DNA from: an uncultured Poribacteria bacterium
GTDB taxonomy: Bacteria; Poribacteria; WGA-4E; PCPOR2b
Direction of reading: 5' to 3'
Assembly: GCA_958296125.1 (NCBI GenBank)
Contig: OY282444.1
Span: 496,001-560,000, forward strand
Length of the DNA stretch: 64,000 bases
Shown: piece after piece, positions 1 to 64,000 of the stretch
Layout: each line of letters begins with the position of its first letter
Position numbering within the stretch: position 1 is the stretch's first letter
Made by a program: the position numbers and the translations under genes
Notes under the pieces: generated by a model
Told to the model about the DNA's origin: nothing
What the model saw: the letters and a program-made list of their open reading frames with translations, nothing else
The model's database searches: none

Positions 1-1
1 C

Positions 2-952
2 GGAACCGAAGCGACGTTACACGCCATACGGCTGGCGCGAGGTATCAGTGGACGGGCTAAAATCGCTAAGTTCGAGGGCGGTTATCACGGCAGCCACGAT
101 GTCGTCGAAATCAGTTCCGCACCATCCTTGGACAAAGTAGGCTCCGAAACAGCTCCCAACCCGGTCCCCTCAACAAGTGGGTTGTCTCCACACGCAGCAG
201 AGGAGGTGATCGTCCTCCCCTACAACGATGAAGCCTCAGTTGAACGCCTTGTAACGCAGCACCGGGATGAGTTGGCGTGTATTATTTTTGATACCAAAGC
301 GGGCATCCTGCCGCAGCGCAGGGAGTTCGTGCAGTTCGTCCGGGAGATAGCGCAGAAACACGACCTACTGTTTATTTTGGACGAAATTGTTGGCTTCCGA
401 GTGGGGATGGGCGGGTTGCAGGAATACTACGGCATTGCGCCCGACTTGACCGCCTATGGCAAGATTGTCGGCGGCGGCTTCCCTGTTGGTGCTTTTGGTG
501 GGCGAGCGGATATTATGGATTTGCTGGACGGCACGCGCGGCAGCACAGGTTTCTTCCAGAGCGGCACATTCAGTGCACATCCCATCACGATGGCCGCTGG
601 CTTAGCAACCTTGAGACAGCTTACACCTGAAGCGTTTGCACACCTGAACGGATTAAGCGACCGGCTATGCGCCGGCCTGAACGAACTGTTCGCCTGTGAA
701 AATATCGCAGCGAAAGCGGTCAACACTGGCTCAGTGTTCAGCGTTCACTTTACCAGCGAAGATCTTGTTAACTATCGCAGCCTCGCCCGCACCGACAAGG
801 TGATGGCGCATCGCGTTTTCCTCGCGCTGTTGGCGGAAGGTTATTTCCTGAGTCATGGGTTGTCTATGAACGCAATCTCGCTGCCAACTGAGACCAGCCA
901 TGTGGACGGGTTGATAGAGGCGGTGGGACATGCTATCAGGCAATCGAAGTGA
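2..952 (+). CDS. Glutamate-1-semialdehyde 2,1-aminomutase-like class III aminotransferase, 5' end missing
   Basis: The reading frame is open from base 2, so the gene enters the window from the left and only its last 316 codons are present. The first residues (GTEATLHAIRLARG, then KFEGGYHGSHD) match the PLP-binding region of class III aminotransferases of the glutamate-1-semialdehyde aminomutase type. The central LDEIVGFR segment supplies the aspartate that contacts the PLP ring nitrogen, and TAYGKIVGGGFPVGAFGG carries the Schiff-base lysine. GTFSAHPITMAAGLATL is also typical. The family moves amino groups within or between small metabolites. Whether this copy serves haem synthesis or a catabolic route cannot be told without the N-terminus and neighbours. 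The next gene starts 18 bases downstream, so the two are probably co-transcribed. Confidence 0.9.
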   Translation, partial: GTEATLHAIRLARGISGRAKIAKFEGGYHGSHDVVEISSAPSLDKVGSETAPNPVPSTSGLSPHAAEEVIVLPYNDEASVERLVTQHRDELACIIFDTKAGILPQRREFVQFVREIAQKHDLLFILDEIVGFRVGMGGLQEYYGIAPDLTAYGKIVGGGFPVGAFGGRADIMDLLDGTRGSTGFFQSGTFSAHPITMAAGLATLRQLTPEAFAHLNGLSDRLCAGLNELFACENIAAKAVNTGSVFSVHFTSEDLVNYRSLARTDKVMAHRVFLALLAEGYFLSHGLSMNAISLPTETSHVDGLIEAVGHAIRQSK

Positions 953-970
953 GCAACAGGAGGAATAGTT

Positions 971-2113
971 ATGCATCACACTGATACCCATGCCTATGAT
1001 CTCCACCTCCGCGCTGGGCGCGTTGTATGTCCGGCAACTGGGTTGGATGGTCCGGGGGGAGTCGCGGTTCGCGGCGATCGCATCGTCGCTGTTGGTGATC
1101 AGATCGACGAATCGGCGCGGGAGACACTGGATTTCCCAGATGCCATGCTGCTTCCGGGGTTGGTGGATATGCACGCCCACCCCGCACGTGAAGGCTCAAA
1201 ATACGGTGTTGACCCCGACGTTCACTTCCTCCCCCGTGGAGCGACGACCGTGCTTTCCCAAGGGGATGCAGGTGCCGGTAATTGGGCCCGATACCGTGAA
1301 TCTATCATCGAAGGTGCACGAACACGCGTCCGGTTGGCTATCAATCTCTCCGTTACGGGGGAATCGAACCCGACGAGCGGCTGTTTCGAGAATTTGGACG
1401 ATGTGGATGTGGATGCCTGTGTGGCAGCGATTGAAGATGGGGGTGAGGCAATCTGGGGTATTGCTGCTAACATAGCCAAATCCTGCGCCGGTGATAATGA
1501 TCCCCGCGAGATTCTGAACCGTGCATTGGCAGCCGGCAATCAAACGGATCGGCCCCTGCTCCTGGGCACGCGACGGGAGGCAGATTTCCCTTTGGACGAA
1601 CAACTAGAACTGTTACGCCCGGGAGATGTAATCACTTACTGTTTTCAGAGCGATCTGGATTGCCTCCTCAAGGATGGGCGTATCAAGGATGAGGTTTGGG
1701 AAGCTCGCGAGAGAGGGATACTGTTCGATATCGGGCACGGTATGAACTCATTCCACTTTGATGTAGCGGAGGTAGCAATCGCAAACGGGTTCCTTCCAGA
1801 CACCATCTCGACGGACCAATATATTCGGCATGTGGATAGCAACCCACAACATGATCTACCCCGCACCCTCTCCAAGCTGATCGCCGCTGGCATGTCCGAA
1901 GCGGACGCTTTAGCGCGGGTGACGGTGCGTCCCGCAGAATTTCTTGGGTTGTCCGGGGAGGTTGGGACGTTATCCCCGGGTGCCTGTGCAGACCTCGCCG
2001 TGTTACGCTTCAATCCAGATGCACTGCCGCTACGAGATGTCAGAGGTGCGGAGCGGCCTGGGGGGTGTTGGGAGCCGATCCTCACTGTGCGGGCGGGGGA
2101 GATTGTCCGTTAA
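971..2113 (+). CDS. Amidohydrolase/deacetylase-family metallohydrolase
   Basis: This 380-residue cytoplasmic protein of the amidohydrolase superfamily (dihydroorotase/enamidase-like branch) is expected to hydrolyse a C-N bond of a cyclic amide or N-acyl substrate. An N-terminal beta-sandwich strand (LHLRAGRVVCPATG) leads to LPGLVDMHAHPA, whose HxH pair binds the first metal. Later metal-ligand candidates are the histidine in FDIGHGMNSFHF (about residue 257) and the aspartate in DTISTDQYIRH (about residue 279). The ATG at 971 follows AGGAGGA at 958-964. It starts 18 bases after the aminotransferase, so the two may form a small catabolic unit. The substrate cannot be predicted. Confidence 0.88.
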   Translation: MHHTDTHAYDLHLRAGRVVCPATGLDGPGGVAVRGDRIVAVGDQIDESARETLDFPDAMLLPGLVDMHAHPAREGSKYGVDPDVHFLPRGATTVLSQGDAGAGNWARYRESIIEGARTRVRLAINLSVTGESNPTSGCFENLDDVDVDACVAAIEDGGEAIWGIAANIAKSCAGDNDPREILNRALAAGNQTDRPLLLGTRREADFPLDEQLELLRPGDVITYCFQSDLDCLLKDGRIKDEVWEARERGILFDIGHGMNSFHFDVAEVAIANGFLPDTISTDQYIRHVDSNPQHDLPRTLSKLIAAGMSEADALARVTVRPAEFLGLSGEVGTLSPGACADLAVLRFNPDALPLRDVRGAERPGGCWEPILTVRAGEIVR

Positions 2114-2249
2114 AAAGCACCAGCGATGTGAAATATGTATAGTAACTCGTTTTCTGGTAATGACAACTCGCGTTATAGCATGAAAACGTTACCGGATTTG
2201 CGGGATTCTTTTTTTCCCTTAATTAATAAACTGAAAGGAGCTACTAATT

Positions 2250-3104
2250 ATGGATCTTACACGACAGCCGCCACGGCGTCCATCAAATCTTAGCCTCGCC
2301 GGCATTGTCGGCGCAGCACGAATGGCTGACAAAGCCAGAGCGCATAACAACGGAACGACCGGCGAGTACCTCTATGGAGACAATTCTGGTCTAGACCATA
2401 AAGTTCTCGAACTTCTGGGAATCGCAGCCGATGACTTTGCCAAAGCTGTTGATGAACACGATGATGAAGCCTTGCAGGCGTGGGTGCTTGAAAATTCGAG
2501 CGTCACGCAGGCGGAAATCGATGAATTTAATCATCGGGAATTGAGCCTTGAGCCGCCAACGGAGCAATACAAGCAACTTCTGAGGGATCGGCTTGCCAAG
2601 TACGCCCCCGGCAGGACGGACATCACAACGGTGCTTCAATCAATGGAGCTAGACGATTGGGGGGGGTTCTGGCAGGTAGATTTGACCACCCAACCGCCGC
2701 GCAGCGCACATTCTAAGGATGTCGCAGGTTGCCATGGTGTCGCCCGGATGGCAGATAAAGGACGTGCAGCACGCGCCGGAAAAATCGGGGAATATACGTA
2801 CGGCGAGGATTCCGGACAGGATAGACGTATCTTGGAATTTCTCGGTGTATCCGCGGATGATTTCCAAGAGGCTGCGGTCAACAACCCCAACGATATCGAA
2901 ATTGGTGCGTGGGTGCTTGAACAGAGCGGCAAGGGGACGGACGAAATCGCCGCGTTCAATGAACGCATGGCAAATTGGGGTCCTGAGGATGAGGCATCAA
3001 GAGCCTTTTTTGAAAAGCGTCGTCAGGAGATAGATCCGAGTCGTACGGATATTAAGACGTGGGCAGATCTTCAAGACGTTGACGACAAACTCAGTTTTGA
3101 GTAG
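2250..3104 (+). CDS. Tandem DUF5069-domain protein
   Basis: This 284-residue protein consists of two copies of DUF5069, a family of unknown function usually about 130-150 residues long. Copy one spans about residues 1-142 (DLTRQPPRRPSNLS, RMADKARAHNNG, GEYLYG, ELLGI). Copy two spans about 143-284 (DLTTQPPRSAHSK, RMADKGRAARAG, GEYTYG, EFLGV). Each half ends with GRTDI or SRTDI. The halves are clearly homologous but well diverged, so the duplication is old. The start has a good ribosome-binding site (AAAGGAG, 2234-2240). There is no signal peptide or membrane segment. The 3' end overlaps the converging gene by 14 bases. Confidence 0.85.
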   Translation: MDLTRQPPRRPSNLSLAGIVGAARMADKARAHNNGTTGEYLYGDNSGLDHKVLELLGIAADDFAKAVDEHDDEALQAWVLENSSVTQAEIDEFNHRELSLEPPTEQYKQLLRDRLAKYAPGRTDITTVLQSMELDDWGGFWQVDLTTQPPRSAHSKDVAGCHGVARMADKGRAARAGKIGEYTYGEDSGQDRRILEFLGVSADDFQEAAVNNPNDIEIGAWVLEQSGKGTDEIAAFNERMANWGPEDEASRAFFEKRRQEIDPSRTDIKTWADLQDVDDKLSFE

Positions 3105-4158
3105 GAAGGAGATTGAGTATATCGAGGACTGTTCCGGTTTTGTCATCGACAAACACGACCCCTAGATTGCCCCAACCGTGATTGTAGTAACTGACAAACC
3201 ACGCGAACCCTTGAAACGAGGCGTATCCGTGCACGCCTGTGTGCGCTGCTAAGTATTTCTGTAAACGTGCATCTCTATTGGCAATCCTCAACGCTTGCGT
3301 GGACGTTAATTTTGGAGCAGGATTGATGGATTGACGGGATAAGCCTCTTAACACCGTTTCTGCTTCGATGGGGGGCGTTTTTGGTTTGCCATCAGCGAGT
3401 TCGCGCAACAGGGCTGCCCGTTGGTGATGCGCGTTCCGAATCTTTTCATACTGGACGATACAGTCCTCTCCTACCTTTGAGAGGCAATTTTCTCCACGGC
3501 GGGAAATTGCCTCTCGTCCTACGCACGCTGCTGCCTCCCCAGTTGCATCGCGGTTCAGAGTGACCTCCCGAAAATAGGCGACTGTTATCTCGTTGTACTG
3601 GTCGGCACACATCTCCGCTGCATCGGCTTCAAGATTGAGGGCAGCCGCATAATCCCCCCTCCTTTTGAAAATCTCCTGTTGCGTTTTGAAGAAACTGGGG
3701 TAGATACCGTAATGGTAGAATCGATTCGGATAGATTTGCGCCCACGTTGAGATAAACTGCGTAATTTTCTCGCGCTCCACCTCCAGTTCGGGTGATATCC
3801 CCTCCGTTTCTGACTTTTCCCAATTTGCCTTCGCAGCCTTTAGATGATATTCCCGCCGTTTCTTTATATCCGCTAACTCTCCACGGCTCCGCTCTAGCCG
3901 CGCGTTTTTTCCGTGACGCAGGTAGTACCGAATTTGGATTTCCGTCATCGGAATAGAGATGATTTTCAGACAGTCCGCAGCTGCTTCGTGCCACAAGGCT
4001 GCTTTGGCGAAATCTTTCTCCCGTTCATGCCGCTTGATCATAACCTTAGTGTTGGCGGTGCCTTCACGAACCGCATGGCACAGTTGAACATGCCAAACCA
4101 ACGTCCAAAGAACGATGAGGGAATAGATTGTCTTCAGCTTGGTATTCTGTGAGCGCAT
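3091..4158 (-). CDS. Secreted protein of unknown function with PepSY-like C-terminus
   Basis: I do not recognise this protein as a named family. The ATG at 4158 gives about 355 residues and an N-terminal signal peptide (KTIYSLIVLWTLVWHVQLCHA). An in-frame GTG three codons upstream is less likely because AAGAGAG is well spaced for the ATG. The middle is helical and charged, with TPR-like stretches (HEAAADCLKII, RRGDYAAALNLEADAAEMC) and several cysteines. The last 60 residues (TSTQALRIANRDARLQKYL, then VSYYNHG and VFVDDKTGTVLDI) resemble PepSY-type domains, which occur in secreted inhibitors and lipoproteins. A role outside the cytoplasm is inferred from the signal peptide alone. Its 3' end overlaps the DUF5069 gene by 14 bases. 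Confidence 0.6.
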   Translation of the reverse strand: MRSQNTKLKTIYSLIVLWTLVWHVQLCHAVREGTANTKVMIKRHEREKDFAKAALWHEAAADCLKIISIPMTEIQIRYYLRHGKNARLERSRGELADIKKRREYHLKAAKANWEKSETEGISPELEVEREKITQFISTWAQIYPNRFYHYGIYPSFFKTQQEIFKRRGDYAAALNLEADAAEMCADQYNEITVAYFREVTLNRDATGEAAACVGREAISRRGENCLSKVGEDCIVQYEKIRNAHHQRAALLRELADGKPKTPPIEAETVLRGLSRQSINPAPKLTSTQALRIANRDARLQKYLAAHTGVHGYASFQGFAWFVSYYNHGWGNLGVVFVDDKTGTVLDILNLLPTQN

Positions 4159-4177
4159 TGCGTCCACTCTCTTCTTT

Positions 4178-4205
4178 CACAGAGAAAAGACGATTCTTCT
4201 CTGTG
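4178..4205. repeat. Inverted repeat upstream of the secreted-protein gene
   Basis: A perfect 9-base inverted repeat (CACAGAGAA / TTCTCTGTG) with a 10-base loop lies 20 bases upstream of the ATG at 4158. It is followed by CTCGGTGCCTCCGCG. The structure looks like a short repetitive palindrome or a regulatory hairpin. No function can be assigned. Confidence 0.45.
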
Positions 4206-4307
4206 TCCTCGGTGCCTCCGCGCTAAACTGCACCCCGTAACAACGCATTCTGAAATCTAATAGGATAGGACTTACGCAATTTGTGTAATTATGGCATAAT
4301 GTGACTT

Positions 4308-4640
4308 ATGATACCCTTAACTGCAAACCATTCTAACTTGCACTTGGACTATTGCCAATTCTTATTGGCAAGCCACACTAATTATACACAGACTGACTTC
4401 GCTGAACATAGCCAAAAGTGGAGTCATGACCCAATCAACCGATACCTTAGAAACGAAACCATTCCCCCAAGACAAGTCTGGGAAAATGTCAAAGGTGATA
4501 TCTGCTTCTCAAAAAACGGTTATCTGTTATTTGAGAATACTGTCGTTGACAAGAGTTAATCGTATCTATGACTCTGACCGAGATGGTAAGAGTAAAAAAA
4601 TTAACCACTTAGTTACACATCACGCAATACATAAGGTCAG
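4308..4640 (+). pseudogene. Decayed IS701/IS4-type transposase, N-terminal fragment
   Basis: An 83-codon frame (4308-4559) contains YCQFLLASHTNYTQTDFAEH, SHDPINRYLRNETIPPRQVW and NGYLLFENTVVDK, the typical start of DDE transposases of the IS701-like group. After a stop, the +1 frame continues with RIYDSDRDGKSKKINHL at about 4560-4615. I recognise this as a later part of the same family (RIYDPDGDGKSK-type motif). The element has therefore suffered an internal deletion and a frameshift, and its catalytic region is gone. A sequence at about 4265 (GGACTTACGCAA) resembles many insertion-sequence ends, but no matching right end was found. The remnant runs up to the ribosome-binding site of the next gene, which makes that reading frame look falsely long. 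Confidence 0.75.
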
Positions 4641-4644
4641 GAAC

Positions 4645-5619
4645 ATGTCAAAAATAAGAATCGGTATTATTGGATCTGGCGGCACTGGGGCGCGTCATGC
4701 AGACAGATTCTCTGAAATAGAAGCCGCTGAGGTTGTAGCGATTTCGTCAAGAAACCCTGAAACAGGCACCGCGCTAGCCGAAACCCATCACGCGGAGTTT
4801 ATCTCCGATTGGCAGGTGCTCGTTCAGCGCGAGAATCTGGATGGTGTCGTTATCTGCACCCATAACGACACCCATGCCGAAATCTCGATCGCGGCACTCC
4901 GTTGCGATAAACATGTCTTCACGGAATATCCGCTGGCACGATCGATCGATGCGGGTGAAGCCGTCGTCGAAGTTTCACAAAGTAGTGGCCGTGTTCTGCG
5001 GATTAACCACTCCGAAACCGGGTCCAATTCGCATCAAGCGATTAAACAGAAAGCACAGGGGCTCGGCGATTTGTTGTTAACCACCTTCCTGCGCCTCACA
5101 CCGGGGCGGGGTGTACGTCCGGAGATTTTGTTGAATCTGCCCGTTTCCGGTCCACCAGCGCACTTTTTCATCTACCACATCTACCCGATCATCGATCTCT
5201 TCGGAGGTGTTAGGTTGGTCGAAGGGGCAGCGGTTTACGAAGGCTTAACGGATCAGGGGAATTATAACCGATTTGTCAACACCGTCAATGTCGAGTTCAA
5301 AAACGGCGGGGTGGGGAATTGGGTTTGGGCTGGAGGGATTGAGATCCAGGAATCCGAGCAGCACGCCCGTTATGTCCTGACAGGTGGCACAATTAGCGAT
5401 AGTGGAGGCAAGTGGCACTGTTCAACCGGGGCAGGGGCGGAGGAGATTCCGCCGGTTGATGGTCCAAGCATTTCACTTCAAGAACAGTGGATACAGGAGA
5501 TCCGGAATCAGGAGACAAGCGCAGCGCATAGAGACGCGGTTACCGCACTTGAAGCGATACGGGTGAGTCTGTCTGCTGAACAATCAATGCAGGAGAACCG
5601 ACGAATCGTGTTAAAATAA
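4645..5619 (+). CDS. Gfo/Idh/MocA-family NAD(P)-dependent oxidoreductase
   Basis: This is a 324-residue oxidoreductase. An N-terminal Rossmann fold (KIRIGIIGSGGTGARHADRF, the GxGxxG dinucleotide motif) is followed by VVICTHNDTHAEISIAAL and KHVFTEYPLARSIDAGE, where the family's usual EKP is EYP. Members oxidise or reduce hydroxyls of sugars, inositols or related polyols. The substrate is unknown here. The ATG at 4645 is chosen because it immediately precedes the conserved first strand and follows AGGTCAGGA. The reading frame extends upstream to 4426 only because transposase debris is in frame. HxxH-like residues in FFIYHIYPIIDLFGG lie where the catalytic histidine is expected. Confidence 0.88.
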   Translation: MSKIRIGIIGSGGTGARHADRFSEIEAAEVVAISSRNPETGTALAETHHAEFISDWQVLVQRENLDGVVICTHNDTHAEISIAALRCDKHVFTEYPLARSIDAGEAVVEVSQSSGRVLRINHSETGSNSHQAIKQKAQGLGDLLLTTFLRLTPGRGVRPEILLNLPVSGPPAHFFIYHIYPIIDLFGGVRLVEGAAVYEGLTDQGNYNRFVNTVNVEFKNGGVGNWVWAGGIEIQESEQHARYVLTGGTISDSGGKWHCSTGAGAEEIPPVDGPSISLQEQWIQEIRNQETSAAHRDAVTALEAIRVSLSAEQSMQENRRIVLK

Positions 5620-5698
5620 AGGAAGACGGGGTTCAAATCCAGATATTTTAAGTGAGAAATATGCAAATTTAGGCTGCGCGACGAAGGCTTTAGGATGT

Positions 5699-5727
5699 TT
5701 GACAGGAACTTGATAATATGGTAACAT
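5699..5727 (+). promoter_or_regulatory. Sigma-70-type promoter for the glx/mgs-like operon
   Basis: A perfect -35 box TTGACA (5699-5704) is followed after 17 bases by TAACAT (5722-5727). It lies about 60 bases upstream of the GTG start of the glutamine amidotransferase gene. Position, spacing and boxes all fit a housekeeping promoter. This was read by eye only. Confidence 0.5.
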
Positions 5728-5787
5728 AGACTGCGAACGTTTGCATTTTAACGAGACAACTTGGGAATAATTGAGGAGAAAATCAGG

Positions 5788-6696
5788 GTGTGTGGTATCG
5801 TTGGCTTTTTAGACAAAACACAAAATAGTAACGCGCCCGTGGGGCAGGCCATCCTCACAATGCTCACGGCATTGGGGGTGCGGGGACCGGATTCGGCGGG
5901 CGTAGCACTTTATCGCCCTCCAGAAAACGGTGCGTTCATTCTGCGGGTAAAATTGGGAGAACTTGATGGCGCAGCTGAGAAGGGCGTTTCCATTGCAGAG
6001 CAGGTCGGGGCATTCGGCTTCGTGAAGGAAGTGAAAACGACCGCTGAGTATTTACGGTTCGTCATTGATTTGCAAGGAGAGGCAACACCGCTAACGCAAT
6101 TCATTGAGTCCCTAGATGAGGAGATCGAAGTTGTTAGCATGGGCCGCGAACTCGAAATTGTCAAACAGGTCGGCACCCCCCAGAATCTCGATGCGACTCA
6201 CAGCGTCTCTACATTTCTGGGGACACACGGCTTGGGACATACGCGCCTTTCGACAGAGAGTCGTGTGGATTTGAGTCACTCGCAACCTTTCTGGGCACAC
6301 AACTATCCTGACCTCGCCATCGTCCACAACGGACACATCACAAACTACCACAAGCTACGTCGTATCTACGAACAACGCGGTATCAGATTCTATACGGAAA
6401 ATGATTCCGAAATCATCGGTGTCTACCTTGCTGACCGATTGTCCCAAGGGCTGACATTCAAGGAAGCGTTAGATGCGTCGCTTACTGATTTAGGTGGCTC
6501 GTTCAGCTATCTCGCGGCGACAGCAAATTATATTGGATTTGCCAAAGATCCCTTCGCCTTCAAACCGCTACTTTTTACCGAAACGGATGATTTTGTCGCT
6601 GTCGCGACCGAGGAGATCGCGATCCGGGCTGCCTTCGGGGACGGCTATGCGGTGCGCGAAGCACAAGCCAAGGATGTGAGTGTATGGCAAAGGTGA
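5788..6696 (+). CDS. glxB: Class II glutamine amidotransferase subunit of a split glutamate-synthase-like enzyme (GlxB/MgsA type)
   Basis: This 302-residue class II (Ntn-type) amidotransferase begins Met-Cys-Gly-Ile-Val-Gly-Phe. After Met removal, Cys2 is the nucleophile that releases ammonia from glutamine. I use the GTG at 5788 because it puts the cysteine at position 2 and has GAGGAGA at 5773-5779. The TTG at 5761 would bury the nucleophile. Further family signatures are RGPDSAG, LGHTRLSTES, AIVHNGHITNYHKLR and ENDSEIIGVYLADRL. It works with separate GXGXG and FMN subunits found downstream, as in Rhizobium glxBCD or methylotroph mgsABC (N-methylglutamate synthase). Its C-terminal residues (AKDVSVWQR) recur in front of the GXGXG gene, so this operon was rearranged. 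Confidence 0.85.
   Translation: MCGIVGFLDKTQNSNAPVGQAILTMLTALGVRGPDSAGVALYRPPENGAFILRVKLGELDGAAEKGVSIAEQVGAFGFVKEVKTTAEYLRFVIDLQGEATPLTQFIESLDEEIEVVSMGRELEIVKQVGTPQNLDATHSVSTFLGTHGLGHTRLSTESRVDLSHSQPFWAHNYPDLAIVHNGHITNYHKLRRIYEQRGIRFYTENDSEIIGVYLADRLSQGLTFKEALDASLTDLGGSFSYLAATANYIGFAKDPFAFKPLLFTETDDFVAVATEEIAIRAAFGDGYAVREAQAKDVSVWQR
6645..6696 (+). repeat. First copy of a duplicated GATase 3' end
   Basis: This segment encodes YAVREAQAKDVSVWQR-stop and is the direct counterpart of 7714-7765. The last 36 bases match at 28 of 36 positions and the peptides at 10 of 16. It flanks the left side of a roughly 1-kb insert carrying the DprA-like gene. Confidence 0.7.
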
Positions 6697-6717
6697 CAGG
6701 AGGACCAATCCGTAAAA

Positions 6718-6909
6718 ATGAATTTACAAATTAACCTCAACCCGCAAGAAATTCACGGGAATTGGCGGGCAGGATACGCTTTGGATTCTTATAAGGTCTG
6801 TATCCCAAGCATACCTTGTCTCCCCGATAGATCGTCCCCCGTTCCGAGGGCAGGCCTGTCCCGATGCAATCGGGGTTGGAACGGACAATGCTTGGGCTTG
6901 ACGGGCTAA
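6718..6909 (+). pseudogene. Start of a ComF/phosphoribosyltransferase-like gene, truncated
   Basis: An ATG with a strong ribosome-binding site (AGGAGG, about 6700-6705) begins a 63-codon frame. Only its first 27 or so residues look like protein (INLNPQEIHGNWRAGYALDS). This resembles the N-terminus of ComF/amidophosphoribosyltransferase-like proteins (GNW...GYALD) that occur next to DprA-like genes in other bacteria. The resemblance is from memory and unconfirmed. The remaining codons run through palindromic, non-coding-looking sequence. The simplest reading is a phosphoribosyltransferase-DprA pair whose first gene was destroyed after about 80 bases. Confidence 0.4.
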
Positions 6910-6920
6910 AGCCCCTTTTT
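6806..6920. repeat. Nested palindromic element ending in a terminator-like hairpin
   Basis: Nested inverted repeats are visible: CCGTTCC (about 6838) pairs with GGAACGG (about 6878), enclosing CCCGAT/ATCGGG. Outside them lie AAGCAT and ATGCTT. At the right end GGGCTaaAGCCC followed by a T tract (6903-6920) looks like a rho-independent terminator. The same GGGCTAAAGCCCC core recurs at 16903-16915. The element replaces the body of the truncated gene that starts at 6718. Confidence 0.45.
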
Positions 6921-6954
6921 TAAAATTCGCACAGAGGATAGTGATAAGGCATAT

Positions 6955-7707
6955 ATGGAGTACGAGCAACTCAAAACGCAAGGCGTTGAGTTTATCTACC
7001 CCAGGCACCCAGACTTTCCACCGCATCTCCTCGAAATTGCGCCGATGCTGTTCATCAGGGGACAACGAAAACTTCTCACTTCGGATGGGGTTGCAATCGT
7101 AGGGTCGCGGAATGTGTCAGATACAGGGATTCGCGTTGCGCGGCGGCTTGCCGCTGAACTCGCAAACGCGGGGTTAAATATCGTCTCCGGATACGCCAAA
7201 GGGGTTGATTCAGAAGCCCACTTGGGCGCATTAGCCGCAGAGGGAACAACCACAATGGTGCTGCCTTACGGTATCAAGGAACTCCGCCAGAAAAGCGCGT
7301 TCAGGGAATTCGATTGGCAACGGAATGTGTTGGCGGTTTCGCAGTTTGACCCGGGCATCAAGTGGTTGGCTCGCAATGCAATGGCTCGGAACAAACTTGT
7401 TTGTGCGCTCTCTAAGACTGTCGTCGTAATTGAATCAGGGCTTGAGCGAGATGCACAGGGGAAAATGTCTGGAACCTTTAACACCGCTCAAACGGCTCTC
7501 AGTATGGGCTTGCCGCTGTTTGTCCTAGATCCAAAATGCTTTGATAATCCTCCAAAAGGGAATGAAGATTTAATTAAGTTGGGCGGTGAACGCCTCGATC
7601 CGGAAGAGGGTGCAGCGGAGATTGTTAAATGTATTCCTGCTGCAAAAATGGAACCGCCCTCCGATGAACAGCAGGATTCTTCTGAGCAATTAGAGATTCG
7701 TTTCTGA
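6955..7707 (+). CDS. DprA/Smf-like Rossmann-fold (SLOG superfamily) protein
   Basis: This 250-residue protein has the DprA core. The visible motifs are YPRHPDFPPHLLEIAPMLFI, then VAIVGSRNVSDTG, NIVSGYAKGVDSEAHLGAL and TTTMVLPYGI. The last residues of the core are replaced by a longer helical segment (NAMARNKLVCALSKTVVVIE) typical of the family. True DprA loads RecA on single-stranded DNA during transformation, but stand-alone or divergent DprA-like proteins also sit in stress and defence contexts. No N-terminal SAM domain or C-terminal winged helix is evident, so the transformation role is uncertain. It lies inside an amino-acid metabolism operon where it does not belong functionally. The insert is flanked by two copies of the GATase gene end, indicating acquisition by recombination. 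Confidence 0.8.
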   Translation: MEYEQLKTQGVEFIYPRHPDFPPHLLEIAPMLFIRGQRKLLTSDGVAIVGSRNVSDTGIRVARRLAAELANAGLNIVSGYAKGVDSEAHLGALAAEGTTTMVLPYGIKELRQKSAFREFDWQRNVLAVSQFDPGIKWLARNAMARNKLVCALSKTVVVIESGLERDAQGKMSGTFNTAQTALSMGLPLFVLDPKCFDNPPKGNEDLIKLGGERLDPEEGAAEIVKCIPAAKMEPPSDEQQDSSEQLEIRF

Positions 7708-7713
7708 GGGGGT

Positions 7714-7765
7714 CTATAAGGTGCATAAAGCACTAGCAAAGGATGTGGATATATGGCAGAGATAA
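7714..7765 (+). repeat. Second copy of the duplicated GATase 3' end
   Basis: In frame this encodes YKVHKALAKDVDIWQR-stop, a diverged version of the true GATase C-terminus at 6645-6696. Its stop TAA (7763-7765) overlaps the start of the GXGXG gene (ATG at 7753), suggesting that the ancestral GATase and GXGXG genes overlapped by 13 bases before the DprA-like module entered. Confidence 0.7.
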
Positions 7766-8463
7766 TCTGTGAAGGTAAAACGACCCGCGACATCAACGCG
7801 GAAATCAAACGCCTCATCGCTAGTGGTGAAACCGATATTTGTATGAGAGGGCCCGTCGCCCGGCACAACTTAGGTGTGGCGATCCTACAGTCGGTCAAGC
7901 TGACCTTCGACGGAAGTGTTGGCTACTACTGTGCAGGGATGGTTGACGGTCCCACCGTCGAAATTAAAGGGAGCGCAGGATGGGGATTGGCGGAGTCCAT
8001 GATGGGTGGCACTGTTACTGTCGAGGGGAATGCGGGCAACGGCGCGGCGGCTTCAATTCGAGGCGGGACAGTTGTCATTCGCAGCGATGCGGCTGCGCGG
8101 TTAGGCGTTTCAATGAAAGGCGGATTGATTATTGTTGGGGGCAATTGCGGCTACATGGCGGGTTTCATGGCACAGCGGGGAACAATTATCGTCTGCGGAG
8201 ATACCGGCGAAGCCTTCGCCGATTCGATGTATGAAGCGGTTTGCTTTGTCGGCGGCAACATCGCTGAGCTCGGTAACGATGCCGTGATTGAAGAACCGAC
8301 CACAGAAGACCTCACCTTTCTCGAATCCACCCTATTCCAGCATCTCCCCGCCAAAGTTGACAATTCACAGACCGTCATCTGCAATTTTAAGAAAGTCATC
8401 TCCGGGCGCAAGCTGTGGAACTTCAACAAGGACGAGCGAGCAGTGTGGCGGGAGGCGTTGTAA
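7753..8463 (+). CDS. glxC: GXGXG-domain subunit of a split glutamate-synthase-like enzyme (GlxC/MgsB type)
   Basis: This 236-residue right-handed beta-helix corresponds to the C-terminal GXGXG domain of the glutamate synthase large subunit. The repeated glycine pattern is obvious: GSVGYYCAGMVDG, GSAGWGLAESMMGG, GNAGNGAAASIRGG and GNCGYMAGFMAQRG. It has no catalytic residues. In GltB this domain holds the GATase and FMN domains in the right geometry, and here it is a separate chain. AAAGGA at 7738-7743 is a suitable ribosome-binding site. It is the middle subunit of the operon formed with the GATase (5788) and the FMN subunit (9097). Confidence 0.85.
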   Translation: MAEIICEGKTTRDINAEIKRLIASGETDICMRGPVARHNLGVAILQSVKLTFDGSVGYYCAGMVDGPTVEIKGSAGWGLAESMMGGTVTVEGNAGNGAAASIRGGTVVIRSDAAARLGVSMKGGLIIVGGNCGYMAGFMAQRGTIIVCGDTGEAFADSMYEAVCFVGGNIAELGNDAVIEEPTTEDLTFLESTLFQHLPAKVDNSQTVICNFKKVISGRKLWNFNKDERAVWREAL

Positions 8464-8487
8464 TTCGCCACAACAGGAGGTAATGTA

Positions 8488-8838
8488 ATGTCCATGAATG
8501 TTCGAGGTGTCCAAGTCCCCGAAGGGGCAACGGTGGACCTCAAAATTGAGATAACAGCACAAGTAAACATCACAGCCTTTGTAGCACAGCAGAAAGTTAC
8601 GCAATTTGTCATCAGTGAAATCAGTAATCAACTTTGCGGTGACAAACCTGATTTGAATATCGGTGAGCGTCTGTGCTGGTTAGTGCCGGTTGTACTTACA
8701 TCACCTGCTAAGGGCACCATTGGGCGTGTCGGTGAAATTTTGGTCGATGCAGATACGGGCGAATTGCTAGCGGATACAGACACCGTAGAAAGGATTGACG
8801 CTAATGCCGAATGGCTGGCTCAACGTTCCCCACTTTAG
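8488..8838 (+). CDS. Small protein of unknown function paired with a C39-like peptidase
   Basis: This 116-residue protein is not recognised. It starts from an ATG with a strong AGGAGG at 8475-8480. The N-terminus is beta-rich (EGATVDLKIEITAQVNITAF). The C-terminal half reads LCWLVPVVLTSPAKGTIGRV, then GEILVDADTGELLADTD. It overlaps the start of the following peptidase-like gene by 35 bases, so the two were a translationally coupled pair. It has no signal peptide or membrane segment. It may be the partner, regulator or substrate of the peptidase. The pair sits between the GXGXG and FMN subunit genes, where glx/mgs operons normally have nothing. Confidence 0.6.
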   Translation: MSMNVRGVQVPEGATVDLKIEITAQVNITAFVAQQKVTQFVISEISNQLCGDKPDLNIGERLCWLVPVVLTSPAKGTIGRVGEILVDADTGELLADTDTVERIDANAEWLAQRSPL

Positions 8839-9052
8839 GCAAGAATTCAACTACTCGTGCGTTGCTGCATGCGTCCGCATGGTGATGGCGTATTACGGAC
8901 ATAACGAATCAGAAGATAACGTTGGCAAGTTTTCAACGAGCATGGGCAACGACGGGACACTTGGCAGCCCTTATTCGTCCACAGTCATGAGAGAGAAGTT
9001 TTCACCAAACACTCGGTGTGTCGCGCAACCGTGTCTGGTGTATTGGACCTAG
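8804..9052 (+). pseudogene. C39-like cysteine peptidase, truncated
   Basis: The ATG at 8804 begins NVPHFRQEFNYSCVAACVRM, then VMAYYGHNESED. This is the start of a papain-like C39 peptidase domain with the catalytic cysteine in CVAACV preceded by the conserved Gln/Tyr/Ser region. C39 domains need about 130-150 residues including a catalytic histidine and aspartate. Here the frame stops after 83 codons and the tail (residues 40-83) does not look like the family. The enzyme is therefore probably inactive. Frames downstream to 9096 show no clear continuation. Confidence 0.6.
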
Positions 9053-9096
9053 AACGATAGCGCGACGTTGTTGGTATTTTCGGGATTCAAAACAAC

Positions 9097-10440
9097 ATGC
9101 CAGACAAATCAAATAACCTCCGAACCAGTGGAACATTCACCCCCGACATCATTGAAGATATCCAAGTCAAGGCGGACTTGGGCAGATACCGTATCCGCGG
9201 ATTTGGGACGTTACGCGAGCGGCGATGGGCGACATTTGATGACCTGACTTTCATCCCCTGCACCCTGACCCGCATCCCGCTCGAAGGCTATCGGGAACGC
9301 TGTTCACCCAAAACCCTGATCGGCACCCGCTTCGCTGAAAAGCCAATTGAGCTTGAAGTTCCGATCATGATCACCGGCATGAGTTGGGGAGCACTCTCTT
9401 ACAACGCCAAAGTCGCGCTGGCAAAAGGCGCGAATATCGTCGGTTCATCTAACACCACCGGCGACGGCGGGATGCTGATGGCGGAGCGTGAGCACAGCCG
9501 GGCCCTAATCTACGAGGTGCTGCCGTCCCGTTACGGCATCAACATCCACCATCTACGGATGGCGGATGGCATTGAGTTGACGATTGGACAAGGCGCGAAG
9601 CCGGGAACGGGGGGATTATTGCTCGGCTCGAAGGTTTTGGATACGGTTGCGGAACAACGTGATTTACCCCTTGGTGTGGATCAACGCAGCCCAGCGCGGC
9701 ATCCCGACTTCCTCGGCCCCGACGATATGATTATTAAAATCGAAGAATTACGTGAGGCGACCGACTGGCAGGTGCCAATCTTCGTGAAGATGGGGGCAAC
9801 GCGGGTGTTTGACGACGTGAAGTTGGCGGCAAAGGCGGGTGCCGATGTCATCGTTGTAGACGGCATGGAAGGCGGCACCGGCGCATCCGCCGAAATCTGT
9901 CAAGAACATACAGGGGTTCCGACGCTCGCTGCCGTATGTGAGGCACGCGCGGCACTCGAAGACCTCGGATTGTACGGCGAAGTGCAGCTCATTATCGCGG
10001 GCGGCATCCGCCACGGTGTGGACGCAGCAAAGGCGATGGCACTCGGTGCAGATGCGGTATACATTGGCACAGCAGCACTGATGGCACTCAACTGTAACAG
10101 ACCCATCCACCTCGAAGATTACCACGAACTTGGTACCGAGCCTTACCACTGCCACCACTGCCACACAGGACGCTGCCCCGTCGGGATTACGACGCAGGAC
10201 CCCGACCTGATGAAACGCCTCGACATTGACGAAGCATCAGAGCGCGTCGCCAACCTGCTGCAAGCGATGACTTCGGAGATCCAGATCCTCGCCCGCGCTT
10301 GCGGCAAGGCGGACGTACACGACCTCGACCCCGAAGACCTCCGCGCATTAAACTTGGAAGCGTCAATGATTTGCGGCATTCCGCTCGTTGGGACGAACCG
10401 TGTGTTTGGCGGCGGACCGGGGTGGAAGGAGCGGGAGTAA
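9097..10440 (+). CDS. glxD: FMN/Fe-S central subunit of a split glutamate-synthase-like enzyme (GlxD/MgsC type)
   Basis: This 447-residue TIM barrel is equivalent to the FMN-binding synthase domain of GltB. Key segments are MITGMSWGALSYNAKVALAK, GQGAKPGTGGLLLGSKV, DVIVVDGMEGGTGASAEI and ADAVYIGTAALMALNC. A 3Fe-4S cysteine cluster follows in CHHCHTGRCPVGITTQ (about residues 350-365). The enzyme reduces an iminoglutarate-type intermediate made with ammonia from the GATase subunit. In methylotrophs the homologue uses methylamine to give N-methylglutamate. The ribosome-binding site is weak, so coupling to upstream translation is plausible. It ends 61 bases before the GlnT-like gene. Confidence 0.88.
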   Translation: MPDKSNNLRTSGTFTPDIIEDIQVKADLGRYRIRGFGTLRERRWATFDDLTFIPCTLTRIPLEGYRERCSPKTLIGTRFAEKPIELEVPIMITGMSWGALSYNAKVALAKGANIVGSSNTTGDGGMLMAEREHSRALIYEVLPSRYGINIHHLRMADGIELTIGQGAKPGTGGLLLGSKVLDTVAEQRDLPLGVDQRSPARHPDFLGPDDMIIKIEELREATDWQVPIFVKMGATRVFDDVKLAAKAGADVIVVDGMEGGTGASAEICQEHTGVPTLAAVCEARAALEDLGLYGEVQLIIAGGIRHGVDAAKAMALGADAVYIGTAALMALNCNRPIHLEDYHELGTEPYHCHHCHTGRCPVGITTQDPDLMKRLDIDEASERVANLLQAMTSEIQILARACGKADVHDLDPEDLRALNLEASMICGIPLVGTNRVFGGGPGWKERE

Positions 10441-10501
10441 CGCCTACCTTACTAAGAAAATCGAGTTTTTTTCCAACGGCAATGAGAAAGGAGTCCTGAT
10501 A

Positions 10502-11836
10502 ATGACGTTAGACGAGGTTAAAACGTTAGTTGCAGAGAAGGAAATCGAGTTTTTCCTCTGTTCCTTTGTAGAAATGGCTGGGGCACCAAAAGCGAAGGTG
10601 GTGCCGACGACGCATATTGATGACATGGCGGCGGAGGGGGCTGGCTTCGCCGGGTTTGCGGCAGGTGAAATTGGTCAGGGACCACATGATCCTGATATGG
10701 CAAGCCTTCCTGACTTTAACTCACTTACAATCGTGCCGTGGCGCGAAAACGTGGCGTGGTTGGCGGGAAATGTGCACGTGGGGGATGAGGCATGGTGCTA
10801 TTGTCCACGCACTATTTTGCAGCGGGAATTGGAGAAAGCCAAACAAAAAGGCTACCTCTTCAACGTCGGTGTCGAAGCAGAGTTTATGTTGTTGAAACAG
10901 GGTGAGGACGGTAGTTACGCGCCGTGGGACCCACTCGACACGCTGGGCAAGCCCTGTTATGACCTGCGGGCACTCCACCGTAACCTCGATACAATGACTA
11001 CCCTAATCAAGTATCTACAAGAGTTAGACTGGGGTCCCTACGCCAACGACCATGAGGACGCTAACTGTCAGTTTGAACTCAATTGGCTCTATTCCGATGC
11101 ACTGACCACAGCAGATCGGCACACCTTCTTCAAGTGGATGGTCAAAACTGTTGCCGAAGAGCAGGGATTGACGGCTACCTTCATGCCTAAGCCGTTTGCA
11201 AACTTAACCGGCAACGGCGCGCATTTTCACATGAGCCTGTGGGATCCGGAAAACCAGACCAATCACTTCCTCGATGAATCCGATGAGAACGGTCTATCAC
11301 AACTTGCCTACTGGTTTATGGGCGGTATTCTCCACCATGCCAAAGCACTCGTTGCTGTCACCAATCCCCTCGTCAATAGCTATAAACGCCTGATCTCTGG
11401 TGCTCCCCGCTCCGGCGCAACGTGGGCACCTGTTTATATCACGTATGGTGGGAGCAACCGGACGCAGATGATCCGTATCCCCGATTCTGGGCGGATTGAA
11501 AATCGTTCGGGGGACGGTGCTGCCAATCCTTACCTCGCTATGGCAGCAACGCTCGCCGCCGGACTCGATGGTATCGAGAACCAAATTGATCCCGGCACGC
11601 GCAACGACGATAACCTCTACGAAATGCCCGTGGACGAGCTGCAACGACGCGGTATTGATGTGCTACCAAGGACCCTCAGCCAAGCACTCGACTGTCTGGA
11701 AGAGGACGAGGTCATTCAGAACGCACTTGGCCCTGAATATGCCCCCTACTACATCAAAGTCAAACGCGAAGAGTGGCGAAGTTACCATCAGAGCATCAGC
11801 CAGTGGGAAACCGATAACTACCTTGGGCTTTACTAA
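10502..11836 (+). CDS. glnT: Type III (GlnT) glutamine synthetase / gamma-glutamylmethylamide synthetase-like ligase
   Basis: This 444-residue enzyme has the glutamine synthetase fold. The ATG at 10502 follows AAAGGAG (10487-10493). Catalytic features include GVEAEFMLL (metal-binding glutamate), ENQT/NGAHFHMSLWD, and SYKRLISGAPRSGATWAPVY with RIPDSGRIENRSGDGAANPY. Its early residues (SFVEMAGAPKAKVVP, GAGFAGFA) fit the GlnT/GMAS branch rather than GlnA. GMAS joins glutamate and methylamine to gamma-glutamylmethylamide, and GlnT joins glutamate and ammonia. Adjacency to the three glx/mgs-type subunits fits either an N-methylglutamate pathway or a glx-type cluster. The N-methylglutamate dehydrogenase genes are not in the window. 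Confidence 0.88.
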   Translation: MTLDEVKTLVAEKEIEFFLCSFVEMAGAPKAKVVPTTHIDDMAAEGAGFAGFAAGEIGQGPHDPDMASLPDFNSLTIVPWRENVAWLAGNVHVGDEAWCYCPRTILQRELEKAKQKGYLFNVGVEAEFMLLKQGEDGSYAPWDPLDTLGKPCYDLRALHRNLDTMTTLIKYLQELDWGPYANDHEDANCQFELNWLYSDALTTADRHTFFKWMVKTVAEEQGLTATFMPKPFANLTGNGAHFHMSLWDPENQTNHFLDESDENGLSQLAYWFMGGILHHAKALVAVTNPLVNSYKRLISGAPRSGATWAPVYITYGGSNRTQMIRIPDSGRIENRSGDGAANPYLAMAATLAAGLDGIENQIDPGTRNDDNLYEMPVDELQRRGIDVLPRTLSQALDCLEEDEVIQNALGPEYAPYYIKVKREEWRSYHQSISQWETDNYLGLY

Positions 11837-11916
11837 CCAATCGCTCTATTGTCGTTGATATGGATTTGCTTTTAACCGTTCAATCCAACCTACATTATTA
11901 TAAGGAGACATGCTCT

Positions 11917-14900
11917 ATGTTTAAGCGTCATTTTATCCCCGATTGGATTAGGGCTTGTAAGCAACAGCAACATCTCATCGCACTCATTGGCCTATTGATG
12001 TTCATCATCGGTTCTCAAAATGTATCCGCCCAACAACAGATAGCCCAAGATGCCTACGCTATCTTTGAACAACGCTGCCTCATCTGCCACGGCCCCGACG
12101 GTGCCTACCGAGAGACCCTCTTAATCGAACACAACGCACTCATCGGAGAGGGAACCGTTGTCCCGGGAAACCCCGATACTTCCGAACTGTATAACCGACT
12201 CCTGACCACTGACCTAGCCAAACGGATGCCGCTCGCACAACCGCAGCTGTCCACCCAAGCAATTGACACCATCCGAAACTGGATTTTAGCAGGTGCACCC
12301 GATTGGGCAACAACCTCCGTCTCCGATAGTCAGTTCATCTCCCCCGGTGAGGTGCTCAATACTATTGAGACCCACCTGATGTCGCTCGCACCGTTTGACC
12401 GCGCCTTTGCCCGTTACTTCACAATGACACACCTCTATAACGCAGGGGAGACACCGGGGCGACTCCAAGAATACCGTAAAGGACTCTCCAAACTGGTCAA
12501 TAGTCTCTCATGGGGAAGCACTGTCACCAACCCACAACCCATTGACCCACAAGGAACAATCCTCTACATTGACCTGAGACACTACGAGTGGGATCGCAAT
12601 GACGGCTGGACACAAATAGAAGCGGCGTATCCCTATCACATCGCGTTTAATGCGGCAACACAGACCGCGCTGCGTAACCAACTCGGGAAATTACAGACGG
12701 AGACGAAGAGTAATATACCATCGGTTCATGTCGATTGGTTTCTGGCAACGGCCTCCACCCCACCGCTATACCACGATTTGCTATCCCTACCCTTAACGGA
12801 TAGGGAGTTAGAGACCCGATTGGAGGTGGATGTGGTCCGTAACCTACGCAATGCGCCGGGGGTGCGTGTCTGGCGGGCAGGCACCAACGATTCCGGTGTC
12901 TCTAATCACAACAGGGTGATAGAACGACACACCTCTCAACACGGAGCGTATTGGAAGAGTTACGACTTCGCGGGGAGTGTTGGCACACAGAACATCTTTA
13001 CCTACCCTCTCAATTTCACGCATGATGGTGGGGAGGTTATCTTCAATCTTCCCAATGGGTTACAGGGATACTACCTTGCCAATGCGTCCGGTTTTCGTTT
13101 AGATGACGCACCGATAAACATCGTCTCCAACCCCGCTGCAAGCGATCCGACGGTGCGGAATGGGTTATCTTGTTTGGGATGCCACACGGAAGGGATGAAG
13201 ACGTTTGAGGATCAAGTCCGTTCCGTGATAGAGAGTAATGCCACCCCGGCGTATGACAAAGCCCAAGCCCTACGCCTATACGTTGAACAGTCCGCGATGG
13301 ACGCGCTTGTTCAAGAAGACACGGATAGATACAAGGCGGCACTGGCAGCAACGGGCGGTGCGTTTGGTGATATTGAGCCGATTTCACGATTTCATGAAGC
13401 GTTTGAGGGATCGGTGGACGCGGCTTATGCCGCAGCGGTGGTTGGGTTAGAGACCGAAGTATTCCTTAAAAAGATTGGTGAGAATATAGGGCTACAGAAC
13501 GCAGGCTTGCTGGTGTTAGAGGGTGAGAATGGGAGTATGAAACGGGACGCATGGACATCGAGTTTTAATGCGATGATTTACGCATTGGACTTCCCGGAGG
13601 CGGAGGTTGATAGCCCATCGCAGCCGGAGCAGCTACCGGGGGCGGTTGTTCAGATTCCTGACTCGAACCTGCGTGCCGCGATTGTGGAGGCACTTGGTAA
13701 GAACCTCAATGCCCCGATTATTGTGGCGGAGATGACGGGACTTGAGCGCCTTCACGTTCATGACGCTGGCATCCGCGATCTGACGGGTCTGGAGTATGCG
13801 ATCCATCTGGACACGCTAATTCTTGACCACAATCAGATCACCGACATCTCGCCCGTAACGAGCTTAAAAAAGCTCACTTTCCTGAACCTCCATGGAAACC
13901 AGATTTTCGACATATCGCCCCTAGCAGACTTGAGCAAGTTGGAAATTCTCGAAATTGGGGATAATGAAATCTCTGACATCTCCGCCCTTGCAGGACTAAT
14001 CAACTTGAAAACGCTCGTACTGGACAGCAATTTATTTTCTGACATCTCACCTGTAGCAGGGCTAATCAACTTGGAACACATACATTTTTCCAATAGACGG
14101 ATCTCTGACATCTCCGCCCTTGCAGGACTAATTAACCTGAAAACTATGACCACATGGCACAACCCCATTTCCGACATATCGCCTCTGGCGGGATTAACCC
14201 AACTGGAAAAAATAGATATGTGCCATTCGGACATTAAGGATATTTCCCCGCTTGCGGGTTTAACGCGGTTGACAGAGTTGTATCTTCTTTCCAATAAGAT
14301 CTCCGATATATCGCCGCTTGCGAGGTTAACCGGGTTAATTCGTTTGAATCTTGGGGAGAACAACATATCGGATATATCGCCGCTTGCAGGGTTAACCAAC
14401 TTGAAATGGCTAGTGCTCCAGCGAAACGAGATCCCTGACTTTTCACCTCTGGATGGGTTACGTGAAAATATAAAGCTCGTTTGGCACGGCAATCCGGGGT
14501 ACCCCGCAGATGCTCCGAAAATCGAAGGCCCGTGGCTCTGGGTCGTGTTACCGGGGACAGTGGGTGAAACGCTGAATGACACCGATTTACTCTCAGAGGC
14601 GAGTGGGGGCACAGTGACAGAGGCGGAAATTGCCACCCACGGGGCAACAGCGGGAAAATCGGTCGGGGACAGTGTGTGGACATCCCACAGACTCCCGCCT
14701 GCGGGGTGGGGTAACATTGAGGATATGCTGAAACGCACCATTCCTAACGGAGCCATTTACGGCACGGTGTCCCTCTATTCGCCACAGGAACAGGACACAA
14801 CGCTGTACGTCGGCGGCGATCAGGGGGTAAGGGTCTGGCTCAACGGAACTTTGATTTACGAACGTCTCAATAAAATTTGGCACAACAATTACACAGATTT

Positions 14901-16035
14901 TTTCCCTGTCACGCTTCAGCAGGGACGGAATGTCCTGTTAGTTGCGGTTCACACCTTAGGTAACGGCTTTTTTGGGTTTGAACCCGGCACCGACTATACG
15001 GTGTCAATGGGTGTCGGCTACGCTTTTTCCCAAACCCCAATTCATACGGGCGATGCCTTTACCCTTGATATCCGCGCAGAAAACGTCACCGACTTGGCAG
15101 GCTGGCAGTTTGATATTGAGTTTGCCCCTGCGATCCTAGAAGCTATTAACGTGACCGAAGGCGGTTTCCTGAAGACGAACGGCGGCACAACCTTCTTTCA
15201 AGGTGGCAGCATTGATAACGCAGCGGGTAAAATCACAGGACTCAGCGCGGCACGGCTTTCTAGCAGCGGTGTGAGCGGCACAGGCACCCTGCTTCAGGTG
15301 AGGTTCAAGGCGAAATCGGGCGGTGAAACAGAGTTGGCATTACAGAAGTTCCAGTTCGGCTCCGTTACCGGCGATAGTATCCCCGCCGGACCGCATCAAA
15401 TCCGCATCGCTGTAGAGGGACAACTGGCGACCGGGGACGTGAATCGAGATGGGGTTGTCAGCATCTTGGATCTGATTCTCGTCGCTCAGCAGTTGGGGAA
15501 AAGGGTGCCCGCTAACTCGCCGGTGGATGCCAACGGTGATGGTGTGGTCAGTATCCTTGACCTTATTCTTGTGTCACAAGGGATTGCCGAATCACCCGCT
15601 GCGCCCGCGGTTGGAGCAGAAAGCGTAGATGCTGCGACGATAGAGGCGTGGATAGCACAGGCGCGGTTGGAAGATGACGGTTCGCTTGCCTTCAAACGGG
15701 GTATTGAGAATCTTCAGAACCTGTTAGCCTCAATGATTCCTGAAGAGACTGCGTTGTTGGCAAACTATCCGAATCCGTTTAACCCGGAGACATGGATACC
15801 GTATCAGTTGGCAGAGTCGGCAGAGGTAACGCTGACGATTTATGATATGAATGGGGGAGTAGTTCGGCATTTGGCGGTGGGGCATCAAGCGGCGGGTATG
15901 TATCAGAATCGAAGCCGTGCAGCCTATTGGGACGGACGGAATCAGTTGGGTGAGCCTGTCGCCAGCGGTCTCTATTTTTACACACTGACCGCAGGAGAGT
16001 TCACAGCGACACGGCGGATGTTGATCCTAAAGTAA
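11917..16035 (+). CDS. Large secreted cytochrome c-LRR-cohesin-dockerin protein with FlgD-like sorting domain
   Basis: This protein of 1372 residues starts at the ATG at 11917 (AAGGAGA at 11902-11908). Residues 1-38 form a signal peptide ending VSA. A cytochrome c domain follows with CxxCH at residues 54-58 (CLICHG). A second CxxCH lies at 419-423 (CLGCH). Residues about 605-860 hold some ten 22-residue internalin-type leucine-rich repeats (consensus NxISDISPLAGLTNL). Then come a galactose-binding-like region (VWLNGTLIYER), a cohesin-like domain (about 1038-1168), two dockerin-type calcium loops (DVNRDGVVSILDLIL and DANGDGVVSILDLIL, about 1173-1226) and a C-terminal FlgD/T9SS-like domain (NYPNPFNPETWIPYQL to the end). 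The protein is probably exported and surface-held. Its electron-transfer or binding role is unknown. Confidence 0.85.
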   Translation: MFKRHFIPDWIRACKQQQHLIALIGLLMFIIGSQNVSAQQQIAQDAYAIFEQRCLICHGPDGAYRETLLIEHNALIGEGTVVPGNPDTSELYNRLLTTDLAKRMPLAQPQLSTQAIDTIRNWILAGAPDWATTSVSDSQFISPGEVLNTIETHLMSLAPFDRAFARYFTMTHLYNAGETPGRLQEYRKGLSKLVNSLSWGSTVTNPQPIDPQGTILYIDLRHYEWDRNDGWTQIEAAYPYHIAFNAATQTALRNQLGKLQTETKSNIPSVHVDWFLATASTPPLYHDLLSLPLTDRELETRLEVDVVRNLRNAPGVRVWRAGTNDSGVSNHNRVIERHTSQHGAYWKSYDFAGSVGTQNIFTYPLNFTHDGGEVIFNLPNGLQGYYLANASGFRLDDAPINIVSNPAASDPTVRNGLSCLGCHTEGMKTFEDQVRSVIESNATPAYDKAQALRLYVEQSAMDALVQEDTDRYKAALAATGGAFGDIEPISRFHEAFEGSVDAAYAAAVVGLETEVFLKKIGENIGLQNAGLLVLEGENGSMKRDAWTSSFNAMIYALDFPEAEVDSPSQPEQLPGAVVQIPDSNLRAAIVEALGKNLNAPIIVAEMTGLERLHVHDAGIRDLTGLEYAIHLDTLILDHNQITDISPVTSLKKLTFLNLHGNQIFDISPLADLSKLEILEIGDNEISDISALAGLINLKTLVLDSNLFSDISPVAGLINLEHIHFSNRRISDISALAGLINLKTMTTWHNPISDISPLAGLTQLEKIDMCHSDIKDISPLAGLTRLTELYLLSNKISDISPLARLTGLIRLNLGENNISDISPLAGLTNLKWLVLQRNEIPDFSPLDGLRENIKLVWHGNPGYPADAPKIEGPWLWVVLPGTVGETLNDTDLLSEASGGTVTEAEIATHGATAGKSVGDSVWTSHRLPPAGWGNIEDMLKRTIPNGAIYGTVSLYSPQEQDTTLYVGGDQGVRVWLNGTLIYERLNKIWHNNYTDFFPVTLQQGRNVLLVAVHTLGNGFFGFEPGTDYTVSMGVGYAFSQTPIHTGDAFTLDIRAENVTDLAGWQFDIEFAPAILEAINVTEGGFLKTNGGTTFFQGGSIDNAAGKITGLSAARLSSSGVSGTGTLLQVRFKAKSGGETELALQKFQFGSVTGDSIPAGPHQIRIAVEGQLATGDVNRDGVVSILDLILVAQQLGKRVPANSPVDANGDGVVSILDLILVSQGIAESPAAPAVGAESVDAATIEAWIAQARLEDDGSLAFKRGIENLQNLLASMIPEETALLANYPNPFNPETWIPYQLAESAEVTLTIYDMNGGVVRHLAVGHQAAGMYQNRSRAAYWDGRNQLGEPVASGLYFYTLTAGEFTATRRMLILK
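13741..14490 (+). repeat. Direct repeats encoding leucine-rich repeats
   Basis: About ten imperfect 66-base repeats within the large secreted gene encode 22-residue LRR units. Phrases such as GACATATCGCC.CTTGCAGGGTTAAC recur with variation. Two units (about 13963 and 14101) are nearly identical, implying recent duplication inside the array. Confidence 0.8.
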
Positions 16036-16052
16036 AAGTAAAACAAATCTGT

Positions 16053-16080
16053 TTGCCCCATTTCAGTCGTATGGTATAAT
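16053..16080 (+). promoter_or_regulatory. Sigma-70-type promoter for the aldolase gene
   Basis: TTGCCC (16053-16058) and a perfect TATAAT (16075-16080) are separated by 16 bases. They lie 66 bases before the ATG of the HpcH/HpaI aldolase gene, in the gap after the large secreted protein gene. Confidence 0.55.
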
Positions 16081-16145
16081 AACCAGACTTCAGGCAACAA
16101 CTTGAATGGTAATATAGTAAATAACTTTAGGAGATAACATAAGAT

Positions 16146-16820
16146 ATGTCAGAACAACTAACGTTGAAACAACGGATACACAACAGCGAAATTATTAACA
16201 TCGGCGGTGCTCCCACGAGTGCCTCGAAAAGTGAGCTCGAAGCTATTCTTAGTCAGGACTCCTACGATTTAATCGGGACCGATGCCCAACACTCGGCATT
16301 TAACGAAGAGAAACTCGTCTCATTTTGTGCCAACTTGGCAGAGCTGGGGATGCCTGTTCAGTTACGGATCAAACACACGCGGAACGCTTACCTCATTGGG
16401 AACATCCTCGATTTGGGCCCATTGGCGATTGTAGTGCCGCAGGTTGAAACGGAGGCAACGGTTGATGAAGCGATCGATGCCTTCTACTATTCGCCGATTG
16501 GAAAACGGAGTTGGGGCCCCAGCTCGGGATACGGTTTCAATCCAGATCTTGACCGCTTGGAATACGCCGAATGGTGGAACAACAACGGCATCCTTAGCCT
16601 GCAACTGGAATCTGTTGATGCGATTATCAACGCACGAAAACTTGCCAAACCCGGCGTTGATATGCTCATGTTTGGCGCGAATGACTTAGGATTCAGTCTC
16701 GAAACGTATCCAAATTCCCCGTTCAAAACCGTTGAAGAATGCTTCCAGCATGTTGTGGAGCAGATGGAGGGAACCCAAGTCAAGGTAGGAGTTGCCTACT
16801 CACCCGGCGGCCGTCTCTGA
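16146..16820 (+). CDS. HpcH/HpaI aldolase / citrate lyase-family protein
   Basis: This 224-residue TIM-barrel aldolase cleaves or forms C-C bonds of 2-keto-3-deoxy or citramalate-type acids with a divalent metal. Visible motifs are DLIGTDAQHSAF (the catalytic histidine region), the barrel strand PVQLRIKHTRNAY, LGPLAIVVPQVET (family: G..G.i.P.v.t), RSWGPSSGYGF and LQLESVDAI (metal-binding glutamate). It is about 30 residues shorter than typical HpaI at the C-terminus but keeps the DMLMFGANDLGFSL strand, so it may be functional. TAGGAGA at 16128-16134 serves as ribosome-binding site. Confidence 0.82.
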   Translation: MSEQLTLKQRIHNSEIINIGGAPTSASKSELEAILSQDSYDLIGTDAQHSAFNEEKLVSFCANLAELGMPVQLRIKHTRNAYLIGNILDLGPLAIVVPQVETEATVDEAIDAFYYSPIGKRSWGPSSGYGFNPDLDRLEYAEWWNNNGILSLQLESVDAIINARKLAKPGVDMLMFGANDLGFSLETYPNSPFKTVEECFQHVVEQMEGTQVKVGVAYSPGGRL

Positions 16821-16880
16821 TCCGGCACCTCTAAGATACGAGGGGATTATGTGATAGCTCGCCAAAACTACTGAGTGAAA

Positions 16881-16915
16881 CGTGAGATTTCTCACGCTTT
16901 ACGGGCTAAAGCCCC
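16881..16915. terminator. Hairpins between convergent genes
   Basis: CGTGAGA/TCTCACG (16881-16896) forms a 7-base stem with a two-base loop. It is followed by GGGCTAAAGCCCC (16903-16915), a second hairpin identical in core to the one at 6903. They sit between the aldolase gene (+) and the oxidoreductase gene (-) and probably terminate one or both. Confidence 0.4.
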
Positions 16916-16954
16916 TGTTTGCAACCTCCCGATACGTTGTGGCAGCAATACGAA

Positions 16955-18013
16955 TCACCAACTGGACACCCAACGCTCACGATTCGGCACCGGTAGATGG
17001 ACCGGGTTGCCACCTTGTAGATGGGATTCATAAATGCCGAATCCGATCTCTGTTCCCAGCATCGTTGCTCGCAGATTGCTAACTCCCGGCTCCCCTGTTT
17101 TTATCGACTCCACCAACTCACGAACCTTGCGTTCGGTGCCGCTCCACGGTATCACCGGTTCAACTTCGATCGGGTCGTAGGCACGATGTTGTTCCCCTTT
17201 TTTACGCACATACAAGGACTCGCCATCGTTCTGGATTCGGATGAGCCCCGCCTCGCAAACCAGCTCATACTCCCGCTCTGCCCCGGTCGCTGCCGCATGG
17301 AGGGTTGTCCCGTTATCAAATTCGACATAAGCTGACAGGATGGCCGTATCGCGCACAAATCGCAAATTGGCGGTATCCCCGTTGTCGGGGTGCAGTTCTC
17401 CTAAGGTGCCGCGGATGGAGACCGGTTCAGGATCACCCAATAGATAGAGTAGCGTATCAAGAAAATGTCCACCGATGCTGTTTCCAGCGAACCCGATCAC
17501 CGATCGAACCGCTCCTAACTCCCCGCTTTGAGCGATGTCCCGCGCTTGTCGATAGACTGCCCAATTTCGACGCATCGGTCCGAATTCAAGGAAAACGCCG
17601 TTTCGCTCAAATGCTGCCTTGATGGCATCTGCCTCAATGAGGGAACAGCAGAGCGGTTTCTCGGCATACATCCCCTTGACACCGTGCTCTGCCCCGTAAA
17701 TCATCGCCTCCGCGTGCTGCTCCGGACGGGTCGTAATACTGAGGATATCGGGTTGCTCCGCATCAATTAACTCACGATAATCCGCGTACCCCTGTGGCAC
17801 GTTCCAGCGTTGTTGAAACGCCTCCCGCTTCTCTTCCACGATATCGCATGCGGCGACCATTTCCGTCTCCTCAACGACCGCATAGCCCCCGGCGTGGCAG
17901 TAAGGCAACACCAAACCGCCACGCTGGGATCCTTGCTTCCTTCTCGCTATCTGTTCATCTTCAATGGTATTCGCCATGCGTCCACAACCGATGATACCGA
18001 CTTTTAGTTTCAT
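16955..18013 (-). CDS. Gfo/Idh/MocA-family oxidoreductase
   Basis: This 352-residue NAD(P)-dependent oxidoreductase starts with the Rossmann strand KVGIIGCGRMANTIED. Later motifs are EQPDILSITTRPEQHAEAMI and KGMYAEKPLCCSLIEADAIK, which holds the EKP catalytic lysine. The GNSIGGHFLDTLLYLLGDPE region takes the place of the usual catalytic GxxxDxxxH segment. An insertion after the glycine-rich loop (ARRKQGSQRGGLVLPYCHAG) is longer than in the paralogue at 4645. The ATG at 18013 has AGGAGGAG just upstream. The substrate is unknown. Confidence 0.87.
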   Translation of the reverse strand: MKLKVGIIGCGRMANTIEDEQIARRKQGSQRGGLVLPYCHAGGYAVVEETEMVAACDIVEEKREAFQQRWNVPQGYADYRELIDAEQPDILSITTRPEQHAEAMIYGAEHGVKGMYAEKPLCCSLIEADAIKAAFERNGVFLEFGPMRRNWAVYRQARDIAQSGELGAVRSVIGFAGNSIGGHFLDTLLYLLGDPEPVSIRGTLGELHPDNGDTANLRFVRDTAILSAYVEFDNGTTLHAAATGAEREYELVCEAGLIRIQNDGESLYVRKKGEQHRAYDPIEVEPVIPWSGTERKVRELVESIKTGEPGVSNLRATMLGTEIGFGIYESHLQGGNPVHLPVPNRERWVSSW

Positions 18014-18271
18014 ACGGATCTCCTCCTAATAACCTTAATCTCACCGGGCCGGAAGATTATTTCCACTCCCACCGCCAACCCGTCCGCCCCGAAGCGTAGG
18101 CAGCAGGGGATTAAACCGATTATATAGTAGATCGCAATTTTAAGCAACAAGTAAAATGGGAGAACCTCAGGCGAGATTCGTTGTTGCTTTTTCTGACAGG
18201 TTCGTTTACAATAGCTTGGCATACAATCGTTCAACCCCTTTCCGCTTATTGTTGAATTAAGGAGATAGAAC

Positions 18272-18355
18272 ATGCCAACTCCAATGGAAGAATACCTGTT
18301 CGACCTACACGGTTACACAGTAGAAAGTGCAAAACATGAAGGACGTGAAACGTGA
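18272..18355 (+). pseudogene. 5' fragment of a phytanoyl-CoA dioxygenase-like gene
   Basis: The ATG at 18272, with AAGGAGATA upstream, encodes MPTPMEEYLFDLHGYT followed by VESAKHEGRET-stop. The first half matches the N-terminus of PhyH proteins such as the one at 44782 (QDYLFDLQGYLVLEN). Nothing of the catalytic domain remains. It sits 23 bases in front of an intact double-PhyH gene. It may still be translated as a 27-residue leader peptide. Confidence 0.6.
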
Positions 18356-18378
18356 AAACAATGAGAAAGGAGAGCGTT

Positions 18379-19920
18379 ATGGATAAGAAGGAAATGATCA
18401 ACGAAGAAAACTATCATTTCGACGTGGCAGGTTATCTAATCGTCCCCGGTGTCCTGAACCCCGATCAGTTGAAAACCTGTAACGAAGGGCTCGATCAGTT
18501 AGAAACCGCTGACGGGGCAATCCCATCAAGCGTGTCTGCCTGCTCTGCTTTACACTTCCTGCGCGATCATCCTGTGTTGATGCAGTATTTGGAGGAGATC
18601 TGCGGTGAAAATTGCCGGCTAGACCGATCACCGCACCTGATCGAGGTCAAAGGTGATTGCTCTGAAGATGGCAAGGTCTCTCTGTCAGGAGGTAGCGAAT
18701 GGCAGGACTGGTCTCGCGCTTATCGTCAGCACAATAGCTCCCGTTTCTGTCAGGGGCTGCGGGCGATATGGGCATTGGGAGATGTAAACGAGGGCGATGG
18801 CGGATTGGTGGTGGTTTCAGCGAGCCATAACAGCTCGGTCGATGCTCCCCAAGAACTTGTGAATGGAGATGACGATATGGGGTTGGTCGTGCAGCCGGTC
18901 TTGCAAGCAGGCGATCTGCTGTTGTGCACTGAATCCCTGATGTGGGGGCTACGTCCGTGGCAAGGGAAGGGCCCCCAACGTCTACTCGAATTTGGCTATA
19001 TCAGCCCCGAAGTCCGTCCGTCCGCAGGATCTGAAATTACCGGCGAAGACGACACGATGCCCGAATGGACAGCGGAACTAACGCCGGTGCAGCGCGCCGT
19101 GTTACATACCCCAAATCGAGGCTATCCACCACCTGTCGTGCACTCGGATGGTAAGACAGCTTCGCTGGCAGCGGAGCCCGGCATCCTTCACCCTTCGATC
19201 TATAAACGAGATCCGGATTCGGGGATCGACGAGAAGGAATTTTTTCACTGGGATCTCTGTGGTCACCTTGTGTTACGAGGGGTGATGGATGCAGACTGGC
19301 TGGCAGCGGCTAACGAAGCGATTGATGCCAACGCCGACCAGATCAGCACAGGCGGTTCTGCGGCTGGAGATTCAAAGCCGTTAGCGGGTACGGGGGTAGG
19401 CAGATCGTCAATGGGCAACCCGTGGCAGCTACCCGCGCCGTATGGCGAGCCGTTCCAAAGGATGATTGCCCATCCCGCCCTGATTCAACGTTTGAATTGG
19501 ATCATGGGCAGCGGGTTCGAGTGTATGATGTGCAACGCGTTCTTGTCGGGGAAAGGGTCATCTGGACATGCTCTGCACGCCAATGGTTTTCCATCAAGGG
19601 TGACCAACCACTACCGTCAGCAAAACGGCCGCGTCTATAGTGAGTACCTCAATGTCGCTTGGCAATTGCGCGATGTCACCTTGGCGGACGGAGGCTTTGT
19701 CTGTGTGCCGGGCAGTCACAAGACGAGCTATCCCATGCCCGACGGAGTCCGAACATGCGATAACGAGATGGGACTAGTACAGCATGTGGAAATGAAGGCA
19801 GGCGATGTGCTCCTTTTCCTCGCTTCCGCCCAAACCCACGGGGCGTATCCTTGGACGGGAGAACAGAATCGCCGGATGATCTTTTTCCAGTATCGGTCAC
19901 GGAATTTGTATGCACCTTGA
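18379..19920 (+). CDS. Double phytanoyl-CoA dioxygenase (PhyH)-domain protein
   Basis: This 513-residue protein has two PhyH-type cupin domains. Domain one (about residues 8-225) starts HFDVAGYLIVPGVLNPDQL and has GDVNEGDGGLVVVSASHNS. Domain two (about 290-510) starts FFHWDLCGHLVLRGVMDADW and has RDVTLADGGFVCVPGSHKTS. PhyH enzymes need an iron-binding HxD...H triad and 2-oxoglutarate. The distal histidine is seen in both halves, but the HxD is HAN in domain two and SGG in domain one, so domain one is probably not catalytic. The ATG at 18379 is preferred to the upstream GTG because of AAAGGAG. Its role may be oxidation of a lipid or small metabolite. Confidence 0.8.
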   Translation: MDKKEMINEENYHFDVAGYLIVPGVLNPDQLKTCNEGLDQLETADGAIPSSVSACSALHFLRDHPVLMQYLEEICGENCRLDRSPHLIEVKGDCSEDGKVSLSGGSEWQDWSRAYRQHNSSRFCQGLRAIWALGDVNEGDGGLVVVSASHNSSVDAPQELVNGDDDMGLVVQPVLQAGDLLLCTESLMWGLRPWQGKGPQRLLEFGYISPEVRPSAGSEITGEDDTMPEWTAELTPVQRAVLHTPNRGYPPPVVHSDGKTASLAAEPGILHPSIYKRDPDSGIDEKEFFHWDLCGHLVLRGVMDADWLAAANEAIDANADQISTGGSAAGDSKPLAGTGVGRSSMGNPWQLPAPYGEPFQRMIAHPALIQRLNWIMGSGFECMMCNAFLSGKGSSGHALHANGFPSRVTNHYRQQNGRVYSEYLNVAWQLRDVTLADGGFVCVPGSHKTSYPMPDGVRTCDNEMGLVQHVEMKAGDVLLFLASAQTHGAYPWTGEQNRRMIFFQYRSRNLYAP

Positions 19921-20135
19921 AGAACAGATCGGCGATTATATCCTCCAATCCTTTGTCCTTGAGACCGCATAATGTCTAAAGTTCATTATCTTGAGCCAGA
20001 GCGGATATTGGATTCAGAGGGACTCAGATTGTCAATGTAGTGAAAGGTGTCCATGCAGTTTTACCCCATGGGGCGATAAAATAACCGCCGTGAGAGCACA
20101 ATCAGTGACAGCCAAATTTCTTCACGTTTCACACA

Positions 20136-20729
20136 TCAAGCCGCCCGATGCACAACGACAATAAACCCAGCCAAACCGCCGAGGAGAACCTGAAAGCCTG
20201 TTTGGTAAAGCACGATGGTGACAGGTTGACAGAGGAAGACCAATCCAAGCACAATTGCACCGATTGAGACGCGTTCGATTAGCAATTTTCGTGGGGATAC
20301 AATCGCGAGCACAATTATGCCCGTCAAAATGAGGTGAAGTCCGCTGCTTTGCAGCAGTTGGTTAAAAGATTGGTAAAGAGCGACCAACCCGGTTACCACA
20401 ATAACCATCGCTGCGATTTCAGCGAACCGGCTCAGGCTTGTCGTCATGCCAAAAGCAATGGCACTCGCAGAAAGTAGGTGGAAAGCAGAACCCCGTAAAA
20501 CTGGCGAGAGAGGCAAATAAAGAGATGAAAAACCTGCGATGAGTCCTAACCCAGCGATAACCTCAACGATTCGCTTTTCTGAAAAGAAGAGAGCGGATAA
20601 TATAGCGGAGATGATCAGTAGCGGTAAAGCAATACCCCGAAGCAAAACTGAATACGGTTGATAGAGACACGCCAAACCGATAATTAGTGCCCCAACAGCA
20701 ATTAGCTGATTACAACGTTGCTTTGTCAT
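20136..20729 (-). CDS. Membrane protein with four internal repeats
   Basis: This very hydrophobic 197-residue protein of unknown function is built from four copies of a unit of about 45 residues. Each has a pair of predicted membrane segments around a GLxxLYQP-like turn: GLACLYQPYSVLL, GFSSLYLPLSPVL, GLVALYQSFNQLL and GLVFLCQPVTIVL. Up to eight membrane segments are possible. The ATG at 20729 shares its bases with the stop of the upstream gene (ATGA), a classic coupled arrangement. The reading frame from the upstream TTG (20753) is not needed. It probably acts with the upstream HTH/coiled-coil protein. I know of no named family. Confidence 0.6.
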   Translation of the reverse strand: MTKQRCNQLIAVGALIIGLACLYQPYSVLLRGIALPLLIISAILSALFFSEKRIVEVIAGLGLIAGFSSLYLPLSPVLRGSAFHLLSASAIAFGMTTSLSRFAEIAAMVIVVTGLVALYQSFNQLLQSSGLHLILTGIIVLAIVSPRKLLIERVSIGAIVLGLVFLCQPVTIVLYQTGFQVLLGGLAGFIVVVHRAA

Positions 20730-21208
20730 TCTCGTCGTCCGAAGATGTTCCAAAATCCTTTACGGGAAGCAGCTTCAGCCGCTTCCCGTAACTGAATCTG
20801 CTCTGCTAGCTCATTCTGTAAGGACTCAACCCTTTGTTGTAATTCTTTGATATCGTGTTGCAATTGCTCATTTTGTTCCTGTAGCTCTTGATGTTTGCTT
20901 GTCAAATCTGCATTCTCGTCTTGGATGAGCGTGAGGTGCAATACCTGACAGGCAAGGTTTTCAATAATATCGGAGGTTGGAATATTAAATGCCAATTTGG
21001 TAATGAGTAACGGCATTCCTTCACGGTCTAAAAGCAGCGTTTGGGGTTGGGCGGGGGAAACGTTGACATCCGCTTCTTCTCCCAAGGCATCGGGGTCACG
21101 CAGATAAGGGACGAGATCTTCATCACGGCGTTCAAGGGTCTGTCGAATGATAGCCTCTTCGACACCAATCATATTCGCAATTTCTGATACGGTAAGCGGG
21201 ACGGCCAT
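20726..21208 (-). CDS. HTH plus coiled-coil protein
   Basis: This 160-residue protein is not recognised as a named family. The N-terminus (LTVSEIANMIGVEEAIIRQT) looks like a helix-turn-helix of the kind used for DNA or peptide recognition. Residues about 90-145 form a strong coiled coil (EQNEQLQHDIKELQQRVESL). It ends with a small aromatic/basic tail (GFWNIFGRRE) that could associate with membranes. It overlaps the four-repeat membrane protein gene by 4 bases (ATGA), suggesting a two-protein unit linking the membrane to DNA or to another protein. Confidence 0.55.
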   Translation of the reverse strand: MAVPLTVSEIANMIGVEEAIIRQTLERRDEDLVPYLRDPDALGEEADVNVSPAQPQTLLLDREGMPLLITKLAFNIPTSDIIENLACQVLHLTLIQDENADLTSKHQELQEQNEQLQHDIKELQQRVESLQNELAEQIQLREAAEAASRKGFWNIFGRRE

Positions 21209-21232
21209 GTTTTATGTCTTCTTGTCTGACTG

Positions 21233-21856
21233 TTACAGCGCTTTTTTCGGGTGGGTCCTGTTCTGTTGCAACAAACGCAACAACTGCCAACTATAGTTCA
21301 AGACCGAAATTAACGCAAACACCAAACCAACGCACAAAACATAGAAGGGAGAAAATGGAGGGATTGAGCCGCTATCCGCTAAGACGTAGAGGACCAGCGC
21401 AGTTGCAAGGAAGAAGGTTGTGCATTTGCCCCACCTATCAGATCGGGCAATGGTCTGTGTTCGATGGAACAGAAAAATGTTGGCAATCACAATCAAAACA
21501 TCTCGAATAATCACAATGCCAAAAGCCCATCGCGGAAAACCCGAATTAGATAAAATGAGGGCGATGATTACTGAACTGATTATCGCCTTATCAGCAATTG
21601 GATCCAAAATCTTACCCAGATTGGTGCGCTGATTCAGACGGCGTGCAAAGTAACCATCAAGCATGTCGGTTAGAATTGCCAGTGCCCCTATTATCAACGT
21701 CGCCAAGTGAGATCGACGAATGATGCTGTGAAAGATGAATGGAGTCAACCCAAGGCGTATTATAGACAATAGGTTGCTAACATAAAAAAAATTTCGCACC
21801 GCAATTAGAGAACCAGATGTTTGAGGAGCGCGATTGGAAGCAAGTTGGCGTTGCAT
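21233..21856 (-). CDS. CDP-alcohol phosphatidyltransferase (PgsA-like)
   Basis: This 207-residue integral membrane enzyme carries the full CDP-alcohol phosphatidyltransferase signature: DMLDGYFARR, then GKILDPIADK (D-x2-DG-x2-AR-x8-G-x3-D-x3-D). It condenses a CDP-diacylglycerol with an alcohol such as glycerol-3-phosphate to build phospholipid headgroups. Several membrane segments follow. The start has GAGGA a few bases upstream. The PgsA subgroup is most similar in layout, but the alcohol is not determined. It lies 24 bases upstream of the HTH/coiled-coil gene on the same strand. Confidence 0.85.
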   Translation of the reverse strand: MQRQLASNRAPQTSGSLIAVRNFFYVSNLLSIIRLGLTPFIFHSIIRRSHLATLIIGALAILTDMLDGYFARRLNQRTNLGKILDPIADKAIISSVIIALILSNSGFPRWAFGIVIIRDVLIVIANIFLFHRTQTIARSDRWGKCTTFFLATALVLYVLADSGSIPPFSPFYVLCVGLVFALISVLNYSWQLLRLLQQNRTHPKKAL

Positions 21857-21899
21857 CGTTGTCCTCGATTCCGAGAGCGGCGATGAAAAGCATCGCCGT

Positions 21900-22607
21900 T
21901 TAGTTCAGAGAGGCGTTTTTCCACGGTGATATGTTAGTGTCGTGCCCTTCAAAACTTCTTCGAGCGAGCAGGCTTATTTTTAATCGCCGATTTTCTCGTT
22001 CAAGAAGTTCGATTTCTCGACCCAAAAGCTGATGTATAGACCATGTCTCTATCAACTGTTGTTTGTCTGTCAACGGAATCTGGAGCCGTGTCGCAATCTG
22101 GTAAGATAGGTGGTCGGGTGATGTCGGAATTTCCTCTGCGGGCTTCCACTGGGGCACCAATTCTGCTAACAACGATTCGTAGGCTCGGTATAATTGGATG
22201 GCTCTGACAGTAGGCATCTCAGCGTCTTCGAGTGGCTCGGTATCATCTGCTTCCAATGCCCTGACTTGACCAACTAAATAGGGCAGATCCCGCCGAATTT
22301 TCATAATTTCAAAGCGATACTGTCCAAGCGTTATCAGGTTCATTCGACCATCTTCAAGCCGATCAACCTCTATGATTTTGACGGCGGTCCCAACGAGATA
22401 GGGTTCGGCATGTTCACCTACTTCTCGCCCCCTTTTGATGAGGACAATGCCGAAAAGTCGATCGTTATCCAAGCAATATTGGATCATCAATCGATATCTT
22501 TGCTCAAAAATATGAAGTGGCAAGACACCCCCCGGAAACAGGACTATCTCCAGTGGAAAGAGGGGCATTTCATCCTCAACGAGTTCTTGGATTAAGTCGG
22601 TTTGCAT
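21900..22607 (-). CDS. Stand-alone LON substrate-binding domain protein
   Basis: About 235 residues match the N-terminal (LAN/LON-SB) domain of Lon protease without ATPase or protease parts. Motifs are MPLFPLEIVLFPGGVLPLHI, then FEQRYRLMIQ, GIVLI and VGTAVKIIEVDRLEDGRMNL. Such proteins probably bind unfolded or tagged substrates or act as regulators. I choose the ATG at 22607 because a GGGGG purine stretch precedes it and it starts just before the conserved domain. The frame extends to 22676 with weaker initiators. The C-terminal helices (HQLLGREIELLERENRRLKI) end in a short coiled coil. Confidence 0.82.
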   Translation of the reverse strand: MQTDLIQELVEDEMPLFPLEIVLFPGGVLPLHIFEQRYRLMIQYCLDNDRLFGIVLIKRGREVGEHAEPYLVGTAVKIIEVDRLEDGRMNLITLGQYRFEIMKIRRDLPYLVGQVRALEADDTEPLEDAEMPTVRAIQLYRAYESLLAELVPQWKPAEEIPTSPDHLSYQIATRLQIPLTDKQQLIETWSIHQLLGREIELLERENRRLKISLLARRSFEGHDTNISPWKNASLN

Positions 22608-22849
22608 GCGATAACCCCCGATATTGCTGATAGACATAACGGCTGCATAGTTCTGCTGATTGCAAGTGTAGCACACGATACGACGAGTGTCAATAGAGAA
22701 AATGGGGAAGGCGTTAACATTTCATCTGAAAAATGGAGAGGCGAGGCTCAATGTCGTGCGCGGAAAAAGAAGAGGTAAGGCAGATAACAGTTGAATCACA
22801 AGGCTTACTGCTACATGCTACAGATTGCGAGGGAGGCCATAAAGCTGCA

Positions 22850-24184
22850 CTACTCATCCTGATCAGCTTGGCTGATACCTTTTCGGCGCGTATAGAACTT
22901 CGGGGTTTCCTGAAACTTATTGCGATAATAGGTGACGGTTCGGCGGGCAATCTTTGTATCGTATTCCCGTTCGAGGAGGTCCGCAAGTTCGGCATCGCTA
23001 TATGGCTTTTTACGCTTACCCGATGCCAATTCTTGGCGTTCTCGTATGCCGATTAAGCGACGCACAACCTCCCCCTTACTCTGACAAAAGAACTTGAGAG
23101 GCAGGGTACCTGTGGGCGTATCAATGCGTTTGTCCTGCAGAATGCGGCTGACAGTGGATTCGTGCTCGCCGGATTCTCTGGAGAGTTGGGCTTGGCTCAA
23201 GGGTTTGAGATGCAGCTCATCCCCACTGACGAAGTAACGGTAGTGGTATTCATAGATGAACATAACGATGCGGAAGGTAAGGCTTTTGCGTTGATTGATG
23301 AGGCGAAGTTGGTCGATGAGATGCGCTGTTTCTTTGTCAGTTTCCTGATCGCTAGGGACTTGGATCTGGTAACGAGAATTATACTCGATTTCCGATAAAA
23401 CATGAATTTCTGCGCGGGGTGGATTGTTGAGTTGTCGCACCGTTGCTACCGTCTGGGAAGGTTGACTCGATGCTGAGGGCGTATTGATGACCGTGACCTG
23501 CGCCGAGCTCGCAATTTGCACCTGATCCACAAGGTCGCGCATCTCACGAACCACGCTTTGTGGAATCCCCAACTCATCAGCGATATCCTCTGACTCAGCA
23601 CCCGCATCCATAAAATATTCGACAAACTCCGCTTGCGTGATGTCGTATGCTTCCGTCAGCTTAGCAAGTTCTTCATAAGGTTCCGACGATTCAAGCGGCA
23701 TCTGTGCCGTTAGAGGCTCGTGGAATTCCGGATCATCAAGGCGCAGATGAAACCCAGGATTGTCTTCGTAGCCCGCCCAAGACCGTTTGAGGTGACGACA
23801 GTATTCGAGCGCATGAAGGAGCCGTCCGCGCGGGACACGGTACTTAACCGCCAATTCCACGATGTGCCGCCGCGCATCCTCCCGGAAAAAATCGCGCTGC
23901 CAATCGCCGCGTTCCTCAATCTCGAACTCTCGCATAAATTCCACGAACTGACGGTCTTGGAACTCCTCATACAGATGACGTGGAATCCGCCCTTGAAAGC
24001 TGGTTTTTCGGATGTGCCCTTCCTCAACCAAACGCTGAAAGACTTGCTGCGACTCGACCTGCCGCACATATTCCTGAAATTCCTGCTCATTTTGTGTCAA
24101 CAGATCGAGATACGCGTCAGGGGGACGCACAGACCTTACAGTAGGTACAACCGAGATTTGAGGCTTTGGTCCGATAATACGCAT
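22850..24184 (-). CDS. Atypical sigma-54 (RpoN) factor
   Basis: This 444-residue protein has a C-terminal RpoN box (ARRTVTYYRNKF) and, before it, the core/DNA-binding signature LSRESGEHESTVSRILQ with LPLKFFCQSK, so it should recognise -24/-12 promoters with RNA polymerase core. The N-terminus lacks the usual glutamine-rich region I that contacts AAA+ activators. Instead residues 1-200 carry acidic and arginine-rich helices (YLDLLTQNEQEFQEYVRQVE, QDRQFVEFMREFEIEERGDW), with only a faint resemblance to the LQLLxxSxxELxxxI pattern. The ATG at 24184 follows GAGGAAG. No AAA+ activator gene is present in the window. Its regulation is unknown. Confidence 0.8.
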   Translation of the reverse strand: MRIIGPKPQISVVPTVRSVRPPDAYLDLLTQNEQEFQEYVRQVESQQVFQRLVEEGHIRKTSFQGRIPRHLYEEFQDRQFVEFMREFEIEERGDWQRDFFREDARRHIVELAVKYRVPRGRLLHALEYCRHLKRSWAGYEDNPGFHLRLDDPEFHEPLTAQMPLESSEPYEELAKLTEAYDITQAEFVEYFMDAGAESEDIADELGIPQSVVREMRDLVDQVQIASSAQVTVINTPSASSQPSQTVATVRQLNNPPRAEIHVLSEIEYNSRYQIQVPSDQETDKETAHLIDQLRLINQRKSLTFRIVMFIYEYHYRYFVSGDELHLKPLSQAQLSRESGEHESTVSRILQDKRIDTPTGTLPLKFFCQSKGEVVRRLIGIRERQELASGKRKKPYSDAELADLLEREYDTKIARRTVTYYRNKFQETPKFYTRRKGISQADQDE

Positions 24185-24388
24185 ACGTGCTTCCTCGCTA
24201 AATGCCACTCTATGTATGAACATCTATAGGGTAGCAAACCGGAACAGAGAGGGGTCCTAGAACCACTTTATCATACACGGCTAGACCGTCCGGTGCTGGA
24301 TGATGTCTAACTCTCTCCGCACTGATTGCACCTTGATGATAATACTAAAGTTGCTGAACATCCCCCATGCCCTCAAGCAACAGATCGA

Positions 24389-25276
24389 TTATCCGGCAAA
24401 CTCGTCGTAAACCGCTTTGGAGACAGCAGCAAGACTCGCATCTACACCCAGTCGATTTCCAGCCGTCATCTGTTTCGCCATAATCGCTACAGTGTATGGG
24501 CCCGTGTGGGAAAATACAATACCGACATCACACCGGATGTTGTGGTAGCTGCCCGTTTTGTGGGCAACCACCGTTCCCGGGGGAAGCGCGTGCGGAATAA
24601 CCGTGCTCAGCTGCTGACGCTTGAGGATATCCAAGACCGCCTCCCGGGACTGGAGCGAAAGGATATCGCCATCGTAGATTAGCTCTAACAAGCGGCACAT
24701 ATCGCTCGGCGACGACACGTCGGACTTATCTTCGGAGAAACCATCACCCGCTAAGACAAACTCCTGCTTTTTCAAACGATCTGACGCGGCCTGATAGGTA
24801 TGCGCGGGGTTTTCCGTATCAAGTCCAGTGATGCTGTAGAGCAATTCCCGGCACGTCATCGGAATGTGAGTATGGGTCAACCCCAACTGCCGCATCGTAT
24901 TGTTGATATTATCCCCGCCAACCCGGTTGTAAAGTATATCAGTGGCACTATTATCGCTGATGATAATCATAAGCATAGCCAAGTCGTGAACCGTCGGCTG
25001 AAGTCCAGCTGCAAGCTCCTTGAGGACACCAGATCCAGGCACCCGTAAAGCGTCGGTTAGGTCAATGCGTTGGTTCACGTCAATAATACCCGCATCAACC
25101 TGTCGGTACAACTCTACCAATAGCGGCACTTTCAGCGTACTCGCTGTAAAGAATACCGTGTCGGCGTTATAGGAAACGCGCTTGTCTGTCTCCAGATGTT
25201 TTGCGGCAACCCCGACCATCCCACCTGTCTGAGCCGTAAAATCTTGGATGGTAGACATCACGCCTGATTCAGCCAT
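24389..25276 (-). CDS. Class A beta-lactamase-fold serine hydrolase
   Basis: This 295-residue protein has the serine beta-lactamase/DD-peptidase motifs: S-x-x-K in FTASTLKVPLL (about residue 46), SDN in MIIISDNSATDIL and KTG in VVAHKTGSYHN. The order and spacing are those of class A enzymes. No signal peptide is visible, so it may be cytoplasmic or exported by an unusual route. Members may hydrolyse beta-lactams, but environmental proteins of this type often act as esterases or peptidases of unknown substrate. GGAGG lies directly upstream of the ATG at 25276. Confidence 0.85.
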   Translation of the reverse strand: MAESGVMSTIQDFTAQTGGMVGVAAKHLETDKRVSYNADTVFFTASTLKVPLLVELYRQVDAGIIDVNQRIDLTDALRVPGSGVLKELAAGLQPTVHDLAMLMIIISDNSATDILYNRVGGDNINNTMRQLGLTHTHIPMTCRELLYSITGLDTENPAHTYQAASDRLKKQEFVLAGDGFSEDKSDVSSPSDMCRLLELIYDGDILSLQSREAVLDILKRQQLSTVIPHALPPGTVVAHKTGSYHNIRCDVGIVFSHTGPYTVAIMAKQMTAGNRLGVDASLAAVSKAVYDEFAG

Positions 25277-25359
25277 TTGAGGCCTCCATTCATTTACCTA
25301 AAATCCTTTAGGTTTGGGGGTGTGTCAATTTGTAAGGAAAGGTGAGCGTTGGTCTTTAC

Positions 25360-26094
25360 CTAAAACCGTTCCAGTAACAATTTGGTAATTGGATTGGGGC
25401 GACTATAGTATTTCCGCGTGGCTTCGTCCTTGCTTTCCGAAAGTCGGCGCGGGAAAATGGTATAATTGCTCAAGTAGCGGTCTGTTGTGCGGCCACAGTA
25501 GAGGTGAATGGTCCGACGTTCCGCAGCGGTCTGCCGGACATTGCCAGCGTGGAACATTATCGCGTTGAACAAGACAGCAGTGCCAGCAGCACCGGTGATA
25601 TGATGAGCTTGTGTGAGGTCATAAGCGTCGAGTGGTTGTTCTCTAGTATGTCCCGAACCGGGCAAGACGCTAAAGGTATGCGTCGTGTCATCCACATCGC
25701 TCAGGTAAAAGACAACGGATATGTATGGGGTGGGGTGGGGGATTTCACTCGCTCCACTACCGACATCGCGGTGCCAGCGGCAACTGGTGGGCCCATCAAG
25801 ATGAGGGCGACGAATGCGCACCGAATGTTCTTCCGCACATAACTCAGGTCCCATAATCGCCTCTAGCAACGGCAACAAGCGTGGCGGACGCATGGTGAAG
25901 TCAATTTCCGGGTGTGTAATTAGCAGATGGACATTGAGTAGGGAATGTCCATCTTCCCGCTCAAACCACATCGCTGGATTCTCGACGAGATCGCGATCTA
26001 TGATTTCGTTGATGGTATGAACCTCATCGGTGGATAAGGCATCAGGGACAACAACATAATCATTTTCCTGATAAAATGCTAATAGTTCTTTCAT
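25360..26094 (-). CDS. Phytanoyl-CoA dioxygenase (PhyH) family protein
   Basis: This 244-residue iron(II)/2-oxoglutarate-dependent dioxygenase is predicted to hydroxylate a lipid or secondary metabolite. The iron ligands are intact: HxD in CRWHRDVGSG (about residue 118) and a distal histidine in MFHAGNVRQT (about residue 180). The following RRTIHLYCGR supplies the arginine that binds 2-oxoglutarate. YDYVVVPDAL-type N-terminus (ENDYVVVPDALSTDEV) is typical. AAGGA precedes the ATG at 26094. Of the three PhyH genes in this window it is the only one with a canonical HxD. Confidence 0.87.
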   Translation of the reverse strand: MKELLAFYQENDYVVVPDALSTDEVHTINEIIDRDLVENPAMWFEREDGHSLLNVHLLITHPEIDFTMRPPRLLPLLEAIMGPELCAEEHSVRIRRPHLDGPTSCRWHRDVGSGASEIPHPTPYISVVFYLSDVDDTTHTFSVLPGSGHTREQPLDAYDLTQAHHITGAAGTAVLFNAIMFHAGNVRQTAAERRTIHLYCGRTTDRYLSNYTIFPRRLSESKDEATRKYYSRPNPITKLLLERF

Positions 26095-26242
26095 GATTAT
26101 TCCTTCAAATACAGACGTATAACGACGGGATGCGCGGTAGCCCTCGGCACGCTGTCCAACAACCCCCTCAACCCCTTACTACCACAAGGAGGCGCATGGT
26201 AAATGAGTCCATCAAACCCATCCAACCTCTGAACAAGAAAGA

Positions 26243-28480
26243 CTAGTGTTCTGAGCCGTATTGGCGGAGGATCTCAAGGGTTCTGGTTCTGTCGATTTTT
26301 ACCTTTTCCGCATCTATTTTTATTTCCAACAACTCTGCGATAAACTTAGTAATCTCCCAGTCCACCATCAAGACATCAAGCGGGGTTTCGCCCTTGTAGT
26401 TTTCTGGGTTGACATCTGCGCCCTTCTGAATCAGCAGTTCGGCGATTTCGGCGCGACCCAGAAACGCTGCACTGTGCAACGGCGTGCTGCCATCTCGATT
26501 CTTCGCATTGACATCGGCACCTTTTTCTGTTAAAAATTGAGCGATTTTCACCTCGTCCAGAAGGGCCGCCCACGACAAGGCGGTTACTCCGAATTCATTA
26601 TCCCAAGTATTGACATCTGCCCCCTTAGCCAATAACTCCTTGACGGCTCCGAAATCGCCATTTCTGATGGCACTGCATAGCGCATCCCCCTCACTTCCTA
26701 TGTTTGTCGTGGCACCGTGTTGATGGAACAGTTCGACCACCTTGACTCTGCCAACCTCTACCTTTTCCCTATCCACCCTTATCTTTAGCAATCCAGCAAT
26801 GAAACGAGTGGTCTCCCAGTCCGCCATCGTCGCATCCCACGGTGTATCGCCATCCCGATTCTTGATATTGATATCCGCATCGTTTTCAAGCAGCAATTTA
26901 GCCGCTTCATATTGGCCGAGAAAAGCGGCACTGTGCAACGGTGTCCCACCATCCCGATTCCTCGCATTGACATCGGCACCCGCCTCAAGCAGCAGCGCGA
27001 CAATCTCAGTATGACCGAATAACGCAGCCGACGATAAGGCTGTCGAACCGAATGTGCTATCCTTGGCATTGACATCCACGCCTTTAGCCAAGTGTTGCTT
27101 GACCGCTTTGATGCTTCCGGTTGCGGCAGCACTCCAAATATTGTTTCCGGGGGGTTTTGCTCGTCCCTTGGACCAACCATCTCCCCGCGTAACGAATGGC
27201 TCACTTGGAACCGCTCGCCACTCCGGCATTCCGTCTGCAATCTCCTTTACTATATCCGCGCGACGTTCATGGATGAATTTTCGTGTCTCTCGCAGTGCTA
27301 GTGCACGGGGGTAAGTTTTTCGCTCGTCCTTATCGCCAAAGAAGCGTTGGGCATCGACCAAGTGCGGTTTGACCATCGCGTCGATCCGGTCCACTTCGGC
27401 TAGCAATTCCGCTTCATTCCAATGATTTTCAAGAATACCCATCATTGTTTTGGCGTAACGCTCTCGGCTGGATTTTTGTTGGTAAAGCTTATGGGCGAGC
27501 AAGCCCTGGGTCTTCACAGAGATGGGTGCACCGGCTTTGTTGTGGTGTTGGAGTTTGCTGTGCTTGCTAAAGAGCGAATCAGCACCCCAAGGTAAGAAGT
27601 GAAATTTGTCGGTATCCGGGTTGAGGTAGATGAAAAAGTTGTTGTTGTTGCCGGAGTACCCGTCCCAAAAACCGAGCAGCCCCTCCACTGCCCAAAATGT
27701 GTAGAACGCATCGAGATCAACCCACCCACCGATTGCACTCTCAATGTTTTTGTTATCATCTTCGAGGACCTTGATGAGTTGTTGAATCTTCTCCCGTCCC
27801 GGTGCGTTATCGCCGGTTTTGCGCTCGAAACTGCCCGCCCAACCCTCGTAAAAATCGACGTAGGGGCCCTCGTACAGGGTCCCATCGTCGGTGCCAAAGG
27901 CGCGCCTGAGAAACGACTTGCGAACCGTCTCTACATGCGAATAGACCCCGAGGTTCACTCCATTGACCGTCACCCTCGCATACGCACATCGGGGGGCAGG
28001 TGAACCAGCGGCATTAAACAAGGCATAGCCCATGAATTGGCTCATCAAACTGATGTCCTGTTGGTTGTTGTTGAACGTTAGGTTGGTCAAGCCTTCAATC
28101 CGAGCGTCTTTGTCGGTGTGATTCAGCTTGATTTTGAGCGAGGGGCGAGTGCTACTTTGCGAGCCAAGGAACCCTTTTTTGCGAAGCCCGACCTGGGGAA
28201 ATGCCACGCCATCAATCGTTACGCTCGCATCAACGTAGGTGTAAGGCCCTTCAGGTGGTGCGACTTTGCGGCTCTCGTGCAGTGCCGAGAAAAAATCCCG
28301 TGTCTGATAGCGAATTGTATCCCAATCTTCATCCGCGACAGTGATTTGCACATCCAGCACCCGGTCGGTCGGGAAAATGTCGTCTGAGGTCAACCCCTTT
28401 GCCATTCCACTGTTGACCGCAATCCAAAAGCAGAGTGCTGCCACTAATCCAATATTCAATCTCGTTCGACCTAATCTCAT
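26243..28480 (-). CDS. CotH kinase-domain protein with duplicated ankyrin repeat block
   Basis: This 745-residue protein starts at the ATG at 28480, after AGAAGGGA. Residues 1-27 form a signal peptide. Residues about 30-430 are a CotH kinase domain (VQITVADEDWDTI, GLRKKGFLGSQSSTRPSLKI, FLPWGADSLFSKH), a family first known from spore coat protein H and used for extracellular phosphorylation. The C-terminal 280 residues hold two homologous blocks of ankyrin repeats, each ending in a distinctive tail (WETTRFIAGLLKIRVDREKV and WEITKFIAELLEIKIDAEKV). The ankyrin repeats (GTPLHSAAFLGQYEAAKLLL) probably mediate protein binding. The apparent longer reading frame upstream is transposase debris. Confidence 0.85.
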   Translation of the reverse strand: MRLGRTRLNIGLVAALCFWIAVNSGMAKGLTSDDIFPTDRVLDVQITVADEDWDTIRYQTRDFFSALHESRKVAPPEGPYTYVDASVTIDGVAFPQVGLRKKGFLGSQSSTRPSLKIKLNHTDKDARIEGLTNLTFNNNQQDISLMSQFMGYALFNAAGSPAPRCAYARVTVNGVNLGVYSHVETVRKSFLRRAFGTDDGTLYEGPYVDFYEGWAGSFERKTGDNAPGREKIQQLIKVLEDDNKNIESAIGGWVDLDAFYTFWAVEGLLGFWDGYSGNNNNFFIYLNPDTDKFHFLPWGADSLFSKHSKLQHHNKAGAPISVKTQGLLAHKLYQQKSSRERYAKTMMGILENHWNEAELLAEVDRIDAMVKPHLVDAQRFFGDKDERKTYPRALALRETRKFIHERRADIVKEIADGMPEWRAVPSEPFVTRGDGWSKGRAKPPGNNIWSAAATGSIKAVKQHLAKGVDVNAKDSTFGSTALSSAALFGHTEIVALLLEAGADVNARNRDGGTPLHSAAFLGQYEAAKLLLENDADINIKNRDGDTPWDATMADWETTRFIAGLLKIRVDREKVEVGRVKVVELFHQHGATTNIGSEGDALCSAIRNGDFGAVKELLAKGADVNTWDNEFGVTALSWAALLDEVKIAQFLTEKGADVNAKNRDGSTPLHSAAFLGRAEIAELLIQKGADVNPENYKGETPLDVLMVDWEITKFIAELLEIKIDAEKVKIDRTRTLEILRQYGSEH

Positions 28481-28483
28481 CTT

Positions 28484-28681
28484 TTTCGATCCCTTCTGAA
28501 AATACCTTTGCTCAAGGTGTAGTTTAACATTTTCCCGTACCAGGCGAGGCGGGATACGTTCACCGGCTATATACCTGTTTATCATGTCATAACTAAATTG
28601 TTGACTATGGCCAGCCAAATAGGTTAAGGTAGAGTTAATTGAGCTGCTTAGTAAATACTGGCAGTAGTCGAGTCGGTTGGG
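28484..28681 (-). pseudogene. 5' fragment of an IS701/IS4-type transposase upstream of CotH
   Basis: On the minus strand, in frame with the CotH gene, the codons read LDYCQYLLSSSINSTLTYLA, then GHSQQFSYDMINRYIAGERI and PPRLVRENVK. This is the same transposase N-terminus as at 4308 (LDYCQFLLASHTNYTQTDFA). The homology stops at ENVK, about 35 codons before the CotH ATG, and nothing else of the element remains. No stop separates it from CotH, so the longest open frame is a chimera. Independent loss in two places suggests that this end of the element is preferentially left behind. Confidence 0.65.
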
Positions 28682-28742
28682 TCATCCCCGCCTCCATGCT
28701 GCTCATTCTACTTGAGTTATGGTAAATTTTAGATGGTCATCT

Positions 28743-29795
28743 TCATGCTTCACACGCATCGAGGATAAGTTTCAAAACCTCCTGCTGGTGTAACCAAGTG
28801 ACGGTATGCGTTTCATAAGGCTGTGACGCTCCCGGATAGGGGGTGGGGTTCATCGCCACGACAAGCTGGTGGCTCGGAAACACAACCACATAATGTCCGC
28901 CTGCCCCCCAAGCGGTATATCCCTCTCTCGGAAGATCGGACCAGAGTTTGCCCTTTTGATTTGTCCAAAATCCGTGCCCATATCGCCACATATTCTCAGG
29001 ATTGTTCGCCAGAATATCTGGCGCGACTACCGTTGCTTCTCGTAGCCAGCTTTCGGGAATCACGGATTTCCCTTCCCAACTGCCCCAGTTGCACCAGAGC
29101 CAACCTAAACGTGCTAACGCTCGCAAGCTGGTGAGAATCGCTGAACCCCAACCAAAGATGTGGAGCCGCGCGTTATCGTGCATCTTTTGAGATCCTGAGG
29201 TATATTCCCAATCGGCACCAATCACATCAGCGATCTTCCCCTTGTAAAGGGGTGGAATCTTTGGTGATTCCTGTGGACGGTTGACATCATACAAGCCATA
29301 CGCTTTCTCAATGCAGTGTGAAAGCACGCACATCCCGTTAGTCTGATAGTTAAATACCTGTCCCGGTGCTTCACCCGGTTTCATATATCCTGACACATTG
29401 CAGATCAGATGTCGCAGCGTAATCCCACAATTCGCCTCAAATGCCCACCGCCCCTCTTTGGGACCTTCACCCTTCGGCACATCCATCAGTTCAGGATAGT
29501 AGTCCACAGCAAGATCGTCGGCACTTCCGATTTTACCTTCGTCAATAGCTATGCCCAGCATACTCGACAGAATTGACTTATTGGCAGAGGCGATGGGATG
29601 CTTTTCTGCGCTTGGGATATTATGCGTCCATTCCGCCACGAGATAACCGTGCCGCACAATCGCCACGCGATATCTGTCGGCCTTAAACTTTGAATCGAGC
29701 CACACCTTGGCAAGATCTAATTTCTCAGAATCTATCCCCACTTCGGAAGGGGGAGCGATCTCCCACTCCGCTTTCGGAAATGTCCTAGTTGTCAT
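28743..29795 (-). CDS. Class C beta-lactamase-family serine hydrolase
   Basis: This 350-residue serine hydrolase of the beta-lactamase/penicillin-binding superfamily has its nucleophile in PIASANKSILSSMLG (S-x-x-K) and the second motif around FNYQTNGMCVL (Y-x-x-N). AWGAGGHYVVVFPSHQLVVA stands where the family has its H/K-x-G motif. The ATG at 29795 follows AAGGGG. There is no signal peptide. Family members include esterases, peptidases and true AmpC lactamases, and the function here is unresolved. It starts 40 bases from the end of the alcohol dehydrogenase gene upstream on the same strand. Confidence 0.83.
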   Translation of the reverse strand: MTTRTFPKAEWEIAPPSEVGIDSEKLDLAKVWLDSKFKADRYRVAIVRHGYLVAEWTHNIPSAEKHPIASANKSILSSMLGIAIDEGKIGSADDLAVDYYPELMDVPKGEGPKEGRWAFEANCGITLRHLICNVSGYMKPGEAPGQVFNYQTNGMCVLSHCIEKAYGLYDVNRPQESPKIPPLYKGKIADVIGADWEYTSGSQKMHDNARLHIFGWGSAILTSLRALARLGWLWCNWGSWEGKSVIPESWLREATVVAPDILANNPENMWRYGHGFWTNQKGKLWSDLPREGYTAWGAGGHYVVVFPSHQLVVAMNPTPYPGASQPYETHTVTWLHQQEVLKLILDACEA

Positions 29796-29835
29796 AGTAC
29801 AACCCCTTTTTGATCTTTGCCGCTGCAAGCGCGAA

Positions 29836-30771
29836 CTAGCCGAGTGTGATAACACCTTTGATATAGCTTGGATCGCCCGCTACAAGCCCCTGCATCAAAT
29901 CCGGGTACTCTTCCAAAGTCGCTGTGTGTGTGACTAGCGGTTCGAGATCGAACACGCCGTTGTGTATCATGCGAATCGCAGCTTCAAAGGTATCGCGAAT
30001 CTTCGCCGATGATGTCGAATTCATAATTGTAAATCCACCCATGTGCCACTTAGTCGGGTCAAAAGTGGCAGTTTTACCCTTGATCCATCCAAACAGGTTG
30101 ATACGTCCACCTCTCTTGACAATATCGGTGGCAAGGTCCAGCCCACCCTGATTGCCCGATGTATCGACAACCACATCGATTTCCCGCGCTTTCAGGTCTG
30201 CCGCAAGTTCAGCCGTATCAATCTCAGTCGTGTTATACACCTCATCTACACCCAACTGCTTTGCCAGATCCAAACGGTTATGCACCACATCAATCACAAT
30301 CAACTGGTCCAGCGGATGGTGCAGCAACCCCTGCAAAATCAGCAAGCCCATGAACCCACATCCGACGACCGCAATCCGATCGCCGCCTTTGATCTGACAG
30401 TGATCGACCCCCGTAACCGCACAAGAAACAGGCTCCACAATCCAGTATTTATCAGGCAGTTCAGATTCTGGAATCTTGTACAATCTATTCGTGGACAGAT
30501 TTCGCACCGTCGCGAACCCGCCCCCTGCAACGCGGTCCCCCTCCTTCACACCGGTGACTCCGGTGCCCACCTTGCTCACATAACCGACTCCCTCGTGCCC
30601 GGGCGGTGCCATGGGGTGCATCTGATCACCCAGCTTGGCTGTAACCAAATCCCAAGAACAGATCCCGCACGCTCCGCCCGTGACCTGCACTTCCTGTGCG
30701 CCCGGATCGGGCACATCCTGTTCAACAAGTTCAATGCGACCGTCCGGCAAATACCGCATTGTTTGACTCAT
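29836..30771 (-). CDS. Zinc-dependent alcohol dehydrogenase-like (MDR) oxidoreductase
   Basis: This 311-residue medium-chain dehydrogenase/reductase has the catalytic-zinc region in CGICSWDLVTAK and GHEGVGYV, a Rossmann core at RIAVVGCGFMGLLILQGL, and VVVDTSGNQGGLDLATDIV. The structural-zinc four-cysteine loop of classical ADHs is missing, and the protein is about 40 residues shorter than usual. It probably oxidises a polyol or sugar alcohol with NAD(P). AAAGGAG lies just upstream of the ATG at 30771. It may form a unit with the downstream beta-lactamase-fold gene. Confidence 0.85.
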   Translation of the reverse strand: MSQTMRYLPDGRIELVEQDVPDPGAQEVQVTGGACGICSWDLVTAKLGDQMHPMAPPGHEGVGYVSKVGTGVTGVKEGDRVAGGGFATVRNLSTNRLYKIPESELPDKYWIVEPVSCAVTGVDHCQIKGGDRIAVVGCGFMGLLILQGLLHHPLDQLIVIDVVHNRLDLAKQLGVDEVYNTTEIDTAELAADLKAREIDVVVDTSGNQGGLDLATDIVKRGGRINLFGWIKGKTATFDPTKWHMGGFTIMNSTSSAKIRDTFEAAIRMIHNGVFDLEPLVTHTATLEEYPDLMQGLVAGDPSYIKGVITLG

Positions 30772-31095
30772 GATTGTACTCCTTTGATGTTATACAGATA
30801 TCGTCCCACTGGGGTTTTTGTTGGCTCATTGGTTGATTGAAGATTGCGCTCCTCCGGAGCGGAAGTAAAAGCTTTGACGGGCGGGGTCTCCCCGCTCCTA
30901 CAGGAAAACCGATAGATTTTCAATAGGTGGCAATTTGAGTTTTTACCCGTTGTCCACGCTCTGTCGTGCTGTAGGAGGCACAACGGTTATTGTATCATGG
31001 TCTTAGATCTTTTTCAAGGATGTATTTCAATGTGCAAATCATGACCCGTCAGGGCGGTGATTCGCCAGAACATCTCGACGATCTTAGGAGAATCG
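30772..31095. other. Intergenic region with short palindromes
   Basis: There are 324 bases between two minus-strand genes. The region contains GCTCC-TCC-GGAGC (30848-30860) and GCGGGG-TCT-CCCCGC (about 30881-30895), followed by TCCTACAGG. This is a layout shared with short repeats elsewhere in the window (62925, 50340, 59915). No open frame looks like protein. Promoters for the dehydrogenase gene may lie here. Confidence 0.5.
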
Positions 31096-33501
31096 CTATG
31101 GAGCAATAGCAATGGTTATGGTGATAATATTGCTCTGTATATCGGCGTGAGGAAAGCGGGCTTGGAGCGCGTGGGAACCTGCGCGAAGATGCCATCGAGT
31201 CGTATAGGGGTAAGACACTTTTTGAAAGGGCTCCCCATCCACATACCAGATAATCTCTGGGACAGCGGGGGTAACGCTGGCTCTGAGCGCGACGCTCTGC
31301 AATTGTCGCGGGGCATCCGGATGAAACCGAAAGACGCTCCCATTAACCGGCTCCTCAATGGCGATGCTAGCGTATGGCGATTCGGTTGCGGGTGACGGCG
31401 GGGGGCCGTAGCCGTGCATTGCACCCCAAGCCGCAAAGCGTGGAGATAGGACGACATAACCCCTGATTTCTACCTCCTCCGGGGGTGTTATGGGACCCGC
31501 CAGCGTTCCTGTTCGCCGGTCAACCGCAAACGATTGATGGACACGGCAGGGGATTGTCGGTTCGGTTCCATAGCGGAGATATTCCAAGACGATCTCAGAA
31601 CAGACCTCGGTTGCAAGTTCTCCCGACAACGGACAGAGTTTAACCAATTGATAGCCCGCAGATTGCTCCGAATCCTGATGTAACTGGGGCGGTGGAAAAG
31701 GCGTTTCGCCTACACCCCGACGTTCCTTGGGGTGTAAAAAGAGCAGAATCTCTTTAACCAACTGCGCCGCGTCAAGCCCACTCACTTGTTTCATCCGTTC
31801 ATGATCCGGGTGCCCAATCCATGCACCGACAATATATTTTGAGCTATAAGCTACCGCCCAAGCATCTCGGAATCCCTGAGATGTACCAGTTTTCACCGTT
31901 ACTGGGAAGGGATATTCCAGCGGTCCCATGCGAGCGAAGGTGGGCAGCCGCGCCAACGGGTCGGAGAGAAAAAGGGCGATCTGCCGGGCGGCATCTTCAG
32001 GGATAAGCTGCGCGGGTATTTCTTCATCAGCGGTTTCAAACCAGCGCAATGTAAACGCTTTCCCATCGTTACCCAACACGCCGTAAGCGGCGACGAGATC
32101 TTCCAAAGTCACGTAAAGCCCCCCAATTGCCAATCCAAGCCCATAAACACTAGCGGATTTGTCGTCCTTGGCAAGCCCCAATTGACGAAACAGATCATAT
32201 GTCTTTGCTAACCCAACCGTTTTTAGAACATGAACCGCTGGGACATTTCGGCTGTTGGCAAGTGCCTTCCGATAAAGGAGTGGTCCAAGATACCGCTCAT
32301 CATAATTGGCAACGCTATACTGGCCCCCCGGATAGGAGAGATGGAACGGCAGATCTGCTAAAACGCTGGCGGGAGAGAACACTCCCCTTTCCATACCCAA
32401 GGCATAGATGAAAGGCTTCAGGGTGCTGCCTGCAGAACGTGGGGTCGCGGCATAATTGATGGCCCCGGCGTAATCTCCATCGGCATAAAAATCAGAACCC
32501 AGATAACTCCGAATCGCACCTGTCTCCCGCTCCGCCACGATGACAGCTAGATTGCCCGCCCCGCGCTGGCGGAGATGCCCCATCGCTTCGCCGGCAATGT
32601 TATCCACGACTTCCTGAAGGGAGAGGTCCAAACTGGTGGCTATCGGTTTCGTATAGGAAGCCGTACGGTCGATTGTTTCTTGGATCCGTAAAATGGCGTG
32701 ATAGCTGTGGTAGGGACGCGATTCCTTCATGGGGATTTCCAAGGATTTTAACTGGCGTTGGCTGATTGCGACGGTCTCCGGATCGAGTATACCATTTTCG
32801 CGGAGCAGATTGAGGATCAGTTTCGCACGCTTAAAGGACTTTCGGCGACCCTCAAAACGGTACAGGTTCATTCTGCCCGGTGCCTTGGGGAGACTCGCCA
32901 ATACCGCCGCTTCCGCCCAGCTTAAATCCGCCAAGGGCTTCTGGAAATACCGCCTTGCTGCGTAAGCGACACCGTGGATACGATTGCCTTGAGGAACAAT
33001 CTTTAGGTAGTGCCGGAGCACACTTTCATAACCGAACTTTCGGTTGAGCCAAACCGCCGTCCCCATTTCACACGCTTTTCTCCAGAGGGTTCGTTTCCCG
33101 GGGCGTTGCAGTCGCGCTACCTGCATGGCAATCGTCGAGGCACCCTGCCGAGGTCCTCCACTGAGGTTATTCACTAGTGCCCGAAGGAGGGAACGGAAAT
33201 CGACTCCAAAATGTTCGTAGTATCGTTTATCTTCAATCGTCAACAGGCATGAGACAATCCGCTCCGGCAAAATCTCCGGCGGGCACCAAAAACCGAGCGG
33301 TGCATTCCCGTCACTCGTTCCTTCTGTTAAAAAAGTGCCGTATCGATCGGTAAAAATCGGTGTCGCTGGCGGTGAAACCAGTTTGCCTCCATCCCGGACT
33401 TGGTACAATAGCAGCAAAGCGAGCACTATCATCAGGAAACCTGTGAGGGCAATGAGGCTTTTTAAGATGGGTTTGAGGTGCTTGGGGAGATTTGATTTCA
33501 T
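31096..33501 (-). CDS. pbpC: Penicillin-binding protein 1C
   Basis: This 801-residue bifunctional peptidoglycan synthase is anchored by an N-terminal membrane segment (residues about 14-32). The glycosyltransferase domain has EDKRYYEHFGVDF and RQGASTIAMQVARL, with KIVPQGNRIHGVAYAARRYF. The transpeptidase has S-x-x-K in PRSAGSTLKPFIYALG, SRN in ANSRNVPAVH and KTGT in VTVKTGTSQGFRDAW. The C-terminal 90 residues (ASVTPAVPEIIWYVDG and beyond) match the BiPBP_C domain specific to PBP1C. It builds cell-wall glycan and cross-links it in the periplasm. It is divergently placed to the pcrA gene. Confidence 0.93.
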   Translation of the reverse strand: MKSNLPKHLKPILKSLIALTGFLMIVLALLLLYQVRDGGKLVSPPATPIFTDRYGTFLTEGTSDGNAPLGFWCPPEILPERIVSCLLTIEDKRYYEHFGVDFRSLLRALVNNLSGGPRQGASTIAMQVARLQRPGKRTLWRKACEMGTAVWLNRKFGYESVLRHYLKIVPQGNRIHGVAYAARRYFQKPLADLSWAEAAVLASLPKAPGRMNLYRFEGRRKSFKRAKLILNLLRENGILDPETVAISQRQLKSLEIPMKESRPYHSYHAILRIQETIDRTASYTKPIATSLDLSLQEVVDNIAGEAMGHLRQRGAGNLAVIVAERETGAIRSYLGSDFYADGDYAGAINYAATPRSAGSTLKPFIYALGMERGVFSPASVLADLPFHLSYPGGQYSVANYDERYLGPLLYRKALANSRNVPAVHVLKTVGLAKTYDLFRQLGLAKDDKSASVYGLGLAIGGLYVTLEDLVAAYGVLGNDGKAFTLRWFETADEEIPAQLIPEDAARQIALFLSDPLARLPTFARMGPLEYPFPVTVKTGTSQGFRDAWAVAYSSKYIVGAWIGHPDHERMKQVSGLDAAQLVKEILLFLHPKERRGVGETPFPPPQLHQDSEQSAGYQLVKLCPLSGELATEVCSEIVLEYLRYGTEPTIPCRVHQSFAVDRRTGTLAGPITPPEEVEIRGYVVLSPRFAAWGAMHGYGPPPSPATESPYASIAIEEPVNGSVFRFHPDAPRQLQSVALRASVTPAVPEIIWYVDGEPFQKVSYPYTTRWHLRAGSHALQARFPHADIQSNIITITIAIAP

Positions 33502-33745
33502 TGTTCTGACTTTTTTACGGAGGCTATGTAAAAAGAAAATATTCTGTAGGGAAAAACGACGGAGTATGCCTATTACTTTATTTTATCACACCTGATCCAA
33601 ATTGTGTAGCGGTGCTGATTGCCTGTGTCAAATCTGGGAATTAAATGCTCCTACATTCCATGAATTTCTACCTTGCCAATATGCAGCGGATCGTTTATAC
33701 TTACGTGAAAGAACCGTGCCACACTTTATTCGGAAGGAACTCTCA

Positions 33746-36700
33746 ATGACCGATCTCCTCGAATCCCTGAATCCCGTTCAACGCGAAGCGGTACAGCATA
33801 GCGAAGGCCCACTGCTCATCTTGTCAGGTGCGGGCAGCGGCAAAACCCGCGTGATTACGCATCGAATCGCTCACCTCATCCAGCACCACCGCGTTTCTCC
33901 GTTTAATATTCTTGCGGTGACGTTCACAAACAAAGCCGCGGAAGAGATGAGAACCCGCCTCGAAAACCTTATCGGTCAGAGCCAGTTGTGGGTAGCAACC
34001 TTCCACTCGACGTGTGCTCGGATTCTACGCAGAGACATTCACCATCTTGGCTATGACCGTTCGTTCACAATCTACGATACCACAGACCAGCAAACCCTGA
34101 TTAAGGCGATCATCAAGACACTCCAACTTCCCCTGAATAAACCGGGCCCCGTCCTCGGCGAGATCAGTAGAGCCAAGAGCGATTTCGTCTCTCCTGAAGA
34201 GTATGCGAACAAAGCAGTGGGGTTCTTCGAGGAATCCGCCGCACAGATATATCCGATGTACCAAGATTTCCTCCGCGAAAACAACGCCCTCGATTTTGAT
34301 GATCTGATTAAGCTGACAGTCGAGTTGTTTGATGCTAATCCGAATGTATTGGAGTACTATCAGAACAAGTTTCGGTACGTCCTCGTTGATGAATATCAAG
34401 ATACCAATCGTGGTCAGTATCTGCTTGTTAACGCGTTGGCGCAGAAGCATCAGAATATCTGCGTGGTGGGCGACGATGACCAGTGTTTACCTGCGGGAAC
34501 GTTGGTTCAGACCCCCAACGGGACAACTCCGATTGAAGACCTGCGCTGGGAGGATAGTGTCGTTGCAGCGGCCGGTCAAGGAAAAACCCTTACAGCAGAA
34601 GTCATCGGCATCCACCGGAAATGGTATGATGGGAAATTGGTCAAAATCGCGACCCAAAATGGATCGATATTGCGCGCGACACCGAATCATGTCCTTTTCT
34701 CGCGCCTTAGTAACGCGCCGGATCTGCATCATGTTTATTTGATGTTCAGGCGGGCCCGCGGCTATCGCATTGGTAGCTCCAAAGGGACCCGTAGTGATGG
34801 ATTCAAAGACTACCCGCTACCGACGGAAGTTCACCAGCGGTGTGTACAAGAGAAAGCGGATAAAGTATGGATTTTGAAAACCTGCCAAACTCGTTCTGAA
34901 GCACAGATGTGGGAACAGTATTATGCTTTTGAGTATGGCATTCCCACAACTGTTTTCGACGCGGCTGGCCATAACTCCGTGATGAAGCAGAAACACATCA
35001 ATTTCATTTATGAAAACATTGATACGGTGTCAAACGCTAAGCGTCTGATGCGCGACCTCTATCTATTCCACGATTATCCAAGCTATCGTCCGAAAGACAT
35101 TTCAGGCAATAAGTCTCCTGATCAACAGATTGTCCATTTCACAATGTTTGGCGACCAGCGCGTGAGCCAGCGAAGTCCTTGGCATGCACACCGTGTCTCA
35201 CTGAATACGACTGATCGCACATTAGAAAAACAGTTGCAATCACAAGGATATCACACCAGAACGGGGAAGCGAAACATATCGCGGATTGAAAAGATTCGCT
35301 TGGACTACGAAGAAACTCTCAAATTAGCCAACCAAATCGCTCACGCAGCAGGTGATTTAGAAATCCAATCTGGAGCATTTTTGGTTGACAATCGAGAATA
35401 CGATTTTCAGCCGGCGAGTCAAATTCAACCTAAAATGTACTTGGCTACGGAACAAGAGGGCGAACTTGTTGAAGATCTGGTTGAATCGGTCGAATGGGAA
35501 GATTATCAAGGATATGTCTACGACCTAGATGTTGATTGTTTGCATAACTATATTGCAAATTCCATCTGCGTTCATAATTCAATTTACTCATGGCGAGGGG
35601 CAGATATCAACAACATCCTCGATTTCGAGGTGGACTATCCAAATACAAAGGTTTTGCGCTTGGTGCAAAATTACCGTTCAACTAAAAATATCCTCGAAGC
35701 TGCATATCATGTAATCCGTAACAACCAGAAGCGCAAGGAGAAGCAGATCTGGACCGAAAACAGGAGAGGGAGCGCAATCACCCTGCATGAAGCGGCAGAC
35801 GACACCCGTGAGGCGGACTATGTGCTGCGACAGATCAGGGAGTGGCGGGCACGTAGGAGGAAATATGGCGACTGCGTAATCTTTTATCGGATTAACGCCC
35901 AATCCCGTACATTTGAGGATGCACTGCGCGGCGCAAATATTCCGTATCAGATTGTGGGCGGCATCCGATTCTACGAGCGGATGGAGGTCAAAGACATCAT
36001 GGCTTATATGCGGGTGATTGTCAATCCTGCCGACACAGTTAGCATCAAACGTATCATCAATGTGCCGCGCCGAGGGATTGGTGTGGCGACGGTGCAAAAG
36101 ATCGAGGATTTCGCCTCCGAAGAAGGTATCCCCCTATTTGAAGCGATTCAGCGTGCCAGCGAGGTGCCAAGGCTCAACAATGGCGCGAAAAACAAGGTTC
36201 GCGCATTCGCTGAATTGATTGCATCATTTAACCCAAACGATCCGCCGGCACGCACAGCGGAGGATTTAGTTGACCGCACTGGCTATCTTCAAGCTCTAAG
36301 GCGCGAAGGCACGATTGAGGCACAGAGCCGCGAAGAAAACCTCGGTGAGTTAATTGCAGCGGTGGCAGAGTACGAAGAAAGTGATCCAGAACCGACATTG
36401 GCGGGTTTCTTGGAAAAGATTACATTGGTTTCCGATATCGACAGCATGGAGGATAAGAGCGATGTAGTGACGATGATGACACTGCACAGCGCGAAAGGGC
36501 TGGAATTTCCGATTGTCTTTATGGTTGGAATTGAGGAAGGGTTGCTACCACATCAACGTTCTTATGACAGCGAAGCTGAACTTGAGGAGGAACGGAGGCT
36601 ATGTTACGTTGGACTCACGCGTGCACAGGAGCATATCTATCTGACGCATGCCCGTTCACGGCGGTTGTACCGCGACATCGATTATCGCATCCCTTCGCGC

Positions 36701-36982
36701 TTCATTGAGGAGATTCCTCCTGACCTGATTGGTCAGGGACCTACCCATGAATCGCCTCGGCGACCGGTGGTTTCGTCCTACGATCCCGATGAACCCGATT
36801 CTGACGACGAGGTGCCGTTCCATTACGAAGTTGGGGACGTTGTATATCACACGCAGTTTGGAAGAGGAAAGATTCTTGCTATCAATGGGTATGGATTTAA
36901 TATGCGTGTCACGGTGCGGTTTGAACGTGGATCTGAGAAAACCCTCGCTGTGGTTCATGCGCGGTTGCAAAAGATTGAATAG
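33746..36982 (+). CDS. pcrA: PcrA/UvrD DNA helicase containing an intein
   Basis: The 1078-codon precursor holds a 713-residue superfamily 1 helicase and a 365-residue intein. Helicase motifs are in order: GAGSGKT (motif I), VTFTNKAAEEM, DEYQDTN (II), GDDDQ interrupted before SIYSWRGAD (III), TLHSAKGLEFPIV (V) and RRLCYVGLTRAQEHIYL (VI). The C-terminus (HTQFGRGKILAINGYG) is the tudor-like tail of PcrA. The enzyme unwinds DNA in repair and replication restart. Activity requires protein splicing, because the intein breaks motif III. The ATG at 33746 follows AAGGAACT. Confidence 0.93.
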   Translation: MTDLLESLNPVQREAVQHSEGPLLILSGAGSGKTRVITHRIAHLIQHHRVSPFNILAVTFTNKAAEEMRTRLENLIGQSQLWVATFHSTCARILRRDIHHLGYDRSFTIYDTTDQQTLIKAIIKTLQLPLNKPGPVLGEISRAKSDFVSPEEYANKAVGFFEESAAQIYPMYQDFLRENNALDFDDLIKLTVELFDANPNVLEYYQNKFRYVLVDEYQDTNRGQYLLVNALAQKHQNICVVGDDDQCLPAGTLVQTPNGTTPIEDLRWEDSVVAAAGQGKTLTAEVIGIHRKWYDGKLVKIATQNGSILRATPNHVLFSRLSNAPDLHHVYLMFRRARGYRIGSSKGTRSDGFKDYPLPTEVHQRCVQEKADKVWILKTCQTRSEAQMWEQYYAFEYGIPTTVFDAAGHNSVMKQKHINFIYENIDTVSNAKRLMRDLYLFHDYPSYRPKDISGNKSPDQQIVHFTMFGDQRVSQRSPWHAHRVSLNTTDRTLEKQLQSQGYHTRTGKRNISRIEKIRLDYEETLKLANQIAHAAGDLEIQSGAFLVDNREYDFQPASQIQPKMYLATEQEGELVEDLVESVEWEDYQGYVYDLDVDCLHNYIANSICVHNSIYSWRGADINNILDFEVDYPNTKVLRLVQNYRSTKNILEAAYHVIRNNQKRKEKQIWTENRRGSAITLHEAADDTREADYVLRQIREWRARRRKYGDCVIFYRINAQSRTFEDALRGANIPYQIVGGIRFYERMEVKDIMAYMRVIVNPADTVSIKRIINVPRRGIGVATVQKIEDFASEEGIPLFEAIQRASEVPRLNNGAKNKVRAFAELIASFNPNDPPARTAEDLVDRTGYLQALRREGTIEAQSREENLGELIAAVAEYEESDPEPTLAGFLEKITLVSDIDSMEDKSDVVTMMTLHSAKGLEFPIVFMVGIEEGLLPHQRSYDSEAELEEERRLCYVGLTRAQEHIYLTHARSRRLYRDIDYRIPSRFIEEIPPDLIGQGPTHESPRRPVVSSYDPDEPDSDDEVPFHYEVGDVVYHTQFGRGKILAINGYGFNMRVTVRFERGSEKTLAVVHARLQKIE
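34484..35578 (+). mobile_element. Intein in PcrA/UvrD motif III
   Basis: The insertion begins with Cys (CLPAGTLVQTPNGTTPIEDL, block A) directly after GDDDQ. Block B is GSILRATPNHVLFSR. It ends with block F YQGYVYDLDVDCLHNY and block G ANSICVHN, followed by Ser as the first C-extein residue. These residues are all that is needed for splicing: Cys1, a TxxH, a terminal His-Asn and Ser+1. At 365 residues it is too long for a mini-intein. The middle 200 residues (from about VWILKTCQTRSEAQMWEQYY onward, and FGDQRVSQRSPWHAHRVSL) probably derive from a homing endonuclease. I see no intact LAGLIDADG or HNH motif. Confidence 0.93.
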
Positions 36983-37026
36983 TATACAGATCTCAGTAAT
37001 GAACAATTATAAACAGGGAGAACTAG

Positions 37027-37317
37027 ATGGAAACAATTACAACGGACGATGTGAAACATGTTGCAACCCTCGCACGACTTGACTTTAACGAAGAAGATAT
37101 ACAGCAGTTCACGCATCAACTCGCTCGGATTTTGGACTATATCGGAAAATTGAACGAATTGGATACGACGGATGTGCCGCCGACAGCGCATCCTCTCCCT
37201 CTCCGCAATGTCGTCAAAGCGGATGTCGCTAAGGCCTCATACAGTCGAGATGTTGTGTTGGAAGGGGCACCGAGCGCAGAGGAGGGATACTTTGAGGTGC
37301 CGAAGGTGATTGAATAA
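37027..37317 (+). CDS. gatC: Glutamyl-tRNA(Gln)/aspartyl-tRNA(Asn) amidotransferase subunit C
   Basis: This 96-residue small subunit of the GatCAB transamidosome corrects misacylated Glu-tRNA(Gln) or Asp-tRNA(Asn). The family pattern is clear: DDVKHVATLARLDFNEED, LDYIGKLNELDTTDVPPTAH, then LRNVVKADV with the conserved LR.D region. Its length is normal. It lies 44 bases after pcrA and 192 bases before gatA, with gatB absent from this window. The ATG has GGGAGA upstream (about 37017). Confidence 0.93.
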   Translation: METITTDDVKHVATLARLDFNEEDIQQFTHQLARILDYIGKLNELDTTDVPPTAHPLPLRNVVKADVAKASYSRDVVLEGAPSAEEGYFEVPKVIE

Positions 37318-37428
37318 AAAGAGACATACGTGCGCTATGAAAGCCCTGAAACCTCTATTGAAGAAAGCGGTCAATGCGCTGCCATAAATTAACCTGAGTT
37401 GCTACTTGTCGCCACACTGGGGTTTTAG

Positions 37429-37450
37429 GGTCGGGCTAGGAAGCCCGACC
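37429..37450. repeat. Short palindrome between gatC and gatA
   Basis: GGTCGGGCT-AGGA-AGCCCGACC forms a perfect 9-base stem and 4-base loop. It is followed by TACGGGTATAGGAG, a tail like those beside other palindromes in this window. It resembles a dispersed repetitive palindrome. It could also attenuate gatA transcription. Confidence 0.5.
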
Positions 37451-37509
37451 TACGGGTATAGGAGGCAATTTGCGTTAAATTATTATCCTCAAAAGGAGTA
37501 AAATGTTTC

Positions 37510-38979
37510 ATGCCGTTATATGAACTAACAACCCATGAACTTCACGAGAAATTGAAAGCACGGGAGATTACCGCTGTCGAACTGACGCAGGCGATGTATG
37601 ACCGAATTGGCGCGGTTGAAGGGCAGATAAAAGGCTATCTAACATTGACCGAAGATATTGCACTTGAGGGTGCCGCAGCCGCGGACACAGGCTTTCAGCG
37701 AGGCGATGAGATGCCCCCATTAGCAGGAATCCCGATTGCGATCAAGGATGTGATCTGTACCAAAGGCGTGTTGACGACATGCGGCTCCGAGATTCTGGGA
37801 AACTTCGTCTCTCCCTACGACGCAACCGTGATGGCTAAACTCCATCAACAGGGAACTGTAATGCTTGGCAAAACGAACATGGATGAATTTGCGATGGGGT
37901 CATCAACCGAAAATTCGGCGTATCAGACCACGCGCAATCCGTGGAATTTGGAAACTATCCCCGGTGGATCAAGCGGCGGTTCCGCAGCCGTTGTCGCTGC
38001 AGGCGAGGCGATCTGTTCGCTTGGGTCGGACACCGGCGGCTCGATTCGGCAACCTGCCGCCTTGTGCGGTGTCGTGGGGATGAAGCCCACCTACGGGCGC
38101 ATCTCACGGTTTGGGTTAGTGGCGTTCGCGTCGTCCTTGGATCAGATTGGACCCTTTTCAAAGGATGTTACCGACTGCGCTTTACTGCTCAACGCAATCT
38201 GCGGACATGACCCGATGGATTCGACATCAGCAGATTTACCCGTTCCAGATTTTACCAGGTCCTTGATTAATGACCTCAAAGGGGTCAAAGTTGGTATTCC
38301 GAAAGAGTATTTTACAGCGGGAATTGACCCAGATGTAGAGGAGAGTGTCCGGAGCGCAATCGAGGTGCTTCAGGAGAGTAGGGCAATTATTGAGGAGGTC
38401 TCTCTTCCCCATACCGACTACGCGATGGCGACATATTATATCATCGCTCCCGCTGAGGCGAGCTCGAATTTAGCACGGTACGACGGCATCCGATACGGTT
38501 TCCGTGCCAAAGACGCTGACGAGTTGAGCGATATGTACAAAAAGACGCGGAGCCAAGGTTTTGGCGAGGAGGTTAAGCGCCGCATCATGCTTGGCACTTA
38601 CGCGCTCAGTTCGGGATACTACGATGCCTACTACCTGAAAGCACAAAAAGTAAGGACACTCATTAAGTCCGATTTTGATAAAGCCTTTGAGACAGTCGAC
38701 GTGGTCGTGACACCAACTTCACCGACAGCGGCGTTCAAAATTGGGGAGCGGACAGCAGATCCATTGCAGATGTATCTCTCAGATGTCCTGACAACCCCGG
38801 CGAGCCTCGCGGGGTTGCCGGGTATTTCCATACCGTGTGGTTTAACGCAAGCTGATTTACCCATCGGCTTGCAAATCCTTGCTGCCCCGTTTGAGGAGGA
38901 GAAAATTCTACAGGTGGCGTATACGTTTGAGCAGAATACCGACCACCATCGAAAGCGACCAAACCTGTCCCCAATTTGA
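37510..38979 (+). CDS. gatA: Glutamyl-tRNA(Gln)/aspartyl-tRNA(Asn) amidotransferase subunit A
   Basis: This 489-residue amidase subunit releases ammonia from glutamine for GatB. The Ser-cisSer-Lys triad is visible: Lys in [11 protein letters not shown] (about residue 79) and the two serines in [17 protein letters not shown] (about 155-180), with [19 protein letters not shown]. The length matches the family. The ATG at 37510 follows AAAGGAG. It is separated from gatC by a palindromic element but is probably still in one transcription unit with it. Confidence 0.95.
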
Positions 38980-39009
38980 TTGGGGCTCTGTGAAACGTGG
39001 AGGGGACTC

Positions 39010-39828
39010 ATGGGTGCCTTAAACGGTTTTGACTTCAAGCGAAAGAAATATATGCCTGTCTTTCCAAGAGCAACCGGAAAGCCCACGGTTTACATCGAGG
39101 GTTACCCCTCGGAGGACGATGAACCAATGGCTGCAACCGGATTTCATGGCGTGCAGATTCGGATTTTCAGTGACCAACTCGCGCGTTACTTTAGCACCGA
39201 ATCGCCTGTTTATATCGGTATTGACAGTTTTATCTACTATTACGAAGGGGATCGAACGAAATTCGTTGCCCCTGATATTTATGTTGTCTTAGGTGCAGAG
39301 AAGTTTCCAGAGCGGCGGAGTTTCTACACTTGGACAGAGGGCGCTGTGCCCACAGTTGTGTTTGAGTTCCTTTCCGATTCCACAGCCGCCCACGACCGTG
39401 GAGCGAAGCTGAGGCAATACCTCCTTGACATAGGGGTGGCGGAGTATTTCATCCATCAACCCGAAGGGGATAAGCCACCCGAATTTCATGGTTGGCACCG
39501 CAACCCCGCCGGTGAAATCGAGGGCATCCCGCCAGATGCCGAAGGGGGATTATTTAGCCATAGCTTGAATCTATGGCTCCGTTGGGAGGATTACCCCGGC
39601 AAGGTGCGGCTTTTACGCCCATATCTACCCGATGGGACACCAATTACTACCTCTACAGAGGAGGCGCAGCTTCGACTGGAGGCAGAAGCACGCGCGCAAC
39701 AGGCAGAAGCACGTGCACAACAGGCAGCAGCACGCGCGCAACAGGAAAAGCAACGCCGACAACAGGTAGAGTCCGAACTCGAACAACTCCGTGCACAACT
39801 AGCTGCCTTGCCGGACGAGGGCAGCTAG
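39010..39828 (+). CDS. Uma2-family (DUF820) restriction-endonuclease-like protein with coiled-coil tail
   Basis: This 272-residue protein has a PD-(D/E)XK nuclease fold of the Uma2/DUF820 type, common in cyanobacteria and related groups. The core residues lie in FVAPDIYVVLG (PD) and TVVFEFLSDSTAAHD, which holds the (D/E)xK-like strand; here it is E-F-L without the lysine. The C-terminal 50 residues (AEARAQQAEARAQQAAARAQ) form a repetitive alanine-glutamine coiled coil. The role is unknown; DNA cleavage or mobile-element biology is inferred from the fold. The ATG at 39010 follows GGAGGGG. Confidence 0.8.
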   Translation: MGALNGFDFKRKKYMPVFPRATGKPTVYIEGYPSEDDEPMAATGFHGVQIRIFSDQLARYFSTESPVYIGIDSFIYYYEGDRTKFVAPDIYVVLGAEKFPERRSFYTWTEGAVPTVVFEFLSDSTAAHDRGAKLRQYLLDIGVAEYFIHQPEGDKPPEFHGWHRNPAGEIEGIPPDAEGGLFSHSLNLWLRWEDYPGKVRLLRPYLPDGTPITTSTEEAQLRLEAEARAQQAEARAQQAAARAQQEKQRRQQVESELEQLRAQLAALPDEGS

Positions 39829-39882
39829 ATAAGTGGAATGGCAGATTTGTACATCTGCCTCTCTTTAGAAAGGTCAGGCCTA

Positions 39883-40368
39883 ATGAACGGTACATACACA
39901 TCTCCAAGACATCTCCTCTTCGCGCCGTTGGGTGGGCTAATCGGTGCGTTGCTTGGGGGTGCCCTCTGGGCTAAATATATCCAATGGACGGGTCTCACCG
40001 CCGGGTGGGTTGCGCTTGCCATTGGCATCCTCACAGGGGTCGGTGTGTTGCTAGTAGGCAGGTCAAGGCAGATTTCTATCAGCCTAGTTGCTGCGCTGTT
40101 CGCTATCATCGGCATCCTTTTCGGGAAATATCTCGATGTTGAATGGAATGTTCCTCAAACAATCACCGTCGCAATCATTGAGAAGCAAGATACACCATCA
40201 GATCAACCAAAGATAGTGGAGACGCAGGGATCCGGCATATCGGCCTGGCAGCTCATGCGCCATCGGATGGAGTGGTTTGATCTGCTCTACTATGTGGTTG
40301 CGGCATACATTGCATTTCGCATATCCTATAGCAGACGTTTATATCACTTTTTTTTTAGGACGGGATAA
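39883..40368 (+). CDS. Membrane protein of unknown function
   Basis: This protein of about 161 residues has four predicted membrane segments: FAPLGGLIGALLGGALWAKY, GWVALAIGILTGVGVLLVG, LVAALFAIIGILFGKYL and, after a soluble loop, LLYYVVAAYIAFRISY. The loop is acidic and extracytoplasmic or cytoplasmic by prediction. The ATG at 39883 with AAAGGTC upstream is preferred to an upstream ATG at 39838 that lacks a ribosome-binding site. It is not recognised as a named family. Confidence 0.55.
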   Translation: MNGTYTSPRHLLFAPLGGLIGALLGGALWAKYIQWTGLTAGWVALAIGILTGVGVLLVGRSRQISISLVAALFAIIGILFGKYLDVEWNVPQTITVAIIEKQDTPSDQPKIVETQGSGISAWQLMRHRMEWFDLLYYVVAAYIAFRISYSRRLYHFFFRTG

Positions 40369-40679
40369 CGGTTACTAACTACCCAACCCTAAAGGGTAGG
40401 TCCCCGATAAATTGGGATTAAGAAACTTGTCAACCGTCCCCTGAGCGGATCGAATTTCTCGGTCTCGGCTCGTAGCCCCTATAAGATCGGGATTCAAGGC
40501 AACTTTACACGCGTGCCACCGCAACGCTGTAACATTAAGGGATGCGAAAATGAGCGTTTGCCTAAGTCGTCGATCTACAAGTGTATTATATCAGAAAACT
40601 ATGGAAAAGCCGGGCTAAAGCAGGGGTTCCCCCCCAAACCTAAAGGATTGGGTTTCCACACCTAAAGGAGTTTTTTTTG
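40369..40679. other. Intergenic region, no gene seen
   Basis: There are 311 bases between a membrane protein gene and the S41 protease gene. Scattered short direct and inverted sequences occur (CTACCC-AACCCTAAA-GGGTAG near 40380, AACCTAAAGG near 40638), but no open frame resembles a protein. The strong AAAGGAG for the protease lies at its right end. Confidence 0.5.
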
Positions 40680-42185
40680 ATGAAAAAACAGAAATCGTAT
40701 CAATTCTATGGATTCAATTTATTGGGTTGTCTCACTGCTTTGGTTTTCATCCTGTTCTTGCAACTCGTGCCAGGCTTTACACAGGCAGAAAACAATCCCC
40801 CAAAAGACATACTGGATGATGAACTATTAAAAAGTATACTAGATGATGAGCTATTAAAGAGTATCTCGCTGTTCTCAGAAGTGTTGGCGCACATCCAACA
40901 GAATCACTTGGATCCCCCTGATACCAAACAACTCATGTATGGTGCAATTCGGGGGATGTTGCGAACGCTAGATCCTTACAGCCAATTTCTCCCCCCGGAA
41001 AACTATGCAGACTTTCGCACAGAGAGTCGTGGGACTTACGGGGGGCTCGGCATGGAGATCGGTATCCGGGATGAGCGGCTAACAATCATCGCCCCCTTCA
41101 AAGGCACGCCCGCCGATAAAGCAGGACTTCAGAGCAGCGACATTATTAGCCAAATCGAAGGCGAATCGACAGCAAAAATGACAACGACTGACGCTGTTAA
41201 ACATCTTCGGGGTGAGCCGGGCACGCAAGTCACCATCACGATTGTCCGCGAGGGTGAATCTAAACCCTTGGAAGTCACGCTGACGCGAGATGTAATCCAA
41301 TTCCCCAGTGTTGAATCCAAGGTTCTCAAGGAAGATATTGGATATATCCGGATTAACCAGTTCCGTGATAACACCGCCAATGATGTTGATAAGGCATTTG
41401 AAACCTTTAACCAGCAAGAAATAGTGGGACTCATTTTAGATCTCCGAACCAACCCAGGCGGCTTACTTCGATCTGCGGTTGAGGTCGCCAGTGATTTTTT
41501 GGATCCGGGCCAATTGATTGTTTATACACAAGGCAAGACCCCGCGTAAGGAATACAGTGCGGAGCAAGGCAAACAGCAAAAACGCTATCCTCTCATCGTC
41601 CTTGTCAATGGCGGCAGCGCCAGCGCATCTGAGATTGTTGCCGGTGCAATCAAAGATAACGGACGCGGCTTGGTTATGGGGGAAAAGACCTTCGGTAAAG
41701 CCTCTGTACAGCAAATTTTTTCACTGAACCTGAGCGGTGGTGCCGCGATTAAGCTGACAGTAGCACACTACTATAGCCCCAATGGGGTTGATATTCACAA
41801 AGTTGGCATCGTCCCTGACATTGAAGATCCATGGTTCAGTCGTTCTGAAATTCAGATGTTGAGAAAACTTCAAAAACATGAGAAAATCAAGACGTTTATT
41901 GAAGAAAACGGGGAGGATGCCCTCGCTCAGTTGGAAAAGGCACAGCGCGCCTCGAAAGAGGATTCTGAAGCTGCCTTGACGCTGAGAAAATACCAACGAC
42001 TGGCCGATTCGTTTACAGAGGAAGGGATTATCTTGAGCGACGTTGGATTGAAACTTGCCATTGCGCGTGAAACGGAAAACGACCTAGATGAGTACGAATA
42101 TGATCCGCGGATTATCCGAGCTATTGATCACTTGCGAGCGTTCAAACTTTATCAGTTAATGCTGAAAACCGACAACAAAGAATAA
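40680..42185 (+). CDS. C-terminal processing peptidase (S41, CtpA-like)
   Basis: This 501-residue periplasmic serine protease has an N-terminal signal segment ([20 protein letters not shown]). A PDZ domain at about residues 120-200 ([35 protein letters not shown]) is followed by the S41 catalytic domain with the serine in [15 protein letters not shown] and the lysine in [14 protein letters not shown]. It trims the C-termini of exported proteins. A perfect 9-residue tandem duplication (ILDDELLKS twice, bases about 40808-40861) lies just after the signal peptide. AAAGGAG precedes the ATG at 40680. Confidence 0.9.
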
Positions 42186-42210
42186 TCAATCGACAATTGA
42201 GAATCATTTC

Positions 42211-42990
42211 ATGATCACCAAACGAATTATTCCGTGCCTCGATGTTCGAGCGGGCAAAGTTACAAAGGGAATCGCTTTCCAAGGCAATATTGATGTCGGC
42301 GATCCGGTGGCGATGGCGCGAGCGTACTATGAAGGTGGGGTAGACGAGCTTGTGTTTTATGACATCACTGCCAGCAATGAGAGACGCGACATTATGATCG
42401 ATGTTGTTTCAGCGGTCGCGGCAGAGATCTTCATCCCTTTCTCGGTGGGCGGTGGGTTACGAACACTGGAGGATATGCGCCGAGTTCTCCTCGCGGGAGC
42501 GGAGAAGGTGAGTGTCGATTCCGGCGCGGTGAGAAATCCACAACTCCTCGCAGAGGGGGCGAAGGCGTTTGGAAGTCAGTGCGTTGTGTTGAGTATGCAG
42601 GTCAAGCGGGTGCCGAAGAGCGATGAAATCCCAAGTGGGTACGAAATCTATATTGATGGCGGTCGCCGCCCAATGGAACTGGATGCCCTCCAGTGGGCGC
42701 AACGCGGTGTAGAATTGGGAGCGGGCGAAATTGTGGTCAACAGTATCGATCAGGATGGAACGAAAGCGGGGTATGACATAGTGCTGACAAAGGCAATTGC
42801 GGCACTTGTTCCGGTGCCTGTCATTGCCTCTGGCGGGGCTGGCAATCCGCAACACATCCGCGATGTCTTCATTGAGAGTAACGCCGATGCCGCCATTGTC
42901 GCCTCAATTACTCACTATGGTGAGTTTTCAATTGAGCATATCAAGCACTATCTTGAGACAGAAGGGGTACCGATTCGTAATACATGGTAA
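42211..42990 (+). CDS. hisF: Imidazole glycerol phosphate synthase subunit HisF
   Basis: This 259-residue TIM barrel is the cyclase subunit that makes imidazole glycerol phosphate and AICAR. The two catalytic aspartates lie in [10 protein letters not shown] (residue about 9) and [16 protein letters not shown] (about 130). Phosphate-binding loops [11 protein letters not shown] and [11 protein letters not shown] are intact. The early loop reads [18 protein letters not shown], where most HisF have VVKGVNF. Its partner hisH and the rest of the his operon are absent from the window. It ends three bases before the converging TPP-enzyme gene. Confidence 0.92.
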
Positions 42991-42993
42991 CTG

Positions 42994-44655
42994 TTAATCA
43001 ACCTTCATTGGTTCATTAAATGAACCACTCAACCGGAATGTCGGTGCGCTCACACTTTCGATGGCGATGTTGATGCACGCGGGCAATCTCAATGCCAGTG
43101 CCCGCTCAACCGCAGGGGTCAGATCGTCTGGATGCTGAACAAACTCGCCATGCCCTCCCAACGCCTCGATCATTTTGTCGTAACGTGATGGCAGCAGTTC
43201 ACAGCCGACCGTGCGCGCTTCCCCATAATTTTGAATCTGTAACTGGTGTTCTGCATTCCAACGCGCGTCGTTCCCAACAATGGCGACGATAGGCAGATTG
43301 TAGCGTAGCGCGGTATCGAACTCCATAGCGTGGTAACCGAATGTGCCATCGCCTAAGCAAACGAAAACGGGCAGTTGCGGATGTGCCAGCTTTGCCGCAA
43401 GGCCCATCGGGATAGAACTGCCGATAGAACCTGAAGGTCCATTGATGAGACGATGCTGCGCTTCCAACCCTGTTTGCACCCACTGTCCAAACTCCCCACC
43501 GTCGCTAACGAATACTGCACCGCCATCGAGGAATGGCTGAAGTGCCTCACATACGCGCAACGGGTGAATGGGTTGTCCCGCAGAGCCGCGTAGTCCCTCC
43601 CATTCGGAAGGGGTAACCTTTTGCGCTGCCACAACTTCTGCCCGCCAGGAATCGTGCCCTCCTTCCCTCGGCAGGCGTTCAAGTACCTGTGCTGCGGCTG
43701 TCAACTGACGCACAATGCGCGTCGGTTCTGCCTGTATCGTCAGGAGGCCTGGCTTCCCCGGGCGTAGCTGCGACGCATCGGCATCAATCTGGATGAAACG
43801 ACACCCTTCGGAGAAAAAAGGTGGCTGCCCGAAGCGTAGCGAGAAGTCCAACTTCTTACCTACTAGCAATACAAGGTCTGCTTTGCTCAAGCAATTTGTC
43901 GCTTGATGCATCCACGGGTCGTTGATCCCGCGCGGGCTTTCCATCGGAAGGGCGGGGATACCTGTCGCCTCGGACAACCGTTTTACCTCTGTCCACCGGA
44001 AGGAGCGTCCCATTGCGGGGCCAGCCAGGATGAGTGGGCACTTTGCTGCGGTCAGTTGGTGGAGTATATCGTCCACGTCGCTTGTTGGGACAACACCTAT
44101 GGACGTATCATCTTTATCCGTTTTATCCGTTCCTTGAAGGCAACGGGGGGATACGGGGGCATCTAAGACATCGGTGGGTAAACTCAGGTGAACCGGGCCG
44201 GGACACCCGTCGCAAGCTAGAGAGAGCGCATCAGCGATGTCTTGGTCTAGATGGTCGGGGTCTTCCACCAACCACGCCGCTTTTGTAACCGGCTTGGCGG
44301 CGGCGACCTGATCCATCTCCTGAAACGCGCCGCTGCCAATTTGTGCGTGCGGACAGTGCCCACTTAATAACACCATCGGCGACTCTGCCATCAATGCGAC
44401 ATAGAGCGCGGAGATTGCGTTGCAGTGCCCGGGGCCCGCGGTCAGCAGCGCGACCCCCGGCTGTTCCGTTAAGCGTCCCCACCCATCTGCCATGTGCACC
44501 GCTGCTGCCTCGTGGCGTGTGTGGATGAGATCAACCTCGCGTCCAATGCTCGCGTCGTATAGGGAAAGGATTTGGTTGCCGGAGAGCGTGAAGATATGCT
44601 TAACCCCCGCGGAAATCATGGATTCCATCAGCAGTTCTGCGCCGGTTTTTGACAT
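42994..44655 (-). CDS. Thiamine pyrophosphate-dependent enzyme of the acetolactate synthase family
   Basis: This protein of about 553 residues has the three-domain layout of the ALS/oxalyl-CoA decarboxylase family. The N-terminal PYR domain has the activating glutamate in TRHEAAAVHMADGWGRL. A central domain with an NAD/FAD-like fold follows (PLILAGPAMGRSF). The C-terminal PP domain has the TPP/Mg motif GDGTFGYHAMEFDTALRYNL, ending in the distinctive GNDARWNAEHQL. Members include acetolactate, glyoxylate carboligase and decarboxylase activities, and the substrate cannot be told. I use the ATG at 44655. A longer upstream frame lacks a clear ribosome-binding site. Confidence 0.85.
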   Translation of the reverse strand: MSKTGAELLMESMISAGVKHIFTLSGNQILSLYDASIGREVDLIHTRHEAAAVHMADGWGRLTEQPGVALLTAGPGHCNAISALYVALMAESPMVLLSGHCPHAQIGSGAFQEMDQVAAAKPVTKAAWLVEDPDHLDQDIADALSLACDGCPGPVHLSLPTDVLDAPVSPRCLQGTDKTDKDDTSIGVVPTSDVDDILHQLTAAKCPLILAGPAMGRSFRWTEVKRLSEATGIPALPMESPRGINDPWMHQATNCLSKADLVLLVGKKLDFSLRFGQPPFFSEGCRFIQIDADASQLRPGKPGLLTIQAEPTRIVRQLTAAAQVLERLPREGGHDSWRAEVVAAQKVTPSEWEGLRGSAGQPIHPLRVCEALQPFLDGGAVFVSDGGEFGQWVQTGLEAQHRLINGPSGSIGSSIPMGLAAKLAHPQLPVFVCLGDGTFGYHAMEFDTALRYNLPIVAIVGNDARWNAEHQLQIQNYGEARTVGCELLPSRYDKMIEALGGHGEFVQHPDDLTPAVERALALRLPACINIAIESVSAPTFRLSGSFNEPMKVD

Positions 44656-44781
44656 AGGATTGAGCGGGTCTCCTCTATATTTACGAATCCACCTTCTTCC
44701 AACCCGAACACGGAACATTGAGCGAGTTGGGAGATTAGAGCTTCAGTGGGGCTTTATTTCTTCAAGCTTTGAACCGTGCCG

Positions 44782-45636
44782 CTATACGGCTAGCGGTCGT
44801 CGCGGCGCGATCGGTTCAATGATTGTACGTCTTTCCGGGGTCAAACGTCCTAACAACTCTTCTGAAATCTGATAGTTGAATCGCTCGCGCACATATCTTG
44901 GGGAGTAGCGGTAGACAACTGTCCGACGATAACCGGGATTGGTGCGTTCCGCAGAGCCGTGTGTTATCGCATCGGTGAACATCAAAACGTCCCCCGCCTT
45001 CAGATACATCTCCTTCACAGCGACAGCTGTCCCGGCCGGCTTACCGCTCACACCATCGTAAACCAAGCCTCTGCCATCCACATTCAGTCGGGGATGAATT
45101 TCGGTACACTTGTGGCTGCCCGGTATAAGGACAGTTGGTCCGTCGCCCTCGGCGATATCGTTGAGGGCCATCAACACGTTAATTTGGCCCACCATCCATT
45201 CTCCGGTGTTGTTCTGGCGAAATGTCAAATAACTGAGCGGGACATGTCCACCACAGTGAATGTGGATGTAACCACCGGGCCCCCGGACGTTGAGAAAGTT
45301 CTCGTGGATGGAAAGCCCATTTACAGAAGAGTGGATGTACTTCTTGACCAAGTCGATCCAAGCGGGATAATCTATCAACCTTTCAAAAACGGTGCCCCCC
45401 TCAATGATATTCTGAAAGTTGACACCGTTTTCTTCATTGTATGTGTGCGTTTCCACGTTCCCAATCCAGCGGCTTCTTTCACGTGGATTATCGTTTGCGG
45501 ACCACGGCTCTTCCACATAGGATTCGTGGTCATCTATCCACCGGTTCATCTCGTCCAGATCTTCTGCCGAAATCGCATTTTCTAAGACCAAATAACCTTG
45601 GAGGTCAAACAGGTAGTCCTGTACGTTTTCATCCAT
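44782..45636 (-). CDS. Phytanoyl-CoA dioxygenase (PhyH) family protein with an HxG iron site
   Basis: This 284-residue PhyH-family protein has an N-terminus DYLFDLQGYLVLENAISAED typical of this lineage. The iron-site strand reads GYIHIHCGGHVPLSY, so the HxD acid is replaced (H-C-G or H-x-H). The distal histidine region is TVLIPGSHKCTEIHP. In some halogenases the aspartate is replaced by Gly or Ala to make room for chloride, but other PhyH subfamilies also vary here, so no reaction is assigned. AGGAG precedes the ATG at 45636. Confidence 0.82.
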   Translation of the reverse strand: MDENVQDYLFDLQGYLVLENAISAEDLDEMNRWIDDHESYVEEPWSANDNPRERSRWIGNVETHTYNEENGVNFQNIIEGGTVFERLIDYPAWIDLVKKYIHSSVNGLSIHENFLNVRGPGGYIHIHCGGHVPLSYLTFRQNNTGEWMVGQINVLMALNDIAEGDGPTVLIPGSHKCTEIHPRLNVDGRGLVYDGVSGKPAGTAVAVKEMYLKAGDVLMFTDAITHGSAERTNPGYRRTVVYRYSPRYVRERFNYQISEELLGRLTPERRTIIEPIAPRRPLAV

Positions 45637-45960
45637 TTTTTGCTCCTAACCTACTAACCGAAGCAGCGCAAGTGCCCACAAAGCAAGGCTACGCGTTACG
45701 AACGGTCTCAATTCTAACTTAATTCACTTTTTGTACAGATATAGATGAGCGGAAATCGGCATAGGATTTCGAGATTTTCGATTTCGTCGGTCTCAGGATT
45801 AAATCGTACTCCTCAAGTTCTGCGCTCTCCCGTTTTGAGGTTACGGCATACGGCGTATGCCTACTACTAGCAATTTGGGCAATTATAGTCTCATAGCGGA
45901 GGTATAGTCAAGGAGATAAACAAAGGTGAAGTCATCGAGAAACGCGACCCGACCCATCTT
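45637..45960. other. Intergenic region with a palindrome
   Basis: There are 324 bases upstream of the PhyH gene and downstream of the XPB-like helicase gene. The main structured feature is GGCATAC-GGC-GTATGCC (45845-45861) followed by TACTACTA, similar in style to other short palindromes in the window. No protein-like frame was seen. Confidence 0.5.
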
Positions 45961-47670
45961 TCAGGGATTATACTCGTGACCGTAACGGATGGTGTACCGG
46001 TAGCCTTGCTCGGTCAGGAAAAGCTGACGGTTGATTGCAAACTCTTGATCTCGGGAATCGCGGGTGACAATCGAGTAGAAGTGCGCGAGTGAACCGTCAG
46101 TTTTGGGACGGAGGATGCGTCCGAGACGTTGGGCTTCCTCCTGACGCGAGCCAAATGTACCGGACACCTGAATCGCAACGTTCGCATCGGGGAGATCAAT
46201 CGCAAAGTTGGCAACCTTGGAAACGACAAGCAGCTTAATCTCCCCTCGCCGAAACTGTTCATAGAGTTTGCCACGTTCATGGTTCGGGGTTTGCCCCATA
46301 ATCAGCGGTGCATTCAGGTGCCCCGCTATCTGCTTGAGTTGCCCAATGTATTGTCCAATAACAAGTACCTGATCGGCTTCGTGTCGTTCAATCAGTTCGC
46401 GCACGATGGGAAATTTGCTCGGATTCTCGGAAGCGATGCGGAACTTCTGCCTTGCGCGGGCGACAGCATAACTCATTCGCAGGTGTTCGGGCAGGTCTAC
46501 GCGGATTTCGGTGCACTCGGCGGTCGCAATCCACCCCTGCTTTTCCAATTCCCGCCAAGGGACATCATACTTTTTCGGTCCGATCAGGCTGAACACATCA
46601 TCTTCCCTACCATCTTCTCGCACCAGCGTTGCAGTCAACCCGAGGCGACGTTTCCCCTGAATCTCCGCAGTCATCCGAAATACAGGAGCGGGTAACAGGT
46701 GAACCTCGTCATAGATAATCAAGCCCCAATCCATCTCGGAAAAGATTCCCAAATGAACGAAGTCCTCCGATTTGCGCTTGCGATATGTCAGAATCTGATA
46801 GGTGGTCACTGTGATTGGACGAATTTCCTTACGGTCGCCGGTATATTCGCCGATATCTTCCCGCCTAATCGTTGTCTTATCGAGGAATTCAGCAATCCAC
46901 TGGCGCACAGCGATTGTGTTTGTCGAAAGGATCAGCGTGTGGCATTTGGTCTCAAACAAAATGCCAAACCCAACGATGGTCTTTCCCGCGCCACAAGGGA
47001 GGACAATCACACCGCTGCCGCCGCGTACGTCGCCTCCCAAATGAAAAACCTCTGCTGCATCGCGTTGATAGTCGCGCAGATTGAAGACAACCCCCGATTG
47101 TGTTATCGGCCGGGGCGCAATCTCCAGATAGCTTCCCCTGACATACCCTGCGAGGTCTTCAACCGGAAAACCGATCTTGATTAATGCCTGCTTGATGTGT
47201 CCGCGAAGGTGGTAGGGGACGGAAATGGTCTGGGGGTCAATCTGCTTGCCTAGCAGATTTTTTACCGATTCACTGTGGACAATTTCAGTCATGAGCACCG
47301 GATCTTCGGAGTGCAAAACCAAGTCGTTATCCCCGACGCGATCGGGGTTGAGAGCGGCGTGCTTCATCAATTTCACCCGTCCGTAGCGAGATACATAATC
47401 CATTATCTCGGCGATTATGTTCTGCGGTACATCATATTTGGTATACTCATCGAGCGCATCCAAGATATCTCCGATTTCTATTCCCGCAGCGGCGGCATTC
47501 CACAACGAAAGGGGTGTGATGCGATAGGTGTGGATATGTTCGGGGCTCTTTTCCAACTCGGCAAAGCTGGCAAGCGCGTCTCGCGCCGCCTCATAAAGTG
47601 GACTGTCAACTTCAAGGAGCACTGTCCGATCACTCTGGACAATCAACGGGTTTTGTGGATTGTATGGCAT
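45961..47670 (-). CDS. XPB/Ssl2-type superfamily 2 DNA helicase
   Basis: This 569-residue bacterial relative of the eukaryotic/archaeal repair helicase XPB probably unwinds DNA for repair. Walker A is VLPCGAGKTIVGFG, the DEAH box is IIYDEVHLLPAPV, and the family-specific RED motif is present in ATLVREDGRED. Motif VI is GRILRPKTDGS. An N-terminal domain of about 180 residues (DRTVLLEVDSPLYEAARDAL) matches XPB damage-recognition and helicase-N regions. It overlaps the upstream folK gene by 28 bases, so the two are coupled. Confidence 0.9.
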   Translation of the reverse strand: MPYNPQNPLIVQSDRTVLLEVDSPLYEAARDALASFAELEKSPEHIHTYRITPLSLWNAAAAGIEIGDILDALDEYTKYDVPQNIIAEIMDYVSRYGRVKLMKHAALNPDRVGDNDLVLHSEDPVLMTEIVHSESVKNLLGKQIDPQTISVPYHLRGHIKQALIKIGFPVEDLAGYVRGSYLEIAPRPITQSGVVFNLRDYQRDAAEVFHLGGDVRGGSGVIVLPCGAGKTIVGFGILFETKCHTLILSTNTIAVRQWIAEFLDKTTIRREDIGEYTGDRKEIRPITVTTYQILTYRKRKSEDFVHLGIFSEMDWGLIIYDEVHLLPAPVFRMTAEIQGKRRLGLTATLVREDGREDDVFSLIGPKKYDVPWRELEKQGWIATAECTEIRVDLPEHLRMSYAVARARQKFRIASENPSKFPIVRELIERHEADQVLVIGQYIGQLKQIAGHLNAPLIMGQTPNHERGKLYEQFRRGEIKLLVVSKVANFAIDLPDANVAIQVSGTFGSRQEEAQRLGRILRPKTDGSLAHFYSIVTRDSRDQEFAINRQLFLTEQGYRYTIRYGHEYNP

Positions 47671-48188
47671 TTGGTCAAATCCTTTGGATCAATATTTGGC
47701 GGTGGTGCCGCGAGTTTGACGGCTTTTTCGTCATCCAGATTAGAGAACAGGGTTCGGATATTTTGTTGGAAGATTGGGTGGAGGACATCCGGGGCAATCT
47801 CGGCGAAAGGGACAAGGACAAAACTGCGTCGGTGCATTTCGGGGTGCGGCACAATTAGCTCCGGCGTATTGATACAACATTGGTCATAGATTAGCAGATC
47901 CAGGTCTACCTCTCGTGGTCCCCAACGTGCCCGATGCTGTCGTCCAACAACCCCCTCAATATCCTTCAGCAACGTCAACAACCCATGGAGCGATAGATCG
48001 GTTTCGACAGCGACGACACCGTTCAGAAACCAATCCTGTTCCTCATAGCCGACAGGCTCGGTTTCGTAGAGGGAGGAGATCTGTATTAGCGAGACGCGAT
48101 CTGCTGCTAACAGCAGCCGCAACGCTTGAGCGATATAGGTAAAGCGGTCGTCTATGTTGGATCCAAAACCGATGTATGCGTGTGCCAT
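47643..48188 (-). CDS. folK: 2-amino-4-hydroxy-6-hydroxymethyldihydropteridine pyrophosphokinase
   Basis: This protein of about 181 residues transfers pyrophosphate from ATP to 6-hydroxymethyl-dihydropterin in folate synthesis. The signature RWGPREVDLDLLIYD (metal-binding aspartates) and the start AYIGFGSNIDDRFTYI are diagnostic, with SSLYETEPVGYEEQDWFLNG in between. The length is normal. The ATG at 48188 is chosen. The coding region runs into that of the XPB-like helicase (28-base overlap). No folB or folP is in the window. Confidence 0.92.
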   Translation of the reverse strand: MAHAYIGFGSNIDDRFTYIAQALRLLLAADRVSLIQISSLYETEPVGYEEQDWFLNGVVAVETDLSLHGLLTLLKDIEGVVGRQHRARWGPREVDLDLLIYDQCCINTPELIVPHPEMHRRSFVLVPFAEIAPDVLHPIFQQNIRTLFSNLDDEKAVKLAAPPPNIDPKDLTKCHTIHKTR

Positions 48189-48540
48189 TGTCAACTCGTT
48201 AAATAGCCCTCTGCGGCTCTTGGTGAACTAGGATAACCTAAGTGAAGGGTGCTCATCATTATTGTCTGAACCACGGATTAAACAGATCACAATGATCGAA
48301 CCCATTACCTATTTATGAGCACCCCTCATCCAAGGTGCCCGTAGGTCAAGATTCATATCTCGACAAAACACCCGGACGATAGTGCAACGTTCAGGACTGA
48401 TTGAGCCTAGACTATTGCGTAATGTGCTAGGTATGTTCGATTTTGGAAAATCGGCCTACAGAAATCCGAAGCCTCTTGGAACAGAGATGAAGTTAAGTTG
48501 TCAAGTGTCAACGATAAGGGAGGGTGAGATGGCGATAGAC
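48189..48540. other. Intergenic region with a long inverted repeat
   Basis: There are 352 bases between the folK start and the end of the defence gene cluster. GGGTGCTCAT (48247-48256) pairs perfectly with ATGAGCACCC (48315-48324) across a 58-base loop. No open frame looks like protein. Confidence 0.5.
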
Positions 48541-50289
48541 TTACTCATCACCTATCGGTTTCGCTAGGTTGGCTATCTCCAAAATCCCATCAAGCACTTC
48601 GGATACTTCTGGATCAATCTGATCTGAGGGAACATATTGGACAAGGGTGTGATAATTTGTTTTTCGCATCAGATTCTCCAATCCCAGCTTTTTGAAAAAG
48701 CGATCGAAGAGCCGATCCAGAAAATCATCGCTCACTTTGGTATTCGGGGACCAAGGCGAGCTTTCACCAAGTGTCGCTAGGGCATCTTCAATCTCCGCAA
48801 TCGCTTCTTCCATTGTAGACAGCCATTGATTTGTAAATTGATTAGCAAACAGTGGTCCTGTGCTCTGTCTCTCTCCTTCGACTTCTGCCCATGCCATTAA
48901 CACCTCTTTTTGGCACAGGTAATTCTCAATCTCGCGCCGCTTCCACTTATACTCCTTTAATTCAGGGGTAGTTTTCAGCTCGGGTTCAATCCGATCAAAG
49001 AGACAGAATCCAACCAAATCGGTTTTCGCCTCCCGCAATCCATAAAAATGTTTACGGGCTTCCCGCGGTTGATTTTCAACATAGTGTACAAATGGACGTT
49101 TCAATCTATCTGCTACATCGTGCTGCAGTTTCTCCGCAAACGCTTGTAAAATTGCTAGGTCTGTTGAGCCCTCAAGATAGAGCACCCATCCCTTCTGTTC
49201 TGCCTGATAATACTGCTCAAATCCAATACTTTTAAGCGATTTCAAAAGCTGGCTACCGCGGTCATCAATGCGATGGGGTGCACCGAGAAAGGCAATGACA
49301 ACGTCCCGATCGGCTGCCTCGTTAAGAATAACCTCAGAATGGCTGGCGGCGATGATTTGACTGTCATGTTCCCTAGCAAGTTCGGTGAGCGTTTGATAAA
49401 TCTGCCTTTGCCGAAGAATCTCAAGGTGTGCATCTGGCTCATCCAGCAGAAGGACTGACCCCGGATGTGCCCCAATATATGCGAGCAGAAGTAGCGTTTG
49501 TTGAAGCCCACGTCCTGACGAGGAGAGATCGAGAGAGATCGAGCCAGCCCGATAGCTCATCTCAATCTCCCCGCGTCCAGGAATGTAATTCGGCTCATCA
49601 AGCTGAACGCCGAATAGGTCTTCGATCTGCTGGCAGATTGTTTCCCACGTTTCATTATCTCCGCGCTCCTGCAAAACCTGATAGCAGAGGTTACGAAGGA
49701 CCTCAGCGGTCCGCCCTTCCCCAACACGAACATTGATTGCCCCAGTATCAAGGCGTGTCTCATTCGACGTAAGCCCGGACATCGGTGGCAGGAAAGCAAC
49801 ATCAAGATTTGTGGCCGCTTCAGGAACAGGTATTCGTTTCAACACCTGACCGTCCACTTCCGGTAATCGCAGGGGCCGGCAGTAAAAGGATTCCTGATTG
49901 GCATAATCAAATTCCAAACCACATTCCCACTGCCTGCCAGCAGTAACGCCTTCAACGGTAATATCCATACGGACGTTTTGCGTCTGTTGCTTACCATCAG
50001 TTCTCTGAATATCTCGGATCTGCAAATTTCGCCAGAGCAACCTTGCATTCGGCACAGAGAGGGAGATAAGGTCGCGCCGGTTGACAGCAACGCCCGGTCG
50101 CCTTTCTGCTTTCGGTCTCCCCTTACGGTGCTCGTTCCAACGTTTGAGCCCAATATCCCACAGGGCGAGTGCCTGCAAAGCCGTTGTTTTGCCTGAGTTA
50201 TTCGGTCCAATGAAGACAACGGGATTCCCCAATTCGACTTCTATTTCTCCAAAGCATTTGAAATTGCGACAAATCAATTTCGTCAGCAT
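48541..50289 (-). CDS. OLD-like AAA ATPase with C-terminal TOPRIM-like region
   Basis: This 582-residue protein begins at the ATG at 50289 (GGAGGAG upstream). An ABC/SMC-type ATPase head contains Walker A in FIGPNNSGKTTALQAL, the signature DLSSSGRGLQQTLLLLAY and Walker B in VLLLDEPDAHLEI, with ASHSEVI as switch histidine. After residue 340 follow LYLEGSTDLAILQAF and later GFCLFDRIEP, which fit the TOPRIM/metal-binding part of OLD-family nucleases. Such proteins act as phage or plasmid defence effectors (OLD, GajA, RM-associated ATPases). It is the last gene of a run with type III restriction genes and Rpn nucleases on the same strand. Confidence 0.82.
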   Translation of the reverse strand: MLTKLICRNFKCFGEIEVELGNPVVFIGPNNSGKTTALQALALWDIGLKRWNEHRKGRPKAERRPGVAVNRRDLISLSVPNARLLWRNLQIRDIQRTDGKQQTQNVRMDITVEGVTAGRQWECGLEFDYANQESFYCRPLRLPEVDGQVLKRIPVPEAATNLDVAFLPPMSGLTSNETRLDTGAINVRVGEGRTAEVLRNLCYQVLQERGDNETWETICQQIEDLFGVQLDEPNYIPGRGEIEMSYRAGSISLDLSSSGRGLQQTLLLLAYIGAHPGSVLLLDEPDAHLEILRQRQIYQTLTELAREHDSQIIAASHSEVILNEAADRDVVIAFLGAPHRIDDRGSQLLKSLKSIGFEQYYQAEQKGWVLYLEGSTDLAILQAFAEKLQHDVADRLKRPFVHYVENQPREARKHFYGLREAKTDLVGFCLFDRIEPELKTTPELKEYKWKRREIENYLCQKEVLMAWAEVEGERQSTGPLFANQFTNQWLSTMEEAIAEIEDALATLGESSPWSPNTKVSDDFLDRLFDRFFKKLGLENLMRKTNYHTLVQYVPSDQIDPEVSEVLDGILEIANLAKPIGDE

Positions 50290-50339
50290 TTCTGCTCCTC
50301 CAAGAACGATAGGCTCATATAAAAAGAGAGTCAAACAGA

Positions 50340-50363
50340 GCAACCACAGGGGTTGCCCCTACA
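50340..50363. repeat. Short palindromic repeat, copy A
   Basis: GCAACCACAGGGGTTGC followed by CCCTACAG resembles the element at 59915-59940. It lies between the ATPase and restriction genes and is likely a dispersed repetitive palindrome. Confidence 0.45.
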
Positions 50364-50395
50364 GAATCAACCAAATTAGGGCGGGTTTCCCTGCT

Positions 50396-52939
50396 TTAGC
50401 TATGCGAATATTGTTCGCCCAACCGTGCGGCTATCTCCGAGAATTCGTGCTCGCTGAACACCAATTGAAAGATGCTTTGGGGTGCCTCACGCAGCTTTAC
50501 CGTGCCGACAGCATTGAATGTCCCCTCAAGTGCTTGCAACACCTTCCGCTTGTACTCGGTGTCAGGGTTGCCGAGCAGGTGTTCGCCTTTTGTCTCGAAA
50601 ATTAACAGGCGCGTTTCGCTCGCCATCGCAACGAAGTCGGGATAAATGCGTTCCTGTTTCCAACCTTGCAGGTAATACTCGCCCTGTTGACGCACCGCGA
50701 CTCGATGCCACCATTGCACTGCCTTCTGCTCATCAAGATAACAAGCAAATTTCTTTTCCAATTCGCTATCGAAGTGCTGCTCAAATACCGATTCAAACAG
50801 GCTAAGCTGTAAGGGCTCGCCATACCTTTTTACGAGTTGCCTATCGTTGGAGTGAACCTGTATGTCATAGTTACGTACCATACGAAAATTCGGCTGTCCG
50901 GTCTCTAAGTCAAAACGGATTTTACCCCTCTTCAGTTTTTCGTGGAAAACCTGCTCCGCCTGATTTTCCACTTCATTCTTGACATGCTCCCGTAACTGAT
51001 GTGCGAGATAAGCACGTCGGTCGTAGATATCCGCTTCAGTTTCGCCTTTCCGCTTCAGGAGCTCGCCCAATTGCTCTGCAATGCGGGCGGCATGCCATGG
51101 ATTGGGTAGAACATCGGACAGATGGCGTGTGAAGTCCGAAACTTTGACCGTTTTGTCAATATACACCCCTCGCTCGGCATGGTAGATAGGCGGTGTCTCC
51201 TCCATATCAACCGTTGCGGATTGCCATCTTGGGCCGTCGGATGCAGATGCTTTCGGGTCAGGCGGTCCGATTTTCGACCAATCTATATGCGGGAGGATAT
51301 GAGATTGATAATCGAGTTGCACCCAATGGTCGCCGTTTTTATGGAGCACCATCGGCAGAAAGATATCCTGCCCCTGAAATCGATCGCGGCGATGCACGGT
51401 CCGCTGCTGCCCCTCGCTCTCTTGCTGTAAGGTGCCCATCACCTCGTCGTCCAAGCCTGTTAGCCCCTCCGCTTCCAAGCCCCTTTTGACCTGTTCGACG
51501 ACGGTGCCCACTTCGACGTTATTGCAATAGACATAACATTGATCTAGTAATTCTCTATCGGTGCGTTGCGCGCCCGGTTGCCGCATCACCCGCCCCAATA
51601 GTTGCGTTATGGCTCGTTGTGCCTGCGTATTGTCTAACATCACCAACAGATAAGCAAACGGGCAATCCCAACCTTCCATCAGTGCAGATTTTGTGATGAT
51701 CCATCGCACCTGCGAAAATTCGGAGAGTAGATTTTCTCTGCCGAGTTCGTCGTTTTCGGCAGATTTAACGCGAATCGCATCGGAAGGCACGTTTAAGTGT
51801 TGTGTGAGATATTCCCGCACATCCTCTGCGTGAATATACCCGCTATCCTTCTGATTGTTACCCGTCCGCTCAACGCGCACAACGGCGATAGGACGGATAT
51901 AACGCCCCGTGCTGTGCTCAAGGTCCGTCGCTTCGGCATTTAGCCGCTCTAGTTCCTCAACCGCCTGTCCCAGCGTTAACCCCCACTCGGCGTTTGGGAA
52001 TGATGTTACCTGTACCGGCAGTTTGATCATCTCCTCCTTTTTCAGGTCGGGCCCTTCGATATCGACAAGCAGATTGCTAATACCGTGGTTCGGGGTCGCA
52101 GAGAGTTCGATAACCAGCTGGGGGTTCAGACGGTTGATGGAACGGGCAAATTCTTCGTTCGCCTCCCGCTTTTTCGATCCATACGCTTTATGTGCCTCGT
52201 CAAGAACAACGACGGGACGCAGTATCTTGAGCACATTAAAGAGACTGTGTTTGATTGTTCCTCCTTCAACATTGCACTCCAAATCCGGGTAGGTTTCCAT
52301 CATACGGCCGTCACTGAGGAGATCATCACCGTCCGGGAAAAAACTGGGATAACGTCCTGCATCCTTAAACATACGCAGAAACTCTTTCCCCTTTTGTCGA
52401 TTCGCCGCCGGTAACATCAGCAACATAACGCACAAGTAATTAACGATATCATCCCTATTGAACGGATCATCCTTTTCCAACATTTTGACGCGGCCCGCGC
52501 TTGCCCGTTCCAACATTTGACGATACGGATGCTCCCGATTCCACAGGGCGGCTTTGGTTTGCGCGTAGATAGCCTTGCTCGGCACAATCCACAATGTCAG
52601 CCCGGTCTGTCGATTGAGGCGTTCTAGAGCGGCGGCGGCGAGCAAGGTTTTTCCCCCACCTGTGGGCACCTTGAAACAGATATGTGGAATCGGGCGGTCT
52701 GCGCCGTCGGTGCGGTTGATGTATTCGCCGGCAGTTGCCGCCACACCATCATATTCCTTGAGTCTATTCCACGCTGTTTTAGGATAATTACGCGCCTCAT
52801 TGAGGATTGCACTATCAACCCCTGTCTTTCTCAACGCCTTAACCGCAGTGTCTGATTCATTCTGTGCGTCTTTGAGTGCTTCCAACCAACAGCTAAAAGC
52901 GTCGAGTGCACGGAGTTGATACGTTTTCAATTCCATCAT
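50396..52939 (-). CDS. Type III restriction enzyme, Res subunit (helicase-nuclease)
   Basis: This 847-residue superfamily 2 helicase has Walker A in FKVPTGGGKTLLAAAAL, a DEAH box in VLDEAHKAYG, SATPNHG (motif III) and LLGRVMRQPG (motif VI). The C-terminal endonuclease shows the PD-(D/E)XK core in IYPDFVAMASETRLLIFETK. It partners with the Mod subunit encoded 12 bases upstream to cut foreign DNA at sites lacking modification, after ATP-driven translocation or sliding. The length is slightly shorter than EcoP15I Res. Lying between Mod and the OLD-like ATPase, it forms the centre of a defence island. Confidence 0.9.
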   Translation of the reverse strand: MMELKTYQLRALDAFSCWLEALKDAQNESDTAVKALRKTGVDSAILNEARNYPKTAWNRLKEYDGVAATAGEYINRTDGADRPIPHICFKVPTGGGKTLLAAAALERLNRQTGLTLWIVPSKAIYAQTKAALWNREHPYRQMLERASAGRVKMLEKDDPFNRDDIVNYLCVMLLMLPAANRQKGKEFLRMFKDAGRYPSFFPDGDDLLSDGRMMETYPDLECNVEGGTIKHSLFNVLKILRPVVVLDEAHKAYGSKKREANEEFARSINRLNPQLVIELSATPNHGISNLLVDIEGPDLKKEEMIKLPVQVTSFPNAEWGLTLGQAVEELERLNAEATDLEHSTGRYIRPIAVVRVERTGNNQKDSGYIHAEDVREYLTQHLNVPSDAIRVKSAENDELGRENLLSEFSQVRWIITKSALMEGWDCPFAYLLVMLDNTQAQRAITQLLGRVMRQPGAQRTDRELLDQCYVYCNNVEVGTVVEQVKRGLEAEGLTGLDDEVMGTLQQESEGQQRTVHRRDRFQGQDIFLPMVLHKNGDHWVQLDYQSHILPHIDWSKIGPPDPKASASDGPRWQSATVDMEETPPIYHAERGVYIDKTVKVSDFTRHLSDVLPNPWHAARIAEQLGELLKRKGETEADIYDRRAYLAHQLREHVKNEVENQAEQVFHEKLKRGKIRFDLETGQPNFRMVRNYDIQVHSNDRQLVKRYGEPLQLSLFESVFEQHFDSELEKKFACYLDEQKAVQWWHRVAVRQQGEYYLQGWKQERIYPDFVAMASETRLLIFETKGEHLLGNPDTEYKRKVLQALEGTFNAVGTVKLREAPQSIFQLVFSEHEFSEIAARLGEQYSHS

Positions 52940-52951
52940 GTCGCCACCTCT

Positions 52952-54598
52952 TTACCTTTCGTGCAGTGCATGGGGGAGTTGACAGAATGTAATGCCCATT
53001 CCCGTGAGTTCTCGCTGGCCTATGTATTTGCCCGGGGCGTAAACGATTGCCTTACCCCCGTTCTGACGGTTGGCTTTGTGGATGCGTTGTGCTCGTTCAA
53101 GGTTAAGCATCACCTCGTTGCACCGCAAGTACTCAAGGTCGGGTTGGTAGAGCAGGTAGTAGTCAATTTTGTCGGCACTGTGAAAGAGACCGTCACCGTT
53201 TTTCGATTTCAACGCATCAGTCCCGACAGAAACCCCAGAGGCAATATACAGTAGATGGGCGGCGAGTGATTCGTAAGAGGGGAGGGCCTCCCCGGTGAGC
53301 ATCCCCTCCATTTCAATCGGCTTACCCAATGTGCCGTAGGTGAAGGAGCCGCCCAAGCCTTCGCGCAATGAAGCATCGCGGGCCTTGGGAATACCGTTAA
53401 TGACACGGCGGATCCGCTCGGCGGTGATGGTGTCGGCGTAATCTTCGCATTCAATGAGGATAAATTTCCGATTGCCGCCATCTTCCTTGTTCAAAGCGAG
53501 TACAGCGTGTGCTGTCGTGCCGGAGCCTGCGAATGAGTCTAGGACGATGTCATCCGATGAGAGATTGGCAGTTTGGAATACCCTCTGAATCAGCTTAGTG
53601 CCTTTGGGATTGTTGAATACACCTTTTCCCATTATCGAAGAAAGTTCTTCGTTCGCTTGATGGGTACTTCCCACATCTTGATAAGTCCACAATGATCCTA
53701 CGGTTTTGCCATCCTTCACCTCGCTTAGATAAGTCTTCTTGTTAGGTTGGGATTTTCCGCTCTTACCAAAGTAAAGTTGGCCATCATCGTATAGATCCAT
53801 GAGCTTCGCTTGGGTGTACCTCGGAAATCTTCCTTCCGGGCAATGCCACGTAACACCGTTAGGGAATTTAAGCGAATACCTATCTCTATCCCTGCCACTT
53901 TTTGCATGTAACGGAGTTGCTTTCCATGCTCCCTTCGGATCTTCATCGGGATTCTTGTATGTCTTGTCCATTTCTGCTGTCCTTGGAAGAACGCCGATTT
54001 GACACGTATCTAAATTCTTCGCATAGGAGAGGATGTTCTCGTGCTGATACGAGACGGTTTTGGAATCGTTAGCCAATGTGTACTTGGACCACCAAGTAAA
54101 ATTGGCGACTATGTTCTCCGCCCCAAAAATCTCATCCATCAGCATCCGTAGGTGGTGTTCTTCATTATCATCAATGGAGATAAAAATTATACCATTGTCC
54201 GCAAGTAATTCTTTTAGTAGGTGCAACCGTGGCCACATCATACAGAGCCATTTGTCGTGTCGCTCAAGGTCTTCGTTATCAACGGGACTGTGCTCTGCGA
54301 GCCACTGCTGCATAAGTGAACTGTTGACGTTGTCGTTATAACACCATCCTTCGTTGCCGGTGTTGTAGGGTGGATCGATGTAGATGCACTTAACACGGTT
54401 CGCATAGCGGGGCAGCAAGGCTTTGAGGGCGTGTAGGTTATCTCCGTGGATGATGAGGTTATCATCGGCACCCCCCGCTTTCCCCCCGCAGGCAGGGGGC
54501 TTGCAGGAGCGGCTTTCGTCCGTTTCAATCGGCCGGTAGGGAACGGTGAGATGGTGGGCGTAGATATGTTGTTTCCCTTTGAAGTCGAGTGTGGGCAT
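52952..54598 (-). CDS. Type III DNA methyltransferase, Mod subunit
   Basis: This 548-residue beta-class N6-adenine methyltransferase has DPPY in CIYIDPPYNTGNEGW (about residue 94) and later the AdoMet-binding FxGxG in VLDSFAGSGTTAHAVLALN. Motif IV before motif I defines the beta group. The central variable part (about 160-330) should hold target recognition. Mod methylates host DNA and gives specificity to the restriction complex. The ATG at 54598 follows AAAGGA. It starts 42 bases after the end of the truncated Rpn gene. Confidence 0.92.
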   Translation of the reverse strand: MPTLDFKGKQHIYAHHLTVPYRPIETDESRSCKPPACGGKAGGADDNLIIHGDNLHALKALLPRYANRVKCIYIDPPYNTGNEGWCYNDNVNSSLMQQWLAEHSPVDNEDLERHDKWLCMMWPRLHLLKELLADNGIIFISIDDNEEHHLRMLMDEIFGAENIVANFTWWSKYTLANDSKTVSYQHENILSYAKNLDTCQIGVLPRTAEMDKTYKNPDEDPKGAWKATPLHAKSGRDRDRYSLKFPNGVTWHCPEGRFPRYTQAKLMDLYDDGQLYFGKSGKSQPNKKTYLSEVKDGKTVGSLWTYQDVGSTHQANEELSSIMGKGVFNNPKGTKLIQRVFQTANLSSDDIVLDSFAGSGTTAHAVLALNKEDGGNRKFILIECEDYADTITAERIRRVINGIPKARDASLREGLGGSFTYGTLGKPIEMEGMLTGEALPSYESLAAHLLYIASGVSVGTDALKSKNGDGLFHSADKIDYYLLYQPDLEYLRCNEVMLNLERAQRIHKANRQNGGKAIVYAPGKYIGQRELTGMGITFCQLPHALHER

Positions 54599-54640
54599 GG
54601 TGAAATTCCTTTGGGGTTCCTGCGGTGATTAACATCGTTC

Positions 54641-54949
54641 TTACTCCTCCATTGAGGAAGGCTCGTCTTTCAACTGCAAGAGTTGTGCTTCCGGAAGGTT
54701 TGTGATTTCAGAAATGAGTGTTATCTCCATTCCCTTGGCAAGCATTGCCTTTGCAGCTTCAATCCGGCCTTCGAGCAAACCTTCCTGTTTGCCCTCAATT
54801 CTGCCTTTCTGCTCACCTTCGAGCAGTCCTTCCTGCTTACCCTCAAGCAGCCCTTCTTGCTTGCCCTCAAGCAGTCCTTCCTGCTTGCCTTCAAGCAGCC
54901 CGTTTTGAAAAATCTGCTGCCTTTCTCGCTCTAACGCAGCGACTAACAT
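54641..54949 (-). CDS. Stand-alone Rpn C-terminal protein (fifth, truncated copy; candidate antitoxin)
   Basis: This 102-residue protein is homologous only to the C-terminal third of the neighbouring Rpn nucleases. The ATG at 54949 follows a perfect Shine-Dalgarno AGGAGGTGA (54955-54963). An alternative TTG at 54988 lacks one. It contains LVAALERERQQIFQNG, five 8-residue units of the LLEGKQEG type (54779-54898) and the conserved tail AKAMLAKGMEITLISEITNL. The catalytic nuclease domain is gone. The 5' end was joined to leader sequence (bases 55067-55090) at a short CCG microhomology. It equals the internal frame of the full copies and resembles the intragenic RpnS antitoxin reported for E. coli. 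The function is inferred. Confidence 0.6.
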   Translation of the reverse strand: MLVAALERERQQIFQNGLLEGKQEGLLEGKQEGLLEGKQEGLLEGEQKGRIEGKQEGLLEGRIEAAKAMLAKGMEITLISEITNLPEAQLLQLKDEPSSMEE

Positions 54950-55093
54950 CGTCTTCACCTCCTCTTCGTTGCGGTAAATGTATTCCAACGACTGATAATC
55001 GCCAGATTCAATCCGTCCGTGGAACGCTAACTGCCTAAACCAGTTTAAGAACAGACTTACCGCGATTGTCGAGAGCGGTGATTAACATTGTTT

Positions 55094-56068
55094 TCACTCC
55101 TTCGCTGAGGAAAGCGCGGCTTTCAACTGCAAGAGTTGTGCTTCCGGAAGGTTTGTGATTTCAGAAATGAGTGTCATCTCCATTCCCTTGGCAAACATTG
55201 CCTTTGCAGCTTCAATCCGGCCTTCGAGCAAACCTTCCTGCTTGCCCTCAAGCAGCCCTTCCTGTTTGCCCTCGAGCAGTCCTTCCTGCTTACCCTCAAG
55301 CAGCCCGTTTTGAAAAATCTGCTGCCTTTCTCGCTCTAACGCAGCGACTAACATCGTCTTCACCTCCTCTTCGTTGCGGTAAATGTATTCTAACGACTGA
55401 TAATCGCCAGATTCAATTCGTCCGTGGAATGCTAACTGCCTAAACCAGTTTAAGAACAGACTCACCGCCTGTTTGTCCGCCTCCACAGAAAACAGATTCA
55501 GCAGCTCTACCTCCAGCAAATCTAAATCATAATGGGATTCTGCCAAAAATAACGTCGATACAATGTTTCGGATTGTTAACAACGCATCCTGACTGTATTG
55601 GTTCTCCGCAATCAGAAAATACTGAAAATCTAATGCAAATGTACCGAGGGGCGGGTGCTGTTCAATCAACCTAGAAAGATTCACAGGGGCCGTCCAAGGT
55701 GCTTCTCCGTTATACAGCACGATTGGAAAAACCGCCGGCAATTTTTTGACACCTCTGTTATTGACGAGAAAATCCATGTAAAAGTTGGTAATGTAGTTCA
55801 GCACCCGTAACGCCATGAACGGGTCAACGGTGGATTGAAACTCAATGAGAATATAGATATAGACCTCACGGTCATGAAACTGGATTTTGTAGATTAAGTC
55901 ACTCTCGGTTTCTTTGTAATGTTCGGAGATAAACGATTTATCAAGGGGTTCACAACTGGAGAAATCGAGAGCATGAACCCACTCTTGATTGACAAAGGTC
56001 TCAAGCAGTTGTCGAAATATGGTCCGATTTGAGAATAGTTTCTTATATCCGCTGTCGTGGATGTTCAT
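55094..56068 (-). CDS. Rpn-family PD-(D/E)XK recombination-promoting nuclease, copy 1
   Basis: This protein of about 324 residues starts at ATG 56068 (AAAAGGTG upstream, TGATG overlap with a leader frame). The domain at residues 1-200 begins MNIHDSGYKKLFSNRTIFRQ and carries the nuclease core ETESDLIYKIQFHDREVYIY followed by ILIEFQST (E-x-Q in place of E-x-K). The family is known from E. coli RpnA and PF-type DUF4351 transposase-like proteins; it cleaves DNA and is toxic or anti-phage. The C-terminus has three 8-residue repeats. An internal AGGAGGTGA (55360-55368) precedes ATG 55354, which would give an 86-residue C-terminal protein. This copy differs at one point in the tail (AKAMFAKG). Confidence 0.85.
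   Translation of the reverse strand: MNIHDSGYKKLFSNRTIFRQLLETFVNQEWVHALDFSSCEPLDKSFISEHYKETESDLIYKIQFHDREVYIYILIEFQSTVDPFMALRVLNYITNFYMDFLVNNRGVKKLPAVFPIVLYNGEAPWTAPVNLSRLIEQHPPLGTFALDFQYFLIAENQYSQDALLTIRNIVSTLFLAESHYDLDLLEVELLNLFSVEADKQAVSLFLNWFRQLAFHGRIESGDYQSLEYIYRNEEEVKTMLVAALERERQQIFQNGLLEGKQEGLLEGKQEGLLEGKQEGLLEGRIEAAKAMFAKGMEMTLISEITNLPEAQLLQLKAALSSAKE
55354..55368 (-). promoter_or_regulatory. Internal ribosome-binding site and start in Rpn copy 1
   Basis: AGGAGGTGA lies at 55360-55368, with ATG at 55354-55352 in frame with the nuclease gene. The internal frame spans 55094-55354. Confidence 0.55.
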
Positions 56069-56248
56069 CACTGACACCTTTTGAGCCAATAGGGTAAACG
56101 GATTCTTTCCAGTGTTGAAGAAAGTTCGTCCAGTCGGCGTATAACGTGAAGGCGCATGTTAACAATTCGTTTGGTTGGATTTGCGCTATATCATGTCTTT
56201 TGCTCCTTTCTGTTCCGAGATTGTCGAGAGCGGTGCCTAACATTGTTT

Positions 56249-57247
56249 TCACTCCTTCACCGAGGAAAGCGCGGCTTTCAACTGCAAGAGTTGTGCTTCC
56301 GGAAGATGGGTGATTTCAGAAATGAGTCTCATCTCCATTCCCTTGGCAAGCATGGCCTTTGCAGCTTCAATCCGGCCTTCGAGCAAACCTTCCTGTTTGC
56401 CCTCGACTCTGCCTTTCTGCTCACCTTCGAGCAGCCCTTTCTGCTCACCTTCGAGCAGCCCTTCCTGCTTGCCCTCAAGCAGCCCGTTTTGAAAAATCTG
56501 CTGCCTTTCTCGCTCTAACGCAGCGACTAACATCGTCTTCACCTCCTCTTCGTTGCGGTAAATGTATTCTAACGACTGATAATCGCCAGATTCAATTCGT
56601 CCGTGGAATGCTAACTGCCTAAACCAGTTTAAAAACAGACTCACCGCCTGTTTGTCCGCCTCCACAGAAAACAGATTCAGTAGTTCTACCTCCAGCAAAT
56701 CTAAATCATAATGGGATTCTGCCAAAAACAACGTCGATACAATGTTTCGGATTGTTAACAACGCCTCCTGACCGTATTGATTCTCCGCAATCAGAAAATA
56801 CTGAAAATCTAATGCAAATGTACCGAGGGGCGGGTGCTGTTCAATCAACCTAGAAAGATTCACAGGGGCCGTCCAAGGTGCTTCTCCGTTATACAGCACG
56901 ATTGGGAAAACCGCCGGCAGTCTGTTGACGTTTCTGTTATTGACGAGAAAATCCATGTAAAAGTTGGTAATGTAGTTCAGCACCCGTAACGCCATGAACG
57001 GGTCAACGGTGGATTGAAACTCAATGAGAATATAGATATAGACCTCACGGTCATGAAACTGGATTTTGTAGATTAAGTCACTCTCGGTTTCTTTGTAGTG
57101 TTCGGAGATAAACGATTTATCAAGGGGTTCACAACTGGAGAAGTCGAGAGCATGGACCCACTCTTGATTGACAAAGGTCTCAAGCAGTTGCCGAAATATG
57201 GTCCGATTTGAGAATAGTTTCTTATATCCGCTGTCGTGGATGTTCAT
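56249..57247 (-). CDS. Rpn-family PD-(D/E)XK nuclease, copy 2
   Basis: This copy of about 332 residues starts at ATG 57247. Here a 3-base change in the leader removes the upstream TTG used as possible start in the other copies, which supports ATG as the true initiator of the family. The nuclease core is unchanged from copy 1 (YIYILIEFQST). The C-terminus carries four 8-residue repeats (LLEGKQEG, two LLEGEQKG, RVEGKQEG) and ends GMEMRLISEITHLPEAQ. Internal AGGAGGTGA (56539-56547) precedes ATG 56533, giving a 94-residue product. It is followed by a small frame with AAGGAG at 56252-56257. Confidence 0.85.
   Translation of the reverse strand: MNIHDSGYKKLFSNRTIFRQLLETFVNQEWVHALDFSSCEPLDKSFISEHYKETESDLIYKIQFHDREVYIYILIEFQSTVDPFMALRVLNYITNFYMDFLVNNRNVNRLPAVFPIVLYNGEAPWTAPVNLSRLIEQHPPLGTFALDFQYFLIAENQYGQEALLTIRNIVSTLFLAESHYDLDLLEVELLNLFSVEADKQAVSLFLNWFRQLAFHGRIESGDYQSLEYIYRNEEEVKTMLVAALERERQQIFQNGLLEGKQEGLLEGEQKGLLEGEQKGRVEGKQEGLLEGRIEAAKAMLAKGMEMRLISEITHLPEAQLLQLKAALSSVKE
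56533..56547 (-). promoter_or_regulatory. Internal ribosome-binding site and start in Rpn copy 2
   Basis: AGGAGGTGA lies at 56539-56547, with ATG at 56533-56531 in frame with the nuclease gene. The internal frame spans 56249-56533. Confidence 0.55.
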
Positions 57248-57424
57248 CACTGACACCTTTTGAAATAGGGTAAACGGATTCTTTCCGGTGTTGAAGAAAG
57301 TTTGTCCAGTCGGCGTATAACGTGAAGGCGCATGTTAACAATTCGTTCGGTTGGATTTGCGCTATATCATGTCTTTTGCTCCTTTCTGTTCCGAGATTGT
57401 CGAGAGCGGTGCCTAACATTGTTT

Positions 57425-58423
57425 TCACTCCTTCACCGAGGAAAGCGCGGCTTTCAACTGCAAGAGTTGTGCTTCCGGAAGATGGGTGATTTCAGAAATG
57501 AGTCTCATCTCCATTCCCTTGGCAAGCATGGCCTTTGCAGCTTCAATCCGGCCTTCGAGCAAACCTTCCTGTTTGCCCTCGACTCTGCCTTTCTGCTCCC
57601 CTTCGAGCAGCCCTTCCTGCTTGCCCTCAAGCAGTCCTTCTTGCTTGCCCTCAAGCAGCCCGTTTTGAAAAATCTGCTGCCTTTCTCGCTCTAACGCAGC
57701 GACTAACATCGTCTTCACCTCCTCTTCGTTGCGGTAAATGTATTCTAACGACTGATAATCGCCAGATTCAATCCGTCCGTGGAATGCTAACTGCCTAAAC
57801 CAGTTTAAAAACAGACTTACCGCCTGTTTGTCCGCCTCCACAGAAAACAGATTCAGCAGCTCTACCTCCAGCAAATCTAAATCATAATGGGATTCTGCCA
57901 AAAATAACGTTGATACAATGTTTCGGATTGTTAACAACGCATCCTGACTGTATTGATTCTCCGCAATCAGAAAATACTGAAAATCTAATGCAAATGTACC
58001 GCGGGGCGGGTGCTGTTCAATCAACCTAGAAAGATTCACAGGGGCCGTCCAAGGTGCTTCTCCATTATACAGCACGATTGGGAAAACCGCCGGCAGTCTG
58101 TTGACGTTTCTGTTATTGACGAGAAAATCCATGTAAAAGTTGGTAATGTAGTTCAGCACCCGTAACGCCATGAACGGGTCAACGGTGGATTGAAACTCAA
58201 TGAGAATATAGATATAGACCTCACGGTCATGAAACTGGATTTTGTAGATTAAATCACTCTCGGTTTCTTTGTAATGTTCGGAGATAAACGATTTATCAAG
58301 GGGTTCACAACTGGAGAAATCGAGAGCATGAACCCATTCTTGGTTGACAAAGGTCTCAAGCAGTTCCCGAAATATGGTCCGATTTGAGAATAGTTTCTTA
58401 TATCCACTGTCGTGGATGTTCAT
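57425..58423 (-). CDS. Rpn-family PD-(D/E)XK nuclease, copy 3
   Basis: This copy of about 332 residues starts at ATG 58423. It differs from the others at few places (FRELLETF for FRQLLETF; HPPRGTFALDFQYF for HPPLG). Four 8-residue repeats (two LLEGKQEG, LLEGEQKG, RVEGKQEG) are present. The tail is identical to that of copy 2 (GMEMRLISEITHLPEAQ), while part of its N-terminal half matches copy 1 better, indicating gene conversion between units. Internal AGGAGGTGA (57715-57723) precedes ATG 57709, giving a 94-residue product. Confidence 0.85.
   Translation of the reverse strand: MNIHDSGYKKLFSNRTIFRELLETFVNQEWVHALDFSSCEPLDKSFISEHYKETESDLIYKIQFHDREVYIYILIEFQSTVDPFMALRVLNYITNFYMDFLVNNRNVNRLPAVFPIVLYNGEAPWTAPVNLSRLIEQHPPRGTFALDFQYFLIAENQYSQDALLTIRNIVSTLFLAESHYDLDLLEVELLNLFSVEADKQAVSLFLNWFRQLAFHGRIESGDYQSLEYIYRNEEEVKTMLVAALERERQQIFQNGLLEGKQEGLLEGKQEGLLEGEQKGRVEGKQEGLLEGRIEAAKAMLAKGMEMRLISEITHLPEAQLLQLKAALSSVKE
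57709..57723 (-). promoter_or_regulatory. Internal ribosome-binding site and start in Rpn copy 3
   Basis: AGGAGGTGA lies at 57715-57723, with ATG at 57709-57707 in frame with the nuclease gene. The internal frame spans 57425-57709. Confidence 0.55.
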
Positions 58424-58603
58424 CACTGACACCTTTTGAGCCAATAGGGTAAACGGATTCTTTCCGGTGTTGAAGAAAGTTTGTCCAGTCGGCGTATAAC
58501 GTGAAGGCGCATGTTAACAATTCGTTCGGTTGGATTTGCGCTGTATCATGTCTTTTGCTCCTTTTTGTTCCGAGATTGTCGAGAGCGGTGACTAACATTG
58601 TTT

Positions 58604-59650
58604 TCACTCCTTCACCGAGGAAAGCGCGGCTTTCAACTGCAAGAGTTGTGCTTCCGGAAGGTTTGTGATTTCAGAAATGAGTGTCATCTCCATTCCCTTA
58701 GCAAGCATTGCCTTTGCAGCTTCAATCCGGCCTTCGAGCAAACCTTCCTGTTTGCCCTCAATTCTGCCTTTCTGCTCACCTTCGAGCAGCCCTTTCTGCT
58801 CACCTTCGAGCAGTCCTTCCTGCTTGCCCTCAAGCAGCCCTTCCTGCTTGCCCTCGAGCAGTCCTTCCTGCTTACCCTCAAGCAGCCCGTTTTGAAAAAT
58901 CTGCTGCCTTTCTCGCTCTAACGCAGCGACTAACATCGTCTTCACCTCCTCTTCGTTGCGGTAAATGTATTCCAACGACTGATAATCGCCAGATTCAATC
59001 CGTCCGTGGAATGCTAACTGCCTAAACCAGTTTAAGAACAGACTCACCGCCTGTTTGTCCGCCTCCACAGAAAACAGATTCAGCAGCTCTACCTCCAGCA
59101 AATCTAAATCATAATGGGATTCTGCCAAAAATAACGTCGATACAATGTTTCGGATTGTTAACAACGCATCCTGACTGTATTGGTTCTCCGCAATCAGAAA
59201 ATACTGAAAATCTAATGCAAATGTACCGAGGGGCGGGTGCTGTTCAATCAACCTAGAAAGATTCACAGGGGCCGTCCAAGGTGCTTCTCCGTTATACAGC
59301 ACGATTGGGAAAACCGCCGGCAATTTTTTGACACCTTTGTTATTGACGAGAAAATCCATGTAAAAGTTGGTAATGTAGTTCAGCACCCGTAACGCCATGA
59401 ACGGGTCAACGGTGGATTGAAACTCAATGAGAATATAGATATAGACCTCACGGTCATGAAACTGGATTTTGTAGATTAAGTCACTCTCGGTTTCTTTGTA
59501 ATGTTCGGAGATAAACGATTTATCAAGGGGTTCACAACTGGAGAAATCGAGAGCATGAACCCATTCTTGGTTGACAAAGGTCTCAAGCAGTTGCCGAAAT
59601 ATGGTCCGATTTGAGAATAGTTTCTTATATCCGCTGTCGTGGATGTTCAT
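58604..59650 (-). CDS. Rpn-family PD-(D/E)XK nuclease, copy 4 (first in transcription order)
   Basis: This is the longest copy, about 348 residues, starting at ATG 59650. It has six 8-residue repeats (three LLEGKQEG, two LLEGEQKG, RIEGKQEG), the largest number in the array. Its tail (GMEMTLISEITNLPEAQ) is like copy 1. Internal AGGAGGTGA (58942-58950) precedes ATG 58936, giving a 110-residue product. Upstream of 59790 the sequence is unique, so the promoter of the array should lie between there and 60296. The leader frame in front of this copy lacks the AAGGAG-ATG start seen in the other units. Confidence 0.85.
   Translation of the reverse strand: MNIHDSGYKKLFSNRTIFRQLLETFVNQEWVHALDFSSCEPLDKSFISEHYKETESDLIYKIQFHDREVYIYILIEFQSTVDPFMALRVLNYITNFYMDFLVNNKGVKKLPAVFPIVLYNGEAPWTAPVNLSRLIEQHPPLGTFALDFQYFLIAENQYSQDALLTIRNIVSTLFLAESHYDLDLLEVELLNLFSVEADKQAVSLFLNWFRQLAFHGRIESGDYQSLEYIYRNEEEVKTMLVAALERERQQIFQNGLLEGKQEGLLEGKQEGLLEGKQEGLLEGEQKGLLEGEQKGRIEGKQEGLLEGRIEAAKAMLAKGMEMTLISEITNLPEAQLLQLKAALSSVKE
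58936..58950 (-). promoter_or_regulatory. Internal ribosome-binding site and start in Rpn copy 4
   Basis: AGGAGGTGA lies at 58942-58950, with ATG at 58936-58934 in frame with the nuclease gene. The internal frame spans 58604-58936. Confidence 0.55.
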
Positions 59651-59790
59651 CACTGACACCTTTTGAGCCAATAGGGTAAACGGATTCTTTCCGGTGTTGA
59701 AGAAAGTTCGTCCAGTCGGCGTATAACGTGAAGGCGCATGTTAACAATTCGTTCGGTTGGATTTGCGCTGTATCATGTCTTTTGCTCCTT

Positions 59791-60296
59791 AGCGCAAACT
59801 GTCGGGGGTTGTGAACCAAGGAACCGTGCGAGTTCTTAAAAATCGTTTTTGCGCTATGAATCCATATCATCGGTGGAGGCTGCCGTTTAAAGTAGGACAT
59901 TTCCTACGGGATTAGGGCAACCACAAGAGTTGCCCCTACAAACCAACCGAAGTGGGTAAGGATTGACTGTAGTTACCCGATTCATCGGGCATCAATAGTT
60001 GTGTTGTCCGACGGTGAATCACCGAACTACGAGGCGGGAAGGTTCAACTGCGTAACTTCTATAAAGAACAAAGACTTAGGTTCATGTAAAAAGAAGGTGC
60101 AAAGCGTGAAGATGAACAGTTGGGTTTCACTCGTATTTCGGCAATTTCAAGCGGCATGAGACCTCAAAAGTATCTCTGCTGCGTATGATTTTTCATGGAT
60201 TTCCGTTCAACCCAACCTACGCGCTGTTGCACAATTTCTTAACATGAGCCAGACAATTTTATATTCCTTGCTGAAGATGAGGCGCAATGAATTGCC
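59791..60296. other. Intergenic region upstream of the Rpn array
   Basis: These 506 bases have no protein-like frame. They contain the palindrome GGGCAACCACAAGAGTTGCCC (59915-59935), similar to the one at 50340, and pieces such as TTGGGTTTCAC (60120) and CCAACCTACG (60213) that look like eroded dispersed repeats. The promoter for the nuclease array is expected here, but no clear box pair was identified. Confidence 0.45.
59915..59940. repeat. Short palindromic repeat, copy B
   Basis: GGGCAACCACAAGAGTTGCC followed by CCTACA. It shares stem, loop and tail with copy A at 50340-50363. The two copies flank the defence-like cluster. Confidence 0.45.
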
Positions 60297-61967
60297 CTAC
60301 GGTTCAATTAGCAATTGAACCGGCAGTTTTCCTTGAGCCTCCTGTGCCCCGACAATCACCTCAACGGCTGCGGACACAGAGGTGTCGTGGATATCGTAAG
60401 CGGCAAGGGATGCGGAGATACCGGGGCAGCCTCGGAGCGTGTAAGGCGATCCAAGGGCAATGACAATGACGGGGGTTTTAGTTTCTAAGCTAATCTGCTG
60501 GATGAGCCCTGCTTGTTCATGATTCGTGATTCCAGCGATAACCACATCGGCGTTTTCCGCCTGCAGGATTAGTTGCGGCAGGATACCCTCCACCCCCGGC
60601 TTCTCTGGGATTCTCGCTTCAACCGTGTTCGGGTGATGTATTTTGAAGCTATCAAATAAGGTCGGTGATTCACTCAAGATCAGAACGAAGGCTTCCGACT
60701 TTAATTTTAAGGGCAGGATGTTATTTCGATTCCCCACTACTGTAATTGCACGCGATGCAATTGTTTGAGCAAGTTGCTGATGTGCCTCTCTCCCGACGGT
60801 GGTTCCTACCGTATCGGGATCAACGAAACGCCGATCAAACGCCGCTCTCTTACTTTTCAGGATACGCTTGACGGATTGATCCAACCGGGCTTGAGAGATG
60901 CGTCCACTTTTCACCGCGGAGAGCAGTGTGTCAAAGACTTCAATTTGCTTTGTGGGTGTCCAGAGCACAAGCACGATGTCCGCGCCAGCCTCAATTGCCA
61001 TGACCGCAGCTTCGCCCGATCGGTAGCGACCATCGATCGCTTTCATCTCCATATCGTCGGTAATGAGCAAACCATCAAAACCGAGTTCCTTTCGTAAGAG
61101 ATCCGTTAAGATAGTCGGCGAGAGCGTGGCGGGTCGATCGGTATCAAGGGCGGGATAGATAATATGCGCTGTCATGATTGCAGCGACATCGGCATCAATC
61201 GCTGCCCGAAAGGGTTGCAACTCAAGGGCGTGGATGCGCTCCAGATCATGGTTCACGGTTGGCAGATCGAAGTGTGAGTCAACGGTGGTGTCTCCGTGTC
61301 CGGGGAAATGCTTCGCGGTTGCTAGCACACCGTTGTGTTGCAACCCCTGGATATAGGCGACTCCCAAACGGGAAACAAGCCCCGGCGATTCACCGAAGGA
61401 GCGGCGACCGATAATGGGATTCTGCGGATTATTGTTGACATCCATGACCGGCGCGAAGTTAAGGTTGACCCCCACCGCGGCGAGTTCAACGGCGGTAATC
61501 TCTCCTGCACGCTCTGCCAATTCAGTCGAATCGGTCGCGCCCAACGCCATATTGCCGGGCAGCACCGTCGCGCCCTCTCTCAAGCGAATGACCCAACCGC
61601 CCTCTTGATCTATCCCAATGAACAACGGAATTTGATGCGCCGTTGTTCTCGTCAATCGCTGGAGCTCGTTTGTTAATTCCGCGGTCTGTTTCGGGGATTG
61701 GATATTCCGACTAAAGAGGACGACCCCACCGACAAACCGTTCGCGGATATGGGTTTCGATGGCTTCGTTGGCTTGTGTCCCCTCGAAGCCGACCATGATG
61801 AGCTGTCCGACTTTTTCCTCTATTGTCATTTTGGTTATCATTGTGTCAATTTCCGGATCGGTGAGGGCAGAAATTGGGGCCGAGACCGCCCCGATCAGAA
61901 GTGCGGCAAGTAGGTATGAGAGATAGTGACATAGTGCACTGTGTGTCGTGCGTAACAGGGATTTCAA
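60297..61967 (-). CDS. GH3-family beta-N-acetylhexosaminidase (NagZ/YbbD-like), secreted
   Basis: This glycoside hydrolase family 3 protein of about 556 residues cleaves N-acetylglucosamine from peptidoglycan or chitin-type oligomers. Diagnostic is the NagZ loop KHFPGHGDTTVDSHFDLP with the catalytic His/Asp pair, and the nucleophile aspartate in LLITDDMEMKAIDGRYR. IDQEGGWVIRL and PVMDVNNNPQNPIIGRRSFG are also typical. A second domain after residue 350 resembles that of Bacillus YbbD (NagZ). A hydrophobic signal (HYLSYLLAALLIGAVSAPIS) lies at the start. The start codon is uncertain; TTG 61967 is my choice, because the longer frame is a fusion with RraA debris. Confidence 0.85.
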   Translation of the reverse strand: MKSLLRTTHSALCHYLSYLLAALLIGAVSAPISALTDPEIDTMITKMTIEEKVGQLIMVGFEGTQANEAIETHIRERFVGGVVLFSRNIQSPKQTAELTNELQRLTRTTAHQIPLFIGIDQEGGWVIRLREGATVLPGNMALGATDSTELAERAGEITAVELAAVGVNLNFAPVMDVNNNPQNPIIGRRSFGESPGLVSRLGVAYIQGLQHNGVLATAKHFPGHGDTTVDSHFDLPTVNHDLERIHALELQPFRAAIDADVAAIMTAHIIYPALDTDRPATLSPTILTDLLRKELGFDGLLITDDMEMKAIDGRYRSGEAAVMAIEAGADIVLVLWTPTKQIEVFDTLLSAVKSGRISQARLDQSVKRILKSKRAAFDRRFVDPDTVGTTVGREAHQQLAQTIASRAITVVGNRNNILPLKLKSEAFVLILSESPTLFDSFKIHHPNTVEARIPEKPGVEGILPQLILQAENADVVIAGITNHEQAGLIQQISLETKTPVIVIALGSPYTLRGCPGISASLAAYDIHDTSVSAAVEVIVGAQEAQGKLPVQLLIEP

Positions 61968-62302
61968 TTCCTTCCTGTAGACTTGCTTCGGAAACTTTTG
62001 CTGGAAAACTAGAATCGTCGGTTTCTTTGATGTATCAAGTGCGTCAATGACATCCATAAAGGTTAAACGTAAGTAATTCGGATCTGGCAATCCATACACG
62101 CATGTGACCGCATATCCGACGAGCCTACCTAATTCGGGATACATACAACGGATGGATTGGTCGGTATACCAGTTCTCTGTCCAGGGATTATAAGCCCAAG
62201 ACAGAGGGGATTTTTCGGGTAGGTAGCCACAACGTTGGTGATTGATGGTGTATCGTAGTTTCGCAATTCTTCTAAAATGTCTGTTGCTGTTGATTTTGCC
62301 AT
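61968..62302 (-). pseudogene. RraA-family gene fragment, frameshifted and fused to GH3
   Basis: The ATG at 62302, after a perfect AGGAGGTGA (62306-62314), encodes AKSTATDILEELRNYDTPSI, then TNVVATYPKNPLCLGL. At about 62190-62193 one base is missing. The neighbouring frame continues YNPWTENWYTDQSIRCMYPE, then LGRLVGYAVTCVYG and KPTILVFQQKFP, all typical of RraA/dimethylmenaquinone methyltransferase-like proteins. The gene is cut off at about residue 112, half its usual length, and runs in frame into the GH3 signal peptide. The automatic GTG start at 62309 is an artefact of this fusion. Confidence 0.75.
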
Positions 62303-62423
62303 GAGTCACCTCCTCGTAAGTAGACTGTCAGGCAAATGAGGAGGGCACTGACAGTTAGTAGTCGCGCAATTCATTGCACATCGGACGGGCAATAAATTAA
62401 GTACAAACACTGAAATCTGCTCA

Positions 62424-62840
62424 CTACGGATTCGGCGGTGAGGTACAGATGAGTACCTCCATCGTCTCATTTCCTGTGTTCTCGATGCCGTGTTCGCACC
62501 ATGGCGGCAGATGGATAAAGGTGCCTTCCTGCACATCGATTTTCTCGCCGGCGAGCGTCATAACGCCGCGCCCACGTATAATGACATAGCACTCTTCGGT
62601 GTGGTGGCTGCCCGGCTCTAGCATAACGTGAGGGGGGATATAAAACATCACCAGCCCCAGATTCTGGGCGGGTGCTTTCGGGTTGGCAGGATGGACGATA
62701 CGCACACCAATCCCTTCGCAATCGGGATATTTCACCGGCACACCATCCTGCGCCTTGACAACATTGGGGAGTACCTTTTCTCTCGGCTTGGGAATCGGGG
62801 GTTCGCCTTCGTAACCTTTGAACATTGTAATTTTTGCCAT
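62424..62840 (-). CDS. Small cupin-domain protein
   Basis: This 138-residue single-domain cupin has the two conserved motifs. The first reads LEPGSHHTEECYVIIRGRG (metal-binding His, His, Glu). The second reads HLPPWCEHGIENTGNETM, whose last ligand histidine is in WCEHGI. Such proteins bind a metal and may be isomerases, dioxygenases or sugar-binding regulators; nothing here narrows it down. It ends about 120 bases before the RraA-GH3 region on the same strand. Confidence 0.82.
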   Translation of the reverse strand: MAKITMFKGYEGEPPIPKPREKVLPNVVKAQDGVPVKYPDCEGIGVRIVHPANPKAPAQNLGLVMFYIPPHVMLEPGSHHTEECYVIIRGRGVMTLAGEKIDVQEGTFIHLPPWCEHGIENTGNETMEVLICTSPPNP

Positions 62841-62924
62841 TGTTGTTACCTCACTTATGTTAATTCACTAGTTCATTGAACTGATAAACTGTATACATTA
62901 GTAGTAGAACGTGATGCGAAAGGT

Positions 62925-62957
62925 AGAGACGGGCGGGGGGGGGCCGCCTCTACAGGG
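62925..62957. repeat. G-rich short repeat
   Basis: GGTAGAGACGGGC, then a run of nine G (62935-62943), then CCGCCTCTACAGG. It is an imperfect palindrome ending in the TCTACAGG/CTACAGG tail shared with other palindromes here (30896, 50356). Long G runs can form quadruplexes. It is probably a dispersed element. Confidence 0.4.
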
Positions 62958-63069
62958 AAACTAGCAACTTGGATTATGATAGCATAAATCTTCTGTTATA
63001 ATCAATGTAAAGCTGTAGAACGTGAGCGGTCAGACCCAAACAGCAGAAAGGTAGTTGTTCCAACGGCTT

Positions 63070-63936
63070 TCAAAACGGTGTATTTCTCCCTTCCTCCGAA
63101 TCTTCAGACGGTGTCTCTGGCTCTGCGTATTCTGAATCAACCCCCTTCTCATTCAGTGTGATAGGCGGCTCAGGCTTTTCAGGAACTTCACTTGTTTTTG
63201 CCGCAGCGTCCAGTTGACGGATGCGCGTTGTCAACTCCTTGAAAAGATCTGGCGCAGAGGCACTGGCTTGCAATTCCGCAGAAAGCTGGGTCCACTGCAA
63301 CTCAGTCATATCGTTACGGGACTCAACGCCGTAGCGACGCTTCACATAGTTCCAAAAATCGTCCTTCGTGATGCCCTGCCCTTCAAGTTTGCCTTCGAGT
63401 TTGCTAGCCATTGCAAACGCGGCTTTCTGTGCATTGGTGATCTTACTGGTCGCAGCTGTGTTCGGTAAGCTCATCTGAGTTGTGTCCGTCCCCGCTTGTC
63501 GATGGAGGTAGAAGTTAAGTACCTCTTTGATAACGGCAACAGGGAGCAGCTGTTTGACAGCATTACGCTGCGCTTTGTGGACCGCTTTCGTGAACGCGAA
63601 GGTATCCTCGCGATTACCCATCCGTTTCGGTTGCTCATATGCCCCGTACCGTGATGAGCCGGTTACCGTGTCCGTCGCCTTCGCTGTGGCAAGCCAAGAT
63701 TGGGCCCGCTCTTCGTACCGCACATGATCGACCTGAATCCCGCCTCGGCGATTTGCGGCTTCGTTTATCCCCGCAAGCGTTAATCCTTCAACCGTCTTTC
63801 CGCCCTGCTTGAACGAGTAGACGTAATCTTGAATGGCTTGTCCCGTCATCATTTCAATAATCGCTTGGTCATCAACCTGATCTAAGACCTCGTAGTCCGC
63901 CACAGGAACAAGTGCATTTTTCGTATCTTCAGCCAT
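63070..63936 (-). CDS. Phage-recombination-like protein of unknown function
   Basis: This 288-residue protein starts at ATG 63936 with GGAGG upstream. I do not recognise it with certainty. The middle (GLTLAGINEAANRRGGIQVD, KATDTVTGSSRYGAYEQP and FAFTKAVHKAQRNAVKQLLP) follows the layout of phage single-strand annealing or Rad52-like mediator families, in which a basic helix of A.SKAQRNA type is common. The C-terminal part is a helical segment (NAQKAAFAMASKLEGKLEGQ) and an acidic proline-rich tail (EKPEPPITLNEKGVDSEYAE), as in single-strand-binding proteins. Its function is unassigned. No phage genes adjoin it inside the window. Confidence 0.5.
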   Translation of the reverse strand: MAEDTKNALVPVADYEVLDQVDDQAIIEMMTGQAIQDYVYSFKQGGKTVEGLTLAGINEAANRRGGIQVDHVRYEERAQSWLATAKATDTVTGSSRYGAYEQPKRMGNREDTFAFTKAVHKAQRNAVKQLLPVAVIKEVLNFYLHRQAGTDTTQMSLPNTAATSKITNAQKAAFAMASKLEGKLEGQGITKDDFWNYVKRRYGVESRNDMTELQWTQLSAELQASASAPDLFKELTTRIRQLDAAAKTSEVPEKPEPPITLNEKGVDSEYAEPETPSEDSEEGRNTPF

Positions 63937-64000
63937 TTTTATCCTCCAATATTTCGGGATATGCAAACAAAATCGAATACCTGCTCTCACGAGGATATTG

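Follow-up and report, generated by a model that had tools for sequence, protein, structure and literature searches.

The closest described counterparts of the locus considered here are the rpn genes of Escherichia coli, in which a small protein, RpnS, is translated from within rpn, binds to the full-length product RpnL and blocks both its DNA cleavage and its toxicity (Zhong et al. 2023, PMC10327210). The two proteins co-purify as a 2:2 complex. With RpnC, the addition of one repeat to only one of the two partners leads to a loss of inhibition, and an RpnS with a different repeat number fails to block RpnL, a rule that has been demonstrated for E. coli RpnC only. The number of RpnS repeats varies across phyla, rpn genes are enriched near defence genes and a plasmid-borne Rpn restricts T-even phages. 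Tandem rpn arrays that result from direct duplication have also been described, and both rpnE and rpnC have a separate rpnS gene behind them (all PMC10327210). A literature search, which covered the main text of Zhong et al., returned no Rpn paper on Poribacteria, and Zhong et al. was the only study of RpnL and RpnS that it found.

The window, which is the whole stretch of 64,000 nucleotides that was analysed, corresponds to positions 496001-560000 of a single-contig genome of 5.16 Mb. Judging by close homologues, the host belongs to Candidatus Poribacteria, a group of sponge symbionts. Between 54641 and 59650 the minus strand carries an Rpn array, consisting of four full-length rpn genes and one truncated copy (Table 1). 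The copies are tandem duplicates that are 97-99% identical, with start-to-start distances of 1176-1227 bases between the full copies and of 405 bases to the truncated copy.

The array has in common with E. coli RpnA-E and RpnP2 (PMC10327210; 7TH0) a PD-(D/E)XK Rpn nuclease, an internal ribosome binding site and start that lead to a C-terminal RpnS, a long repeat helix with variable tetrads joined to a small helical domain, a tandem arrangement, separate rpnS genes and a defence neighbourhood. It differs from them in belonging to another phylum, in having repeats that vary by octads (two tetrads) and in bringing together four nucleases and a standalone rpnS, with a perfect 9-nt Shine-Dalgarno (SD) sequence and adjoining type III restriction genes. 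The E. coli rpnE-ypaA and rpnC-rpnCS loci also have an rpnL followed directly by a standalone rpnS, of unequal repeat length in all haplotypes examined, but contain only one L and one S. In EcoR124I/II, as cited in PMC10327210, the number of four-residue TAEL repeats alters the specificity of a nuclease system, although the proteins are unrelated and the repeats space DNA half-sites rather than govern the choice of partner. The cas10d gene, as cited in the same paper, gives rise to the small subunit Cas11d from an internal start within the gene of the large subunit, but Cas11d is a cooperating subunit and not an antitoxin. An initial reading of the DNA, made from the sequence only, had held that no tandem, repeat-variable Rpn island was known; this claim to novelty largely falls away, as arrays, variable repeats and rpnS genes are all present in PMC10327210. 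What the locus contributes is taxonomic breadth, in that the gene-within-gene antitoxin is no longer confined to E. coli and C. difficile but reaches into Poribacteria and several further phyla, together with a test for selection on the internal start that has no counterpart in the main text of the 2023 paper (PMC10327210).

Table 1. Features of the Rpn array and of the adjoining restriction genes (positions within the window)
Feature	Position	Strand	Details
rpnL copy 1, predicted full-length nuclease	58604..59650	-	ATG at 59650; register 73; PF04754 E 1e-30; TIGR01784 78 bits; ESD...EFQS intact
rpnL copy 2	57425..58423	-	register 57; PF04754; motif intact; pN/pS against other copies 0.08-0.19
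rpnL copy 3	56249..57247	-	register 57; PF04754; motif intact; in pN/pS analysis
rpnL copy 4	55094..56068	-	register 49; PF04754; motif intact; in pN/pS analysis
Predicted rpnS1, internal start, 110 aa	58604..58936	-	SD 58942-58950; ATG first base 58936; match to PDB 7TH0 RpnA-S by profile and fold
Predicted rpnS2, internal start, 94 aa	57425..57709	-	SD 57715-57723; ATG first base 57709
Predicted rpnS3, internal start, 94 aa	56249..56533	-	SD 56539-56547; ATG first base 56533
Predicted rpnS4, internal start, 86 aa	55094..55354	-	SD 55360-55368; ATG first base 55354
Standalone rpnS5, 102 aa	54641..54949	-	register 65; SD 54955-54963; ATG first base 54949; without nuclease domain
Vestigial rpnS start behind copy 1	58584..58603	-	17/20 nt match to rpnS start
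Vestigial rpnS start behind copy 2	57405..57424	-	16/20 nt
Vestigial rpnS start behind copy 3	56229..56248	-	16/20 nt
Vestigial rpnS start behind copy 4	55074..55093	-	18/20 nt
Vestigial second rpnS start, directly behind rpnS5 stop	54621..54640	-	18/20 nt
mod, type III DNA methyltransferase	52952..54598	-	PADLOC MTase_III E 2e-164; Pfam N6_N4_Mtase; begins 42 bp after rpnS5
res, type III restriction enzyme	50396..52939	-	PADLOC REase_III E 5e-187

Every copy of the array contains the 9-mer AGGAGGTGA on the minus strand, followed by AGACG and then by an in-frame ATG (Table 1). The sequence-only reading had described an SD-like site five bases before an in-frame ATG in five of five copies, with C-terminal proteins of 86-110 residues, and both the positions and the lengths are confirmed. 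Across the whole window AGGAGGTGA has 7 matches against 0.4 expected by chance, a number that none of 100 shuffles reached. It is fully complementary to the 3' tail of the genome's own 16S rRNA, GGATCACCTCCTTTCT, with a duplex energy of -18.2 kcal/mol. The copies are recent tandem duplicates, so the five occurrences count as a single event, and because the copies are not independent the internal Met was placed by alignment in homologues, where the site was subjected to a synonymous-recoding test.

For this test, synonymous variants of the 21 bases that precede the aligned internal Met are generated according to the codon usage of the gene in question. The actual site exceeds these variants in strength both among 49 sequences below 95% identity (Fisher p 1e-16) and among 19 sequences below 60% identity (p 1e-6), whilst at 45% identity only 6-8 independent representatives are left. 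All 36 aligned proteins have the internal Met, and the Glu codons three to five places upstream of it are GAG in 76 of 77 cases, compared with 40% elsewhere in the same genes. Where an enlarged homologue set has Leu at codon 2, this is encoded by TTA in 18 of 20 cases; in that set the Met was chosen by the strongest site, which gives an upward bias, and the conclusions on selection rest on the alignment-placed set. When the two start sites of a homologue are compared, that of RpnS is the stronger in 23/23 cases, at a mean of -15.9 kcal/mol as opposed to -6.3 kcal/mol for RpnL. The pattern extends to other Poribacteria, Anaerolineae, Caldilineaceae, Anammoxibacter and Cloacimonetes and is weaker in a Thiotrichaceae genome (-7.4 kcal/mol), which is an example of the modest sites seen in some distant homologues. 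The homologue search that had been proposed for the internal site hence recovers it across several phyla, and the outcome that would have counted against the idea, conservation no greater than codon use imposes, was not what was found: the site is conserved beyond the synonymous null.

It might be argued that RpnL simply needs the residues Glu-Glu-Val-x-x-Met and that the likeness to an SD sequence is a by-product of coding constraint. The codons for EEV do often yield an SD-like sequence, and for individual genes the synonymous p values are only 0.005-0.5. The excess is strong, however, when pooled over independent homologues, with GAG used nearly without exception and TTA favoured at codon 2. 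Moreover, the site persists where the residues have changed from EEV to KEL, MEV, QEI or TGEV, and standalone rpnS genes, which have no RpnL frame to protect, retain the SD and ATG even where the copy has broken elsewhere, a few of them with a weak SD. As the sole cause, coding constraint is refuted by the codon result, and the explanation as a whole is very unlikely. Internal SD-like sequences can also slow ribosomes, such that a strong internal SD could represent a pausing or folding signal in the translation of RpnL rather than a start. The Met held at a 5-nt spacing, the TTA that comes next and the standalone genes that start at exactly this point make such a role extremely improbable. The combined data are evidence that the internal start itself is under selection.

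With respect to the nuclease, all four full copies score 104-107 bits against PF04754, for which the cutoff is 21, and copy 1 also exceeds the cutoff of 52.1 bits for TIGR01784, the curated NCBIfam Rpn family. A catalytic motif of the PD-(D/E)XK type (D ... E-x-Q), ESDLIYK...ILIEFQS, is found in 4/4 copies, and in 36 homologues D57, Q78 and S79 are invariant and E76 is nearly so. A Foldseek search with a model of full-length RpnL gave no significant relative in the PDB, and the assignment of the nuclease fold consequently rests on the sequence families and the motif. In the same genus, rpnL is broken by stops or frameshifts at three loci of relatives (L022, L023 and L027).

Over the 714 nt of the nuclease part, pairs of copies are separated by 6-14 synonymous and 1-7 nonsynonymous changes, and the resulting pN/pS of 0.04-0.19 indicates that the four RpnL copies are under purifying selection. 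This bears on the suggestion that the array is a non-functional amplification, made up of decaying recent duplicates carried beside a restriction system. The near-identity of the copies, the one that is broken, the lack of conserved synteny with mod and the frameshifts in several single-copy homologues of relatives would all agree with such decay, but in all four copies the nuclease part is open and constrained, and the motifs and internal sites are intact throughout, which makes it quite unlikely. The four rpn genes are apparently intact predicted nucleases. The earlier description of an Rpn array with four nucleases and five potential small proteins is upheld, and the internal starts are conserved.

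The small protein also resembles its E. coli namesake. Each LLEGKQEG octapeptide is equivalent to a pair of the tetrad repeats known from RpnS, and across 130 homologues the distance from the internal Met to the C-terminal domain changes mostly in steps of four residues. When the C-terminal proteins are searched by profile against the PDB, E. coli RpnA-S (7TH0) is the sole significant match (E 5.5e-4). In the AlphaFold model of RpnS a long helix leads into a tail of two helices. 7TH0 is also the best fold match of this model, with an rmsd of 0.7 over 38 columns, a weak Foldseek E of 0.6 and a probability of 0.98. The registers, the 4-aa periodicity and the match to 7TH0 thus identify a tetrad-repeat helix of variable number with the RpnA-S fold. 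Rather than an antitoxin, the internal product could be a structural subunit for the assembly of RpnL, much as Cas11d is derived from cas10d. The 2:2 co-purification of the E. coli proteins (PMC10327210) is compatible with this, and inhibition by the RpnS of the array is reasoned by analogy. Nonetheless, E. coli RpnS directly blocks cleavage and toxicity (PMC10327210) and the RpnS fold is alike, and a purely structural role is unlikely.

The sites, their conservation, the constraint on the protein and the assignment of family and fold are direct observations. Very probably, what has been duplicated in tandem at the locus is an Rpn toxin-antitoxin system of the gene-within-gene type, a reading in which translation, inhibition, repeat specificity and phage defence are taken by analogy from E. 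coli. Each of the four rpn genes would produce an RpnL nuclease of the PD-(D/E)XK type from a weak start and an RpnS from the strong internal SD-ATG. RpnS, made in excess from the strong site, would dimerise with the equivalent region of RpnL through the shared repeat helix, as in E. coli RpnA, and thereby keep the nuclease off. Infection or stress would then release RpnL, and DNA would be cut. The number of octapeptide repeats, each comprising two tetrads, probably sets the fit between RpnS and RpnL, in which case registers 73, 57, 57 and 49 would mostly pair separately, as 1-1, 2/3-2/3 and 4-4. Copies 2 and 3 would be the sole case of cross-inhibition, and RpnS5 would be left unmatched. The sequence-only reading had proposed that the four nucleases and five small proteins could combine freely; the published rule predicts otherwise, since only copies 2 and 3 are equal in register. 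The array is a natural set of registers with which to test whether repeat number decides the choice of partner.

The truncated copy has the conserved SD-ATG as its sole canonical start, its truncated frame is preceded at a short distance by an in-frame stop, and a domain search with its product gives only a Yae1_N-type repeat match. From its sequence, rpnS5 is the remnant of a fifth copy that lost its nuclease domain, and its register matches that of no RpnL in the array. A standalone rpnS behind an rpnL is common in Poribacteria, and in none of the 21 nearest pairs is its register equal to that of the neighbouring RpnL. In E. coli, 7 rpnE-ypaA and 5 rpnC-rpnCS haplotypes (the latter with lengths counted between homologous anchors) are likewise unmatched in repeat length in 12/12 cases. 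The literature search found no report of a register mismatch between a standalone RpnS and its neighbouring RpnL. From these pairs it is clear that equal registers are not favoured. Active avoidance is not proven, as random pairing of the lengths observed in the Poribacterial pairs gives about 1.5 expected matches and zero matches in 19% of shuffles, and drift remains an explanation.

In one set of seven species the C-terminal domains of standalone rpnS have a pN/pS of 0.19, to which L-S gene conversion could contribute, compared with 0.21 for their RpnL counterparts. On this comparison, the standalone genes of the set are not decaying but under purifying selection. From the published repeat-number rule and the unequal registers, a standalone RpnS should fail to block the adjacent RpnL, which raises the question of why an antitoxin with a repeat length unfit for its neighbour is kept under purifying selection. 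It is conceivable, though on balance doubtful, that standalone RpnS proteins are kept as antitoxins or modulators whose register differs deliberately, and that they do not neutralise the adjacent RpnL. The alternative lengths may be held for other RpnL proteins, such as those of other loci, incoming plasmids or earlier alleles, or because the nuclease would be locked in the off state by an additional copy with a matching register. Were this so, arrays such as the present one would be stores of diversified registers, as would an independent second array in another Poribacterial genus, L36-S40-S56-L44-S68 (locus L126, G028:C1:3694000-3708000, minus strand 5706-9428).

Several further standalone genes were observed. 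One at locus L004 (2537-2858, G000:C1) has register 57, as do copies 2 and 3 of the array, which lies elsewhere in the genome, but its own neighbour has register 73. At locus L029 (1488-1939) a deletion has removed rpnL from its middle up to a point immediately before the internal SD; what is left is a standalone rpnS whose SD is intact. In E. coli MG1655, ypaA (L125, 3817-4002) is annotated as a pseudogene yet represents an open rpnS, with an SD-ATG as in rpnE and one extra tetrad.

The vestigial rpnS starts that follow the copies of the array (Table 1) have an offset equal to that of two genuine standalone rpnS genes elsewhere in the genome. In one of these, at L004, the SD of the standalone rpnS is formed by the final RpnL codons together with the stop, GAG GAG TGA. 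Most simply, the copies would descend from an ancestral unit of rpnL and a standalone rpnS, in which deletion of the S part left a scar before the unit was duplicated.

The leaders between the copies (56068-56200, 57247-57384, 58423-58563 and 59650-59790) contain short ORFs that overlap the start of the next rpnL (TGATG), an arrangement that possibly reflects translational coupling; an in-frame 3-nt deletion is present before copy 3. Promoter-like matches in the array (11 against 6.6 expected) and terminator-like ones (1 against 6.6) are uninformative.

The type III restriction-modification neighbour has both mod and res, as identified by PADLOC, and the link with type III restriction drawn in the sequence-only reading is accordingly real at this locus. 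It does not extend further, as rpn lies within 1.5 kb of a homologous mod at none of 11 other Poribacterial loci. Type III restriction was hence rejected as a general part of the Rpn system, and the linkage here looks incidental. Directly behind res is an AAA ATPase (window 48541-50343), which is nearest to defence ATPases of the AriA/Old/Gabija type through weak and partial matches that fall far short of the single curated NCBIfam cutoff approached, and which may be a further defence gene in the run.

Follow-up and report, generated by a model that had tools for sequence, protein, structure and literature searches.

A probable stand-alone rpnS gene left by deletion at the end of a five-copy rpn array in an uncultured Poribacteria bacterium

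The rpn array and its neighbourhood

The window analysed here is the whole 64,000-nucleotide stretch at positions 496,001 to 560,000 of contig OY282444.1 (assembly GCA_958296125.1) from an uncultured Poribacteria bacterium. Its minus strand carries, at 54641-59671, five gene copies from one family, arranged in tandem in a single orientation, and the five near-identical 300-nt repeats of this array are not due to chance. Copies 1-4 are complete frames of 331-355 aa within 55094-59671; using four-residue repeats (tetrads) counted between the head and the AKAM tail, copy 1 (58604-59671) has 14 tetrads, copies 2 (57425-58444) and 3 (56249-57256) have 10 each and copy 4 (55094-56089) has 8. PF04754 (Transposase_31/YhgA-like) was matched by all four in a whole-genome scan, with E values of 1e-29 to 1e-30 and a best stretch of residues 10-184/185 in the three copies scanned separately (55094, 57425 and 58604), which also matched NCBIfam TIGR01784 (“Rpn family recombination-promoting nuclease”). 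The PD-(D/E)XK residues are presumably D64, E83 and Q85 in copy 1 numbering; D64 and Q85 are invariant among 13 aligned full-length proteins and E83 is found in 12, the exception being L066, which has K. Profile matches of the Rpn proteins to FliH and Yae1 were ascribed to the EG-rich repeats, and a weak PADLOC match to a “putative invertase” to repeat composition.

According to Zhong et al. 2023 (preprint, PMC10327210), Rpn genes encode two products: RpnL, a nuclease that is toxic, and RpnS, a small antitoxin with four-residue repeats that corresponds to the C-terminal part and is made from an internal start. Copies 1-4 resemble this intragenic RpnL/RpnS system (PF04754, TIGR01784) in having a nuclease domain and an internal RpnS start, whereas the fifth copy is without the toxin part. 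Frames of 68-69 aa bridge successive copies (56043-56252, 57222-57428 and 58398-58607, minus strand), beginning at a Shine-Dalgarno (SD)-ATG that overlaps the upstream stop and with first codons resembling the RpnS start; the same SD-ATG motif begins a separate RpnS at loci L016 and L017. The internal-start-like motif behind the stop codons may or may not derive from a downstream RpnS that was lost.

As rpn genes in general have been placed in defence clusters (PMC10327210), so the present array, a type III mod/res pair and an AAA/OLD-like ATPase form one. The methyltransferase gene (mod, 52952-54598) starts ~43 nt past the fifth copy, and the restriction subunit gene (res, 50396-52939) and the ATPase (48541-50343) lie, like mod, on the minus strand. 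Elsewhere in the window, a UvrD/PcrA-like helicase frame on the plus strand (33602-36982) contains a candidate intein between GDDDQ and SIYSWRG, which we take to be helicase motifs.

The truncated fifth copy and its internal start

The fifth copy (54641-55063, minus strand) keeps only the C-terminal part of an Rpn gene. The profile scan found no PF04754 match, and thus no nuclease domain, in this copy, and its RpnS frame, open over 102 aa from the internal ATG (54641-54949, minus strand), gave a C-terminal match to TIGR01784; the first-pass annotation, which had seen here a copy reduced to the small C-terminal protein, was correct on this point. Upstream of the internal start, ~38 codons of residual coding sequence (54965-55063, minus strand) have neither an ATG nor the full-length start, and an in-frame TTG at 54986-54988 would give a 115-aa frame. 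The deletion junction at 55063/55064 joins AACAGACTTACCGC, which ends on the coding side at 55063 (ACCGC), to the intergenic GATTGTCGAGAG, which begins at 55064, exactly as first described. In copies 2-4 AACAGACTTACCGC and GATTGTCGAGAG lie 747-750 nt apart (55468/56219, 56647/57395 and 57823/58574), and the deletion is therefore of ~750 nt. The CCG earlier proposed as microhomology is common to both sides of the junction; however, because the adjoining base differs, being C in the coding and A in the intergenic sequence, clean microhomology is without support. On the far side of the junction, the 3' flank of copy 4 (55064-55093, minus strand) has an SD-like GGAGTGAAAACAATGTTAATCACC overlapping the copy 4 stop, and the fifth-copy internal ATG at 54949 stands 145 nt past the end of copy 4, on the same strand and downstream of a full-length rpn.

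The internal ATG (54949-54947) is preceded by a near-perfect SD with its spacer, GAGGAGGTGAAGACG (54950-54964, minus strand), and all five copies share the same 80 nt around this ATG. Pairing with the anti-SD was -18.2 kcal/mol at the internal start, as compared with -8.3 kcal/mol at the full-length start of copies 1-4, and the internal SD gave -18.2 kcal/mol in nine of the 14 full-length genes of the group and -13.7 in the other five. In a control in which the six codons preceding the internal start were redrawn synonymously, the mean was ~-10, with -18.2 reached in 1.2-2.8% and -13.7 in 13.8-20.4% of draws. The strong internal start said to be retained in this copy is thus real as a sequence feature. 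Counted from the internal Met, the four-residue repeats begin at residue 18, which falls within the published range of 8-20 residues; they number 8-14 among the five copies, the published number being likewise variable (PMC10327210). An AlphaFold model of RpnS, of low mean confidence (pLDDT 62.7), had helices at residues 50-71, 76-83 and 87-95, with block means of 86-88 over residues 61-90 and values under ~50 in the repeats; RpnS has been described as a dimer and as a three-helix bundle with a long first helix (PMC10327210). A sequence search of the PDB gave no relative for either protein (for RpnS, none below E 0.1), and the AlphaFold model of full-length copy 1 (mean pLDDT 49.5) was not used.

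A promoter-like element, TTGAAT-18-TAGAAT, is present ~35 nt before the internal start of copies 2-4 (55387-55416, 56566-56595 and 57742-57771, minus strand), whereas copies 1 and 5 have TGGAAT as the last hexamer; E. coli rpn genes have been reported to contain internal promoters. The promoter scan returned 11 sites where 6.2 were expected, most of them in these repeats, and was not used as evidence.

Since SD pairing and repeat position both fit RpnS, the fifth copy is by sequence a stand-alone RpnS gene. Separately encoded RpnS has been published for E. coli (rpnE-ypaA and rpnC), where a stand-alone copy is expressed (PMC10327210), so that the fifth copy belongs to a known kind. As in ypaA and the second rpnC-S, the small C-terminal Rpn protein has a gene to itself immediately behind a full-length rpn, with its own SD and ATG and variable four-residue repeats. 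It differs from these in having arisen by deletion within a five-gene tandem array, whereas in E. coli one C-terminal part was copied behind one gene, in the persistence of ~38 codons of upstream remnant and in being known from sequence alone. Other toxin-antitoxin families include orphan antitoxins, which have no toxin of their own, but the fifth copy belongs to an unrelated sequence family.

Alternatively, the fragment could have been kept for restriction-gene expression, as a short, strongly translated frame ending in an SD-ATG overlap ~43 nt before mod. A stop-overlapping GGAGGAGTAAGAACGATG is indeed found at the fragment end, followed by mod at 54598; however, a similar stop-overlap motif occurs behind most copies elsewhere without mod, and at the orthologous locus in genome G001 (L061) no mod was found downstream of the orphan RpnS up to the contig end, the frame that follows it there (~4610-4930) being presumably an MNT-like nucleotidyltransferase. 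We consider this explanation very improbable.

Nuclease-less copies in the genus: selection or decay

The tally within the genus covered 23 Rpn units in six genomes (G000-G005). Nuclease and RpnS are both open in 12 of them, including L066 with its K for E83; the nuclease is deleted and RpnS open in four, namely the fifth copy, L058, L061 and L063 (in frame in the last). Two units have a separate downstream RpnS (L016 and L017), two a stop in the nuclease with RpnS open (L064 and L071), one is an orphan RpnS with a frameshift (L062), one has an open nuclease and a frameshifted RpnS (L059), and one, at a contig end, was unscorable (L065); the tally does not include L091 (G009), a piece with the nuclease only, or the two broken pieces found in L060. 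Both separate RpnS units are in the window's own genome and overlap the stop of an intact Rpn (L016, Rpn 3776-4831 and RpnS 4828-5133; L017, Rpn 6098-5112 and RpnS 5115-4825).

Comparison with sister genomes confirmed that similar solitary fragments exist, L058, L061 and L063 all carrying an open RpnS after deletion. Specifically, L061 (G001) has its right flank in common with the window (60304-61922 and 62411-62858). Besides the open RpnS, an N-terminal stub of 73 residues is left at L061, so that the orthologous locus lost its nuclease through a different breakpoint. L058 (G002), L063 (G001) and L066 (G003) are one locus, which has been deleted in two different ways and, in L066, carries the E-to-K change, and a genome search of G002 found no nuclease-domain match. 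On this genomic comparison, nuclease loss leaving RpnS open arose separately elsewhere in the genus. L066 (3790-4767) is a full-length Rpn with RpnS intact, and its nuclease is probably inactive, as K replaces the conserved E83. The nuclease part of L064 showed 8 nonsynonymous to 16 synonymous changes on its branch; the stop is therefore recent, and L064 was rejected as an old dead toxin. In a wider set of 61 loci, of which 43 were parsed and 18 left out, RpnS sits within a frame of <150 aa, away from a contig end, in four of the 43 (L161, L162, L210 and L216), which suggests further nuclease-less copies.

The first-pass annotation had interpreted the fifth copy as an antitoxin kept after loss of its toxin, with simple decay as the alternative. 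For branch counts, changes at 52 non-repeat codons were polarised against three outgroups. Of those placed on the fifth-copy branch, 2 are nonsynonymous and 0 synonymous; its remaining differences fall to the other copy or could not be polarised. This dN/dS-type comparison of the C-terminal part thus gave no sign that the fifth copy is under purifying selection, although the counts are compatible with it, and neutral drift has therefore to be reckoned with. The other orphans' branches, which may include time preceding the deletion, carried 1 synonymous and 1 nonsynonymous change (L058) and 6 of each, with a further 1 synonymous and 4 nonsynonymous unassigned (L061). Compared with the other copies, the fifth copy differs at 9-13 of 114 nt in its tail and at 1-4 of 108 nt in its upstream remnant.

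These counts are in keeping with a neutral relic, that is, a recently truncated rpn pseudogene in which an open C-terminal frame and the internal start have survived by chance. In simulations with 4-7 random changes the frame stayed open in 67-79% of cases; with so few changes an open frame is unremarkable, and the argument that ORF integrity proves use was rejected. The frameshifted orphan L062, at another locus in a sister species, indicates that orphans do decay. Moreover, the nuclease is >2x the length of RpnS, and breakage of RpnS next to an active nuclease would do harm; RpnS-sparing lesions are thus expected without any use of the orphan. Only the nuclease is broken in six units of the genus (the fifth copy, L058, L061, L063, L064 and L071) and only RpnS in one (L059); because the nuclease offers more sequence to hit and is toxic when alone, no claim was drawn from this ratio, and the proposal that lesions spare RpnS beyond chance was dropped. 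Evidence against a relic comes from sister species, in which three other deletion units, at two loci of which one is orthologous to the array, also retain an open RpnS. The opening 51 nt of the RpnS frame, which show no difference across the five copies, and the expression of the published E. coli stand-alone copy (PMC10327210) likewise speak against it. We regard the relic as a close rival to the stand-alone rpnS gene, at somewhat below an even chance. Of the original interpretation, the part that holds is that the C-terminal part is an antitoxin in kind and that stand-alone RpnS exist; its retention by selection was not borne out by the branch counts and is not claimed here. The fifth copy may plausibly serve as an antitoxin, but the one specificity feature open to comparison, repeat number, speaks against a simple antitoxin for its neighbours.

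Repeat number and the role of an uncoupled RpnS

The fifth copy has 12 tetrads and so differs in number from every one of its neighbours (14, 10, 10 and 8 in copies 1-4). For E. coli RpnC, a figure legend of the preprint states that RpnC-L was blocked only by RpnC-S with an equal repeat number (Fig. 4D, PMC10327210). By analogy with this rule, which was shown for RpnC, the fifth-copy protein is predicted to be a poor inhibitor of its neighbours, and hence a poor antitoxin for them. The separate RpnS units of the same genome are also mismatched with their long copies (14 tetrads in the long copy and 10 in the separate one at L016; 9 and 3 at L017), and in the haplotypes examined ypaA is like the fifth copy in having a repeat number unequal to its neighbour's. 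The E. coli sample comprised K-12 and 12 of the 60 records listed from 5371 matches; of these 13 rpnE loci, L125 (interrupted beside IS2) was excluded and L127 was without an RpnE start by pattern, leaving 11 pairs. Among these listed records, repeat number matched between RpnE and YpaA in 0 of 11 scorable pairs, which fell into seven distinct combinations of extra tetrads (RpnE, YpaA): (0,1), (5,1), (5,2), (1,4), (8,4), (5,0) and (6,2). Random pairing of the seven gave no match 63% of the time; tracking is therefore absent and avoidance unsupported, and the idea that E. coli pairs avoid matching was rejected. No mention of this mismatch was found in the sections of the preprint consulted (PMC10327210), and no other RpnS paper was listed among the literature searched.

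The mismatches raise the question of whether stand-alone RpnS could be free specificity variants rather than antitoxins for their neighbours, with a repeat number drifting or selected away from that of RpnL, which act on other Rpn alleles or tune mixed complexes; we judge this unlikely as a general account. For the fifth copy itself, action on Rpn alleles with a repeat number other than the neighbours', such as an incoming Rpn or one at another locus, appears quite unlikely. It would agree with the mismatch to all neighbours here, at L016, at L017 and in the 11 E. coli pairs, with the RpnS of L016 being as long as those of copies 2 and 3 and that of L017 equalling the long copy of L018 in length (all in the window's genome), and with the K-12 YpaA repeat number being that of RpnE in strain N39. 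However, the 63% of random pairings without a match means that mismatch may be plain fast turnover, and the 12 tetrads of the fifth copy equal those of none of the seven close full-length copies in its genome.

Taken together, we think it fairly probable that 54641-54949 is a stand-alone rpnS gene produced by a ~750-nt deletion in the last of five tandem rpn genes and encoding, if anything, a surplus antitoxin-type subunit. The deletion would have removed the 5' leader and nuclease domain, ending ~115 nt before the internal start and leaving the internal ribosome site and the 102-aa frame intact. The fifth copy may share a transcript with copies 1-4 and the type III restriction genes and be translated from its internal ATG, and its helical RpnS could dimerise and bind the C-terminal domains of RpnL; if it acts at all, it would most likely do so as a surplus antitoxin-type subunit.

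The locus extends stand-alone RpnS from E. coli to a distant lineage and adds a genus in which nuclease loss with RpnS left open recurs, including at the orthologous locus. A repeat mismatch between stand-alone RpnS and the adjacent RpnL is seen in both lineages and is the most testable lead, as it makes possible a direct test of whether, and against which partners, uncoupled RpnS proteins still act as antitoxins. If they are free specificity variants, stand-alone RpnS would protect against toxins that arrive from outside or belong to sister loci, or tune the assembly of mixed complexes.
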